Part shown: piece by piece, positions 1 to 64,000 of the stretch | Numbering within the stretch: position 1 is the first letter of the stretch | How the letters are laid out: every line of letters starts with the position of its first letter | Source of the DNA: Paraescarpia echinospica | Lineage: Eukaryota > Annelida > Polychaeta > Sabellida > Siboglinidae | DNA length: 64,000 nt | Direction: 5' to 3' | Assembly (NCBI GenBank): GCA_020002185.1 | Contig: CM034537.1 | Span: 8,409,047-8,473,046, forward strand | Translations under genes and position numbers: made by a program | The notes under the pieces: model-generated | The model's database searches: none | The model's input: the letters and a program-made list of their open reading frames with translations, nothing else | Told to the model about the DNA's origin: nothing

Positions 1-480
1 TGGCGTACTTTGTCGATAAAAAGACCTCTGACCTTGATAACGGCGTCTGCGCTTACCCTCGCTGCGTTGCCACTTCCACGACCTCTGGTTTCGTCGGCGG
101 GGAAGGGCGATTAGTCACCGGAATGATGGATCGACCCGTCGTCTCGTCCTCGTCACACGAATATGCTGCACCACTAGTTTTCTTTATGATAAGGGACACA
201 ACAGTATTGTTTCACCTTTTTCTACATATTCGCCAGGGGCACTATTTAGGTCATGACCAATTCGCCAGGGTACGCCACTTTGTCCTAAAACTTTGGTGTA
301 GAACTTTGTTCTGGAAATTTGACGTTGAACTTTGACCGTTACCTTTTTTTTACCTTGGCCTTGACCTTTGACCATCCACCGGAAGTGACGTCATTTCAAC
401 CTTCAAACGAGCCGCGCCGCGGTCCCTTTATTTAAACCTAACATACTATTGATGGCTATGTAGAATCATCAACATCTTTT
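1..480. repeat. Noncoding Polinton-like repeat relic
   Basis: No coding sequence is convincing here. The stretch contains the phrases 'cgccagggg' and 'gtcatgac' and runs of 'tgacctttgacc', which recur in inverted orientation at about 5340-5500 and resemble the noncoding block at 14150-14700 inside the Polinton. I read it as the edge of an old noncoding Polinton-type fragment. This is inference from shared motifs, not from an alignment. Confidence 0.35.
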
Positions 481-589
481 GGCCAAACCCCATCTCGAAC
501 TCTGATCTACACGGGTTCGGAAGGACGGGAAGCAAACCCGTCACCTAAGACGTCCAGATACGCAGGTGGAGATGGACTGGTGGAGAGAG

Positions 590-680
590 AAGGGGACGGA
601 CGGACGGACGGACGGACGGACGGACGGACGGACGGACGGACGGACGGACGGACGGACGGACGGACGGACGGACGGACAGA
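590..680. repeat. (GGAC)n tetranucleotide microsatellite
   Basis: About 20 uninterrupted copies of the tetramer cgga/ggac. The serine/proline/valine-rich open frames across it on the minus strand are products of the repeat and are not genes. Confidence 0.95.
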
Positions 681-829
681 CAGAGAGTGGGGAGAGGAAG
701 AGAGAGGTAGACAGGCAGACTGACAGACATAGAGACATATAGACAAAGAAAGTTAGAGAGAGATATCTGGGAGCAGGGATTTACTTTTGTGATACCATGG
801 AAGATGTGTGTGTGTGGGGGGGGGGGGGG

Positions 830-2024
830 TAAAGCCCTGCGCGGGCTGGAAATCTGAGCCCGCACCCGCCCCGCAACTATGTAATTTGACCCGCAGCCCG
901 CCCCGCATATTTTGCCACATCCTAGCCCGCAGCCTGCCCCACCCCGCAGTAACTTGGCCCGCAACCCGCCCCACTCCGCAGTAATTAGTCAAAAGTCAGC
1001 TCGCACCCGCCCCGCAGCCCACAACAGATGACATGGAATCATTAAAAATAGATCATCTTTATTAATCGTTGTTGTTTACAATATTAACAAATGCACAGCG
1101 CTGGGTGACAACCATGCCGTACTTGGAATTCCATCTTTAAGAAAAATAGAACCCTTGTCATTATAATGTAAATGCCTAATTAATCTAATTGATATAACTC
1201 AGCACAAGTGAATATGCAATGGCAGTTGATCATTTTTTATGAGGAACAATGAAATTCACACCGCTGGCATTAATTTTAGTGGCATCCTATGATCTTATAA
1301 TCTATTTGCCATTGTACTGCATGAACAAAGGCAGTGTTGCAATTTGCAATCTGCTGATATTAGAAGTTTGCAATTTATATTTTCTGATCGTAGACTACCG
1401 ATTGTTGAGAGGGTTTTCACATGTCCATGTAACAGGCTCAAAATCCCCTCTGGACCAGGCTACTGGCACCGGATTATACTAGTGTAGAAGGCAATTTGAC
1501 TTGAACCATCTTACTTCTACAGAGGAAGACTGACAGTTCTTATTTTTAGCAGTTAGGCATTGTCAGCCAGTGCCAAGTGGCATGGTCTCCAGTCTCCATA
1601 CATCAAAGGCATTTCCTGTCTAATTGGAGGGGTAACTGCTCTTTATGGACATCCTGGTGGCTTAATTACACAAACAGATTGATGGCCTGAACTGATACTT
1701 CCTCCTGGAAGAAGCCAGTAGTCACACCTGACTGAAGCTGGCAAGGCAGGCCAGGACATGTTATCATAACACTGTTTAAACACAAACAAAAGGACAATCC
1801 AGTAATCCCCAATTAACTAGCTCAAAGAATGTCCCACCTTTGACTAACTGTTGACCATTAATGAGTTACAAAAATCAGCTCGCAGTAGCCTGCATGAAGA
1901 AATTACTAGCACGCAGACCGCCCCGCCCCGCACAAATTGAAACTTAACCCGCATCGCACCGCAACAACAACAAAAAATCCAGCCAGCGGGCTGCGGGCCA
2001 AAACCCGCCCCGCGCAGGGCTTTA
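830..2024. mobile_element. Non-autonomous hAT-like DNA transposon
   Basis: The ends are inverted copies of TAAAGCCCTGCGCGGG: forward at 830 and reversed, ending at 2024. Subterminal blocks are rich in 'cccgccccgc', as in Ac-like hAT elements. The element sits inside a GT/G-rich tract present on both sides, so the target duplication cannot be read cleanly. The interior (about 1170-1620) is closely similar to the interior of the element at 45649-47019, which has a clear 8-bp duplication, supporting a hAT assignment. No intact transposase frame is present. Confidence 0.6.
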
Positions 2025-2345
2025 GTGTGTGTGTGTGTGTGTGGGGGGGGGGGTAATTGGTGTTTTAATGTGAAAACATTTGTGTGGGGCCATGTGTTAA
2101 TAAAACACAATTATAACACAGTTTAAAGGGCAAGTGTCTCTTGATATAATTATTTTCGTGCGATAAAAAGAATTGTACCCTTGACAAAGGACACACAGCG
2201 AACAACATGGTATTATAATACTTGAATGTGGTGTGTAGCGTCCGTGTAGGCCTAACTATGTGCGGGTGTCTGCGGAAATGTGTGGGTCAGTGCGTGTGTG
2301 CGTGTGTGCGTGTGTGCGTGTGTGCGTGTGTGTGTCCGTGTGTTT
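2025..2345. repeat. GT-rich low-complexity sequence
   Basis: GT/G tract at 2025-2053 and tgtgtgcg repeats at about 2290-2345 flank ordinary AT-rich sequence. No gene seen. Confidence 0.7.
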
Positions 2346-2409
2346 CTATAGTTGTTTACAGCTAAGTTATATCAAAGCACAAATGTCATATTCGGTTCAG
2401 GCAGTACAT

Positions 2410-2720
2410 TTTTACTGTTAGGCCTACTGATCTCCAGTTGTCATAATCAGGTACATTTCCTTTCTCGAGGATACAGACAACAGCACCGTCTTTCCAGTCT
2501 TCAGGAAGGAGAGAGTAGATCCAGGTCTGGTTGCATAGTCCGCACATCCACTCTACAATTGTTTCACCGCCTACTTTGATAATTTCAGCTGTGATTTAGT
2601 CTATGCAAGGTGATTTGTTTGTCTTAAGTGTCGAAATGGCCTTCCTTCATCCTCCATGAACTCCTCTGTGCCTATTGGGAGCACGCTCTGACGGTTGTCA
2701 ATTTTGGACGGTGTGCTAGA
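2410..2720 (-). pseudogene. LINE reverse transcriptase fragment (RTE/Jockey-like)
   Basis: Translating the minus strand gives a run resembling the fingers region of non-LTR reverse transcriptases: an 'ITAEIIKVGG'-like stretch followed by 'LPEDWKDGAVVCILEKGN' and 'DYDNWRSV'. This matches the conserved layout of a proposed ORF2 region before the catalytic palm. An in-frame stop lies inside, and neither the catalytic box nor the 3' end is present. It is a short dead fragment; the clade is uncertain. Confidence 0.6.
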
Positions 2721-3324
2721 TGCTGTTGAGAACGTCCCTAACGTGTTCTGCCGATGTCTAATTTAAAATGATACTCAAGTAAATATTAAAATGTCATCGA
2801 TAGTAAATATACTCCCACCATTTCTTGTTCAATGTGACTGTATTATATATTTTTAAACAGTGAATCCTTCCTTCACACTAGATAACGAAATATTAGTTAG
2901 CTGGTGTCAATGTAACTGTTCATAGTAATTCATGTAAATAAAAAACTTACAACACAAACTCACCTCTATTCTTGGAATTTTTTTCAACAGTAAATAACTG
3001 GTCAAAGAAAAATAATCTATATGGTATATGGACATTATAAAGAAACGACAATAACAATCATTTTACCCAGACTATTCTATTATTAATGGTAGATTAACAA
3101 GAAATAAAGCAGATGTTGTTAACAACACTGGGTGACGTTAATCCTTGAAGGTGACCTTGAACTGGTGTCTGGGTCTTCTTGAATATATAGCATAAAATAA
3201 TATTGCAGAATGAATGAATATACATACTAAAGACATAGACATAATAAAGTAGTTAATTAAACAGATATATACAATTGTTAAAAAAAGGGAAGAATACATG
3301 TAACACATATAAATAATTGCCCTG
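2721..3324. other. AT-rich sequence with no recognised feature
   Basis: No convincing open frame, RNA gene or repeat boundary was seen in this stretch. Confidence 0.6.
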
Positions 3325-3327
3325 TTA

Positions 3328-4332
3328 AGGCCCTATTACACTGCTCGACGGCAGCGGCAAAACCTCGACGGCAAAGCGGCAAAGCGGCAAACCGCGACCA
3401 GAGCCTAGTACACAGAGTGCTGCAATATTCCACGGCATATGCACATTTGTCACGTGAACAGCTTGTAAATGCTGTAAAATATGGCGGGCAAAAGAAGCAA
3501 TCGATAGGAGGAAGCACTGCTCCTACTGTTGTTAGTCAGAAGGCTAAACAAAGCAACAGTCGACGACGAAAGCGACGTGTCTTGGTACACGAAACTCTCC
3601 AGAAGATAAACAACCATGAAATTCCATAGGCTTGTCCGTGAACTGGACAGTTACGATTATTGTTTTTTTACCTACTTTCGTATGCCACAAGAGCAGTTTG
3701 CTGTACTACTAAGTATCGTAGAGGAGGCAATCCGCAAAACAACAACTGACTATATTTATACTGACATCGAAACTTGTGTTGCATTATTTCTATTAATTAT
3801 CACGTACCAGTCATGCCTAGTTTGGCCCAATGCTTTCCCACACGGCCAACTTATTCTTTGCGACTTTGTAATCAGGATGGGATGGAGCATATAGCAATTC
3901 CCGCCTCTTTATCTCTACGATAAGTTTTTCTGCTTACATCATGATTTTTTTTTAGGGCTATCAACAGGCGGCGCTGCTAGTTCAGGGTTATCAACCACTG
4001 TTATCAACAGACGGCGCTGCTAATTCGAATCCGTTTTCCTTTATTTGAAGTGTTTACATCGCTATATTGGAACACGTGCAATCTGACATGTGCACTTTGA
4101 CGTCATACAAAAACAACAACGCTGATTGGTCAAAGAGAAATTTGCCAGGCGGCATTTTCTGAAAAATCGCTTCTGTTTCGATTCTCGACGGTTTGCCGTC
4201 AAGCAGTTTTGCCGTCGAGCGGTTTGCCGTCGAGCAGTGTACTAGGGTCTCGGTAATTCAATATAGAGCGGTTTTTATTTTGCCGTTTGCCGTCGCGGAT
4301 TGCCGTTGCCGTCGAGCAGTGTAATAGGGCCT
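3328..4332 (+). mobile_element. PIF/Harbinger-like DNA transposon, internally deleted
   Basis: The element starts AGGCCCTATTACACTGCTCG and ends with its inverse. It is flanked by TTA at 3325-3327 and 4333-4335, the 3-bp target typical of Harbinger. Inside each end the 'gacggcaa'/'ttgccgtc' motif is reiterated. It carries a fragment of a Harbinger-type nuclease gene. At 1005 bp it is too short for an autonomous element, which usually exceeds 2.5 kb and carries a nuclease and a Myb-like gene. A decayed relative lies at 55150-56040 inside MROH1. Confidence 0.8.
3616..3894 (+). pseudogene. Harbinger nuclease N-terminal fragment
   Basis: The frame has 'ELDSYDYCFFTYFRMPQEQF' followed by an 'LLSIVEEAIRKTT' stretch. 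This is the N-terminal signature of PIF/Harbinger nucleases (HARBI1-like), in which an FxxYFRM motif precedes the DDE domain. The frame then diverges and stops after 92 residues, so the catalytic DDE triad is absent. It lies between the inverted repeats of the Harbinger element and cannot be active. A preceding frame (3417-3629) may be part of the same or the partner protein. Confidence 0.65.
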
Positions 4333-4335
4333 TTA

Positions 4336-4740
4336 GACGTAAAAACGTATATAACATTGTATAAAATGTGACCTGACTTATGATACATAATTATAATGTC
4401 CTAATCATGGTAGGCCGTTTGTAAAAAAGAAGTAATAATATAACCCCAAACTGTTTAAAATACCTACTCATTAAATACATAACTTTTCAATACTTTGTGT
4501 TGTATTTGTTTTTAAAAAGATGAATATTGTGACAACAGATTAATGAATTATCAAGAGAATTCCAGACTTTAACACCTTTAATTGATAGACACATACTTTT
4601 CAAGATGGTACGAGCATAACATTTTGTAAAATTATGGACTTTTCTGGTCGCATGGACAGAGTCATACATACTAAAAAACTGTTGTACATTATTTGGCAAC
4701 TGATCACAATATTTCTCAAACATAACCATCTGGTTGGTGA
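4336..4740. other. AT-rich sequence with no recognised feature
   Basis: No gene or repeat boundary is recognised between the Harbinger element and the diverged tandem repeats that begin near 4750. Confidence 0.5.
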
Positions 4741-4749
4741 CCCGAGGTA

Positions 4750-5330
4750 CGGTATGGAATTAATACCTGATATGGTACGAGTGGAGCTAAGGTCAAACAA
4801 GGTCACCGTGAAATGATGAATATTCAATTTTTTGGCAATACCGCGAAAGCCATAAAGTTACAATGACCCAGCAAATATTTAATTTATATGTACGTATCAT
4901 ATACTGTGTAAAAGACCCAATTCTCTCCGTGAAAATGAGATATGACATGGGGCTGTCAGTTGAGGAGTAGGTGTAAAGCGACGATCAAACAGTCACCGTC
5001 AAGCTATAAATGTTCGAAATTGTGTCATCCCGCAAACATCATACAATATGATTGGTTGCGTACACCTACGTTACCTAACTATTCATGGCAATGTCGTATA
5101 CCGTTGGAAAGCCAATGGTCTCCCCATAAATAGGGGATACGACGGGGAGCTATCAAGTGGTGCAGTAGGTGTGTGGTGAAGGTTAAACAAGGTGACCATC
5201 AAATGACGAATGTTCAAAACTACGCCACACCAAAAGTTATAATTACAATGGTTAGTAGTACTGTATATAGTTTTCACTGCATGGAATGCGTCATGCATCA
5301 GTGCAATGTGCAAATGACGTCACTTCCTGT
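4750..5330 (+). repeat. Diverged tandem repeats of about 200 bp (Polinton-type noncoding)
   Basis: Three diverged units each contain a 'gaggta/gagata-tgacatgg' block followed by 'ggtcaaacaaggtcaccgt' and 'aaatgatgaatgttc'. They start near 4750, 4935 and 5120. The same array appears in reverse orientation at about 26745-27300, on the other side of the intact Polinton. The stretch is noncoding. Confidence 0.6.
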
Positions 5331-5339
5331 GCAAAAAGT

Positions 5340-5660
5340 TCATTCCCGGCGCACAAAGATCAAGGTCAGGCGGCGCCCCCTGGCGAATACGTCATGAACT
5401 AAATAACGCCCCCTGGTGAATAGGTGGTGAACTAGAAAATAGATCAAAATACTGGGTCAAAGTTATAGGTCAAAGTTCGAGAACAAGGTCAAAGGTTCAA
5501 TAAAGAGGGTGGTGCCGACTATCGGTACGTTTTTCCCATGTCAAAAGATAGGCAGCAAGATAGAGACCTCTTTTGAAAGCTAATTTGAGACACACTTTAA
5601 AAAGGAAATTTTCCCATGTTAGAAGATAGGCATCAAACTAGAGCCTCTTTGAGAAATTCT
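5340..5660. repeat. Noncoding Polinton relic with CTCF-like motifs
   Basis: This contains 'gcgccccctggcgaa' and 'acgccccctggtgaa', and then two copies related to the 'cccatgttaaagcatagg' motif at about 5537 and 5617. Both motif types are found in the intact Polinton (14150-14720 and its inverted repeats), so this looks like a fragment of a related element. Confidence 0.5.
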
Positions 5661-7683
5661 CCCACAACTTTCTTACTTTAACGCATATGTGTCTCTAGCG
5701 GATGCCATTCTGTGGCGGATTATTGAAAAATAAACGCGGGTAAACGACGAGAGTAACTACGTCTCTCTTCAGTCCGTCAAATACCCAAATTCTGAGGTGG
5801 ACTAGACTGTGTTGGGTACCGCTCGATCTATCGAGTTCCGATCTTCGGCGCAGTGGTTGCGCCGGCACGTGGCGTCCGGCGAGTTTCATATCATAGTTTG
5901 ACCTATTGACCTACCAAGAATCGCCGCCGTCTATTCGGATCTCTATTCGTCGACACACTTCCAGGAACATAAGCAGAGGCCGAAGAACACACGTCAATAT
6001 GTGTTCTTCGGCCTCGGTTGCCATTCTGTGGTGCATTATCGAAAAATAAACGCGGGTAAACGAATAGAGTAACTAAGACTCTTTTCAGGCCGCCGAATAC
6101 CCAACTTCACAAGCAGATCAGGTTGTGTTGGGTACCGTTCTGTCTATCGAGTTGTGGTCTTCGGCGTCGTGGTCGCGCCGGCATGAGGCGTCTGGCGAGT
6201 TTCAAGTCAAAGTTTGACCTATTGACCTACCAAGAATCACACCTACTGACTTTACGTGTCATTTTGTGGCGACCAGTTCGCATAAGTAACTTTCAAAAAG
6301 GTTATTATCTAAAAAATACTATGTCCAAAACAGCTAAGGAAAACCACGTGACATACCTTCATTCCGAGAGGCAGCGATCTGTTTGGGTTCAACTCTAATG
6401 GTGCGGCCATGAGACTCATATGACCTATCCAGACACGATATTTGCTTCTCGATATTCGAAAAGAGAATTATGATAGTCTGAATCAAGGTACTTAAACTAG
6501 TTTCTAGCGCCACGTCATTTACGTAACCAATCAGACCGAACGTATATCACATTACTTCGGGTATGACGACACTTCCGATGTAGCGCCTACTATTAGGAAG
6601 CGATCATCTTTCAAACAATTCACTTCCGGATGCACGACTTAGGTTAATATAAACAATGTGTGCGGCCATGAGAGATATGCGACATCCGGCGCCACACAAC
6701 GTGATGTACTTTCGGTCTGATTGGTTATGTAAATGACGCTATAAACTAGTTTAAGTACCTGTATTGAGACGATTATGAAAATTATCTTTTCGAAGCTCGA
6801 TAAGTAAACATTGTGTCTGTATACCTCATACGAATCTCATGGCAGCACCATTAGAGGTGAACCCGAACAGGTCGCTGCCTTTCGAAATCAAGGTATGTCA
6901 CATGATTTTCCTTAGCTGTTTTAGACAGTCATTTTTTTCGATAATAGCCTTTTTGAAAGTTACTTATGCGTACTGTTCGCCCCAAATTGACACGTATAGT
7001 CACTAGGTGGGTTTCTTGGAAGGCCAATTGGTCAAACTATGATATGAAACTCACCGGACGCCTCCTGCCGGCGTGACCACGCCACCAAAGACCACAACTC
7101 GATAAACAGAACGGTACCCAACACAACTTGATACCAAGTTGGGTATCCGGCGGACTGAAGAGAGTCGTAGTCACTCTTGTCATTTACCCGCGTATATTTT
7201 TTTGATAACCGTCCGCAGAATGGTAACCACTATATATATTGATTGACATGTAGTCTCCGGCATTTGCTCCAGTTTACGGGAGTGTGTCGACGAATAGAGA
7301 TCCGACATACAAGGTATATGTCTTTACTCTAACTAGTTACATCTGCGTCCTTTGGAAGGCGCCGGACGTCACATATCACTCGTTGCTGCGCACAGTGTTT
7401 ATAAATTCTACTAGATGGCGCGACACTTAGTGTAAGAAATTCCCTAAACCAAGTGAATGGAGTGATCACGGGCAGTGTTTGTAAATACGGAAGTGTGTCG
7501 CTGGAAAGATGGTCACTTCGTGTACATGTTTTCTGCTAGATGGCGTTGTACACACTAATTGACACGTAAAGTCACTAGGCAGTGCTTCTTGGTAGGTCAA
7601 TAGGCCAAACTATGATATGAAACTCGCCGGACGCCACACGCCGACGCGACCTCGGCGCCAGAGACCACAACTCGATAGAGGGA

Positions 7684-9511
7684 CTGTGGTAGATTAACTC
7701 AGCTTTTTGTTGCCTGCAACGGAAGACGAGGTGAGACGACTGGTCAACCAGAGTTCCTGAAAGTCGTGTTCATTCGACCCAATGCCGACCTGGCTTCTGA
7801 AAGAACAGTTAGACTGTCTTCTACTAAACATTACAAACATTGTCAACGTGTCCATGTCAACTTGAATTGTGCCGACAAAAATGAAAGCTGCACTCGTAAC
7901 GCCTTTGCTGAAGAAGCCTTCCTTGGACAAGGATGTCATGAACAACTTCCGCCCTATCTCTAATATGTCCTTTAACTAAAATTGACAGCGAGGGGTTGTG
8001 CTGAACAAGCTCATTGATGTCGTCTCGTGCAACAATCTGCACGAAAAATTCCAATCCGCCTACAAGCCGAATCACAGTATTGAAACTCCACTGATGCGAA
8101 TCCAGAATGACACCCTGATGACCGCGGACAACAAGAGGGGTGTCGTATTGTTCCCACTTGATCTATCAGCGACCTTTGACACTGTAGATCATATGCTGCT
8201 GTTGGCTTGCGTGAAGAGCGCGGATGTCATCGGCGTCGCGCATCAGTGGATTAAGTCATACTTGACTTCGAGGACTCAGACTGTCTGTCTAGGCCAGACC
8301 CATTGAGTCTCGTCGGAGCTGTTCCAAGGAGTGCCACAAGGGCCTGTTCTTGGCCCAGTTTTGTTTACACTCTACACGGGACCCATTGGGCAGATAGTTA
8401 GGCGGCACCGACTCCATCTCTTTGCCGATGATTGTCAATTGTATGTCTCATTTAAGATCAAGGAGACTAACGACGAGACCGCTGAACTAGCACGCATCCA
8501 AGCATGTGTGGGAGAACTGAAAGCATGGATGATTCATCATCGTCTTCAACTGAATGACAACAAGAGTGAAATACTTGTGATCATCACACCAAGCTAGGCC
8601 AGCAAGCACAGCCTGACTGATGTCGTCATCGGTGGCAGCATCCTCAAGCCTACTACCGTCGCTCGTAATTTTGGAGTAATGTTTGACAGTGAGAATGAAA
8701 TCGCAAGTGTCAAACTGTGCCAGGCAGCAAACTTTCATCTACATCGAATTCGTTCCATCAGATATTGCTTGACACAACATGCCACTGAACTCCTGGTTCA
8801 CTCCCTCGCCATATCGCGACTGGACTATGGAATGTGGCAGCTCGCGTTGTGGTCAAAGCCAGCCGCTATGATCACATAACACCCATCGTAAAGACTCTCT
8901 ATTGGCTGCCCGTCCGGTACCGTATCGAGTACAAGGTCGTACTGATGACGTGTTAAGCCCTTCATCTGCTTGCGCCGAGCTACATCACAGACCTGCTCCA
9001 GTTCTACCGGCTCAGCAGAACGTTGCGATCGTCACCAGATTCTCTACTTGGTGTACGCAGTGCACATCTCCGCCAGTACGGTGATCGTGCCTTCTCCATA
9101 GCTGCTCCTCGTCTGTTAAACAAACTTCCCCACGATATGCGCAAATGTGACTCTTTACACCACTTCAAAAGACTCCTAAAGACTCACCTGTTCAAACGCG
9201 AGCCTACTACTCCTGAACTTTCACTGTCGTTTAATGTTGTCGCGCGATTGGACTTTTACTGATTATTTATTCTATGCTATGTTTATACGATCTTAAATCT
9301 ATATGCTGTTTTATAATGTTTTTATAAGTTTCTTAATAATAATTTGATTCGACATTTTGTGCCACGTTTTTATTATCTTACACTGTTAGTGCTATTTGTT
9401 ATGTTAATAAAATCTCGACTTTTTAAATTGTTTTTTTGTCAAAGCGCCTTCGAACATGGTAACCTGGAGTCACGGCGCTTTATAAATGCTCTAATTATTA
9501 TTATTATTACC
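7684..9511 (+). mobile_element. 5'-truncated L2/CR1-like LINE
   Basis: This is a LINE inserted in the right arm of the foldback element. It carries reverse transcriptase from the fingers region to the C-terminus, then a 3' tail ending in 'ggcgctttataaatgct' and (ATT)n at about 9490-9510. That hairpin-like tail with a short ATT repeat is characteristic of L2-group LINEs. The endonuclease domain and 5' end are missing. Confidence 0.75.
7750..9262 (+). pseudogene. L2/CR1-like reverse transcriptase, frame-broken
   Basis: Conserved reverse transcriptase blocks appear in order across several frames: 'MPTWLLKEQL', 'PLLKKPSLD', 'NNFRPISN', '[12 protein letters not shown]', '[11 protein letters not shown]', then 'GVPQGPVLGPVLFTLY' and the catalytic FADD box (in 'LFADDCQLY' near 8420), followed by the 'SRLDYG' and 'RAFSIAAPRLLNKLP' C-terminal blocks (9080-9250). 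In-frame stops at about 8304 and 8595 and several frame changes break it. The FADD box is intact, but the gene cannot make a full protein. Confidence 0.8.
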
Positions 9512-9659
9512 CGACAGAGCCTGGTTCACTTGTGAAGTTGGGTATTCGGAGGACTGAAAAGAATCGTAGTTATTCTCGTCGTTTACCCGCGTTTATTTTT
9601 CAATAATCCGCCGCAGAATGGCAACCGGTAGAGACACATGCGCGTCAAAGTAAGAAAGT

Positions 9660-10370
9660 TGTACAAGTCTACCGTGCTGAAACTTTAAAATGTGGTGGCG
9701 GTACCTCGGTAATGTACTAAGCTGGCAAGAATTTACAACGTTCACGCGTTCACACGCTATTCTAAGACGTTATTTCGGTAATGCACTACACTGGCACGAT
9801 ATTAGTATGCAGTCGTAGTTCAAGGCTATAACAATGAAAAGATAGAAGACAATGTACCGGTGTTGTATGCATTGTTGGGTAATGTTATGTAAAAATTAGA
9901 CGACATTGTTACCGCGTTTGATTGATGGGTGTATAATAGCCTTTATATGCGACAAGGCATTCTAATGTTTAGTTGTACCCCTTGCAAGTTGTCAATGGTA
10001 GGTTATTTTTTTAGTATAACTTCACATAAAAAATGGTCGTTTTGAAAGTGACGCTGACAACGGTGTGTAATGTTGTTGTGTATCGTGCTCATCAGTGTTC
10101 CAGAATAGTATACGAAGATAAAATGATGGACTAGAAACCTGATCGTGGTCTAGTATTTCTGTAGATGTTATCAATTGCAGTTAAAGCTGGTTTCGAAGGA
10201 CGCAAAAAAGAAGGGACGAGGTATGGACACAAAGTAATGATGGGAAAATTAGGCCTTACAAGAAAGACAGTTAAAAGGATTACCAATATCACACTAGCAA
10301 AATATAGTTTCCTAAAGCTAAGCTTAATGATCGACCTTTAAAATGTATCTGTGCTGTGACCTATTTAATA
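9660..10370. other. AT-rich sequence with no recognised feature
   Basis: No gene is recognised between the foldback element and the short tandem duplication at 10375. Confidence 0.5.
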
Positions 10371-10374
10371 TTAT

Positions 10375-10600
10375 TGTCACCTTTCTTGCCACCCCAAGTC
10401 TTGTTCTAGTAAAGCGCAATACTATAATATAAAGGTCGTAGACCTGTGTGGTAAGTGGAAGTAGGGCTAAGATAGTAACCTTACCGGAAATTATGTTATT
10501 CTTGCCTTTCCTACCACACTAACTGTTGTTATAGTAAAGGGTTATAATATGATATGAAGGTCGTAGATCTGTATGTTAATTTGGAAGTAGGGCAACATTT
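10375..10600. repeat. Tandem duplication, about 115-130 bp unit
   Basis: Two diverged copies of a unit containing 'cctttcttgccaccc/cctttcctaccacac', 'agtaaag' and 'aggtcgtaga(c/t)ctgt' lie head to tail just left of the Polinton. The stretch is noncoding. Confidence 0.6.
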
Positions 10601-10847
10601 TACGGAAATTACCAAAGGGTGTAGGGTGCACGGTACTACGAGAAAAATGACACAAGATAAGGTTTGCACATTTTATTCATGTATAACACAAAAGAAGGTT
10701 ATTTACAGGTCGCCCTACATTACTGCAAGAACCAAAAACTGGACACTATTTCACCACTGCTCTGATACAGAGTCTTGCAACCAAGTCTTGATACTACACA
10801 ATTGTTTTTGTATGTCAAGTCGGATAGCTTCACATCTGCGTCTAAAA

Positions 10848-10853
10848 CACTCA
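10848..10853. repeat. Target-site duplication, left (CACTCA)
   Basis: The six bases immediately outside the left terminal repeat are CACTCA and are repeated exactly at 24495-24500. Polintons make 6-bp target duplications. Confidence 0.9.
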
Positions 10854-11443
10854 AGTAGTAATACAGGTTAAGTATGATTGATGTTTGCGCAGTCCGGTGC
10901 AAACCCCATGTTAAGAGATAGGGATTTGCACCGGACTGCGCATTTTCTACCGCTTATGATTTATGCAAATGAGCTGAACGGATTTTCCTCCGGTTATACA
11001 AATGACCAATCACGAGCGAGCTGGGCCTTGTGGGCGTGGCTAGTTATGCAAATGAGCTTGGAAAAGTATTTCCGATCCAGGGTTAAAGGATAGAGAATTT
11101 GTACCAGTACGCTCCCGGGTTAAAGGATAGGTCATTTTTATTCCATGTTAAAGCATAGGGAATTTTTTATCCCATGTTAAAGCATAGGGATTTTTCATCG
11201 CAAAGGTATCCGACCACTTTTTGGATTTTTATCCCATGTTAAAGCATAGGAGCTGTTATCGTAAAGGTATACGACGATATTTTGAATTTTCGGTGTGGAT
11301 CAAGCGACGCTACTGGCAACGTATCTGGTCTTGTTTGTTTGTTGCGCGCTCGCGCGAACCGCACCGTGATTGCGCAATACCATCGCTCGCGGCTATAAAT
11401 AAACTCGTACGCGGAGACGTGTCTGAACTTGTTTGTTTTTGTG
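10854..11443 (+). repeat. Left terminal inverted repeat (590 bp)
   Basis: This is nearly identical to the reverse complement of 23905-24494, with equal length. Within it are a perfect 17-bp-arm hairpin (10887-10941), two exact ATGCAAAT octamers, a 'gggcgtggc' GC-box-like site, at least five copies of a 'ccatgttaaagcatagg' motif or variants, and an inward TATA-like 'ctataaataa' near 11393. Confidence 0.9.
10887..10941. promoter_or_regulatory. Terminal hairpin with 17-bp perfect arms
   Basis: GCGCAGTCCGGTGCAAA at 10887-10903 is followed by its exact reverse complement at 10925-10941, with a 21-base loop containing one copy of the reiterated motif. A mirror copy is at 24407-24461. It lies only 33 bp from the element end, a plausible place for an origin or terminal-protein signal. 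The role is inferred. Confidence 0.8.
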
Positions 11444-11454
11444 CGCGCACGAGC

Positions 11455-11502
11455 TTTTCGGCACGCCCACGTGACCTTAACGTTCAACATGCGGCTATAT
11501 AA
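11455..11502 (+). promoter_or_regulatory. Promoter module: E-box and TATA box
   Basis: 'cacgcccacgtgac' contains a CACGTG E-box at 11468-11473. It is followed after 22 bases by the TATA box TATATAA at 11496-11502. The same module with identical spacing precedes the RPA-like gene (14856-14890). It drives the spliced zinc-finger gene starting at 11564. Confidence 0.65.
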
Positions 11503-12019
11503 GGCCGTGGAGACGATTTGCTTGTCATTCGTTATTTGACATGACAAACTTCACGCGGTTTGGATGGAGCTATGCAGAGGCGGCCAGAGGGCCGCAGCCC
11601 ATTGTTTATACCGTGGCGGGGTTGACCCCCATCCCCTACGGGGAGGCCTTCCCTCCCCTCTACCGGCGTCCGGCCCAGCGTCCGGACCAACCCCGGCATC
11701 AGTGGAACCACCACCCCGGGTGGTAAGTGTTTATTATTATTATATTTCCATTTAACTATTTTTCGTGTGTATAATTATCTTGCATTATGAAAACGTCTAA
11801 TAACAATCCTTCGTACATTTAGAACGTCGACTGTGAGATCCCTTCGGGACCACCCCCCTCCCTTGCGCCCTTCACCTGTCCGTCGTGTAAGACACATTTC
11901 ACACGCCGCAACAGTTGGAAGCGCCACGTCGCCCACGGTAGCTGTAGACTGTCAAAAAGGACGGCTGAGGAGGTCGAGCTGGACGCGTTGGTGGTGAGTT
12001 AAACTTTATATTGCGTTAC

Positions 12020-12460
12020 TATACACTTTCGCCTAAAATGGCGGCTTCTACCTTCTTCCCACCAAAAAAGTGACTCCCTATGTATTTTTTCACAAAAATG
12101 GCGTCCACGTCTATGTTTACTTCCCTCTAAAATCATGCTTTCCCAATCAGTTCCCCTAAAATTCGTCTCCTTAAAAACTTCCGTTAAAATGGCGCCTCTA
12201 TGTATGTTTGCATCCGTCAAAATGGCGTCCCTGTATATTGTTTACTTCCGCTAAAATGGTGTCCCTATATATTGTTTACATGTATTTTGTTTACTTCCGT
12301 CAAAATGGCGTCCCTGTATTTTGTTTACTTCCACTAAAATGGCGTCCCTGTATATATATATATATAGTTTACTTCCGTAAAAAGGGCGTCCCTGTATATT
12401 GTTTACTTCCGTCAAAATGGCGTCCCTTTATATGTTTACCTCTAATAAAATGACGGTTCA
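12020..12460. repeat. Intronic repeat with reiterated AAAATGGCGTCC
   Basis: Intron 2 of the zinc-finger gene contains about ten copies of a diverged unit of roughly 34-40 bp, 'tttacttccgtcaaaatggcgtccctgtat'-like. At least seven keep AAAATGGCG, a match to the YY1 core. The stretch is noncoding. Confidence 0.75.
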
Positions 12461-12944
12461 TACATACTTCCTGTTAACATACCTGCTCTCATCCTATTCC
12501 TACTGAGACATTGCCTCCATATATACTTATCATCTTCCAATAGACATCTGGTCGCGTGACCAAAAATCACTTGACTTTTGGTCATATTTTCCCTATCATT
12601 GCGTCTGTAATATTTAATTATTCTTGTAGAAATTCATCAACGGGCCTTTACCAGCAAAGAGACAACCGGTCCCAACAACCACAGGGACAGCCCCGTCCCC
12701 GCCCCCGACAACCACCGGGACACCCCCGGTACCGACAGCCACTGCGACAGGCCCGGCACCTACAACGACCGACACACCACTGATACCGCACTTTGCGTGC
12801 TGTATGTGCAAAAGCACATTCACGCAGAGAAGGGATTGGCAACGCCACGTCAAGAAGGGCTATTGCCAGAGAAAGATTAAGAAGCAGCAGCGGCGAGAAG
12901 AACACGTTAAAGAAATAATGGTAAATTGATCATGTTATTGTTTA

Positions 12945-13096
12945 AATGTTTTTAGATGCTGCTACAAATGTCATATGTTCATATTTTGTATACCGTGATT
13001 AAAAGTCAACTTGTGTTTATTTCAGGTGTTGCTACAAAGCCCATTATCTCTTTATGTTTTGTATATCATGATTAAAAGTCAACTTGTTTATTTCAG
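12945..13096 (+). repeat. Tandem duplication carrying two splice acceptors
   Basis: A unit of about 71 bp is duplicated, containing 'gttgctacaaa', 'gtgattaaaagtcaacttg' and 'tttatttcag'. It gives AG acceptors at 13025 and 13096. Only the second keeps the zinc-finger gene in frame. Confidence 0.75.
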
Positions 13097-14149
13097 CGCC
13101 AAGAAAAGGATCACATCGCTGCTGCTGCTGACAGTGGCCCAACTACCTCTGCGTCACGAAAACGTCGACGGTCACCGTCATCTTCAGCATCACCATCACC
13201 AAAAAGGTTGTCAGCGACATCTTCACCATCACCGAAAAGGCCGTCACCTGCAACCTCTCCGGCATCACCTGCAGCCTCTCCCGCGCTACAACAAGATTCA
13301 CTTGTACCACCGGAGGTGGTAGATTTTGTACCGGATAATTTGTTTAATTTGTATAGGAGTCAGTGGTCGACAATTCGTACACATTATCGTAAGGGGCCTG
13401 TCCAGAGAAACTACAATATTCGATTATCAGATACTGACATAACCTCATTACATCCAACATTGTGGAGCATTTTTGATAAACAAACTACCGCCTTCAAAAT
13501 TAATTTAAGCTTTGGATTTATTTTATATAACCAGAAAACGAAAGAACATCGTTATTTTCATTCTTCAAAAAATGTTTCCGGTAGGTTTCTGGACAGGCCC
13601 CCTTTAGTTACTAATGCCGATGAATTTCAGTTGTTTTTAAAATCGTTTGAAGAAAAAGATATTTTAAGTTGGGCAATTAGACAGAGACCCGATTCTCAGT
13701 GGATCTGTGAAATGGTAACAAATGTTACATTTTACATGAACATCATACCTGATCACCCTATAGGTACTTGTGAGCACATAGTGCTTCCTGACTATTCTCA
13801 CAAATAAAGATTTACATTCGTTATCCTGTGATTGGACCCGATACAACTGTCCTCCTTATAAAGATCATCTTTGTTTCTTCCGTGCTCTCGCACTAAGTCG
13901 GGAAGGTGATATTCGTAATCTCGAGCCTCATGTTACCGCTTTATACAACGTGTACCAAGAGGCCATAAACGATGCCCCATCTATGACACATTTCCCTGGT
14001 TTTAAGCTAAATGATCTGTATGACATTGAAAAGCTTTTTCATATCAAAATATTTGTTTATGAATTACTCGATCATCACGACGACGACAAGAACTTGGTAG
14101 CATGTCAGTAGTAATAGCGGTGGTCTAGCGTAGGCAATGGAGTCGGAAG

Positions 14150-14720
14150 AGAGCAAAAGCAAAGTACCCGGATGTAGGTCAAAGGTCAAATACCCGGATG
14201 TAGGTAAACGTCAAGGTCACGTGGCGCCCCACCGGAATGTTTTGTAACTAAAATAGCGCCCCTGGCGGAGAGTTGGTGAACTAAATTTTCCCCGCAAAAA
14301 ACCCGGGCCACCTAGCGGATATATCATGAACTAAACAGCGCCACCTAGCGAAACCTATTTTGACCCGCAGCGCCCCTAGCGGAATTTTTCGGAACTAAAA
14401 TAGCACCCCCTCTGATGGATAGTTGGTAAACTATAATATTTCCCGCAAAAACTAGAACAGCGACACCTAGCGGATAGATCATGAACTAAAAAGCGCCACC
14501 CAGCGAATTTTTTGGAATAATTATGCAAGTGGTGCCATCTGACGGACAAGTTGTGAACTAAATGTTCGAGTACTGCAGACATTCGTGTCTATTGCACGCG
14601 TGCGTGCAATAGAGCCCCCTGATGGATACATCATGAACCACAAACATCATCGCCTAGTGGACAAGTAGTGAACCCCATGTTAAAGCATAGGGAATTTTCC
14701 CCATGTTAAAGCATAGGGAT
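14150..14720. repeat. Noncoding array with CTCF-like motifs
   Basis: About ten diverged copies of a roughly 40-bp phrase, 'agcgcc(c/a)cct(g/a)gcgga', each usually followed by 'tagttggtgaacta' or 'tatcatgaacta'. Two copies of the 'ccatgttaaagcataggg' motif follow at 14673 and 14700. The phrases resemble the reverse complement of the vertebrate CTCF core. The stretch is noncoding. Confidence 0.65.
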
Positions 14721-14844
14721 TTCATCATCAACTGAAAGGACCCCTGTTAGATAAGTTGTAAACTAAATAACTACTCTGCAGTCCGCGCTTGTGTACATTC
14801 TACTCAGCAGTCCGTGCGTTTGAATTTTCTACAATCCGTGATCT

Positions 14845-14890
14845 TTCGGCACGCCCACGTGACTTTTCGGCACATTCTCTAACTATATAA
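14845..14890 (+). promoter_or_regulatory. Promoter module of the RPA-like gene
   Basis: 'cacgcccacgtgac' (E-box CACGTG 14856-14861) is followed after 22 bases by TATATAA at 14884-14890. This is the same arrangement as at 11468-11502. Confidence 0.65.
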
Positions 14891-15033
14891 GCGCAGTGTT
14901 TTGCCAATCGGACCGTCATTCGTATCACGACGACAGCACTGTTAACATCATCATCAAGTTGAAGACACCCTACTACCGACCTCGCAATGCGGCAGACTCG
15001 AGCGACGAGGACGAGCCGACGAGCCGACCCATC

Positions 15034-15513
15034 ATGCCGGTGATCAACCGTCCTTCCGTGCCGTCGGAACCAGACGTCGTGGACATCTCGGCTCTAGAAG
15101 CAACGGTAAGCGCCGACGCCGTTATCAAGATCAGAGGGCTGCTCATCGATAGAGTATGCCAGCACACTTCCTTGTACACCGGGTGCAGGTACTGCAAGAA
15201 GCGTATGATTACCGACGATAGGGGACATTTGCAATGCGAACGACACGGTTACGTTGCTTCTGACGTACATTTCGTGGTGCGCATGTGCTTTGTCGAGACA
15301 GCGACGGGTCGATCTATATGGCTGACTTTATTCTATCAGTGTATGGCTGTTCTCCTAGACGTGAATGCCGAGACGTTTGCTGGTATGGACGAAACGATGC
15401 AGATTTACAAACTGAACTCGTTGACGGGAACTCGTGTGTCTCTCACCATAAAGAAAACTCGACGAGATACTTACACAAACTTCAACGTCACTCGCGTGGA
15501 GGTGATACACTAG
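15034..15513 (+). CDS. RPA-like OB-fold ssDNA-binding protein (Polinton)
   Basis: The 159-residue frame resembles the C-terminal OB fold of replication protein A large subunits. It has a zinc ribbon C-x2-C-x13-C-x2-H (at about 15184-15246) embedded in beta-rich sequence, then an F/W-containing stretch ending in a basic 'TIKKTRRDTYTNFNVTRVEV' tail. An RPA-like protein would bind single strands during element replication. The coding-like reading extends upstream to about 14941, and a related relic at 25421 has an ATG at the matching position. Here that ATG is missing, so the first in-frame ATG is 15034 and this copy may have lost its true start. The promoter lies just upstream. A good internal donor at 15106 suggests alternative splicing to the next gene. 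Confidence 0.55.
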   Translation: MPVINRPSVPSEPDVVDISALEATVSADAVIKIRGLLIDRVCQHTSLYTGCRYCKKRMITDDRGHLQCERHGYVASDVHFVVRMCFVETATGRSIWLTLFYQCMAVLLDVNAETFAGMDETMQIYKLNSLTGTRVSLTIKKTRRDTYTNFNVTRVEVIH

Positions 15514-15532
15514 GCTCCGTATCCTGTTTCAG

Positions 15533-16018
15533 CCTCTCTCTGCTGTCATCCCTGCCGATGTGACAACTTCCGCTCCTGACGATGTGACAATTTCTACTCA
15601 CGCAACCAATGTGACAACTGCCGCTCCTGTCGCCACTGGTCCGAACTTTACGCTTGAGTTTCCGGCGATGGAAATGAAGAAGACGATTGCACGTCACATA
15701 GCATGTGCCATCGTTGAACTCTCGAGACGACAGTGTCTCGCTTGCGAGATAGACGATCCTAGTCAATTTCATCACGATTGTATGTTACCTGATGACATTC
15801 TAATTTATATGCACTTTGACGAGGCTGTGGAGGCCATTAATTCGACTGCAGTGATGAAAGATTGGTTGTGTGTTTTGTTAGATGCGGGTTTGAAGTTATC
15901 CGACCTGACGTCCGATCACTTGTGTGCTATCGGGAGTTGGTTGCAAGAACCGTTTTCAGAGGAGTGGCGAAACAAATTAAAGCAAATTGTTCTGGCAGTA
16001 ATGGAGGATGATCTGTAA
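15533..16018 (+). CDS. Small CxxC/HxxxC protein of Polinton type, probably spliced
   Basis: The frame contains a compact cysteine-histidine motif 'CLACEIDDPSQFHHDC' around 15732-15779 and a helical C-terminus. I recall similar motifs in uncharacterised proteins of virus-like elements in aquatic animals, but the function is unknown. There is no ATG before 15668 and no nearby promoter. The frame is open back to an acceptor at 15531-15532 (pyrimidine tract 'tcctgtttcag'). It joins in phase 0 to the donor at 15106 inside the RPA-like gene, so the two products may share their N-terminus. The poly(A) signal AATAAA is at 16110-16115. A paralogous tail lies at 20041-20076. Confidence 0.55.
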   Translation, partial: PLSAVIPADVTTSAPDDVTISTHATNVTTAAPVATGPNFTLEFPAMEMKKTIARHIACAIVELSRRQCLACEIDDPSQFHHDCMLPDDILIYMHFDEAVEAINSTAVMKDWLCVLLDAGLKLSDLTSDHLCAIGSWLQEPFSEEWRNKLKQIVLAVMEDDL

Positions 16019-16109
16019 ATCTGTCTTGTGGTTTTATGAGACCTTCGGTGACATTAATTCAACTGCAGAGAATGGAGCGCGACCTGTAAATACGTTTGTG
16101 TTGTTCACG

Positions 16110-16145
16110 AATAAACTGTGCAAACCTCATCTTGTGTCTTTTTTC
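16110..16145 (+). terminator. Polyadenylation cassette
   Basis: AATAAA at 16110-16115 is followed by 'tgcaaacctcatcttgtgtc' and a T-rich stretch. The same cassette recurs at 20097-20130. Confidence 0.6.
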
Positions 16146-16194
16146 GTGTCTTACACTTCACAAGTAAAGGTACTCGTCTAAGTCCCAATTAACA

Positions 16195-16420
16195 AATCAC
16201 TCAAATCACTCACTCACTCACTCACGAATTGAACTTAGATCAACTAGACACATCACACGAGACTACGGATGACACATCACACGAGAGTACCGACGAGACA
16301 CGAGTTGTACAAACGAAACACTATGCTTTGACCAACACGTGTCACGAATTGAACTCAGACCAACTAGTTGCACTAACGAAACACTATGCTTTGACCAACA
16401 CGTGTCACGAAAACGAAACA
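16195..16420. repeat. Short direct repeats
   Basis: 'cacgaattgaact(t/c)aga(t/c)caacta' and 'aacgaaacactatgctttgaccaacacgtgtcacga' phrases recur two or three times here. No gene seen. Confidence 0.6.
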
Positions 16421-16429
16421 CTATGCTTG

Positions 16430-16607
16430 TGTGTGTGTGTGTGTGTGGTGGTGGTGGTGGTGGTGTGTGTGTGTGTGGTGGTGGTGGTGGTGTGTGTGTG
16501 TGTGTGGTGGTGGTGGTGGTGGTGTGTGTGTGTGTGTGTGTGTGTGGTGGTGGTGTGTGTGTGTGTGTGTGTGTGGTGGTGGTGGTGGGTGTGGTGGTGG
16601 TGTGGCG

Positions 16608-16657
<50 letters not shown>

Positions 16658-16660
16658 CTA
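16430..16660. repeat. (GT)n/(GGT)n microsatellite
   Basis: Alternating blocks of GT and GGT repeats. Valine/cysteine/tryptophan-rich frames across it are artefacts. Confidence 0.95.
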
Positions 16661-16763
16661 CTCCATCGTCGACACACTTCCGCGAATGTTAGAACTGTAG
16701 AGTCAGCCATTACAGTCACATGACTTGAGGTGTGACGGAACTTCTAGCGTAGCGCTTCATGTT

Positions 16764-16771
16764 TATAAATA
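16764..16771 (+). promoter_or_regulatory. TATA box of the zinc-finger/C-domain gene
   Basis: TATAAATA at 16764-16771 lies about 100 bp upstream of the ATG at 16868. Confidence 0.5.
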
Positions 16772-16867
16772 CGCGGGTAACCAATTCACTAGTCGGAACT
16801 TATACTCAGACCAACGAGTTCCAAGAGTCATTCCGTTCTTTACATTTGAACAGTAAACACGTACATC

Positions 16868-17983
16868 ATGAGCTTATGGTCTAGTCTACCAGCTGCCAAT
16901 AAGTCCACACCATCAGCGTTCCAGTGCCCAGATTGCAAGATACATTTCTCACGGAAAGACAGCTAGAAACGACACAGTGCCCACAGTCGCTGTAGACCAT
17001 CGACAAACACTACGACGACAAGCACTACATTGTTCAATTCACTTGAACCGGCGCCTACTTCGACATCTGTGTCTCTGGCCCCAGCAACAAGCTCGACATT
17101 CTTGTCTCCAACTCAGGTGCCCACTATGACACATGTACCTATGGTTCCTTCAATAAGCTCGACATTCCCGGCTCCATCTCAGGTGACCATGGAGTATACA
17201 AAGAAGATGGCCCTGGTCGATCCCCGTATTTTGGAAAACATTCAACCGCAACGTCCTTCGACTGCTAACCCTATCGAAAGATTCTTGCAACGACTCGACA
17301 ATGAAATGCTAGACATACTAGAACGAAACGATATACACGAGAGGGAAAAAGTTGTGTTGTATAACCAGGTGTTGAATCGGTACAACGATCTTTCCGACAA
17401 ACGTATCCAAGAACCCGTGCGTGTGGTCATAGAAAAAATTCCCAGTGAAGAGAAAAACAAAGTACAACCTGCTAACGAAAATGAAGTCGTCGAAAAGGAG
17501 AGTATCGAAAACGAAATCATCGACAGCGTTCCAAAAACTATGAAGCAGAAAGCACGAAGACTACTCGATAAAATGAAAGGGGCCGTAAGTTGGAACGATC
17601 GTGGCGAGATGATGTACAGAAACAAGGCGGTTTCCGGAAGTAATATCGTGGACCTTGTGAATGACGTGTTGAGAAAACGGAAGTCGTTTGAACCAGTGGG
17701 ATGGGAAACCTTTGCTCGTGGTCTCAAGGATGTCAACACGCCAATGGATTTAGTCGGGAACTCAGATCGTTGGCTTTACATGCAGACAGCATCAGTGGAC
17801 GGCGACATATCAAAGGAAACCAGCATTCCGTTTGACAGTGGTCGTCGTTGGCATCGTAGACGACCTGCATCGTCGCGGCGCGCAGCTCATTCGGCGACAC
17901 CTTTGGGAACCTTATTAGCATTACCGATTTGGAATCTACAGGAACAGTACGCAAGAGATATTATATGTGAAATATTCAAATAA
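16868..17983 (+). pseudogene. C2H2 finger plus conserved C-terminal domain protein, nonsense codon
   Basis: An N-terminal finger begins at FQCPDCKIHF, but a TAG at 16964-16966 falls inside it. The frame stays open after it to 17983. The middle is Thr/Ser/Pro-rich. From about 17190 the protein is helical and charged. A compact block follows at about 17570-17790 (KARRLLDKMKG ... SNIVDLVNDVLRKRK ... GWETFARGLKDV), a pattern I recall from uncharacterised proteins of virus-like elements in invertebrates. The function is unknown. The poly(A) signal is at 18006-18011. With the stop, only a 32-residue peptide would be made unless there is readthrough or an internal start (ATG near 17190). Confidence 0.6.
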
Positions 17984-18045
17984 AAAATCGTCTCTTGGGT
18001 GTCTGAATAAAGCATTTCACAAACGCACATATGGTGTCGACTTTT

Positions 18046-18051
18046 TTATTG
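18046..18051 (-). terminator. Possible poly(A) signal of a minus-strand gene
   Basis: On the minus strand this reads AATAAA (within 'gcaataaaaaag'), converging on the end of the plus-strand gene at 17983. It would serve the minus-strand gene whose exon lies at 19069-19233, beyond the gap. Confidence 0.4.
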
Positions 18052-18068
18052 CTTAATTAAGGTAATAC

Positions 18069-19068
18069 NNNNNNNNNNNNNNNNNNNNNNNNNNNNNNNN
18101 NNNNNNNNNNNNNNNNNNNNNNNNNNNNNNNNNNNNNNNNNNNNNNNNNNNNNNNNNNNNNNNNNNNNNNNNNNNNNNNNNNNNNNNNNNNNNNNNNNNN
18201 NNNNNNNNNNNNNNNNNNNNNNNNNNNNNNNNNNNNNNNNNNNNNNNNNNNNNNNNNNNNNNNNNNNNNNNNNNNNNNNNNNNNNNNNNNNNNNNNNNNN
18301 NNNNNNNNNNNNNNNNNNNNNNNNNNNNNNNNNNNNNNNNNNNNNNNNNNNNNNNNNNNNNNNNNNNNNNNNNNNNNNNNNNNNNNNNNNNNNNNNNNNN
18401 NNNNNNNNNNNNNNNNNNNNNNNNNNNNNNNNNNNNNNNNNNNNNNNNNNNNNNNNNNNNNNNNNNNNNNNNNNNNNNNNNNNNNNNNNNNNNNNNNNNN
18501 NNNNNNNNNNNNNNNNNNNNNNNNNNNNNNNNNNNNNNNNNNNNNNNNNNNNNNNNNNNNNNNNNNNNNNNNNNNNNNNNNNNNNNNNNNNNNNNNNNNN
18601 NNNNNNNNNNNNNNNNNNNNNNNNNNNNNNNNNNNNNNNNNNNNNNNNNNNNNNNNNNNNNNNNNNNNNNNNNNNNNNNNNNNNNNNNNNNNNNNNNNNN
18701 NNNNNNNNNNNNNNNNNNNNNNNNNNNNNNNNNNNNNNNNNNNNNNNNNNNNNNNNNNNNNNNNNNNNNNNNNNNNNNNNNNNNNNNNNNNNNNNNNNNN
18801 NNNNNNNNNNNNNNNNNNNNNNNNNNNNNNNNNNNNNNNNNNNNNNNNNNNNNNNNNNNNNNNNNNNNNNNNNNNNNNNNNNNNNNNNNNNNNNNNNNNN
18901 NNNNNNNNNNNNNNNNNNNNNNNNNNNNNNNNNNNNNNNNNNNNNNNNNNNNNNNNNNNNNNNNNNNNNNNNNNNNNNNNNNNNNNNNNNNNNNNNNNNN
19001 NNNNNNNNNNNNNNNNNNNNNNNNNNNNNNNNNNNNNNNNNNNNNNNNNNNNNNNNNNNNNNNNNNNN
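18069..19068. other. Assembly gap of exactly 1,000 N
   Basis: A run of exactly 1,000 N, a conventional placeholder, so the true length is unknown. It lies between the end of the finger/C-domain gene and an inverted copy of the PolB-N-like exon. Missing Polinton genes may lie here. Confidence 0.95.
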
Positions 19069-19233
19069 AAAGAGTGTACATTTCACATTATCGGGAACAA
19101 AATCTACCACCTCCGGTGGTACAAGTGAGTCTTGTTGCAATGGAGAGGCTACAGGTGATCCCGGAGAGGGTAGGGGTGAATGCCGTGGAGACGTCATACC
19201 CAATGACGGTGACCGTCGGCGTTTACGCGATTT
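19069..19233 (-). pseudogene. Second, inverted copy of the PolB-N-like exon 4
   Basis: On the minus strand, after an acceptor 'ttgttattgtag', there is an Arg/Ser/Pro-rich stretch (KSRKRRRSPS) ending in LQQDSLVPPEVVDFVPDN. That end is identical to the corresponding residues of exon 4 at 13286-13339 on the plus strand, while the linker differs. The frame then runs into the gap. Upstream exons are not visible, because the protease remnant follows on the opposite strand. So this is a paralogous copy or a rearrangement junction. Confidence 0.7.
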
Positions 19234-19303
19234 CTACAATAACAAGGTTTTATAATAGTGGCACTTTCTACGTCTACCTACCTGAACGTAACACTCGTGA
19301 TGA

Positions 19304-19585
19304 GGCGAACATTGTATAACGCTGTACCAGAATAGTAAAGGACACGATGAATACTTCTGCTCGTACGGGTTTCCAACGCGACACGTTGCGTTCCGTAGAT
19401 TCATGAATGAACATTGTGTAGAACGGACTCGTAATTCCAAGAGACTTCAAAGTACTATGTCTAACGTTTGCGATCAATACTGTGTCGCTTATATCATGTA
19501 TCACTGTCGCGGCTTCTCGTTGAAGACTTTCGTGAACGGTTTCGCCACTGATCTAGTAGCAAACGATTGTTGTGTATTTGATTAG
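19304..19585 (+). pseudogene. Adenain-like cysteine protease, C-terminal part
   Basis: The frame ends with 'SNVCDQYCVAYIMYHCRGFS' and a tail 'FATDLVANDCCVFD'. This matches the C-terminal half of Polinton maturation proteases of the adenovirus protease/Ulp1 fold: an EYF-x-SYG block, then the catalytic cysteine in a CxQYC box. Here the EYF block reads EYFCSYG and the residue after the first Cys of the box is Asp where Gly is usual, so it looks decayed. The N-terminal half with the catalytic His is missing, and an in-frame stop lies at 19301-19303. Confidence 0.65.
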
Positions 19586-19749
19586 TTTAAACAATTAAGA
19601 TAAGGTGTGTGTTTCGGCACTATGTTTACTTTCGGTACTGTTTCGTTATTGACAACTAGGTTGTTATCATAGAACTGATGGCGTGGTTCATGTATCATGC
19701 ATATACCGTGTTTCATTAACAAGCAAGTATCATCATCGTTATCATCGTT

Positions 19750-19915
19750 CGAGCCACTGGCACGGTGTTAATTCACCCGTAAGCTCAAGACCTCTGCCGC
19801 GGTGTTAATTCACCCGTAAGTCGACCCATACGAGCCAATGGCATGGTCGTAATGACCTGTAAGCTCACGACCTCTGGCGCGGTGTTAATTCACCCGTAAT
19901 TCATGTCACATCAAG
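19750..19915. repeat. Short tandem repeat 'gcggtgttaattcacccgtaa'-type
   Basis: Three to four diverged copies of a unit of about 50 bp containing 'ggtgttaattcacccgtaa' and 'gacctctg(g/c)cgc'. Noncoding, inside the Polinton. Confidence 0.6.
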
Positions 19916-20040
19916 CACTTGTCTTCAGTTAATAAAATACGGTTTCGTGTATAATATATCACACACGCATGTATATGCTAACAACGTCTAAGTTTGGTTC
20001 TTGCAACTCGTTGATCCAAGTTTGATACATGTATGTGGCT

Positions 20041-20076
20041 AGTCTAAGACTTGCACTTATTGAAGATGCTCTGTAA
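20041..20076 (+). pseudogene. Tail of a second CxxC-type small gene
   Basis: The short frame SLRLALIEDAL plus stop aligns with the end of the gene at 15533-16018 (LKQIVLAVMEDDL plus stop). The downstream poly(A) cassette matches as well. Only the 3' end of this paralogous copy remains. Confidence 0.5.
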
Positions 20077-20096
20077 ATATGTTTGTGATGTACACG

Positions 20097-20135
20097 AATA
20101 AAATGTGCAAACCTTATCTTCTGTCATTTTGTTCA
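20097..20135 (+). terminator. Polyadenylation cassette, second copy
   Basis: AATAAA at 20097-20102 is followed by 'tgtgcaaaccttatcttctg', matching the cassette at 16110. Confidence 0.6.
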
Positions 20136-20192
20136 TAGTATAAGTAGTATAAGTACCGTGCATCCCAGTCCCTTTCATCATTTTCGTAAAGT

Positions 20193-20360
20193 ATGGACAC
20201 GAGGTTAGTTCATCCGTTTACCTGTATCGTCGCTGGGCCGACGGGTTGTGGTAAAACGACGTTTGTTGTCTCTTTACTACGTCATTGTGCCACACTCGTA
20301 AACTTACCACCCGAAAAGATCACGTGGTGTTACGGTGTCGTCGCAAGATCCTTTCGATAG
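20193..20360 (+). pseudogene. Packaging ATPase (FtsK/HerA, A32-like), N-terminal fragment
   Basis: The frame of 55 residues begins with MDTRLVHPFTCIVAGPTGCG and continues KTTFVVSLLRH. It contains a perfect Walker A P-loop GPTGCGKT at about residues 15-22, close to the N-terminus as in Polinton genome-packaging ATPases. This enzyme powers insertion of element DNA into a capsid. The frame stops at 20358-20360. Within 80 bases the sequence becomes a trinucleotide repeat, so Walker B and the rest are missing. It lies just after the CxxC-gene tail, a typical Polinton neighbourhood. Confidence 0.75.
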
Positions 20361-20439
20361 GGTTAGTCGGAGAAGACCGTTGCGGTTGAATGTTTTCCAA
20401 AATTCGGGGATCGACCAGCGCCCTCTTCTTTGTACTACT

Positions 20440-22545
20440 GCGACTTCTACTAGTACTACTACTACTACTCTGCTACTACTACTACGACGACTACTACTAC
20501 TACTACAACTACTACGACTAGTACTACGACTACTACTCTGCTACTACTACTACTACGACTACTACTACTACTACTAGTACTACGACGACTACTACTACTA
20601 CTACTAGTACTACTACTACTACGACTAGTACTACGACTACTACTACTACTACTAGTAGTACTACTACGACTACCACTCTGCTACTAGTACTACTACTACG
20701 ACTATTACTACTACTACTACTACTAGTAGTAGTACTACGACTACTACTACGACTACTACTACTACTAGTACTACGACAACTACTCTGCTACTACGACAAC
20801 TACTCTGCTACTACTAGTACTACTACTACTAGTACTACTACTAGTACTACTACTACTACTGGTACTACTACTACTACAACTACTACTACTAGTACTACTA
20901 CTAGTACTACGACGACTACTACTACTACTAGTACTACTACTACTACGACTACTACTACTACGACTACTAGTACTACTACTACTACTAGTACTGCGACTAC
21001 TACTACTACGACTACGACTACTACTACTATTACTGCTACTACTAGTAGTACTATGACAACTACTCTGCTATTACGACTACTACTACTACTAGTACTACGA
21101 CGACTACTACTACTACTACTATACTACTACTACTAGTACTACTACTACTACTACGACGACGACTACTACTACTACGACTACTAGTACTACTACTACTAGT
21201 ACTACTACTACTAGTACTACGACTACTACTACTACTACGACTACTACTACTACTACTAGTAGTACTACGGCAACTACTCTGCTACTACGACTAATACTAC
21301 TACTAATACTAGTATTACTACTAGTACTACGACGACGACTACTACTACTAGTACTACTACTACTACTACGACTACTACTAGTACTACGACTACTACTACT
21401 ACTAGTAATACTACTACTACTACTACGACTACTACTACTACTACGACTACTACTACTACGACTACTACTACTACGACTACTACTCTGCTATTACTACTAG
21501 TAATACTCTGCTGCTAGTACTACGACTACTACTATTACTACTATTAGTACTAGTACTACGACGACTACTACTACTAGTAGTACTACGACGACTACTACTA
21601 CTACTACTACTACTACGACTACTACTAATACTACTACTACTACTACGACTACTACTAGTAGTACTACGACAACTACTCTGCTACTACGACTAATACTACT
21701 ACTACTACTACTAGTACTACGACTACTACTACTACTAGTACTACTACTACTCTGCTACTACGACTACTACTACTACGACTACTACTACGACTACGACTAC
21801 TACTCTGCTATTACTACTAGTAATACTCTGCTGCTAGTACTATGACTACTACTACTACTACTACTAGTACTAGTACTACAACGACTACTACTACTACTAG
21901 TACTACGACGACTACTACTACTACTAGTACTACTACTACTACGACTACTACTAATACTACTACTACTACGACTACTACTACTAGTAGTAGTACTACTACT
22001 ACTAGTACTACTACTAGTACTACGACTACTACTACTACTACTAGTACTACTACTAGTACCACGACGACTACTACTATTACTAGTATTACTACTACTACGA
22101 CTACTACTACGACTACTACTACTACTAGTACTACTACGACTACTACGACTACTAGTACTACGACTACGACTAGTACTACGACTACTACGACTACTACTAC
22201 TACGACTACTACTCTGCTATTACTACTAGTAATACTCTGCTGCTAGTACTACGACGACTACTACTATTATTAGTACTACGACGACTACTACTACTAGTAC
22301 TACTACTACGACTACTACTACGACTACTACTACTACTACTACGACTACTACTACGACTACTACTACTACTACGACTACTACTGCTAGTACTACGACTACT
22401 AGTACTACGACTACTACTACTACTACTAGTACTACGACAACTACTCTGCTACTACTACTAGTACTACTACTAGTACTACTACTACTACTACTACGACTAC
22501 TACGACTACTACTACGTCTACTACTACTAGTACTACGATATTTGC
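20440..22545. repeat. 2.1-kb (ACT)n/(ACG)n trinucleotide repeat
   Basis: Almost unbroken ACT/CTA triplets interspersed with ACG, tagtac and a recurring 'actctgctactac' phrase. Threonine-, valine- or tyrosine-rich frames here are artefacts. It directly follows the truncated ATPase start. Confidence 0.95.
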
Positions 22546-22559
22546 TCAAACGACGAAGG

Positions 22560-22780
22560 GACGGCGTGAGTGAGTGAGTGAGTGAACAGACACGAAGGGT
22601 GAGTGAGTGAGTGAGTGAGTGAACAGATACGAAGGGTGAGTGAGTGAATGAGTGAGTGAGTGAGTGAGTGAGTGAACAGATACGAAGCGTGAGTGAGTGA
22701 GTGAGTGAGTGAGTGAACAGACACGATGAGTGAGTGAGTGAACAGCCACGATGAGTGAGTGAGTGAGTGAGTGAGGGATC
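22560..22780. repeat. (GTGA)n minisatellite
   Basis: Blocks of gtgagtgagtgagt interrupted by 'gaacaga(c/t)acgaagg(g/c)'. Six or so higher-order units. Confidence 0.9.
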
Positions 22781-22985
22781 TCACGCAATAACACGTCTAT
22801 TTTCCTGAAAAAGGAGGGATTTGACGCAATAACGTCTATTTTCCTGAAAAAGGAGGGGTTTGACGCGATAACACGTCTATTTGCTTTGCTTTGCTTCCTT
22901 TTGAAGCAAATTTGCTTCGTTTTGAAGCAAATCTCACGTGATAACCCATCTATTTGCTTTGCTTCCTTTTGAGGGATCTCACAGT
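22781..22985. repeat. Tandem repeat of about 40-45 bp
   Basis: Units contain 'gagggatttgacgcaataac' and 'cgtctattttcctgaaaaagg', and then a related 'tatttgctttgcttccttttga' block. No gene. Confidence 0.75.
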
Positions 22986-22989
22986 CTTT

Positions 22990-23904
22990 CACCATCTAGT
23001 TGGTCTGAGTTCATGTGCGTGTTGTGTGTTTCGTACCACGTGTATGTATCTATGTATGTCTCTATGTATGTATCTATGTATGAATCTATGAGTTCATTTT
23101 CGGTTACCCATGCCAGGTTAGGTGTTTTACGACAGAAGCAAGTTTGGAAAGTTTTACCGAAGAAGCACGAATTTAAATACTATAGTACGAAAAAAGATAA
23201 AAACGTTCTAATGAACATTTGTACACTTGACCCTTAATGCGGTAAACTATATAAATAATGGTACATCTTATCTGGGAGTTTATTATGTACCTGTACTGTT
23301 CTAACATGACGCTTCACTTTCCTCGAACAATGTAGATAGTGAGCACTGCGCCGTCTTGTATTGATATATGCTCTTTGGCGTCAAGGTGATCGAGTCGACA
23401 TTGCGCATCGCACATAGCGCGTTTATTTATTTAATAATGATGTTGAACGCAATTATACACATACGTACACACGTACACACGTATAGGTTAAGAACACCAG
23501 CATGATAAAATGCTGAAACAGTATTGTCGGTCTCTAGGCACAGATGAAATACAGATGAGACTTGAACAAGGAATACCTCTTCAAAACAGTTTGACACCAG
23601 TTTGGAACCAGTTTGTATGCAGGCTTTCGACTGGTATAATAGGTTTGGTAAGTACAAATCTCGTATGACGAATACTGTTACATGACAAACAGTTTGACCA
23701 AAATATTACACAGATAGCTGGTAGTTTGAATGTTTTAGCAGATAAGTTCGTATAATTCCCTATGATTTAACACGGGACAAATACACGGATATTTTTTCAA
23801 CACAGAGCCTTGATTTATACCGGTTTGTTTATAGCCGGTGTTCGATATAGTTCAAAATTACGGTGCGTAGCAGTTTATAGTTTAATGACGTCATACAGGG
23901 CACT
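22990..23904. other. Right interior of the Polinton, no recognised gene
   Basis: A small frame (about 22992-23237, ending KDKNVLMNICTLDP) may be a gene tail, but I recognise nothing in it. The rest is AT-rich with a 'tgtatgtatctatg' short repeat at about 23040-23085. No capsid or integrase coding was found. Confidence 0.5.
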
Positions 23905-24494
23905 CACAAAAACAAACAAGTTCAGACACGTCTCCGCGTACGAGTTTATTTATAGCCTCGAGCGATGGTATTGCGCAATCACGGTGCGGTTCGCGCGAGC
24001 GCGCAACAAACAAACAAGACCAGATACGTTGCCAGTAGCGTCGCTTGATCCACACTGAAAATTCAAAATATCGTCGTATACCTTTACGATAACAGCTCCT
24101 ATGCTTTAACATGGGATAAAAATCCAAAAAGTGGTCGGATACCTTTGCGATAAAAAATCCCTATGCTTTAACATGGAATAAAAAATTCCCTATGCTTTAA
24201 CATGGGATAAAAATGACCTATCCTTTAACCCGGGAGCGTACTGGTACAAATTCTCTATCCTTTAACCCTGGATCGGAAATACTTTTCCAAGCTCATTTGC
24301 ATAACTAGCCATGCCCACAAGGCCCAGCTCGCTCGTGATTGGTCATTTGTATAACCGGAGGAAAATCCGTTCAGCTCATTTGCATAAATCATAAGCGGTA
24401 GAAAATGCGCAGTCCGGTGCAAATCCCTATCTCTTAACATGGGGTTTGCACCGGACTGCGCAAACATCAATCATACTTAACCTATATTACTACT
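23905..24494 (-). repeat. Right terminal inverted repeat (590 bp)
   Basis: Reverse complement of 10854-11443, equal in length with few substitutions. It includes the mirrored hairpin (24407-24461) and octamers. Confidence 0.9.
24407..24461. promoter_or_regulatory. Terminal hairpin, right copy
   Basis: Mirror of 10887-10941 with the same 17-bp perfect arms. Confidence 0.8.
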
Positions 24495-24500
24495 CACTCA
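24495..24500. repeat. Target-site duplication, right (CACTCA)
   Basis: Exact repeat of 10848-10853. Confidence 0.9.
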
Positions 24501-24754
24501 ACCAGTGTTTCATTACAGCAGGTGAATTAATGACCTCCACAGCCTCGTCAAAGTGCATGTGAATCAAAATAGCATAGAGCAAGAGGCAGTCGTGGTGAAA
24601 TTGGGACAGTGTAGTGAAGTGTTAAAAGCTTAAGGACGCTACTTGGTGTGTGACGAGCTAATGTCTTCTTCATTTCAATGACAGGAAAGTCTTTCGCACA
24701 GGACGGGTGGTCTTACGTGTAATATTTTATATTCAGATTTTATTACGCACGTCC

Positions 24755-25229
24755 ATCAATAAATTTCCGAGCGAGTTTTGACCTTTATTCCACCGTAGCC
24801 AAACCCCCAAAAACCTTCTTTCGATGGCACCCACTCCACCAGTTCAAGGTTTCCAGTACCCACAAAGACCTCTCTCAACTCTTTCGAGGTCGTGAACTTT
24901 GTCATCAATACGTCACGCATATAGTCGACCCGGATAGCGTTCCACTCGGATGCTCTTCTTCCTTATGGGTCTACTTCTCCGTTTCGCTATGTACACTAAC
25001 CTTGCCTCTTTGATACTTTATCCGGATTCGGCGTCTTCATTAAACATTGCCTTTCTATACTAATAAATTAAGCGTGTTCAACAGACTTAAACATTCGACA
25101 GTACGCTTCGACTCGGCATGAGTAAAAGTTTGACAGGAAAGAACCTGATCCACTAAACCGTATAGGCACGTCCATCGCATATCCGTCTCTATGCCACTGA
25201 CCCACCAACTCGTATAGACGTTTCTTCAT
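24755..25229 (-). pseudogene. NADAR-domain gene relic
   Basis: The minus strand gives two blocks typical of NADAR (YbiA-like) proteins. The first, about 25068-25229, is a start MKKRLYELVGQWHRDGY, then FSGSGSFLSNFYSCRVEA and FKSVEHA. The second, about 24755-24950, is WNAIRVDYMRDVLMTKFTT, then ELREVFVGTGNLELVEW and a WGFGYGG end. The FLSNFY, EHA, M-x-x-V-x-x-KF, TG-x-x-x-LVE and WGFG elements are in the family order. NADAR proteins process ADP-ribose derivatives. The segment between the blocks has stops and frameshifts, so it is dead. It follows an RPA-like start on the same strand. Confidence 0.6.
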
Positions 25230-25286
25230 TTGCGGTACATTGTTGGTAGACCATGCGAGTGATCGGCTGACACAAGGCGACGATGG

Positions 25287-25421
25287 TCAGCTGACTGACG
25301 GCGCGAGTGGTCGTCTGATACAGGCCGCACAGTGTCGGCAACATGGTTCGTCTACGTCGTTGTTATCGATGAAGGCCCCAGGAGTGTAGTAATTGGCTGT
25401 TTTGAGGATGACGTTAGCCAT
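25287..25421 (-). pseudogene. RPA-like gene start, relic
   Basis: The minus-strand frame from the ATG at 25421 reads MANVILKTANYYTPGAFIDN and then an acidic stretch. It matches the start-region reading of the RPA-like gene in the Polinton (LKTPYYRPRNAADSSDEDEP at about 14959-15018). It stops after 44 residues. A promoter-like module lies upstream at about 25515-25570. This is evidence for a second, decayed Polinton-type element just outside the intact one. Confidence 0.55.
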
Positions 25422-25514
25422 AGTAATGTCATGGTACAATGGTGATGGTGGTCAGCTGACAGACGGTGACTGTGGTCGGCTGCCAGATGCTGTTAACGAT
25501 CAATGTGGTCGGCT

Positions 25515-25570
25515 GTCGGATGCCGCGCTTTTATAAGAATATGAAGGTCGCGTGAGCGTGCTGAAAGGTC
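25515..25570 (-). promoter_or_regulatory. Relic promoter module (minus strand)
   Basis: On the minus strand 'cacgcccacatgacc' and a second 'cacgctcacgcgacc' precede 'cttataaaagcgcgg'. This resembles the modules at 11462 and 14851. Confidence 0.45.
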
Positions 25571-25639
25571 ATGTGGGCGTGCTGAATAAGCATGGACCTC
25601 AGAGTAGAAAGTACATTCACGGACTGTAGAGTAGATCAG

Positions 25640-26640
25640 ACTTGCCCAACGATTACGAGTTCAAACTAGTTTGTATCCAGGCAACCAACTGAGGTACGCG
25701 CAACTGCTGTATGTAAAGCCTGTAGCATCGATAGATGTTAAACAGGCGACCAACTGAGATAAGTGCAAATGTCGTATGTAAAGACTACAGCATTGATACA
25801 TGTTAAAAGATAGGGAGACCTTGATTTTGTTGATAAAGATGCCCCAGTGTCGTGGGTTGCATGTTCAAATGCTCTTCGGTCTTCGGTATGGAAAGACTAC
25901 AGGTTGTGCACCAAAGTACGTGTATTCTAGTTGAACCAGTTTCGAGACACGCAGTACTATAGTAGTTGAACCAGTTTCGAGACACGCAGTACTGTTAATA
26001 GCACTTACGTCACATTGGGTGAAAGGTAGAGTTCCTTTGAGATTACTGAACATTCTTCAGGATAGTTCGTTTTGCACCTTGCACCGTCGCATAACGCATC
26101 CCATACAATGAGAACTACATACATTACTACTCACGTATGTCAACCAGATCCTAAAATTTGGATTTCTCCTTGAGATATTGAATTGTCTCGTTCCTTAAAC
26201 ATCTGACAGTTGGTCGACTGTGTTGCGAGTAGAGTTTTAATCTGCGATTGCCACCTCTTTTCTTCAACATCCTATCTACATTTTGGGCACGTTCTTTGAC
26301 TTTCACGTCATGTTAATGACCAAATGCATGTGTAGTTATAAATAATATGCATATTATATCAACACGAATGTATACAAACAGGATACAAAGAATAATTGGG
26401 TGTGTAAACAACTTTGGTGAACGCGATAAACACATTTGAGAAGATTACGTTTTTATGTAAGATTACCACATACATTTATGAGTAATTTCAAAGTTTAACA
26501 CCTGATAACACAGACAATACATGTACATATCATAACATATTTGGTTTTATGCACCGGTGTGTACAAGAAGTTGTCAATGAATTAATAAAACTATTTGACA
26601 AAAGTTTGAAACATTCAAATAACCTTCACAATCGACGGTG
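25640..26640. other. Sequence with no recognised gene
   Basis: Contains a copy of the 'catgttaaaagatagg' motif at about 25797 and a short direct repeat 'agttgaaccagtttcgagacacgcagtact' at 25928-25995. The remainder is AT-rich without features. Confidence 0.5.
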
Positions 26641-26744
26641 GCATCCACATACACCTTTTTTGTTATTCTTTGTGTGATGGATCTAGCAAGAATTCCTGCC
26701 ATTAAAAAAAATGCAGTTAAAAGTATAACATCACATGTTGGCTA

Positions 26745-27300
26745 ACCTACGATCTGCGGGAAGACATAATTTTGAAAAATTCATCTTTTGACGGTGACCT
26801 TGTTTAACCTGCACTGCACCTTTTTACAAATCCATGCCATACCTCATTTTGACGGGGATACAATACGCTTTCAAACGGTATGTAACACGGTCTAGTGTAT
26901 GTAGATAAAGTAACTACGCAACCATTGTAAACGTAGAACTTTTATGGAGTAGCGTATTTTTGAACATTCAAAATATTTTGTAATATGAACTGATTTTGAC
27001 GGGGAGAAATGGTTCGTTCACACACTATATGACTCGTACATATAAATGAAGTATTTGCAGGGTCATTGTAACTTCATGGCTTTCGCGGTATTGCAAAAAA
27101 ATCGAATGTTCATCACTTCACGGTAACCTTGTTTGACCTTAACTCCACTCGTACCATATCAGGTAACACCTCCATGTCGTACCTCATTTTGACGGGGAGA
27201 TAATAAGCTTTCCAAAAATATATGACTTGGTCATCTATAATTAAGTAAAGTAGATACGCGTCCATTGTAATGTTAAGACGAATAAATAAACAAAAAAGTG
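26745..27300 (-). repeat. Inverted copy of the 200-bp tandem repeats
   Basis: Matches 4750-5330 in reverse orientation: 'ttcacggtaacc ttgtttgacc' and 'tcattttgacgggga' phrases recur in about three units, with long similarity at 27040-27170 to 4750-4880. Confidence 0.6.
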
Positions 27301-27317
27301 TCAACAAATCATGTCAT

Positions 27318-27400
27318 GTGTCAGGCTTGAACCGACGTCGCCCGATTGTAAAATAAACGAGATAAAACCAACGCGTCTATCAATTCAGCTATCGAGATCG
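27318..27400 (-). repeat. tRNA-like SINE head (pol III A and B boxes)
   Basis: On the minus strand 'tagctgaattgatagacg' resembles a pol III A box. About 45 bases later 'ggttcaagcct' resembles a B box. I see no full cloverleaf, so it is more likely a SINE head than a tRNA gene. Confidence 0.4.
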
Positions 27401-27964
27401 ACGGATATTCACTGACTGATTTAAGTTGTTGTGATAAATTGTACAACTCCTCCTTCATATATCGATATTCTAATGACATTATACAACATTACTTTCTGTG
27501 GCTGGATTCAACATATGTTTGGTATGTATATACGTTTATTGGTATAGATTAATTATCTCCGGTGGGTTGCAATCGATATAATTATTCTGAAAACAAGCCG
27601 AAGCTCAGCAAAACCTGGTCGACTTGGACTAGTTGTAGGTCCATTCGACTTCGTTGTTTTGAATAAAATTGGATTCATGTGGAAACGTAAGATAACTGCT
27701 TGTTCCTCTGTGATGACTAGTGTTTGTACTGCATCGAAATATCGCACAATAACTCATTCTGACGCTCGTTTTGACCCAAAAGCTATCCTTGTAAACATGC
27801 TCTGAATGCATGGAAAGGGTCGGCCTGATGGGAGTATATATATATATATATCATATGTGACGTCACATCTCGGCATACCGAAAAGCATAAAAAATGTGGA
27901 ATTTCTAATTTATTGAATTGTTTTATTTTTTGGCTTGGTAGACATGGAAATATATAGCAAGATG

Positions 27965-28104
27965 TGTGGTGTTACTACTGCTTTAGTATAACACGTAAAA
28001 TACATGAATACTACATAAATAAAGAAGACACGTGTAAATAGAAAATGGCTGTATTCAACGAAGTCCCGGATGTAGAGGTAGGAGCGCGATAGCATAACAC
28101 TACA
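27965..28104 (-). repeat. 3' LTR of the gypsy element
   Basis: 140 bp, 5'-TGTGGTGTTACT on the plus strand, ending ACTACA. Nearly identical to 32340-32480. Confidence 0.92.
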
Positions 28105-28238
28105 TCTCCCTTTCGAGTCCTTTAAGGATACGAAGACAACTCTACCCAATGATAGATGGTAGACAACCACCTATCACAAACACGTCTCAAGGGATTATTC
28201 TGCCCTTTTGTGAGACATGCCCCTGACTGATCTATAGT

Positions 28239-29147
28239 TCACAGATCGAGTCTCTGTGGTGGAACGGATGTCCGTCCCGATCGCATCACGGTCGTCACAG
28301 GTGGAGCCGCAGAAGTGCGCACCACGCTTGGTGAAGCCTGTCTCGGTTGCAATGCCGAACTTTGCTGTCTCTCGTGTGAAGACGAACGTGGTCGCGTCTC
28401 GTCGTCGTTCGTGCTCAATTCAGCGGTCTCCGTAGTCGCTCGGTCGGCACAAATGGGTTGTTCGTTCGGCGTCGGCACAATATGCCGCCGATTTCTACGC
28501 AGACAAGATGTCGGCGTCTGAACCACGTACGAGCGAGGTGAGCCTGCCTGGCCTACCACTGTACCCCCCGTTCTCGTGTCCTGCACCCACACTGGATCGC
28601 CGACGTGTAGGGGAGCCAGAGGTCGCGCACGGTGATGACGATCGTACGCCTCGGTCTGTCGTCGTTTTAGACTCACTCGTCGTTCCTGTAGATGTCTCGA
28701 TTCCTGCCAGCGAGGTTGCAGTGTCGACGCTAACACTGGGATCGAATTACGTAGCTGTCTACCCATCAGCAGCTCTGCTGGCGAATAGCCGCATTCAAGT
28801 GCTGTGGTACGATACGCCAACAAGGCGCCGTATGGATCCGTTGATTTTCGCAGTAAGTTCTTTACCGTCTGAACCGCGCGTTCTGACTTTCCGTTACTCT
28901 GCGGGAAACGAGGGCTGCTGGTAATGTGTACAAACCCTGTTCTCTCCGCGAAACGCGCAAACTCGTGTGACGCATACTGCGGGCCGTTATCGGAAACAAC
29001 CGTCTCCGGGACGCCATGCCGCGCGAAGATTGACCGCAGGTGGAGAATCACATCAGACACGCCCGTGTCGTCTAGCCTCGCTATCTCGACAAAACTCGAG
29101 TAATAGTCAACCACAAGTAGATACGTCGCCTTCTTGAAATGAAACAT
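28239..29147 (-). CDS. pol: Gypsy integrase part of pol
   Basis: This continues in the same frame as the upstream pol segment after one TGA codon (29172-29174). It contains the integrase catalytic core: the first Asp in 'LLVVDYYSSF', the second in 'VVSDNGPQYASHEF' and the Glu in 'SPRFPQSNGKSERAVQTV', followed by a C-terminal domain with a 'VGDPVWVQD' beta strand. Integrase inserts the cDNA copy into host DNA. The stop separates the zinc-binding domain from the catalytic core. The rest appears undamaged. Confidence 0.88.
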   Translation of the reverse strand: MFHFKKATYLLVVDYYSSFVEIARLDDTGVSDVILHLRSIFARHGVPETVVSDNGPQYASHEFARFAERTGFVHITSSPRFPQSNGKSERAVQTVKNLLRKSTDPYGALLAYRTTALECGYSPAELLMGRQLRNSIPVLASTLQPRWQESRHLQERRVSLKRRQTEAYDRHHRARPLAPLHVGDPVWVQDTRTGGTVVGQAGSPRSYVVQTPTSCLRRNRRHIVPTPNEQPICADRATTETAELSTNDDETRPRSSSHERQQSSALQPRQASPSVVRTSAAPPVTTVMRSGRTSVPPQRLDL

Positions 29148-29171
29148 GTCGGTGCCAACTTTCTGCCAAGG

Positions 29172-31481
29172 TCACAGATTCGGCTCTGACGCAATCATCA
29201 GCTCGACTGTGTTGCTACGCTCCATCGCACACGTAGTACAGTTCTTGACAAGCTCCTCAAGCTGCCTGCTGAGTCCGGGCCACCAGACCGATGACTGGGC
29301 CCGCGAGCGACACTTGACCACACCTTGATGGCCCTCGTGTAGCTTGTCTAACATAGTCAACCGCATCGACGCCGGTATGACGAGCCGTACCCCTTTTAGT
29401 AGCAGACCGTTATGAATTGTCAGTTCACTCTGGACTTGCCAATACGGTCGCAAAGACGATGGCAATGATGGATGGCTTGGCCAACCCTCTAGGCAATATC
29501 GCATCACCTGGCGACACACCTCATCGTCTTGCTGTCTAGCCATAATCTCGGCCAGACGCGTCTCGGTTGCCGGTATCTCACTCTCCACCAGGCTCGCATG
29601 CGCTGATACTTCGTCTGTGAATCGCGACTCCTCCGCCGTCAGTGGTCTCACTAGTGGAGCGCGCGACAACGCATCTGTAGTGTAGAGGTTCTTGCCGGGC
29701 ACATGACTGATCGTGTACGCGTACCGCATCAGTCGCATACGGAATCGCTGTATGCGTGGTGAAAGTTCATCTAGATTCTTCTTAGTGCTAAGAAGTGACA
29801 CCAGAGGTCGGTGGTCGGTCTCGACATGGAACTGCATTCCGTAGAGGTAGTCCGTACATCTCTCAAGAGCCCACGTAGTCGCCAGAGCCTCCTTCTCAAT
29901 CTTTGAGTAGCGCTGTTCCGTTGGCGTCATCGCCCTCGATGCGTACGCCACGGGTCGCATCGCGCCGTCGTTACTCTGCAGTAGCACCGCTCCCAGACCA
30001 AATGATGACGCATCTGCGGACACTGTCGTCGCTCTGTGTGGGTCGTACAGAGCCAGCACTGGAGTGTTGCTTAGGTCTGTCTTCACGGCATCAAACTCTC
30101 TCTGTTGCCTCTCACCCCATGTCCACAGATTTTCTTTCATAAGTAGATCACGTAGTGGCTGAGTTGTAGTCGATAAGTTGGCAGAAAACTTTCCTAGCTG
30201 TTTAGCCATACCCAGAAAGCGTCGAACGTCGCTCACGTTGATGGGCTGCTGCATCTCTGTGATGGCTCGCACCTTCGCAGGATCTGCCATGACCCCGTCA
30301 GCTGACACAATGTGACCAAGATACGAAATGCTCGACTTGGCAAAGTCGCACTTATCAAAGTTCAAAGTCACACCGTTGTCCTCGAGACGACGGAAGACAG
30401 CCCTCACCCTCGCGTCGTGCTCTTCTACTGAACTGCCGAAGATGATGACGTCGTCCATCAAACATAAAACACCAGGTAAATCATCGAGAATGCCACTCAT
30501 CCGCTTCTGGTAGTACTCGGGAGCCGAAGTGATTCCGAAAGGCAGCCTCTTGAAGTAATATCTTCCGAAAGGAGTAATGAATGTCGTCAATTCTTGCGAA
30601 GACTGGGCTAGTGGGATCTGCCAGAAGCCTGAGTTGGCGTCCAACTTAGTGAAGACCTTCGCGCCCGCCAGCCTACCGAGTGTCTGATCGACTGAAGGAA
30701 GGTCGTGTTTCTCCCTCCTTACACTCTCGTTCAACTTCGTTAGGTCGACACAAATGCGAACTTTGTGTGTCTCCCTCTGCCCCTCAACGTCCGAAGAAGG
30801 GACAGCCTTCGGTTTCGCCACCACCACCATGCCAGCACACCAGTCCGTCGGGCTTTCAATCCTGCGGATGACGTCAAGATTTTCCATTCTCTGAAGTTCC
30901 TTCCTGACGACCCCTAGCAACGGTATCGAGACTCGTCTCGGTGTAGTCAATGCGAACGGCTTCGCGTCAGACCGTAGCTTGATTTCGTACTCGCCATTCA
31001 TCTTCCCTAGGCCTCCAAATAGCTTCGGGTTGTCGCGTCTGTAGACGTCTGCTGCATCGACCGAGTCAACAGCAACACGTCTGACAAGATCAAGAGACTC
31101 GCACACTCTCCGACTAAGCAGTGACCTCGTCGGGCTATTGACGACGTACACGTCTTCGTGAATGACGACACCGTTTCGTGACAGCTTGCCACTGAACTTG
31201 CCCATGGTTTTTAGGACGCCGTCGTTCGCGCCTACAAGTTTTCTTGTCGACCTGTCGAGTCGCGGACTACCTGCTTTCTTGTAGTCGTTGGCAGAGATCA
31301 CAGTAACGTCGGCCCCAGTGTCCAACTTGAAGCAAACGTTCGTGCGAAGGCGAGTGTCCATTGCCTCCAAAACAATGGTGGACGTCCACGGTTGGTCGTC
31401 GCCCTTCGTCACTTCGCCGAGGAAAGCAAACTCCGACTCAGTGTGCTTAGTACTGCGTCTACAGATCTCGTTGACCTGCAT
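29172..31481 (-). CDS. pol: Gypsy protease-RT-RNase H and integrase N-terminus
   Basis: 769 residues in order: aspartic protease (DTGA at residues 54-57), reverse transcriptase (LDANSGFWQIPL, LPFGITSAPE, catalytic LMDD in 'GVLCLMDDVIIFG'), RNase H (starting 'TTVSADASSFGLGAVLL'), and the integrase zinc domain H-x4-H ... C-x2-C ('LHEGHQGVV' ... 'CTTCAME'). The motif spelling fits the Mag group. The frame overlaps gag by 73 bases in the -1 frame, so it is probably made by ribosomal frameshifting. It ends at an in-frame TGA at 29172, after which the same frame continues into the integrase core. Confidence 0.92.
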   Translation of the reverse strand: MQVNEICRRSTKHTESEFAFLGEVTKGDDQPWTSTIVLEAMDTRLRTNVCFKLDTGADVTVISANDYKKAGSPRLDRSTRKLVGANDGVLKTMGKFSGKLSRNGVVIHEDVYVVNSPTRSLLSRRVCESLDLVRRVAVDSVDAADVYRRDNPKLFGGLGKMNGEYEIKLRSDAKPFALTTPRRVSIPLLGVVRKELQRMENLDVIRRIESPTDWCAGMVVVAKPKAVPSSDVEGQRETHKVRICVDLTKLNESVRREKHDLPSVDQTLGRLAGAKVFTKLDANSGFWQIPLAQSSQELTTFITPFGRYYFKRLPFGITSAPEYYQKRMSGILDDLPGVLCLMDDVIIFGSSVEEHDARVRAVFRRLEDNGVTLNFDKCDFAKSSISYLGHIVSADGVMADPAKVRAITEMQQPINVSDVRRFLGMAKQLGKFSANLSTTTQPLRDLLMKENLWTWGERQQREFDAVKTDLSNTPVLALYDPHRATTVSADASSFGLGAVLLQSNDGAMRPVAYASRAMTPTEQRYSKIEKEALATTWALERCTDYLYGMQFHVETDHRPLVSLLSTKKNLDELSPRIQRFRMRLMRYAYTISHVPGKNLYTTDALSRAPLVRPLTAEESRFTDEVSAHASLVESEIPATETRLAEIMARQQDDEVCRQVMRYCLEGWPSHPSLPSSLRPYWQVQSELTIHNGLLLKGVRLVIPASMRLTMLDKLHEGHQGVVKCRSRAQSSVWWPGLSRQLEELVKNCTTCAMERSNTVELMIASEPNL

Positions 31482-32254
31482 ACAGCCCCAAAATGTCCGA
31501 CTTTCTTACACTTGAAGCATGCTGCCTCACGCGCTGGGCACACTGACTTCTGATGAGCCGGAGATCTCCCACAACAGTCACACTTCCGCGTCGAAGTTGA
31601 CTGAGACTGAGCTTTCAACTTCTGTTTCGACTGGCTGGGTTTGTACGACATCCTCGTCCGCACAAAGTCAACATTGCCGCCTGTCTTCGCCGCAAAGTTG
31701 TTCCTCAACAGGGTCTGCTCTTTCCTTGCAGCCTCGTTCTGGCGTGCCATGTCGATTGCCTTCTTCAGTGTCAATGTCGCGTCCATCTGCAGTTTCAACG
31801 ACAACGCCACATCAGTGATGCCAACGACAATACGATCCCTGATCATTTCATCGTTGAGCGCGCCGTACTCACAATGCTCCGCCAGGCAGAACAACGCAGT
31901 GATGAAACTGTCAACCATATCGCCCTCCTCTTGGGAACGTCGGTTGAATTTAGCCCGCTCGAAAATCGCATTGCGTCGAACTACGAAGTGCGCATCAAAC
32001 TTGCCTTTGACGACCGCATACACATTCCGTTGTTCATCTGTCAAGCCGATGCCTGCCATGATATCGTCCGCCACGTCACCCATCGCGTAGATAAGTGCGT
32101 TGACTTGAACTGTCTCGGCTTTCTCGTCCAGGGCTGACGCTGAACGAAAGCGATCAAACCGTCGAATCCATTTAGGCCATTCATTAGGTTTGATGAAGCA
32201 GAAAGCATCAGGCGGGGCGATTTGGAATGTTTGGGCAATGACTGAGTCAAACAA
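31409..32254 (-). CDS. gag: Gypsy Gag with CCHC zinc knuckle
   Basis: 281 residues from the ATG at 32254. It has an N-terminal capsid-like region (PNEWPKWIRRFDRFR, typical of Mag-type Gag), then a basic linker, a C-x2-C-containing segment and a zinc knuckle C-x2-C-x4-H-x4-C (CFKCKKVGHFGAVC) near the end. Gag packages the element RNA. Its end overlaps the pol frame, as expected for frameshifting. The frame is intact. Confidence 0.9.
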   Translation of the reverse strand: MFDSVIAQTFQIAPPDAFCFIKPNEWPKWIRRFDRFRSASALDEKAETVQVNALIYAMGDVADDIMAGIGLTDEQRNVYAVVKGKFDAHFVVRRNAIFERAKFNRRSQEEGDMVDSFITALFCLAEHCEYGALNDEMIRDRIVVGITDVALSLKLQMDATLTLKKAIDMARQNEAARKEQTLLRNNFAAKTGGNVDFVRTRMSYKPSQSKQKLKAQSQSTSTRKCDCCGRSPAHQKSVCPAREAACFKCKKVGHFGAVCRSTRSVDAVLSTLSRSLLSSAK

Positions 32255-32339
32255 GCAAAAATAACGTACCTCGTGGTAGATGTATGCAAAATTACTTATG
32301 CAACAACATCACCGTATTCATCTTAAAATTCTGACACCA

Positions 32340-32480
32340 TGTGGTGTTACTACTGCTTTAGTATAACACGTAAAAAGACATGAATACTACATAAAGAAAG
32401 AAGACACGTGTAAATAGAAAATGGCTGTATTCAACGAAGTCCCGGATGTAGAGGTAGGAGCGCGATAGCATAACACTACA
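32340..32480 (-). repeat. 5' LTR of the gypsy element
   Basis: 141 bp. It differs from 27965-28104 by one short indel and about two substitutions. Confidence 0.92.
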
Positions 32481-32485
32481 AGATG

Positions 32486-33400
32486 TAATATAATAGCAAT
32501 TCAAGTGTTTTTATTCCCTTTAATGTGCAGTTTTCAGTTAAATTCACATATCTAAGTTTAATATGGTAGGCCCCCTAAGCTTATATTTTATTTACTTTAT
32601 GTATACATGTATAATAACTAGTGTCCATCAAAAACCGTGTATCAATACAAGACGGTCCAGCGCGCGCTATTCCCATTGTTCAAAACAGTACGTAAATGGA
32701 GTATTCTGGAGGCACACCAACGCCAGAACACATGCTTTGACGCACGTGTTAGCCTCCCCAAAATTGTAAGCTTCCAACCAAACTATGCTTTTGCAAGTTA
32801 GACTAATTATAATATGCACACAGATACATTTATCACAAGATAAGACTAGTTTCTCCCTCTCTCGGATACATCGCCAAACATAGAACGATAGTATTCGATA
32901 GAGGGCGTATATTCCGAGAATTTGCGTTGAAAACGTCGGATGAAAACGAGTTTGTGTTACTGGTAAAACTGAAAAGAATGTCAATAGTGACAGTAATAGT
33001 GTGCACTGTGTTTATGCATTTTTGACATGTATGTTTAATTGCTTATACATAGTACAATAAGCTTTACACTGACACTGTCACTGACGTATACTGTTGAAGA
33101 GCTCTAAGCCTGTTATACTATGTCTATACAGTATACTAGTCTATAGCTTACGAATGTCATGGTCAAAGTTCTTGTATAACACCGCGAACTCGTCATCAAT
33201 TTATTAAAATTCACAACTCGCGATTCATGTGCTCGCACTCGCAGTAGACATGACACAGCCACATTAACACTTCACAGCCACATGAATGATCCATCCATTC
33301 ATTTCACCATCAAAAAGAAAATACCGTTTTTATACTAGTTAGTAGGCCTAGCTGTTAGGTCTTAGATCGAGGGAAATACATTTTTGGAGTTCTTTTTTGG
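32486..33400. other. Sequence with no recognised feature
   Basis: AT-rich with no convincing gene. The frames present lack family resemblance. Confidence 0.5.
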
Positions 33401-33402
33401 CT

Positions 33403-33995
33403 TCAGTTTTGTTGTAAGAAGTGTGTAACGTATATTTTACTTACTAGCCAGGTTTTCTTAGGTAGTTCCTGACCGTAGGCGGTGGCCTCGGTGGTCAGAT
33501 CTCCAGGTTGTTCAGTAAATGCTCTACTTCTTGGCAAGGTAGCTTTGTAATTGTAGACATTTTTCTGTGCTCCAGTCCAGTGTTTGTCTAGGTTGTTTTT
33601 AAATGAGTTAGTGCTGGGTGCAATTACAACTTGTTCTGGTAAATGATTCCATAATTGTGTTACTTGGATTGAAAAGGTTTCCTTTCTGGTATTTATCCGT
33701 GCTCGTTCTTGATAGTATAATTTCATGGCACCTTATAATTGTACCTTCCTTTATATATCGCAGTCTTTGTACAGCATCAGAATGTTAGAACATACATTGA
33801 TATCATACTTCCCATTGAGAAGTTTATCATATCTCTCCTTGTTCTTCTATAGGTTGGTGTTGGTAGTTTCAATCTTTCTAGTCTCTTCTGGTAAGGAATA
33901 TCCTTCAGTTTCATCCAGTAATTCGGGAGATTCTCTAGAACAACGTAGAAGTAGAAACCCGGGGGGGGGGGGCTTATTACGAGAACCACGTACAA
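33403..33995 (-). pseudogene. LINE reverse transcriptase C-terminal fragment
   Basis: Two minus-strand frames carry the end of a non-LTR reverse transcriptase: 'LKDIPYQKRLERLKLPTPTY' plus RRTRRDMI in one, and 'TFSIQVTQLWNHLPEQVVIA' followed by 'NSFKNNLDKHW' in the other. This is the usual sequence at the C-terminus of Jockey-like LINE proteins of marine animals. A frame change joins the two. The catalytic region is absent. Confidence 0.7.
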
Positions 33996-34366
33996 TTAGG
34001 TATATTGTGCAATTTGTTTAGATATGTCATGTGACGCAAATAAAAAATAACAACCAGGCGTCTTAATCCAATAAAATTTAATAACATAATTAAAATTATG
34101 CCTGTTGCAAAGGGATAATTGAACAGTGTATTATATTGTACATTGGAGAATATTTGTCAGATGAGTATCTATCATTCTGTGATAAAATGGAAATATATGC
34201 TCACTCACACATGTACATGCACGCACGTATGCACTCACGCACAAACACACACAATATTGCCTGATTTGCATGTATCCATACTGGAATTTGAAAACTTGTT
34301 ATTGTTCACATTCTCTAATCCTGCATTGTTTAAATGTTGTTTGTTTAATTGTGTTACTAGACGGTG

Positions 34367-34855
34367 ATGGCGGACAGTGCTGGTGTGTTGTCACAAGCCC
34401 TCCAGCTGCTAGACTCCATCTACAAACACACCGGATATGAAGACAAGTGTGATGCTCAACACACTTTCATGCAGCTGAGACTAGAGCTGCAGAGGACCAT
34501 CTCCAGCGCTGAGGGCCAGAAACTGGTTCAGAAATTTGATATGCTTGCGAAAACTGTGTCAACAGAAGGAACATTTAACGACATGGTGAAGATTATTTGG
34601 CGAGTGGCAAAAGGAATGGGGGGATCGATTCACCACAAATTCTCCCTCTTGGTTATTGGCATTTCCATTGTGTGTGTGTCTCTCACAAATTCTCGTCCAG
34701 TCGAAGATATCAGCTCATGGACCGATAGGTTTGTGAAATGGCTTGGGAAACAGTTGACGACTGGTGGGAATGGGTCAGTGGGAGACGGAGAGGGGACTGT
34801 GGAAGACCGCATGCAGAGGTTCTTTACGAATCCATATCTCCACGACTTTGACTGA
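34367..34855 (+). CDS. Small protein, possibly divergent Bcl-2-like
   Basis: 162 residues. An acceptor 'gtgttactag' lies just before the ATG, so a 5' noncoding exon is likely. AATAAA follows at about 34950. The sequence is helical. Residues about 57-83 (FDMLAKTVSTEGTFNDMVKI...) have the spacing of a Bcl-2 BH1 segment, and residues about 116-130 (SSWTDRFVKWLGKQL) could correspond to BH2. A hydrophobic helix at about 92-106 lies between them, as in Bcl-2 cores. There is no C-terminal membrane anchor and the classic NWGR is not conserved. The protein could equally be an unrelated helical protein. That it is a real gene is more certain than the family. Confidence 0.5.
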   Translation: MADSAGVLSQALQLLDSIYKHTGYEDKCDAQHTFMQLRLELQRTISSAEGQKLVQKFDMLAKTVSTEGTFNDMVKIIWRVAKGMGGSIHHKFSLLVIGISIVCVSLTNSRPVEDISSWTDRFVKWLGKQLTTGGNGSVGDGEGTVEDRMQRFFTNPYLHDFD

Positions 34856-34859
34856 GCTT

Positions 34860-37270
34860 TCTTCTCAGTAAATGCTTGCTCACTGCGTTGAACTATCAGT
34901 ATTTTGATGTGCTGTTACTAATTACTACTCTTGGTATGCTTTTGTTCTTAATAAAGTAAAAACATTGACATATCCATTGTCACGTTTTCTACATTCACAA
35001 CGACCGTTTTAACCGAATTAGACGACTAATAGGGACCTGTGAATAGGTTGTATACCAACCCGTAAGGGCCCCGAACAACTAAAATGAGCATATGCTATAT
35101 ATGTATTCAAATGTATGCATTATTATACGTACACATCTGTAGACACCTACTCCAGGATGATTCTAATATAACATGCATACAATGCACTCCAGGTAACTCG
35201 AACTTGCGTAAGTCGATTTTTGTTTAAGTCGATCTTTTTCCTCGGTCCTGGATTTATAAGGTGCTAAAAGTAAAACAGGTCTTGATAAGTGGAACTTCTG
35301 ATAACTAAAAGTAATCACATAGGTCTCTGCATGGCTGTTCGACTTATCCAGAGTGCACTGTACTATGTGTGTGGGCCTACATGTATGGCGTAGAAGTAAT
35401 TTTATGTAAAACAAGACACCCCTTCTTGTATATAAATAATGCAAAATTCATAGAGCAACATTTCACTAATTGTGTTTGATGTTGATGAAAATCAGTAACT
35501 CAGGTTAGGAATGGTCATAATTTGCAAAGTCCAAAAAAGTAATGTTTAGTCTTGGTTTACATCAGCAACCACACCCAAATATTATGTGGGTTGGGCAGTA
35601 AATGGTCAGAATGCACCAGTCGCAATGCACCAACAGCCTGGTCGCAATGCTCCAACGATCTGGTCACAATGCACCACTTTTGGTCGGAATGCCCCACTTT
35701 GTTGATAATGACCTGGTTGCAATGCACCATTTTTGGTGTATGAAATTATGTCATGATGTACATATTATTTGTATATATTAATAATTCATACATTAATATT
35801 ATATAGGTAATTATATATGTCCGACATTTTGACTATATTTCGGGGAGTACAACAATTTGTTACACTCGTGGACCATTTAGCCTAATAGTAAATCGTTTCT
35901 ATCCGTTGTTGGTAATGGATAATAATATATATTAGTAGTGGGCGTCATAGTTAAAAAACATAACAAAATCATTTTGCATTAGGTGATAAAAGCATGAAAC
36001 TTGGTAGGTGTGTAGAACAAATTATATATAAGGATCATTTTCAGATATTGGTCCATGTTAAATTATACTAATGTATATCTTTGTATTTAAAAGTGCTTAC
36101 ATAAAATTACATCTTATTATCATAAAATGATGTTCATTTTGATAAAGATCCACATTATATATACATATATTTTCTTATTATTATTATATTAAGTTTGTAT
36201 CGATTCATTCATTGCTGGTAAGTATAAGAACATTGTTGTTTTTTTATTGGAACGTACACTATTGAAAACTACACAAAAACTGTCGGAAAAGATTGTAGTT
36301 AGAAACTATAGGATGACAATTTTATTAATATGCATAGTTATTCGATAAATTATCCTTTTTCAAAATTAATCATGACCATGTCCGTCCAGGGAGGAATTCC
36401 ATCATTAATTAAACATTACTCTGAACCAATTTCCACATATCAGTGGTAAATTTAAACAAGTATTATACTTGTGGTTATTTGAAATGTGACGTTATACGAT
36501 CGTACAACAAATTTGACACACTAACTGCTCAATAAAACAAAGCAGGAGTAGTAAAGCCAGTTGTTATAGCCTCCAAATATTATTAGCATACACAAAAAAA
36601 AACATCAGCTCAGTATCACAATGTAATGGATGCCTATTACTATAATAATTCTAAGGACAGAGTAATAATTTTTGGGAAAAATATCTTCAGGTTAATATAA
36701 GTGCTGATATTAAGTGTATGAACAAGGTGTATTATAGTTATGGGGTACACTATAATTATGGTGAATGTATACACTATATGAAGAAAAAACTTCAATATTG
36801 TCTAACTAGTCAAAACCAAAACATCCATGAAACATTGTATATCTTTATTAATTATATAATATATATATATACATAATCTTCTAGATCTGTTGTGAATAAC
36901 CAGGTCACCCGGAAAGAATTGACTCGGGCCATGCATATGATATACATTTGCAGGTGCTATATGCAATTACATATGAGAACAATGAAATGGACAGCCAAGA
37001 TACTACTCAACACTCAAGAGCATTCCGATATGTACCTGGTAACATCCACGGCGATGAATTAACGTTTCTCTCGTTAGGCGGCGCCACTGAAACTATTTAG
37101 AAACCTGGTGACGACCAAGCCACCATCCAACAAAACGTAATGTTTGACGGTTTCTGGACTTTGTTCATTTATGCAACCACCCTAAGCTACGTTGCGTTAT
37201 GACCGACACACCGACAGGGCGACACTGAAGTTAGCTGTCTTCTAGGAGGGAGGTACAACGCCAACAGACT
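34860..37270. other. AT-rich intergenic sequence
   Basis: No gene recognised. A short diverged repeat 'tggtcgcaatgcaccac' recurs at about 35600-35730. Confidence 0.5.
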
Positions 37271-37423
37271 CCAGACGCGTTGAATTGTGAATCCGCCAGA
37301 GGGCGTTCTCCGGAAACATCCGCCTTGGCGTCAACGACAGAATCACATGACGACTGTTTTCTACTGACGCATATTTATCGTGTCGGCCAGTGTTGTTTTT
37401 GTTCTTTTCTGGCGTCAGCAAAG

Positions 37424-37463
37424 ATGGCACACGGAGACGAAGGCTCCGTGTGTGTGGCGACAG
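37424..37463 (+). CDS. MROH1: Candidate first coding exon of MROH1
   Basis: The ATG at 37424 opens a short frame MAHGDEGSVCVAT and one extra base before a donor 'caggtcaga'. It ends in phase 1. The first certain MROH1 exon starts at 49705 with two bases that complete the codon and then the ATG at 49707. The preceding 150 bp are CpG-rich relative to surroundings. The link would need a 12.2-kb intron. It rests only on phase and position, and the same frame also continues past the donor for 20 residues. Confidence 0.3.
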
Positions 37464-37807
37464 GTCAGATTGTCGGTGGGTACAAGTATGGTGTGCTGAG
37501 TTGTTTAAATGCCCACAAAAGTTAGTGCCGCTGCACTTCTTCTTCCACAAGTTCCAGTAATCCAATGGCAATACCGACACCGAGTACCGTCATTATTGAC
37601 GACTTCAAACAAACAGGGGTTACTCTTAGACTTAGTCTTAGTTAGACATTGCTTGTGGAAGTGTCGGCAAGGCACTGCTTCAAAGCATCTAGAATAGAGT
37701 CGAGAGGGAGATTGAACTGATTCAATGATTGGGTGGTTAGGTTATTCCAGGGTATTATTATGGCTATAAATTAATTAATAGGAATGGATGCCCTCTGCAC
37801 CCCTCAG

Positions 37808-38140
37808 CTAGAGTTCTGTGGCGCAGTGGGTACGGGCTGGCTTTGTGTATAAGCTGGCAGGGATGTTGACGAGGTCGTTTTGAATTTTATACATATTGTT
37901 GAGCCTCGCCATACATCTGCACTGTTCTAGGCCTAGGGACTGCCATTGCAATTGGTGGCGCATGGAGGTTGGGCTGCTGCGGCGCCGCCAGTCACCATAA
38001 ACGTACCTGGCAACATGCCTCTGTACCATCTCCAGTTTGTCGATGTTTCGCTTGGTGGCAGGGTCCCAAACGGTGGAAGTATGCTCTATTATTGGTCTGA
38101 CGTATGTTTGATAGCAGTATGATTTAACTGGTCACTGTGA
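37808..38140 (-). pseudogene. LINE reverse transcriptase C-terminal fragment
   Basis: The minus-strand reading contains 'IEHTSTVWDPATKRNIDKLE' followed by MVQRHVARYVYGDWRRRSS and 'MRHQLQWQSLGLEQCRCMAR', the standard block after the thumb of CR1/Jockey-like LINE proteins. Only this end remains. Confidence 0.75.
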
Positions 38141-38534
38141 GTAGGGAGGCTGAGAGAAAATGTATTTGTTGACATACAAACCTCTAGCATATATATCAAT
38201 GGATAGCTGGTATAATGCAGTAAAATATACTTTTGGAATTTAAAAAAAACTCTTATAGAAGTGAAGTTATAATCATTTGAGTACTCAAAAATGAGTTGAT
38301 TTTGTGGGACATTTCCTACAAGCTAGGAACAAACAGCACTGAAGGGGACATTTTTATAGATGGGCCTAATTAAAAACTATTTTTATTCATTACTCATAAA
38401 ATACTTAACACAGTGCCATCAAATTTGGCAGAGTGTGTACTCATTCTAACCTGTATGCACATATGATCACAGTTAAATGATACCTAATTTTATAATTAAT
38501 TAATGTTAATTACCATAATTAATTATCAAAACGG

Positions 38535-38930
38535 ACGTGATCATGCATTTTTAGTCCTTTGGCCGAAGGTCCAAGGGACTATTGCCATCACTCTGCGTCC
38601 GCTGTCCGCCGTTAGCTGCCGTATCTCAGAAACCGTTCAGCAACTTTTTCTCTAATTTTGCATAGACATATCTTAGGGCACTGCCACTACGCACGAGAAA
38701 TCTGTATTTGATTGGATCATTTTAAGGCCTCCCTAGGGCCTCCAAGGACCCCAAAACTGGTGAAAATGTAACATTTTGCCTATTTTTTCAAAAACTGTTC
38801 AGCAACTTTTTTTATAATTTTGCATAGATGTATCTTAGGGTGCTGCCACTATATACAAGAAATCTGTATTTGATTGAATCATTCTAAGGGCACCTAAGGG
38901 GCCCCCAAAGTGCAAAAGTTTTACATTATC
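38535..38930. repeat. Dispersed repeat beginning 'agtcctttggccgaaggtcc'
   Basis: A hairpin-like start (ggcc-gaaggtccaagg) is followed by two diverged copies of 'ctgttcagcaactttttct(c)taattttgcatagac' and 'ctgccactacgcacgagaaatctgtatttgattg'. A related phrase 'agtccaaaggacttcagggc' lies at about 43998, and could be the other end of one large interrupted element. Confidence 0.45.
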
Positions 38931-39094
38931 TAGTGATGTGGTTTTGAGAAGGGCCCTTGAGACCACCCCCAACAGTAGATGTTGTGTATTGTGCCACAAA
39001 GTCAACAGCTGTGACTAATCTCTACATCCTAGTCCATTGAGACCTTGACTAATCTTTCATTGGTCACAGCACCCAGGCAGAGTAGACACATTTG

Positions 39095-39365
39095 ATCCCT
39101 GTTAGACTGAACAGTTGCCTAACACTTTTAAACTGTATCTTCAAAACTATTAATTTTCTATAATTGCAAGTTGTGTTTATTTTGATGTTCATTTAATTAT
39201 TATAAAATGGTGTGACTGTGGTGTCTTGTCTCCTGTTAGACTGAACAGTTGCCTAACACTTTTAAACTGTATCTTAAAAACTATTGATTTTCTATAATTG
39301 CAAGTTGTGTTTATTTTGATGTTCATTTAATTGTTATAAAATGGTGTGACTGAGGTGTCTATTAA
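39095..39365. repeat. Tandem duplication, about 133 bp unit
   Basis: Two nearly identical copies containing 'ctgttagactgaacagttgc' and 'ataaaatggtgtgactg'. Confidence 0.85.
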
Positions 39366-39669
39366 AGATGTATTGTCTGTAGAAACCTGTAGGTGATAAA
39401 CATAGAAAATTAATATTCTGGACAACTATAGAGTGAAATATCCTACACTTTATTGATATCAAATGCATTCTACTGTTCTGTTTACGCTTGCCATGCCTTG
39501 TGTAGACATGATACTGTGTAAATCAATTGTATCAATATAGACTAATAATTACAGATTACAATATAGTTGACACCTGAAACAACCAAATGTCAACCATTAG
39601 AAGAGTTGACATAGTTCCGCTATACACAAGCAAGAAATCTGTATTTGATTGAATCATTCTAGTGTCATC

Positions 39670-40060
39670 AGCATATAGTAGAACATACATTTTCTACATC
39701 ATCATCACTAAGGTTGTTGTAAATTTCACCAGCTGCCATGTCAAGTCCATTATAATTGTGACTAACAGTGTTCAACATTATTCAGGTAAATAGCAAATAA
39801 CAAAGGACACAAGTTTTCTCCTTGCCATACCTCTACATCACATGAGAAGAAGGCTGACACAGCCTGGCCCTGATTTATACATGATTTAGCATTTTTGTAT
39901 ATGTTGTATACAACTTTCAAAACATTACCATTAATACCGTATGAAATTATCTTAGACCACAGTGAGGACCGGTCTACTAAATCAAATGCTTCCTTATAAT
40001 CGATGAAGGCACAATAAAGGCTTTTGCATTGAGACAAATACAATTCAACCAATACCCCTA
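39670..40060 (-). pseudogene. LINE reverse transcriptase palm fragment
   Basis: The minus-strand frame has 'LYCAFIDYKEAFDLVDRSSL' (conserved F-x-D-x-x-x-AFD block), 'YGINGNVLKVVYNIYKNAKS' and 'WQGENLCPLLFAIYLNNVE' (the QGE/CPLLF block before the catalytic box). The YADD box would come next but is not in frame. Dead fragment of a non-LTR element. Confidence 0.75.
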
Positions 40061-40509
40061 TCTGAACACTGCCTGTTCTTCACCTATTACATTCGCTTTG
40101 TTTAGGTATGTGGTTAGTCTGGTGTTCTGAACAATCACTAAGGATTAATGAACACTTGTGCAGAATGTCACCCACTTGGCAGGTTTAATTGATCTATTCA
40201 GCAATGAGGACACTGCTTAGGCCTCACTCAGGACACTGTCACTCACAGTGTTATGTATTGTCTTAGTTGGTGCATTGAGCTAATCTACTTGGTGGCTCTG
40301 GTTGTGTATTACACCCAGCTGTGGAGCTAACATTCTCTGCCTGCTATTGTTTGATGGAAACTGTGACTAATCTGTAATTGGTCACTGGCAGTAGCTTGTG
40401 TCAACATATAGAATTAAGCCACTAGACCCCTGTAGGTTTTAAACTGTGTCAAACAGTGAGTCTACCTTTCGCTCTCAAATAATCTGTCCTCTTAGTTTTA
40501 CACATAAAG

Positions 40510-41640
40510 GTATAATCTGGCATAACTTGATAAGAGATGGAGCGCAGAGTTCTAGTGATTAAAGTGTCAGACCCTTATACGAGAGATGGAGCGCAGAGGA
40601 CTAGTGATTAAAGCGTCAGACCCTTATACGAGAGATGTAGCGCAGAGGTGTAGTGATTAAAGCATCGGACCCTTATATGAGAGATGGAGTGCAGCGGTCT
40701 AGTGATTAAAGCGTCAGACTCTTATACGAGAGATGGAGTGCAGAGGACTAGTGATTAAAGCGTCAGACCCTTATACGAGAGATGGAGTGCAGTGGTCTAG
40801 TGATTAAAGCGTCAGACCCTTATATGAGAGATGTAGTGCAGAGGACTAGTGATTAAAGCGTCAGACCCTTATATGAGAGATGTAGCGCAGAGGACTAGTG
40901 ATTAAAGCGTCAGACCCTTATATGAGAGATGTAGCGCAGAGGACTAGTGATTAAAGCGTCAGACCCTTATACAAGAGATGTAGCGCAGAGGACTAGTGAT
41001 TAAAGCGTCAGACCCTTATACAAGAGATGTAGCGCAGAGGACTAGTGATTAAAGCGTCAGACCCTTATACGAGAGATGTAGTGCAGAGGACTAGTGATTA
41101 AAGCGTCAGACCCTTATATGAGAGATGTAGCACAGAGGACTAGTGATTAAAGCGTCAGACCCTTATACGAGAGATGTAGCGCAGAGGACTAGTGATTAAA
41201 GCATCGGACCCTTATATGAGAGATGGAGCGCAGAGTTCTAGTGATTAAAGTGTCAGACCCTTATACGAGAGATGGAGCGCAGAGGACTAGTGATTAAAGC
41301 GTCAGACCCTTATACGAGAGATGGAGCGCAGAGTTCTAGTGATTAAAGTGTCAGACCCTTATATGAGAGATGGAGCGCAGAGGACTAGTGATTAAAGCGT
41401 CAGACCCTTATATGAGAGATGTAGCGCAGAGGACTAGTGATCAAAGCGTCAGACCCTTATATGAGAGATGGAGCGCAGAGGACTAGTGATTAAAGCGTCA
41501 GACCCTTATACGAGAGATGTAGCGCAGAGGAGTAGTGATTAAAGCGTCAGACCCTTATACGAGAGATGTAGCGCAGAGGTGTAGTGATTAAAGCATCGGA
41601 CCCTTATATGAGAGATGGAGTGCAGCGGTCTAGTGATTAA
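40510..41640 (+). repeat. 49-bp tandem array with tRNA-like A-box motif
   Basis: About 23 copies of a 49-bp unit, 'gagagatgtagcgcagagga' plus 'ctagtgattaaagcgtcaga' plus 'cccttatac'. 'tagcgcagaggac' resembles a pol III A box, so the unit may derive from the head of a tRNA-related SINE. Array continues at 43574-43660 after an inserted element. Confidence 0.9.
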
Positions 41641-43573
41641 GGCCTGGTACGGGTGCTAATTTACGCTTTTTTTTTTAAATATGTCAATTTAATTTTCCAG
41701 CGCCATATAGAAGATTTGTATATTTACTATAAATAAACTTCACTTTTAGACCAACAACATACCTCTAAATGACTTTTATTCATGTATAAAGTCCACCCCT
41801 ATCACAATGATATATCCATTTTTATTGGGAAGACGCGAAATGCGCTGAAAGTTGTCGATGTTTACGCCATGACAATGCGGTCCTTCCTTCGACTTACGCC
41901 ATCTTGTTTGATATTTTTGGAACCGCCAAAACGTCGTCTGTCAATCACCATAGTCGGTAATCCCGCCCTTGTGAAAGCATTCGGCCAACATCGTTATTTA
42001 TGCAAGCTATAGTTTGCCGAGAATGACCTTATTTGGCATTTGGTAACCGTTGTGTTGTCATCCGCTAAGTTCCGTGACACGCCTCGTGTCTACGAACACT
42101 CTGATTGGTTTACGAAGTTGCGCGAGTGCAAAACTCTCCCAGCATGTCACTTGTTGCTACTTCCCATTGTTTATAAAATATGGCGGTTTTCTCGAGCGAT
42201 GTGAGTTTTGTCTCAGACGGTGTCAATAAGAGATAGTTTAGAGTTAGTTAGCATAGAGAAAAGTTGCGGAAAGGGAAGGTGTGGCTGAATGTCATTTGTG
42301 AAGAAAAGGCTGCAGTTATTGGCGGCTTCTGCGCGGGAAAAACTCGCTGGCGAAGACACGGCAATGCCAGTCGGAGCTCTCGCTTCGACTTCGCTGCCCA
42401 TTGTCGTGGCTGAGTGTGGGACTTGTGCTAATGGTACTGTCGGCACCAGTGACGGTACGATAGTTAAAGACACTGCAGCTTTGCCAAGTAGTGCATCCTG
42501 TAGCCGGACAAAGCTAGCACTGATGCGTGATGACAGCAGACCTATTAACTGGCCTTGGGCTTGACATGTTAATTGTGTTGTGTGTCTAAGACTAAGTTAA
42601 TGCTTTGTTAACTTATATTTTCAGATCTGTGCAATTTATATATGGGCGTCTGTTCTTTTCAATAAAACATGTAACTTGCTGTTGCCCCAGATTTGTTTTA
42701 TTATTATCATGTGGATATATTTCATCATAAATGTTGCTTGTTATGCATAATTTATGTTGTGAGAAAACAAACACCTTGAATTGGATTGTTTTGGCTGTTT
42801 ACAGCCATTACTATTCACCTCATGACAATTCAGTGTCAGATGGACGTTTACAGAAAATCAGATAATGATGCAAATGACCTTTATATTTAAAAAAAATGCT
42901 AAATTGTGTAAATTCTGGGGGTGTATTTCATCTCAAATATTATTTATTGTGCATAATTAATGTCTGGGAGATAAACGAACACAATTTATTGAATGTTTTA
43001 CTTGTTTACAATAATATTATTCATATTATCACTGTGTAAACTTTGACGGCCGTTTACAGAAAATCACGTTTTTATCCATATAAACTTGCAACACTCTGGA
43101 AGTAAAAATGATATGATAATCTAGTTTGCATTATTGTGTTCTCCTGGATATTATGCACAATCTGTATAAAAAACATTTTGGATTTATGTTTTATCTTTGT
43201 AGTTATCTAAAAAAACAATTCTAAAAATGTTGCATTTTCAATAAATCGGTTTTGAAAATTCAAAATAAAATATAAATATCCCAAAAAATTGAAATGTTTT
43301 TAATGCAGATTGTGGAGAATATCCAGGAGAATACAACAGGCTAAGTCAGATTACCATATCATTTTTACTTTCAAAGTGTTGCAATTTTCTAGATGTGCTA
43401 TGAATACCACCATTTGGTGGCCATTTTGTTTATTACCATGGAAACAGGGGGTCTGGCAGGAAAAAATGTCATACATTTTTTACTCAGTAATAGCTTTTCT
43501 ACAGCTTGGATGCCAAAAAATTATATTAATTATGCATTTTAAAAAGTGTCCTATCTAGCTGCCATACCTCCCC
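41641..43573. mobile_element. TTAA-flanked DNA element, 1,933 bp
   Basis: It interrupts the 49-bp array at TTAA, which is duplicated (41637-41640 and 43574-43577). Ends are imperfect inverted repeats: GGCCTGGTACGGGTGCTA on the left, and GGGGAGGTATGGCAGCTA when the right end is reversed. A TTAA target suggests piggyBac-like transposition. No transposase is visible. It contains a compact transcription-unit-like segment (about 42150-42670) and an internal inverted repeat (43080-43190 against 43290-43400). Confidence 0.65.
42289..42564 (+). CDS. Hypothetical small protein inside the TTAA element
   Basis: 91 residues, beginning MSFVKKRLQLLAASAREKLA with an Ala/Ser/Thr-rich middle and ending RPINWPWA. 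It is GC-richer than its surroundings. It is preceded by 'tttataaaat' about 120 bp upstream and followed by AATAAA at about 42661. I do not recognise the protein. It might be a captured exon or the remnant of an element gene; it might also be noncoding. Confidence 0.35.
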   Translation: MSFVKKRLQLLAASAREKLAGEDTAMPVGALASTSLPIVVAECGTCANGTVGTSDGTIVKDTAALPSSASCSRTKLALMRDDSRPINWPWA

Positions 43574-43660
43574 TTAAAGCGTCAGACTCTTATACGAGAG
43601 ATGGAGTGCAGAGGACTAGTGATTAAAGCGTCAGACCCTTATACGAGAGATGGAGTGCAC
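43574..43660 (+). repeat. Continuation of the 49-bp tandem array
   Basis: About 1.8 copies of the same unit resume right after the TTAA element. Confidence 0.9.
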
Positions 43661-44313
43661 TTATTTTCACAACACATTTGTACTTCCAGTGTATCATTGC
43701 AACATAACATACATATTACATACTGTAAGCCACATGTGGCATGTTGTGTATGTAATATTCCCATGCAATCCATTTGCATATATAATGTAAAACTTCAACA
43801 GCCATTTTCTTCATTTTTACTTTTTGACCCCTACCATGTTCAATGCTCCATAACTTTGCCAATTTTTGTAGCAGTCATAATTTTTGAAACCGTGTAAAGC
43901 ACCCTACCCAACCTTTACAAGAATGTAAGAAAACAATGTTACAATTTTTCTGACTTATCACTCATTTGGTCAGCCAGGGTCACATATCGACGTATTAGTC
44001 CAAAGGACTTCAGGGCCTCTTGGCCCATTTTTTATGATGGTATTGGTTATTAGCTAAATATATGTTCATTGTATTTTCAACTTATTTTTATAATTAATAA
44101 GGATTATTTTTGTATTTATTTGTTTAGGGCTACTTCAGATTGGACGGAGGCAGAGCGGGAGGCACATATATTATTAATAAAATGTGTGATGGGGTCCAGT
44201 GTATTCATGTACTAATATATATATAATATATGGACTCTTAATTTCTTGTCCACTTGCCATATGGAGTAAATTCTCTGGGTGGCAGTCTTGTTAAATCTTG
44301 GTTATATAATTAC

Positions 44314-44347
<34 letters not shown>

Positions 44348-45200
44348 ACGGGAATAATTCGCGGAATCAGCATTTTGAAACGGAATTAGTCTTTTCAAAC
44401 GGAAATTCTGTGATCGCAAAAACGGACGAAATCGCAGTATTTGCATTTTCAAAAGGATCTTCCGTGATCGCGAAAAAGAGCAAAAGCACTGCGTCTTTCA
44501 CTGATAAAGCCTTAACTGGAGATATTTTAAAACAAATGTTTAACATGCAAGAATGTTAATTTATTTTTTGTGGATTCATGACGCAGGATTTTAATAACGC
44601 TCAAGGCAAATTGTTGCAAAGTGTCAAGGCGCCTGTGCTACCTCGTGTCTAACGACATAAACAAGGACACGCGCAGAAGGCGCTAACATAAACCGTTTCG
44701 CGATCGTTGTCTGGCTGTCCTCTAAGCGCATGGAACACATGTTGCTAATTAAATGTAGTTGTCACATCATTAGAACACGCATAATGTACATATTCCGGTT
44801 TCGGACACAAAACGCGAAGGATAGATAGTCCGCGTTTCGTAGTTCTAACAAATACATCGTTTGAAACGGAATTTGCCTTTTTGAAATGGAAAATCAGTGT
44901 CACTATATATATATATGGACTCTTGATTACTTGTCTATTTGCCATCTGGAGTAAATTCTCTGGGTGATAATTACATACACACACATATGTATATATATAC
45001 AGGTGTGTATATATATATATGTGTAACCTTCTTTTAAAAGGGGTATAATATATATATATATAAATGATATAATGTCTGTGTGTAATGTATAGATATAACT
45101 ATTGAGGGTTGTGATATGTTGAAAGTGCAACAAAATAGGCACTGATAGGTTTCACTGTAACGTCTAGAGGAACTTATGTATTCATGCAGCATACCTCTAT
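43661..45200. other. AT-rich sequence with microsatellites
   Basis: Contains (GT)n at 44319-44345, (TA)n at about 44900-45065 and a possible repeat end at 43990-44030. No gene recognised. Confidence 0.5.
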
Positions 45201-45648
45201 TAATCATCAATCACTTTTAAGATTTCCCTCATAGTCATAGTAGTCCTCTAGAAGTAGATACTGGAACACGGTTTGAAGATTCTGACAATCGTCATCATTG
45301 CTGTATGAGCCAGCATTACTATTCTCAACCGTATCATACACAATTTCATAGACTGTCTCTGCTGTTAGATATTTTCCAGAACCTTTTCTTACCAGGTTTG
45401 TTACCATTCCAGTGTAAGTCACCATTGTTTGTTGTTCATCTTCATCCTGGAATGTATGTTCCACACGCTTTCCAACTAAGAACTTGGGATATATTCTGGG
45501 ATTTTTGTGTCTTTTCTAGCTTTTGGCTTTTCGCTTCTCATCTATTGTTTCTTTTGATTCGTTCTCATTAAATAAAAAAATGTTGATTGAGATGCATTGT
45601 CAACATGAATCAATCCTTTAGTTTCTCTTTTCTGTATATTCTTTGCAC

Positions 45649-47019
45649 CAGACCTGGGGCCAAGTACATTTTCATGAGTACGAGTACTTTGATGATGGAT
45701 GAGTACGAGTACATTGCTAAAAGCTGAGTACAAGTATGAGTACATTATCACGAGTACAAGTACAAGTACATTTTTTTAAATACAAATAATAACATATTTT
45801 AAAATTATTAATTAATCTAGTTTATATAACTCAGCACAAGTGAATATGCAATGGCAGTTGATCAATTTTTTACGAGGAAAACTAAAAAAAACTATTTCAT
45901 CAACAATGAAATTCACTTCATTGGCATTCATTTCATTGGCATCCTATGATCTTATCATCTATTTGCCATTGCATAAGTTTGCAATTATATTTTCTGATTG
46001 TAGACTACTGGTTGTTGAGAGGTTTAGCACATGTCCACATAACAGGCTCAGCATCCCCTTTGGACTTTTTAGCTAGGCTGCTGGCATGGGATTATACTAG
46101 TGTAGGAGGCAGTCTGACTTGAGCCACCTTACTTCTACAGAGGAAGACTGGCAGTTCTTGTTCTTAGCAGTTAGCACTGTCAGCCACTATCAAGTGGCAT
46201 GTTCTCCAAACTACATCAAAGGCATTTCCTGTCTAACTGGTGGGTGAACTGCTAATTGGCTCTTTATGGACATCCTGGTGGCTTTATTAAACAAATAGGT
46301 TTATGGCCTGAACTGATAGCCTACAATTATTGTTTGCTTAACAGGGTGTTTCTGACTGGGAAAAGATGCTGCCTGTTGCCATGTTTGGGTATCATAGTCA
46401 TGGTTATCAGAGAATGAGGTTGTTTTATGTGTAGGGATGGTAATGTGGTATTATCATCTGTTTCACAATGACTTTGTTCTGAAAACCAAGCTTAATATTG
46501 GCAAACATGTTTTTTCTGTAGCTGCAACCACAATCTGGAATCAACTCCCTATCGCTTTAAAATCATCTGAGACTATAAATACCTTCCATAACAAACTAGA
46601 CTTATTTATTTGAAATTGCATTCCCCCTAACCTACGGCAGTTACTTGCTCTAATGACGACTCTTGCTTGTCCCTGTTAACTATTTTCGCCCAATGATTTT
46701 TGTATGTTGCGCCTCTGAGCTCAGATTCCTGGGGATTTAGGTGCTATAGAAGTTAGTCATTATTATTATTATTCTATCAGAAATAACAAAAATATTTAAA
46801 AAATAGTTGAACATTTAAATATTTCAGGAAAGATTAATTTTATAACCAAATATATTTACTTTCCCCTGTACATATTGAGAAAGTACTCGGATGTACTTGT
46901 AATATACTCGTAAAATCTGAGTACAACGAGTACGAGTCCATGACCCACAAGTTTTATGAGTACAAGTACGAGTACTTTAAAAATGTACTCGAGTACCGAG
47001 TACTTCAGCCCCAGGTCTG
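45649..47019. mobile_element. Non-autonomous hAT element
   Basis: Starts CAGACCTGGGGC and ends with the inverse (GCCCCAGGTCTG). It is flanked by a perfect 8-bp duplication CTTTGCAC (45641-45648; 47020-47027). Subterminal regions are full of 'gagtac' repeats. The interior shares long similarity with the element at 830-2024. There is no transposase. It splits the transposon-type pseudogene and has itself received an L2-like LINE tail. Confidence 0.9.
46470..46785 (+). mobile_element. L2-like LINE 3' end
   Basis: A 'FSVAA-x-TIWNQLPIALKSS' type C-terminal block is followed by a 3' tail 'ggtgctatagaagttagtc' and (ATT)n. Nested in the hAT element. Confidence 0.65.
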
Positions 47020-47749
47020 CTTTGCACATGTTGCTTGAAGCCGGACCCTCAGTTGTGCCTTCAGATTCAATAATTTGTCTTTTCTAATTTCATCTGTGAC
47101 TGTTTCCCTTTCCTCTGTGACCTCGTGCGTAATGGCCTCCTCCTCCTCCATGGAACAGCAGCCACTGCAATAATGGTATTTAAGTTCTGGCGCAATTCGT
47201 TGTTAGTCAAGACTTTTCCTTTAATCTGCTGCTGGAAAAGGGTACAGTCTGGCACTGGTGTGTGTAGCACTTTCTTATGGTACTTCAGTTGCCATGTTAA
47301 AGCTGATCTAACATTTACATCAGCAGATGTGATATGTGTGTCACATTGTTCAGATGTCTTCCGTTCACCGCCACGTCGTAAGACTGCATCGATTATCTCA
47401 CATCTTTCCTTCATCCGTTTAAACTCAGTGTTTTCTTGTTCGAGTTTCTTCCTTTTTAGCTTCTCTGCTATCCGCTCTCTAAGTAATTTTTGTCTTGCTT
47501 TGTAAGATACAATTATTGATGGTGCCATTTGCCATTACCCTTGCTTGATCAAGTGCCTCAGATTTTTCAGCTTTTGTCATGGTGTCAAGCATCTGTCTTA
47601 TGCATGTTGAACATGATGGCATTCAAGATTGAGGGTAGTTGCCGCAGGTCTTTCTCTCATAAAACGATCAAATATTCCAAAAACAGATTTATTGAAATGA
47701 TTTGCCTTTGGAACATGCCTCGCTTCCTCTGTCAGTTCCACAGATGGGT

Positions 47750-47880
47750 TGCTGAACTGTCCTCCTGGCAGCTGAACTGTCCTCCTGGCAGCTGAACTGC
47801 CCTCCTGGTTGCTGAACTGTCCTCCTGGCAGCTAAACTGTCCTCCTGGTTGCTGAACTGTCCTCCTGGCAGCTGGTCACA
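47750..47880. repeat. 20-bp coding-type tandem repeat
   Basis: About six copies of 'ctgaactgtcctcctgg(c/t)(a/t)g' alternate in a 20-bp unit within the pseudogene, after its PGG-coding site. Confidence 0.85.
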
Positions 47881-49706
47881 TAACTGATGCTCCAGCACAA
47901 TCACAAAATGGTGCATCATTATTTCCTGTGCCTCAGTTGTTAGTGTATCTAGCATCTCATTGCCACTGTCTTTGAATAATTCCACATACATTTCGTCCTG
48001 GTAGGCTACAATATCTGGAAATAATGTCTTCTTCATACAGGAGAGGAGTGACATCATCTGCCCACAGTATTTCTCTTTCATTGCGTCTATCTGATGGTTG
48101 AGTTGCACGTACTCTTCGTTACAATTGACTAGTCGCCAAAATGGTCCGGTGACCAACTTGTCTACTATGCCTAACGTCCTGCAGTCCACAATGTGTACGA
48201 GCTCACTGTGGTCCAGATGTACCGCTTGCAGCAGCCGGTTTGGTCATCCATAATGTTCAAAGAAACGGTGGAAATTGTCTCGGTGATAATAAACTGCAGC
48301 TCCATTAAAAAAAAAGAACATTAAATCTGTTTCCACGGAATGCGGTGTGTTAATATTTATTGTCGAGGAATGCTGCAAACTGATATATTACCCCAGCTTC
48401 CTCACTGCCTTAGGTCTCAAATGCTTTACAAACAGTCCACACAGTTCTCACCGTTCTATTCTCCTTATCTCTAACAATTCTTGTAGATTGTTTGCGAATC
48501 TCTTGTGTCATCATCAATGCTAACCCTTCAAATTCTTGCAGTCCTGCATTGGCTTCTTCAGCCATGCCAACTAAGAAGTGGAGATGGCACTTGAAACTGT
48601 TGAGGTGTGTCAGTTTAGTTTGTGCATTTGGTGCTAATTTCTCCCTTCAATTCACCAAGATGTCATCAACACATGCATTGGTCGCTGTCAGTCATTGTAT
48701 TGATGAAGCTGAAGACTGATTGTCCTAGCGTTCTGTCAGTTTCAGGTCCCATCTGTAGTGTGTCAGCTAAATCTTGAAAAGCATCTTTAATAAACGATGC
48801 ATATCTTTCTGCTTCACCAGAGTCCATGTCAAAAAGAAAGTACATATGAACGTTTGTTTGTAGTTATTTGCATCGATCCATATTTATGCCCCATTTTGCT
48901 TGTTTCGTAGTACTAGTAATGCAGAGTTGTGTTGTGTTGCTGAAGCATATCTTTAGTGGCCTGAAGTTCAGCTAAGAATGTGGCTTCCACAAACATCCTG
49001 CTGGGAAGGGAGTCATTGGGAAGGGAGTCACTGAGAAGTCTTCCAACTTCTCTATTCCACCCAGTTTGTTTACCACTACTCTTCTGGCATCCGCAGTGTT
49101 CCGGCGCCAAGTGCCCATGTTCAGCAGTTCCATGTATACTTCACGAACATTGTTTGTGTACTTTCCATCCTGGAATATTAAAATTTCACGATCTTCAAGA
49201 AACTTAACTATATCCTGTAGATCTCTGTTTTCAGTGGTCAATGATTTAATTTTCTGGTAACTTATTCAGTTCACTTTCAATATTGTTCATTTTAGCTTGT
49301 ACATCTCCATCAGTCTTGCATTTGTAATATGACAGGCGGCATTGACATTTTCTTTTGCACTCCAAGACTTTGTTTATAATTTTTTCCAAATTGCTGCATC
49401 GTTCTGAAGCAGAGTCCAACTCTTTTTCCAAGTCATCAGCTGCTGCTGTTTCATGACGCTGGTTCCCTGCGCTTGAATGATCTGATCTCTCTGACTCAGC
49501 TTTTTGTTAACATTTCAAACACACATTGCGATCGATTCATTGATTGAAAGTATGAACTAATCAATCGTCGATAAAAATTGGCGTGGATTACATGCATGAG
49601 AGGACGTAGGTTTGAAAGGCAATGAGACATGTCCACACTTTGTAGTGTCCTCATTCTCACTGGCTGTTGTGTGCTTTAACGCCGGTGTCTCTCTACTGCT
49701 GCAGAC

Positions 49707-52700
49707 ATGGTGCATGCTTTGATTGATGCTGCCTACGACAAAGAGCCACATGTACAAGAGATCATCTGTAACTCCCTATGTGAGGTCGGCAAGAAACGAC
49801 CAAACCTTGTCCTGTCTTCCTGCCATGGCTACCTCCTCAAACACTCCAAGGTACGTACACGCAGGGCTGATGATCAACTAACGCAGGACTTCCACAGACC
49901 CTCACGAACTAGAATTTCTCTCCAGTATGTACTCTAGTTAACAACATGTCCTGAAGCAAGCAGATGGGTTATGGAAAGACTAATTTCATATAGACAAGTG
50001 ACACGTTTCAGCTGGGACAAGGTCACCGCACTGTCACACTCACCTGCATGGAGAGGGTAGTGAAAGAGTCGTCAGAAAGTCTTGACAAGAGACAAGTGGT
50101 TGATATCATCAAACAGGCATCCAGTGAATTGACAGCTTCAAAGGCAAGTCACACTGCGACCATAAGATCATTTTGAATTAATACATCCTGGTTAAGTGAT
50201 TCATTTAATAAGGCAAGGTTTCTGGATGCTTATTCATGTGGTTAATCAGTCCAACAACTTTGTCATAAAGTGGAATTTATTATAGTTAGTTGCTTCAGGT
50301 ATGTTATGTTGTTAGTTGTAGTCGATTCTTGCTGTCTCTCTACTTGCTGCAATTCAACAAATTAAACAAACGGGTAAGAATATGTTTTAAAGGCAAATAC
50401 ATATAGGTTGGTTTTCCTGCCCTTGCCGTCTTAATTGACATCAGCTGTCAGTAGAAGCTAGGTGTGATCTTTGCACTAACACCAACATGATACTGACTGT
50501 CATCGTAATAGTTGTTATCAAAATACACCTTAAGTTGCAACTGTAATATAGGCCAAAACATCTACTTGTGATAATATACTCTTACACAGTTATCAGAATT
50601 ATAATAAAACATTTTTTAATTAACGTGTTGTGAAACAAGATGTTTCCGTTTGTAGTTTTTTATATTATTGTATATTTTGTGTGTGTAGTTTACCTTCTTT
50701 TTTTCCATTTTCATTTGGAAATAAGGAATGTATGAAGTAATTGTGAGCAAAGAGTATATGTAAACTTTGAGTGTTATGATGTTGTAAGTTGAGAACTAGT
50801 TTGTCTTGCAGGATGTTGTGCCTCTGTGGCAGTCAGCTGCTAGCGGCCTCCTGGTGGCCATCGGGTGTCGGCACTGTCACGAGGTGATGGCCGAACTACT
50901 GCAAAAGTTCCAGCCTGGCGTCTTGCCACATTACATGGTGGTGCAGACACTCGCAAACCTGGCCATAGCAAATGGTAGGTCATCATCCGATATGCAGCAG
51001 CCATGATAGGTCATGTGAACCTAGCTTGCAACAGCCATGGTAAGTCATGTGATCCCAGCTTGCTGCAGCCATGGTAGGTCATGTGATCCCAGCTTGCAGT
51101 AGCCATGGTAGGTCATGTGATCCCAGCTTGCAACAGCCATGGTAGGTCATGTGATCCCAGCTAGCAGCAGCCATGATAGGTTAAGAGATCCTAGCTTGAA
51201 GCAGTCATGGTAGGTCATGTGATCCCAGCTTGCAGCAGCCATGGTAGGTCATGTGATCCCAGCTTGAAGCAGCCATGGTAGGTCATGTTATATTTAATAC
51301 TTTATAACATTTTTAGTAATAAAGATTAAAGCATGATTTATAAAATTTTGGTGTACTTTGCTGAGATCGAGAATTTGGGCATTTTAATTAGACTACTTCC
51401 CCAACTTTGGTGTGACACTAGGCTGCCACTACAAGTGTGTTGTGGATAACATCACATCACTGTATTGTGATTCTCTCATTTGGTTTCATTGTATGACATG
51501 ATGCTGTTGGTTTCAGTGTACGACATGGTGCTGTTTGGTTTCAGTGTACGACATGGTGCCGTTTGGTTTCAGTGTACGACATTGTGCCGTTTGGTTTCAG
51601 TGTATGGCATGGTGCCATTTGGTTTCAATGTACAACATGGTGCTGTTTGATTTCAGTGTATAACATGGTGCCATTTGGTTTCAATGTACAACATGGTGCT
51701 GTTTGGTTTCGGTATATGGCATAGTGCCATTTGGTTTCAATGTACAACATGGTGCTGTTTGGTTTCAATGTATGACATGGTACTGTTTGGTTTCAGTGTA
51801 GAAGATGGAGCTGTTTGGTTTCAGTGTATGACATGGTACTGTTTGGTTTCAGTGTAGAAGATGGAGTTGTTTGGTTTCAGTGTATGGCATGGTGCCATTT
51901 GGTTTCAATGTACAACATGGTGCTGTTTGGTTTCAGTGTATAACATGGTGCTGTTTGGTTTCAGTGTATGACATGGTGCTGTTTGGTTTCAGTGTATAAC
52001 ATGGTGCTGTTTGGTTTCAGTGTATGACACGGTGCTGTTTGGTTTCAGTGTATGACATGGTGCCGTTCCTCAAGGTTGTCCTGGGAACCACGTTGTCTGT
52101 GATGGGAATGGCGAAGCAAGACAACATGAAGTGGATCTTCTCCTCAGGTACTTGTTTCTACTTGCATCAGGTACTTGTTTCTACTCACACCAGGTACTTG
52201 TTTCTACTCACATCAGGTACTTTTTACTCACATCAGATCCTTCTTTCTACTCATATCAGGTACTTCTTTCTACTCACATTAGGTTCTTGTTTCTACTTGC
52301 ATCAGGTTCTTGTTTCTATTTGCATCAGGTACTTTCTACTCACATCAGGTACTTTCTACTCACATCAGGTACTTCTTTTTACTCATATGAGGTACTTCTT
52401 TCTACTCACATCAGGTATTTCTTTGTACATGCATCAGGTACTTGTTTCTACTTGTATCAGGTACTTGTTTCTACTCACATCAGTTACTTCTTTCTACTTG
52501 CATCAGGTACTTGTTTTTACTTGCATCAGGTACTTGTTTCTTCTTGCATCAGGTACTTGTTTCTACTCACATCAGGTACTTTTTACTCACATCAGATCCT
52601 TCTTTCTACTCATATGAGGTACTTCTTTCTACTCACATCAGGTTCTTGTTTCTACTTGCATCAGGTTCTTGTTTCTATTTGCATCAGGTACTTGTTTCTA

Positions 52701-55700
52701 CTCACATCAGTTACTTCTTTCTATTTGCATCACTACTTATTTCTACTTGCATCAATTACTTGTTTCTACTTGCATCAGGTACTTGTTTCTACTCACATCA
52801 GGAATCTAATGATACTACGTCATACACAGTGTTACTGTAGCAGTAAACACCATTGAAGCAAAATTCTGAACTTGGGTAAATTCCAGAAGTAAACACTTAT
52901 GAAATTCTTTTATTTGAAGCTATTGCCAAGTTCAGCGAAGCAATAATGGACTACGCAGCAAACCTTGAAACAGCTCCAGACCCATCCGTGCGCAAAGAGG
53001 TTTATTCTCAAGAAATGGACGCAGCGTACGATATTCTCTTCACACTTTGGCTGCAGTCAAAGGAGGTGAAGGTAAGCTGTGGCTACAAGGTGAAGGTAAG
53101 CTGTGGCTACAAGGTGAAGGTAAGCTGTGGCTACAAGGTGAAGGTAAGCTGTGGCTACAGCCCCAAGAAAATCAGCATGAAAAGCTAAGTTGATTTTCTC
53201 AAATAATTTGATGTTATAATTTTGATAGTTGTTGAACATATACAATTATTGCTGAAAGTTTAATTATTTAATGTCACACCGTTAATGATTTGTTCTTTTG
53301 GCAGTACGATGCTAACCATAAGTTGTTGATTTTATTATATGAATAACAGTAGTGTTATTATATGAAAATGAGTTATGTTGCAGTTGAAGCTGATCGTTGT
53401 GGAGGCTCTAGGTCGCATGTCTTACATCATGAGTCGGACTAAGTTGGACGAACAGTTTCCTCGTCTGCTTCCAGCCATCCTCGGCCTCTACCGCAAGAAC
53501 CTAGAACCCTACAATATCACCCTGGTGAGATACGCTTTACCTTAGTGTCACTTCTCCTGCGGTGTTGTTTTCCCCTTTCATCATTTGTAACTGCTGCAGT
53601 GTTTAGTTCTTACTTTTTTGTAACTTCTGCAGTGTTGAGTTCTCCTTACATTTCCTTCCTTGTCTTGTAACACCTGAAGTATATATTGTATTGAATGTAT
53701 TGCTATCAGTGTGAATGCACCCACTATGTATGTTCCGTCAGTGTCATTGTGTGTGCATGTTGTATGTACTGTTCACATTCCATCAGCAATCCTCCATGCA
53801 TTTGCAAATTAAAATTAAAATCTCTACTTGTTGCATAGCTTAAATGTACGTCATCACACATTATTCACATGACTTAAGATGCAACAATAGCAGCATGCAG
53901 TGCACTCAGTTATTGACAAAGCAATGCTTGTGTCAACAGGGACTTTCTCTGCTACTTGACGCCATGGTGCAAAATGGCAGCTCAGTTGTTGGTGTGCAGC
54001 TAGACAACCTTCTGTCTGTCCTCTTTCCACTGGTAAGTCAAACAACACCTAGACAACTTACTGTCTGTCCTCTTTCCACTGGTAAGTCAAACAACACCTA
54101 GACAACCTACTGTCTGTCCTCTTTCCACTGGTAAGTCAAACAACACCTAGACAACCTACTGTCTGTCCTCTTTCCACTGGTAAGTCAAACAACACCTAGA
54201 CAACCTACTGTCTGTTCTCTTTCCACTGGTAAGTCAAACAACACCTAGACAACCTATGTCTGTCCTCTTTCCACTGGTAAGTCAAACAACACCTAGACAA
54301 CCTACTGACAGTGCCCTTTCCACTGGTACGTCAAACAACACCTAGACAACCTACTGACCGTACTCTTCCCGCTGGTAAGTCAAACAACACCTAGACAACC
54401 TACTGACAGTGCCCTTTCCACTGGTAAGTCAAACAACACCTAGACAACCTGCTGACAGTGCCCTTTCCACTGGTAAGTCAAACAACACCTAGACAACCTA
54501 CTGACAGTGCCCTTTCCACTGGTAAGTCAAACAACACCTAGACAACCTGCTGACAGTGCTCTTTCCACTGGTAACTCAAACAACACCTAGACAACCTGCT
54601 GACAGTGCTCTTTCCACTGGTAAGTCAAACAACACCTAGACAACCTGCTGACAGTGCTCTTTCCACTGGTAAGTCAAACAACTAGACAACCTGCTGACAG
54701 TGCTCTTTCCACTGGTAAGTCAAACAACACCTAGACAACCTGCTGTCTGTGCACATTGTGTGCATGCAAGCAGTTATATACACACTGTATATAGGAACAT
54801 TTATTGATAGGATTATTACTGATGAATACAGCAGACAAAAAAAGGGGTTTTGAAGGATACCATAATCAATACAAGTTTGACATGTTAAACAAGAATATGA
54901 TGAATAACTATCATTTCCAGAGACAACAGAAGGTAGTGTTAGTTTTTCAACAAATTGATGTTTCTGTTTATTCACAATATATTTTATTGATGCTGTCTTG
55001 TTTATTTTTTGACTTGCCAGATTTGTCAGCCCGTGGACTACAGTGTGCCAATGACAGTGAAGAACCACAATGAAGTGCTGCGTTGTTTCGCCATCCTTGG
55101 TGAGCAAACATTCAACACTTCTAGTTGCTTGTTGTGAAGTTAGGGTAGGAAGAGTTTATTAAGAGCCTAGTACACAAGTCGACGGCAACGGCTAAACCTC
55201 GACGGCAAAGTGGAAAACTGCGAGCAGAGCCTAGTACACATAGCCGGGTAATCTTCAATGGTATATGCAAATTGGTCACATGAGCAGTTTGTCAGCATTA
55301 TAAAAGATGGCATTGAATGAAAGAAGAAAACAGCATAGCACAGTTTATTTGTATTGTTTCAAACATGAACTGACGGGTGCTTCAACAAAAATCAAGTCAA
55401 GGCAGTTGTGTTTGTACACACTATATTTATACTGACATCAAAACTTTTGTTGCATTATGTCTATTAATTATCACTTATCAGTCATGTCCAGCTTGAATCC
55501 TATCACTACGACCTGCCAAACAGCCAACTTCTTCTTGGAGTTTTTATAAATGGGATGGGATGGAGTGTAATTATAGTGACACTCGCCGCAAATTCATTAT
55601 CCTTTACCATTTTAACTTGCACCCATGTAACTATGTATTGCTCACTTATTTTTTTATGCCTTATAATAATATGTTCCTCCTGCAAAGAATTGAATGTTGA

Positions 55701-58700
55701 GCTTCTAATTAAATATAATATTCACTGGATTCCTGAAAATCAAATTACGTAAATTTAAACAAAACTATAAACAATTGAATCTGCAATTTTATGTTGTGTT
55801 TACAGCGCTATATTGGAACATGTGCAATTTTACAACACAAAAACATCAGCACTGATTGGTCAGAGTAAATCTTGGTTTGGCAGTTTTTCGAAAATCTCTT
55901 GTTTCGATACTCGACAGTTTGTCTTTAGGCAGTTTTGTTGTCGAGCGGTTTGTCGTTGTATGTATACTAGGCTCTGTGTAATTCCAATTAGACCGGTTTT
56001 TATTTTGCCGCTTGCCATTGAGGCTTGTTGTTGCCAATGACATATATAGAATGGATATGGTAGATACTAAACACATCTTTTGGATGTGTATTCTATTACT
56101 GAAATTGTTAGTTTTTGCTATATTATTAATGTGTCATGTGATTGTACTTTTGAGGCTCTAGAACTTAACTTTTTGAATTCAGTGACTACATCATTCAAAG
56201 TAATCTGTGTTTGTCTGCACAGCCTAAACATCTGGAGAAAGCATTCTGACAGATGATAGACTGTTGGTTGTGTTTGTTTGTACATTTGTTGCTCAACAGA
56301 CAATGGCTGTGTGTTTCAGTGGTGCCTTTCTCTGACCGTCTGGTCAACTTCCTGCTGCAGAAGTTGGAGCCAAACAATGACAAGACAAAGATGGCCGTCC
56401 TGGCGATCCTCAGACACCTCATCAACTCAACAGGTCCCTTTGTCTGAGCTGTCTACTTACTTGTTTATTTGTGTCATCCACAGAAACCTCATCAACTCGG
56501 CAGGTCACTTTGTCTGACCTGTCAACTTGCTTGTTTACTTGAATCATCCTCAGACACCTCATCAACCCAGCAGGTCACTTTGTCTGACCTATTACTTACT
56601 TGTTTACTTGTGTCACCACAGACACCTCATCAACTCAGCAGGGCACTTTGAACTACTTATTTGTGCCATTCTCAGATATGTCACCAACTCAACAGGTCAC
56701 TTTGTCTCACCTGCTAGTTACCCGTTTACTTGTGTCATCCACAGACACCTTATCAGCTCAGCAGGCCACTTTGTCTGACCTACTTACTGTCTACTTCCTT
56801 GTTAACTTGTGTCATCCTCAGACACCTCATCAACTCAGCAGTTCACTTCGTCTGACATGTCTACTTGTATATTTGTGTTATCCATAGATACCTCATCAAC
56901 TCAGCAGGTCAATTTGACCTACTTGTTTACTTGTGTCATTCTCAGACATGTCACCAACTCAACAGGTCACTTTGTGTGACCTGCTACTTGTTTATTTGTG
57001 TCATCCACAAACACCTCATCAGCTCATCAGGCCACTTTGTCTGACCTACTTACTCCTTTACTTAAGTCATCCTCAGACATCTCATCAACTCAGCAGGTCA
57101 CTTTGTCTGACCTACTTGTTTAATTGTGCCATCCTCAGGCACTTCATCAAATCAATAGGTCACTTTGTCTGACCTACTTACTTGTTTGACTTGTGTCATC
57201 CACAGACACTTCATCAACTCCGCAGGTCACTTTGTCTGACATGTCTACTTACTTGTATCATCCACAGAAAACTCATCAACTCAACAGGTCACAGGACTAC
57301 TTCACACAAACCAAACTAATATATAGTTTGCCTTACTACAGAGGATCCTTCTCTCCTTCAATTGCTAGCGGTAGACTTGATTATTGCAATTTCCTGGGTG
57401 GTAGAGGGTGGGGTACGCATGCGCCGCAGACATGAAGCCTTGCTGGGGAGTCCGTGGATTTTTGGAGCTCCCCAGAGATTTTATAAAAAAAACTAAAAAA
57501 TGGTGCGTTCTGAGGGATGTTTTAACCTATAATCTTGAATATAGAGGGGAAGGTAAACATGTTTATTACACTACTTGTAAATGTAGTAATCATGACAATA
57601 GTCAGTAATCATGATTGCTTCATCATGTTGAGGTGTGGTTTCCACTTGACCACTAGTACTCTGACTGAAGTTAAGACGACTAAATGATGTTGCTGCAAAT
57701 CATAGATTTTGTGGATTATAAGTGACTTTGTGGTGTCATTTCGTGCTGCTCGCCAAATATATAAAATTGGCACACAAAATAGCTACGAGGCGGCATGTAG
57801 ACATTTTTTTTGCATATTTGAGGTGAGGCGGCATAGAATAAAGGTGAGGCAGCATAGAATAAAGGTGAGGCAGCATAGCATAAAGGTGAGGCAGCATAGA
57901 ATAAAGGTGAGGCAGCATAGAATAAAGGTTAGGCAGCATAGAATAAAGGTGAGGCAGCATAAAATAAAGGTGAGGCAGCATAGAATAAAGGTTAGGCAGC
58001 ATAGAATAAAGGTGAGGCAGCATAAAATAAAGGTGAGGCAGCCCTCCATGCTCGTCATAATAATAATGAGACATACCAGGGGAAACACTGTAATGTAATG
58101 CAAAGCTTCAAAGTGTTCCAATTGTTTGGCAGGACTAGTTACACAATCTCCTCATTTTTCTCCCTCTAAGCCTCTTCTAAAGTCTCCGCACTGGCTTCCT
58201 CTCCAATGTTGTAATGTTTTCTAAACTTATACTGTTATCTGTCAGGCACTTTCGTCTAAGCAACTAGCATATTTAAGCTCACTGTTTCCAGTAAGAATAG
58301 AAGCTATATTAATTTAGTTGTCATCTCCAGAGTTGAAAGAAACATTGGCACTATGGCTTTCTCGGATGCCACACTTTGAAGTTCACTCCATGTCAGTGTT
58401 AAGTCAACATGAAACAGTTTAAATGTTCCTGTCCTGTGAATATTAATCTTAGCCCTGCTTACCTGCTGTAGCTCCCTAACACATTCATTCAGATGTAGAC
58501 AACTTTAACATTGAATGTCAATTTTCAAGTTTGTTTATCCCTTTTGTGTGTCTGAGCTCCAGCATATGAAGATGCAGGATTATTATTCCCAACACAACAA
58601 CTCGTCATGTCCTGTCTGTGACCTGTCTCTTGTCCTGTTGTAGGCTCTCATATAGAAGACAAACATGCCCTCATCATGTCCTGTCTGTGACCTGTCTCTT

Positions 58701-61700
58701 GTCCTGTTGTAGACTCATATAGAAGACAAACATGCCCTCATCATGTCCTGTCTGTGACCTGTCTCTTGTCCTGTTGTAGGCTCTCATATAGAAGACAAAC
58801 ATGCCCTCGTCATGTCCTGTCTGTGACCTGTCTCTTGTCCTGTTGTAGGCTCTCATATAGAAGACAAACATGCCCTCGTCATGTCCTGTCTGTGACCTGT
58901 CTCTTGTCCTGTTGTAGGCTCTCATATAGAAGACAAACATGCCCTCGTCATGTCCTGTCTGTGACCTGTCTCTTGTCCTGTTGTAGGCTCTCATATAGAA
59001 GACAAACAGGCCCTCGTCATGTCCTGTCTGTGACCTGTCTCTTGTCCTGTTGTAGGCTCTCATATAGAAGACAAACATGCCCTCGTCATGTCCTGTCTGT
59101 GACTTGTCTCTTGTCCTGTTGTAGGCTCTCATATAGAAGACAAACATGCCCTCGTCATGTCCTGTCTGTGACCTGTCTCTTGTCCTGTTGTAGGCTCTCA
59201 TATAGAAGACAAACATGCCCTCGTCATGTCCTCTCTGTGACCTGTCTCTTGTCCTGTTGTAGGCTCTCATATAGAAGACAAACATGCCCTCGTCATGTCC
59301 TGTCTGTGACCTGTCTCTTGTCCTGTTGTAGGCGCTCATATAGAAGACAAACATGCCCTCGTCATGTCCTGTCTGTGACCTGTCTCTTGTCCTGTTGTAG
59401 GCTCTCATATAGAAGACAAACATGCCCTCATCATATCCTGTCTGTGACCTGTCCCTTGTCCTGTTGTAGGCTCTCATATAGAAGACAAACATGCCCTCGT
59501 CATGTCCTGTCTGTGTGACCTGTCTCTTGTCCTGTTGTAGGCTCTCATATAGAAGACAAACATGCCCTCGTCATGTCCTGTCTGTGTGACCTGTCTCTTG
59601 TCCTGTTGTAGGCTCTCATATAGAAGACAAACATGCCCTCGTAATGTCCTGTCTGTGACCTGTCACTTGTCCTGTTGTAGGCTCTCATATAGAAGACAAA
59701 CATGCCCTCGTCATGTCCTGTCTGTGATCTGTCTCTTGTCCTGTTGTAGGCTCTCATATAGAAAACAAACATGCCCTCGTCATGTCCTGTCTGTGACCTG
59801 TCTCTTGTCATGTTGTAGGCTCTCATATAGAAGATAAACATGCCCTCAACATGTCCTGTCTGTGACCTGTCTCTTGTCCTGTTGTAGGCCCTCATATAGA
59901 GGACAAACAGGCCCACATCATGTCCTGTCTGTGACCTGTCTCCTGTCCTGTTGTAGGCCCACATATAGAGGACAAACAGGCCCTCATCATGTCCTGTCTG
60001 TGACCTGTCTCCTGTCCTGTTGTAGGCCCTCATATAGAGGACAAACAGGCCCTCATCATGTCTGGCCTGAAAGCTTTGCTTCCTGAAACCAGTAACAAGG
60101 TCGGTTGGCTCTCTCTCATTTCACTTGTTTGTATCTATTTTTAAAATAAAATTGTCTTTGAATCCCTTTCAGACATTTCCCAGTTGTACACTTTTTAAAT
60201 TTCGATTTATAGTAGATTTCATGATAGGTGTGTTTAAAAACTGTCAGGTGACATCTGAAGTGTGGAGCCTATCAGTTAATATAATAAATGATTGTTCTAT
60301 TACTGATGTTGCAGTATATTCTTTACACAATGATGAACAGTTAATACTGCGTGACTATGTATTAGACTTCTTCCTTACTCACAGGTGAAGAAGGTTCTTG
60401 CACAAACAGTGATTGCGATGGCTCATCACAGCTACCTGGAAATGGAGGGCGGGCATCTCTTCATCGAGTTCATAGTGCGCCAGTGTGCCCTTCCATCTGA
60501 CCCACAGGTGGGGCATCTAAGGCACTAATTACCAACACAGAGTTCATAGTGCATCAGTGCGCCCTTCCATCAGACCCACAGGTGGGGTTTCTAAGGCACT
60601 AATTACCAACACAGAGTTCATAGTGCATCAGTGTGCCCTGCCATCTGACCCACAGGTGGGGCGTCTAAGGCACTAATTGCCAACAGAGTTCATAGTGCAT
60701 CAGTGTGCCCTTCCATCTGACCCACAGGTGGGGGGTGTAAGGCACTAATTACCAACACAGAGTTCATAGTGCAACAGTGTGCCCTTCCATCTGACCCACA
60801 GGTGGGGCGTCTAAAGCACTAATTACCAACACAGAGTTCATAGTGCATCAGTGTGCCCTGCCATCTGACCCACAGGTGGGGCGTCTAAGGCACTAATTAC
60901 CAACAGAGTTCATAGTGCATCAGTGTGCTCTTCCATCTGACCCACAGGTGGGGGGTGTAAAGCACTCATTACCAACACAGAGTTCATAGTGCATCAGTGT
61001 GCCCTTCCATCTGACCCACAAGCACTCATTACCAACACAGAGTTCGTAGTGCATACGTTTGCCCTTCCATCTGACCCACAGGTTGGGGGTGTAAAGCACT
61101 CGTTACCAACACAAGAGTTCATAGTGTGTCAGTGCACCCTTCCATCTGACACACAGGTGGGGTTTCTAAGGCACTTATTACAAACACAGAGTTCATAGTG
61201 TGTCAGTGTGCCCTTCCATCTGACCCACAGGTGGGGGGTGTAAAGCACTCATTACCAACAAAGAGTTCATAGTGTGTCAGTGTGCCCTTCCATCTGACCC
61301 ACAGGTGGGGGGTGTAAAGCACTCATTACCAACTCAGAGTTCATAGTGCATCAGTGCGCCCTTCCATCTGACCCACAGGTGGGGCGTCTAAGGCACTCAT
61401 TACAAACACACAGAATTCATACTCGTCGCCGACACTGGAGTAGCTTATTCCTCCCATATATAGTAATCCCTCTCTTCAGCGGACACATCTGTATCCAAGC
61501 ATAAGTGTCCCGACATAGCAGGTGTCCACTCATCAGAGGGACAGGGATCTTAGACTTAGTGCCGGAGTTCAGACCAGTACAACCGACACATGGTAAAGAT
61601 GTGACAATATGTCAACGCATTAACTGACAGGAATTAAGCAATATATATACATGTTCATTATCACTGTGATATATTAAAAAATAAACAGTTGGTCATGAAG

Positions 61701-63549
61701 TCATATCGTCCACCCGACTCCCTCTGTGTTGATGTGAGATTTTCCTCAACTGCGTACTGGTCACTCACTCACTGCCACTAGCCTACACAACGGTATCGGC
61801 GCGGCGTTGCAGTGGTAATTGCTGCGCGTATGGCAGCATTCAACCAAAAACGTTGAACAAAACATCTCCGTTACAACATTTTATAAATTGGTATTCTCGA
61901 ACGATTTAGATATTCTTTACCTAAAATACTTCGTAAGTAATTTGCAAGTTGACGATTTTGGCTGCCCCCTACCGACTAAAATAATAACCTGGAAATGATC
62001 AACGGAATATTTAAATCAGTTGCTACATGCAACGTGACCATTAATTAAATATTAAAAACGGTAATGGGTACAATCGTTAATTGTTTCACAACATTTTTGA
62101 TCCAATTTCGAAAGATTAATTAATGCACAAATTGTGTGTCACTTGATAATACATTCCACCGTTTCATATGTTGGCGACCAGTTCATCTTTTCCAGGCACT
62201 GGTAATATTTGCCGTTTGGCGTAGCGCAACATAATTTGATGAAGCTTCTTTATTATTTCACAACAGTTTAGGCTTAATGTTGGGCTGGCTACATTGGAAA
62301 CAATTGATGGAACCTTTTATACATCCTATTTGTGAATCTTAATTGCAATTTACAAGATGAAAAGCCAAAGCTCTGACTGGGGCTGGAGGCGCAAATGGGG
62401 AATCCATCATGGCATCACCTGTGGCAAACATGATTGATAACAGCATAAAATATTAATGATACCTTCCTCCACATTCACTCTGCCTAAAGTTTACAGAGCA
62501 TAATCAAAGGAACTCTAAGTAGTTTGGACAAACACAACGATTACAGCAAGGAAGACAAGCTTGTTGTTAGGGGTACACGTGTACTTGGTGTTACCATTGA
62601 CGCACACCGAGCTGTATGTCCGCCATTTCCTAAACAAATTCAGCAACAAATCTTCGAATTAATGAATACTGTCCGTCTTAGGAGGGACATACAACCAAAA
62701 TTTACATGGCAAAACGGTCCGTACATTGACAAACTGTCCCGACATAGGGGGTGTCCCCTCATCAGAGGGTCCGCTGAAGAGAGGGACTACTGTAGTCACA
62801 GTCTATGTATATATTACACTGTTCATACAACAGGTACCAGTGATACCTCACACACCTGTTCTTTATTTCATAATAAAATGTCAAGCATGCAGGTGGCGGT
62901 GTGGTCTGTGTTGCTAGGGACGACGACCCATTGACTCTGACTACGTGAGCAATGACGCGTTGAGGTCAATGTGTGATGACGTGCTTCTGTTATTGTCAAC
63001 CACCGTTGACAACATGCAGTGTGTAAGTATCACTGCTCTTTTCTTGCTTCATATTCTGCCGACACTTAACATGTTGGTAGCTATTTACCATGTCGCCGTA
63101 GGTCATGTGAACTCGCTAGGTGGCACTGATAAACCAGTATATGATGCTAACTCTACTGAAGACAACTGTCTGATAAGGTTGTGTCTGTATTCACTCAGTG
63201 TTTACAATGAGCGTACATGCCCCAGCTGCAGACTTGGTGGAATATAACCATTTTTATTCATATGAATTTGCATCAAACTCTAAATATCGTGACAAAGTGT
63301 GTGTTTTCTTGTGTACATGTATGTTTCAATGACAAGCTTGTAGCTGTCAAAGAACAGATTTCTGACAAATCACAGTACATTTTTTTGATGTGTTATTGTG
63401 CCAGGTGCTGTGGCCTTATCTGTTGGAGTGTGTCGTGCCCCAGTGCTACACTGGTGCCATGGCTACCGTGTGCCGCACCATTGCCCACATTGCAGGGAAG
63501 AAACGGCAAGAGAAGGCCCACGATTACCTCGTTGACTTCCAACATCAAA
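49707..63549 (+). CDS. MROH1: MROH1 (maestro HEAT-like repeat protein 1), partial
   Basis: Thirteen exons with conserved phases: 49705-49850, 50012-50143, 50812-50974, 52049-52147, 52920-53071, 53384-53524, 53940-54032, 55021-55099, 56320-56433, 60026-60099, 60385-60507, 62918-63022 and 63405-63549. The product starts MVHALIDAAYDKEPHVQE and shows the paired helices of HEAT repeats. Blocks typical of MROH1 include YDMVPFLKVVLGT, APDPSVRKEVY, LWLQSKEVK, MSYIMSR, NHNEVLRCFAIL, LRHLINST, VIAMAHHSYLE and VLWPYLLE. MROH1 is a large, mostly helical cytosolic protein of the Maestro family. Only about the N-terminal 500 residues are here. The exon at 49705 begins after an acceptor, so an upstream exon exists. 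The intron after 50143 uses a GC donor. Exon 62918 has a weak acceptor and its start is least sure. The last exon ends in phase 1, and the gene continues beyond the window. Confidence 0.9.
50971..51295 (+). repeat. Minisatellite copying the intron donor (about 36 bp)
   Basis: Starts at the exon end 'aatg|gtaggt'. Some eight copies of 'catggtaggtcatgtgatcc' plus 'cagcttgcagcagc' follow, most keeping ATG|GTAGGT. Confidence 0.9.
51480..52048 (+). repeat. Minisatellite copying the intron acceptor (28 bp)
   Basis: About twenty copies of 'tgtatgacatggtgctgttt' plus 'ggtttcag'. The last copy is the real acceptor (AG at 52047-52048) and the first codons of the exon (tgtatgacatggtgccg). Confidence 0.92.
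52141..52805 (+). repeat. Minisatellite copying the intron donor (23 bp)
   Basis: About 28 copies of 'catcaggtacttgtttctac' and variants begin at the real junction 'tcctcag|gtacttg' (exon end 52147). Long open frames here are repeat artefacts. Confidence 0.92.
53066..53165 (+). repeat. 24-bp tandem repeat copying the donor
   Basis: Four copies of 'gtgaaggtaagctgtggcta' plus 'caag'. The first contains the exon end GTGAAG|GTAAGC at 53071. The unit is a multiple of three with no stop, so use of a downstream copy would add eight residues per copy. Confidence 0.92.
54000..54765 (+). repeat. 49-bp minisatellite copying exon end and donor
   Basis: About fifteen copies. Each contains 'ctagacaacct', a 'ctctttccactg' exon end and the donor GTAAGTCAAAC. 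The real junction is at 54032/54033. Confidence 0.93.
55150..56040 (+). mobile_element. Decayed Harbinger element in an MROH1 intron
   Basis: Begins 'gagcctagtacacaagtcgacggcaa' and ends in degenerate 'ttgtcgttgtatgtatactaggctc' and 'gccattgaggcttgttgttgcc'. Internal fragments match the element at 3328-4332 ('atatttatactgacatc', 'ctattaattatcac'). Confidence 0.65.
56400..57300 (+). repeat. Minisatellite copying exon end and donor (about 65-75 bp)
   Basis: About thirteen copies of 'cctcagacacctcatcaactcagcaggtcactttgtctgacct' type, each repeating the exon end CTCAT-CAACTCA-ACAG|GT. The real junction is at 56433/56434. (No single quoted stretch is exact; copies vary.). Confidence 0.9.
57825..58045 (+). 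repeat. 21-bp minisatellite
   Basis: About ten copies of 'gtgaggcagcatagaataaa' plus 'g'. It is in the same intron but not at a splice junction. The unit is a multiple of three, which explains the long open frames on both strands. Confidence 0.93.
58575..60062 (+). repeat. 69-bp minisatellite copying the acceptor and exon start
   Basis: About 21 copies, each with 'gtcctgttgtag' (acceptor) and 'ctctcatatagaagacaaac' (exon start). The true exon begins at 60026. The unit is 23 codons, so frames stay open on both strands, but a TGA in the exon frame of each copy makes the upstream acceptors nonproductive. Confidence 0.93.
60455..61412 (+). repeat. Minisatellite copying exon end and donor (about 70 bp)
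   Basis: About thirteen copies of 'gagttcatagtgcatcagtg', 'tgcccttccatctgacccac' and 'aggtgggg', then 'ctaaggcactaattaccaac'. Each repeats the last about 35 bases of the exon and its donor. Real junction 60507/60508. Confidence 0.93.
61413..62917. other. MROH1 intron sequence with no recognised feature
   Basis: AT-rich. Phrases around 61440-61550 recur near 62740-62790 ('tgtcccgacata', 'cctcatcagaggg'), a partial duplication. No gene other than the exon that follows. Confidence 0.5.
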
Positions 63550-64000
63550 GTAGGCTGGTTGCGAGATCGCCTTTTGTCCTGTGTTACTCCAGGGTTGGTT
63601 TCATGAAGCATTTGTAGTTTTGTACATTAGAACCTTCATATGAAGGAACTATGGAATTGTTTATGTTTATGTGTGTCTTCTGCAATTGTTTGGAGTTGTG
63701 TAATCTACGTCATACCACCCTGTTCCTTGTATGAATGTATCATGAAACTGGCCCCAGTAGATTTGTTGAAAGATGCCATTGATTTGTTGCAGATGTTTCT
63801 GGTGGGGTACTTTCCAATAGTCTCTAATGAGTTGTTTTTATAAATTAGTGGTAGTTATACATCAGCAACGGTTGTTTCATAGAGGGCCAGATTGCAAAAA
63901 GGTAATCATTTATTGAGTACAGGCCTCGACAGTAACACTGGCCCACTGGCGTGGCTCCTTTTTTGAAGCTGTTGGGCCAGTTCGGGCCACCAGTTTTCAT
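63550..64000. other. MROH1 intron, no further exon recognised
   Basis: A donor 'gtaggc' follows the exon ending at 63549. I see no later MROH1 exon before the window ends. Confidence 0.5.

Follow-up and report, generated by a model that had tools for sequence, protein, structure and literature searches.

Minisatellite-like tandem duplications of exon-intron boundaries have been described in amphioxus under the name of mirages. They occur at either exon end, and many of the copies carry an AG or GT (PMC3087553; PMC3902484). As far as the available portions of these reports go, mirages are present in Adh3 and in the globin genes BflGb6 and BflGb9, with similar structures in PGBD5 and troponin C; they concern single genes, with 3 and 6 copies in BflGb6 and 2 to 7 in PGBD5, and regular splicing was reported to be undisturbed on the basis of Adh3 data and globin RT-PCR (PMC3087553; PMC3902484). 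Duplication around splice signals is also the basis of a model of intron gain by tandem duplication, the Rogers model, as given in the accessible parts of its sources (PMC3087553; PMC4974935). In an annelid, large minisatellites were found in the first introns of earthworm metallothionein genes, where units of about 180 bp lie within the intron, and the available text of that report does not describe junction-containing units (PMC12783039). No report of junction-spanning minisatellites in an annelid was found in the literature searched, which was partly in the form of excerpts.

We analyzed a 64,000-nt window of the genome of Paraescarpia echinospica (contig CM034537.1), a deep-sea vestimentiferan tubeworm; all coordinates are positions within this window. 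It contains a segment of MROH1 (Table 1), whose final model translates without a stop into the protein that was used as query. This protein aligned with MROH1 of Ridgeia piscesae with 474 of 521 residues identical and no gaps. Scans of the whole window with Rfam (at gathering scores) and for tRNA genes found nothing.

TRF, the sequence and the gene model together placed a tandem array with a junction-containing unit at 8 of the 24 splice junctions and in 6 of the 12 introns of MROH1, namely at the donors of introns 3, 4, 5, 7, 9 and 11 and at the acceptors of introns 3 and 9. The first-pass annotation had reported the same eight junctions and six introns, with different arrays at the two ends of two introns (here introns 3 and 9), and its unit lengths were correct to within a few bases. 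All eight arrays are present, but two are weaker than it stated. The intron 3 donor array has the weakest membership, since it shares only 3 bases with the exon and 26 of 5000 shuffles score equally well. The intron 4 donor array shares 4 exonic bases, and its exon side alone is not significant (284 of 5000 shuffles), whereas its intron side matches the unit from the GT onward.

Table 1. MROH1 exons and tandem arrays in the 64,000-nt window.
Feature	Position	Strand	Description
MROH1 segment	49704..63549	+	13 exons modelled
Exons 1-5	49704-49850 (start not refined), 50012-50143, 50812-50974, 52049-52147, 52920-53071	+	
Exons 6-10	53384-53524, 53940-54032, 55021-55099, 56320-56433, 60026-60099	+	
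Exons 11-13	60385-60507, 62918-63022, 63405-63549	+	
Intron 3 donor array (3d)	50972..51288	+	unit 34; 10 copies counting the junction, 8 with GT; 3 exonic bases
Intron 3 acceptor array (3a)	51479..52067	+	unit 28; 21 copies, 14 with AG; 19 exonic bases
Intron 4 donor array (4d)	52144..52802	+	unit 23; 29 copies, 23 with GT; 4 exonic bases
Intron 5 donor array (5d)	53064..53159	+	unit 24; 4 identical copies, 4 GT; 8 exonic bases
Intron 7 donor array (7d)	54000..54752	+	unit 49; 15 copies, 15 GT; 33 exonic bases
Intron 9 donor array (9d)	56406..57289	+	unit 66-70; 14 copies, 10 GT; 28 exonic bases
Intron 9 interior array	57821..58042	+	unit 21 (AGGTGAGGCAGCATAGAATAA); off junction; sole miss among nine arrays
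Intron 9 acceptor array (9a)	58601..60063	+	unit 69; 21 copies, 21 AG; 37-38 exonic bases
Intron 11 donor array (11d)	60466..61415	+	unit 74; 13 copies, 12 GT; 42 exonic bases

Each of the eight arrays has 4 to 29 copies and 4 to 23 intact sites. The GT or AG is kept in 107 of 127 copies when the authentic ones are counted, in agreement with the earlier claim that most copies are intact, and in 99 of the 119 intronic copies. Mean divergence between copies ranged from 0 to 0.31 by array, and variants were common to blocks of copies. The nine units (eight at junctions and one interior) were unrelated, as had also been claimed: the best shuffle p-value among 36 pairs was 0.015, and no similarity between the units at opposite ends of introns 3 and 9 survived correction for the 36 comparisons. 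A 20-bp array at 47751-47874 was rejected as a candidate ninth junction array, because no splice junction was visible in the surrounding minus-strand stretch, which looks like coding sequence; five ORFs scanned with Pfam gave hits that were all below the curated cut-offs. A pattern search for relatives gave 13 matching stretches in bacterial and archaeal contigs, none of which encoded a relative, and viral contigs gave 0 matches to one unit pattern.

The arrays resemble mirages in being tandem and minisatellite-like, with a unit that spans a 5' or 3' exon-intron boundary. This kind of structure is thus already known, and the new part is its scale; the first-pass annotation, which named tandem splice-site duplication as the closest known case, missed the mirages. 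Compared with what the available parts of the amphioxus reports describe, the tubeworm arrays belong to an annelid, affect several junctions per gene and both ends of one intron, reach about 40 copies, and show a statistical excess in genes that were not picked for arrays. Mirages are also characterized by length instability between haplotypes or tissues and by concerted evolution within the array, from which the boundary copy is excluded. One tubeworm assembly was examined, and divergence within its arrays spanned the range given above with no overall trend. The likeness to the earthworm metallothionein introns, judged from the portion of that report at hand, is that of an annelid with large intronic tandem arrays; the tubeworm units differ in that they contain the junction.

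Under a null that assumes founding segments to be uniform over positions not wholly exonic, 8 of 9 MROH1 arrays lay on a junction versus 1.12 expected (p = 1.8e-7). Adding a tenth array of low score gave 8 of 10 (p = 6e-7), demanding at least 8 exonic bases gave 6 of 9 (p = 5e-5) or 6 of 10 (p = 9e-5), and TRF borders alone gave 7 of 9 (p = 6e-6). Because MROH1 had been picked for its odd look, the less biased evidence comes from other genes. In four of them from the same genome (PRPF8, the clathrin heavy chain gene CLTC, KIF3A and a myosin II), 23 of 50 arrays overlapped a junction versus 4.56 expected (p = 3.7e-12). Gene by gene, the arrays on a junction were 15 of 27, 6 of 17, 2 of 4 and 0 of 2, and the junctions with an array were 15 of 84, 6 of 52, 2 of 18 and 0 of 36, respectively, or 23 of 190 scored junctions (about one in eight) in the four genes together. 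Array prevalence differs strongly among genes, as none of the focal exons at the 30 best myosin exon loci had a junction array (0/30) and none of the myosin II arrays was on a junction. Wholly exonic arrays were absent from PRPF8, CLTC and MROH1.

PRPF8 and CLTC were picked before any of their DNA had been seen. The kinesin headed the matches of a domain search and was fetched unseen; the gene was recognized as KIF3A by the peptide in its array, and the KIF3A protein then served as reference. Parts of myosin II (L008 and L032, without arrays) had already been seen before the gene was fetched, and its exons are tblastn stretches without refined borders. The CLTC model starts at residue 171, and the CLTC region contains 856 N. 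The 50 arrays leave out one past the coding end of PRPF8 (56194-56457), one between two modelled parts of KIF3A (15551-15831) and, in the same gene, the part between residues 377 and 414.

The recurrent junction-tied process proposed in the first-pass annotation is supported: beyond MROH1, it is seen in PRPF8, CLTC and KIF3A. Its proposed comparison of arrays with junctions, carried out here for a few genes, gave an excess in the four genes together and did not refute the claim there, although no junction array was present at the myosin places examined. Selection tolerating only junction-preserving expansions, which it also suggested, is insufficient alone for the excess, because wholly intronic arrays should be equally tolerated.

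Among 31 junction arrays, the position of the junction within the unit was uniform (KS p = 0.50), which is what founding segments placed at random would give, and the unit length was divisible by three in only 6. The exonic share exceeded 42 nt in 1 of the 31 versus 5.3 expected. The GT or AG was kept in 356 of 410 copies in 30 junction arrays, an approximate and lax count that accepts a one-base shift.

Across the outermost sites, good alignments were obtained for the proteins of MROH1, PRPF8 and CLTC. U1 pairing was at least equal to that of the authentic donor in 56 of 66 intact MROH1 decoy GTs, and judging from the sequence the splice site is therefore probably chosen by position, as the outermost copy, which fits exon definition. 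If used, 91 of the 99 intact MROH1 decoys would cause a frameshift or stop, whereas any copy of the intron 5 donor array would give an in-frame exon extension without a stop.

We consider it likely that in this tubeworm genome several genes frequently carry minisatellites of the mirage kind at their splice junctions, and that the outermost copy is spliced. A short segment (19-85 bp) straddling an exon-intron border by chance would have been tandemly duplicated, and the array would then have grown into the intron, presumably by slippage or unequal exchange, while the exon retained one copy at the outer end of the array. Splicing at the first donor or the last acceptor, the outermost copy in either case, would remove the inner decoys along with the intron and so make the arrays tolerable; exon definition would be the simplest basis for such a choice. 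The excess at junctions would reflect either commoner birth or longer survival of arrays there; we slightly favor a junction-related birth bias, and the data do not separate the two.

Survival bias without birth bias is possible but on balance unlikely. Arrays would be born everywhere, and purifying selection on the exon-end copy would permit regrowth and a longer life at junctions. In line with this, the copies of 9a and 7d resemble the exon most where they lie nearest to it, and the first two copies were less diverged in 15 of 26 arrays. However, the intronic array ends were similar (first two lower in 17 of 26), and 24 junction arrays showed no significant overall trend in how far the copies diverged from that of the exon: rho exceeded 0 in 14 of them (p = 0.47), and the first two copies compared with the others gave p = 0.12. 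These divergence comparisons are weak tests, with crudely cut units and copies missed in some arrays.

It is improbable that the arrays have a selected function, in which repeated sites would aid recruitment of the splicing machinery or serve as recursive splice sites. Recursive splice sites consist of a juxtaposed acceptor and donor (AG|GT) that are used stepwise. The retention of GT or AG in most intronic copies would suit such a function, as would the conservation of the splice dinucleotide, which ranked first in 7d and 9a and was above the mean in 11d (0.92 versus 0.85, rank 20 of 64). In the other four of the seven arrays tested there was no such sign, the dinucleotide being kept no better, or worse, than other pairs (3d, 0.78 versus 0.90; 4d, 0.79 versus 0.80; 9d, 0.69 versus 0.80; 3a, 0.65 versus 0.84). 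CAG|GT is present in the units of introns 4, 9 and 11, but the remaining three MROH1 donor units contained, by eye, no AG|GT fit for recursive use.

Chance combined with tolerance, with minisatellites abundant in the genome and a striking gene chosen in the first-pass annotation, is more doubtful still. Arrays are indeed dense, occupying 16.8 kb of the 47.9 kb of intron in PRPF8 and 14.2 kb of the 39.7 kb in CLTC, and the myosin loci lack junction arrays at their focal exons; the excess in four genes not picked for arrays argues against this explanation. Even less probable is that the arrays are left over from, or intermediate in, the gain of introns by tandem duplication, a route suggested for the amphioxus globins. 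The model was put forward for mirages (PMC3087553, in its accessible part), and the tubeworm arrays share with it the duplication around splice signals. They reveal no new intron, however, and those at opposite ends of introns 3 and 9 bear no relation to each other, whereas one duplicated exonic segment would make them alike. An assembly or polymerase artefact is very improbable given the divergence between copies and the variants common to blocks, and given that most copies of two arrays carry a Ridgeia residue absent from the local exon (11d, H in 8 of 12 copies; 9d, A in 8 of 13 copies). The four identical copies of 5d are uninformative on this question. The Ridgeia residues kept in 11d and 9d also speak for the favored explanation, and 9a speaks against it, its exon matching Ridgeia where most copies differ (P in 2, Q in 3 and I in 4 of 20 copies).

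Returning to junction-related birth, we suggest tentatively, at somewhat less than even confidence, that tandem duplication is directed to exon-intron borders throughout vestimentiferan genomes, with the DNA or chromatin of the junction, or co-transcriptional splicing, making it a hotspot, and that the mirages of amphioxus reflect the same process at work in a different phylum. The arrays are likely to upset gene prediction and read mapping in tubeworm genomes. They offer a natural experiment on splice-site choice, in which near-identical sites lie tens of bases apart, so that strength cannot decide and position must, and they can be used to ask whether junctions act as mutational hotspots and by what route new introns or extensions of exons originate. 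If the arrays prove to be genome-wide, an oddity of a few amphioxus genes would become a general feature of an annelid genome.

Tandem arrays that duplicate the splice junction were found at 8 of the 24 junctions modelled in MROH1, spread over 6 of its 12 introns, as the first-pass annotation had described. Arrays were designated by intron number and by donor (d) or acceptor (a). The unit contained 3 exonic bases in 3d, 19 in 3a, 4 in 4d, 8 in 5d, 33 in 7d, 28 in 9d, 37-38 in 9a and 42 in 11d, with weak exon-side support for 3d and 4d. All eight junction arrays reached into the intron, with the terminal copy sitting in the exon, and arrays accounted for 5,759 of the 12,279 bases of MROH1 intron sequence. 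Two further claims of that annotation also held: GT or AG was intact in most copies (99/119 intronic copies; 107/127 when the eight authentic sites were counted), and no similarity among the nine MROH1 array units survived correction for 36 comparisons, indicating separate origins. The reconstructed protein, encoded by 13 modelled exons, was 91% identical to MROH1 of the vent tubeworm Ridgeia piscesae (474/521 residues, 0 gaps), and a Lamellibrachia satsuma record showed 83% identity to it over only 16% of its length; the animal is accordingly placed among the vestimentiferans. Eleven of the 12 introns were GT-AG.

Arrays were counted against chance expectation. In MROH1, 8 of 9 arrays with a TRF score of at least 100 lay on a junction versus 1.12 expected (p 1.8e-7), or 7 of 9 by TRF borders alone. 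Because MROH1 was spotted through its arrays, other genes were taken for the chance test: PRPF8 and the clathrin heavy chain gene (CLTC), reached with human protein queries, and a myosin II gene and the top kinesin match, which turned out to be KIF3A, reached through domain matches. Array-free parts of the myosin II gene had already been seen in a 30-locus survey before its count. The gene models comprised 42 introns in PRPF8, 26 in CLTC, 9 in KIF3A and 18 in myosin II (approximate). Arrays overlapped a junction in 15 of 27 cases in PRPF8 (p 3e-9), 6 of 17 in CLTC (p 7e-4), 2 of 4 in KIF3A (p 0.06) and 0 of 2 in myosin II (p 1). Prevalence is clearly unequal among genes. The first-pass annotation had named the lack of a genome-wide junction excess as evidence against its reading; in the four genes pooled, an excess was present, with 23 of 50 arrays on junctions versus 4.56 expected (p 3.7e-12), and 23 of 190 junctions carried an array. 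Wholly exonic arrays were absent from PRPF8, CLTC and MROH1.

In PRPF8 intron 6, the donor carried 13.7 copies of a 71-bp unit and the acceptor 40 copies of a 64-bp unit; arrays at both ends were also found in PRPF8 intron 18 and in one KIF3A intron. For the exon whose start is copied in a KIF3A intron, tblastn matched the first 21 residues in five copies besides the real exon, and parts of them in two more. Thirty loci surrounding the highest-ranking matches to myosin exons were also surveyed, and no focal exon there had a junction array. They do not amount to 30 independent tests, since several were paralogue-like and clustered on one contig and two lay within the counted myosin gene.

Coordinates of features (window positions unless a fetched locus, L, or a contig, C, is named)
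Feature	Position	Observation
MROH1 intron 2	from 50144	GC donor, AAAG|GCAAGT
Intron 9 interior array	57821-58042	21-bp unit opening with donor-like AGGTGAGG; no modelled exon nearby; may be the remnant of a junction since lost
KIF3A intron arrays	L048:8408-9101 and L048:9140-9802	about 18 copies of exon end plus donor (37 bp); several 74-bp copies of acceptor plus exon start
Arrays near myosin exons	L006:3056-3177 and L029:1-1239	by eye, units resemble pieces of an adjacent myosin exon; arrays lie away from the focal exon, in two of the 30 surveyed loci
Crowded myosin-head matches	C14 15.5-16.0 Mb and C11 21.2-21.4 Mb	looks like tandem expansion
Tandem repeat	40533-41640	49-bp unit, 22.6 copies; sequence looks like that of a tRNA-derived SINE head
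Long ORFs	28239-32308 (-)	310, 777 and 299 aa; by eye, similar to a retroelement of Ty3 type, with apparent reverse transcriptase and integrase
Triplet run	20433-22536	about 700 TAC-like triplets

To consider origin, the 31 junction arrays of PRPF8 (15), CLTC (6), KIF3A (2) and MROH1 (8) were pooled. The position of the junction within the unit was uniform (KS p 0.50), and unit length was a multiple of three in 6 of 31, as expected if the founding segment were a random stretch overlapping the exon-intron border and the copies were removed with the intron by splicing, untranslated. Only one unit contained more than 42 exonic bases, where 5.3 were expected; a longer stretch of exon sequence may be taken for an exon and be selected against. 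In 11d (H for R in 8/12 copies) and 9d (A for T in 8/13 copies), most copies carried a Ridgeia residue absent from the local exon, and these copies so seem older than the exon's change, whereas in 9a the exon agreed with Ridgeia and most copies differed.

The junction excess needs either commoner birth at junctions or longer survival there. Longer survival was examined as re-seeding of arrays from the constrained exon copy, a pattern visible in 9a and 7d individually but not significant as a trend over the set (rho > 0 in 14/24, p 0.47; units were cut crudely). There is at most weak support for selection favouring many splice sites: the splice dinucleotide was kept better than any other pair in 2 of the 7 arrays and lay above the mean in a third, but was at or below mean conservation in the other 4.

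Among MROH1 decoy donors with GT, 56 of 66 paired in silico with the U1 5' end no less strongly than the authentic donor did, and the pyrimidine content of acceptor decoys was close to that of the authentic acceptor (0.54 and 0.55; 0.74 and 0.75). By these crude measures, the right splice site is not selectable by sequence strength. Among the 99 decoys with an intact dinucleotide, 8 would yield an in-frame, stop-free exon extension, five of them in intron 4 and the other three in intron 5; the remaining 91 would give a frameshift or stop. From the continuity of the protein, splicing would take the first donor and the last acceptor, which matches the expectation of exon definition. In the protein alignment, Ridgeia MROH1 had no extra residues at the arrayed borders, which fits the use of outermost copies at the protein level. 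At its C-terminal end, past ...SLFSFIK, the Ridgeia model (P0001) seems to run through a donor into repeated peptide, and this protein sequence suggests a donor-adjacent array in Ridgeia MROH1 too.

Minisatellite-like duplications of exon-intron boundaries, called mirages, are described in amphioxus Adh3, globin, PGBD5 and other genes in two reports (PMC3087553, PMC3902484). The tubeworm arrays likewise duplicate these boundaries in a minisatellite-like manner and, judged from their sequence, can be assigned to the mirage kind as described there. Intronic minisatellites are also reported in earthworm metallothionein genes; unlike the tubeworm arrays, they are not described as having junction units in the accessible part of that source (PMC12783039). 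Splice-junction mirages outside amphioxus were not found in the open-licence literature searched, mostly listings, and may still be published; nor did that literature yield an earlier report of the density and measured junction excess seen here. As far as could be found, the tubeworm arrays represent a new phylum for mirages.
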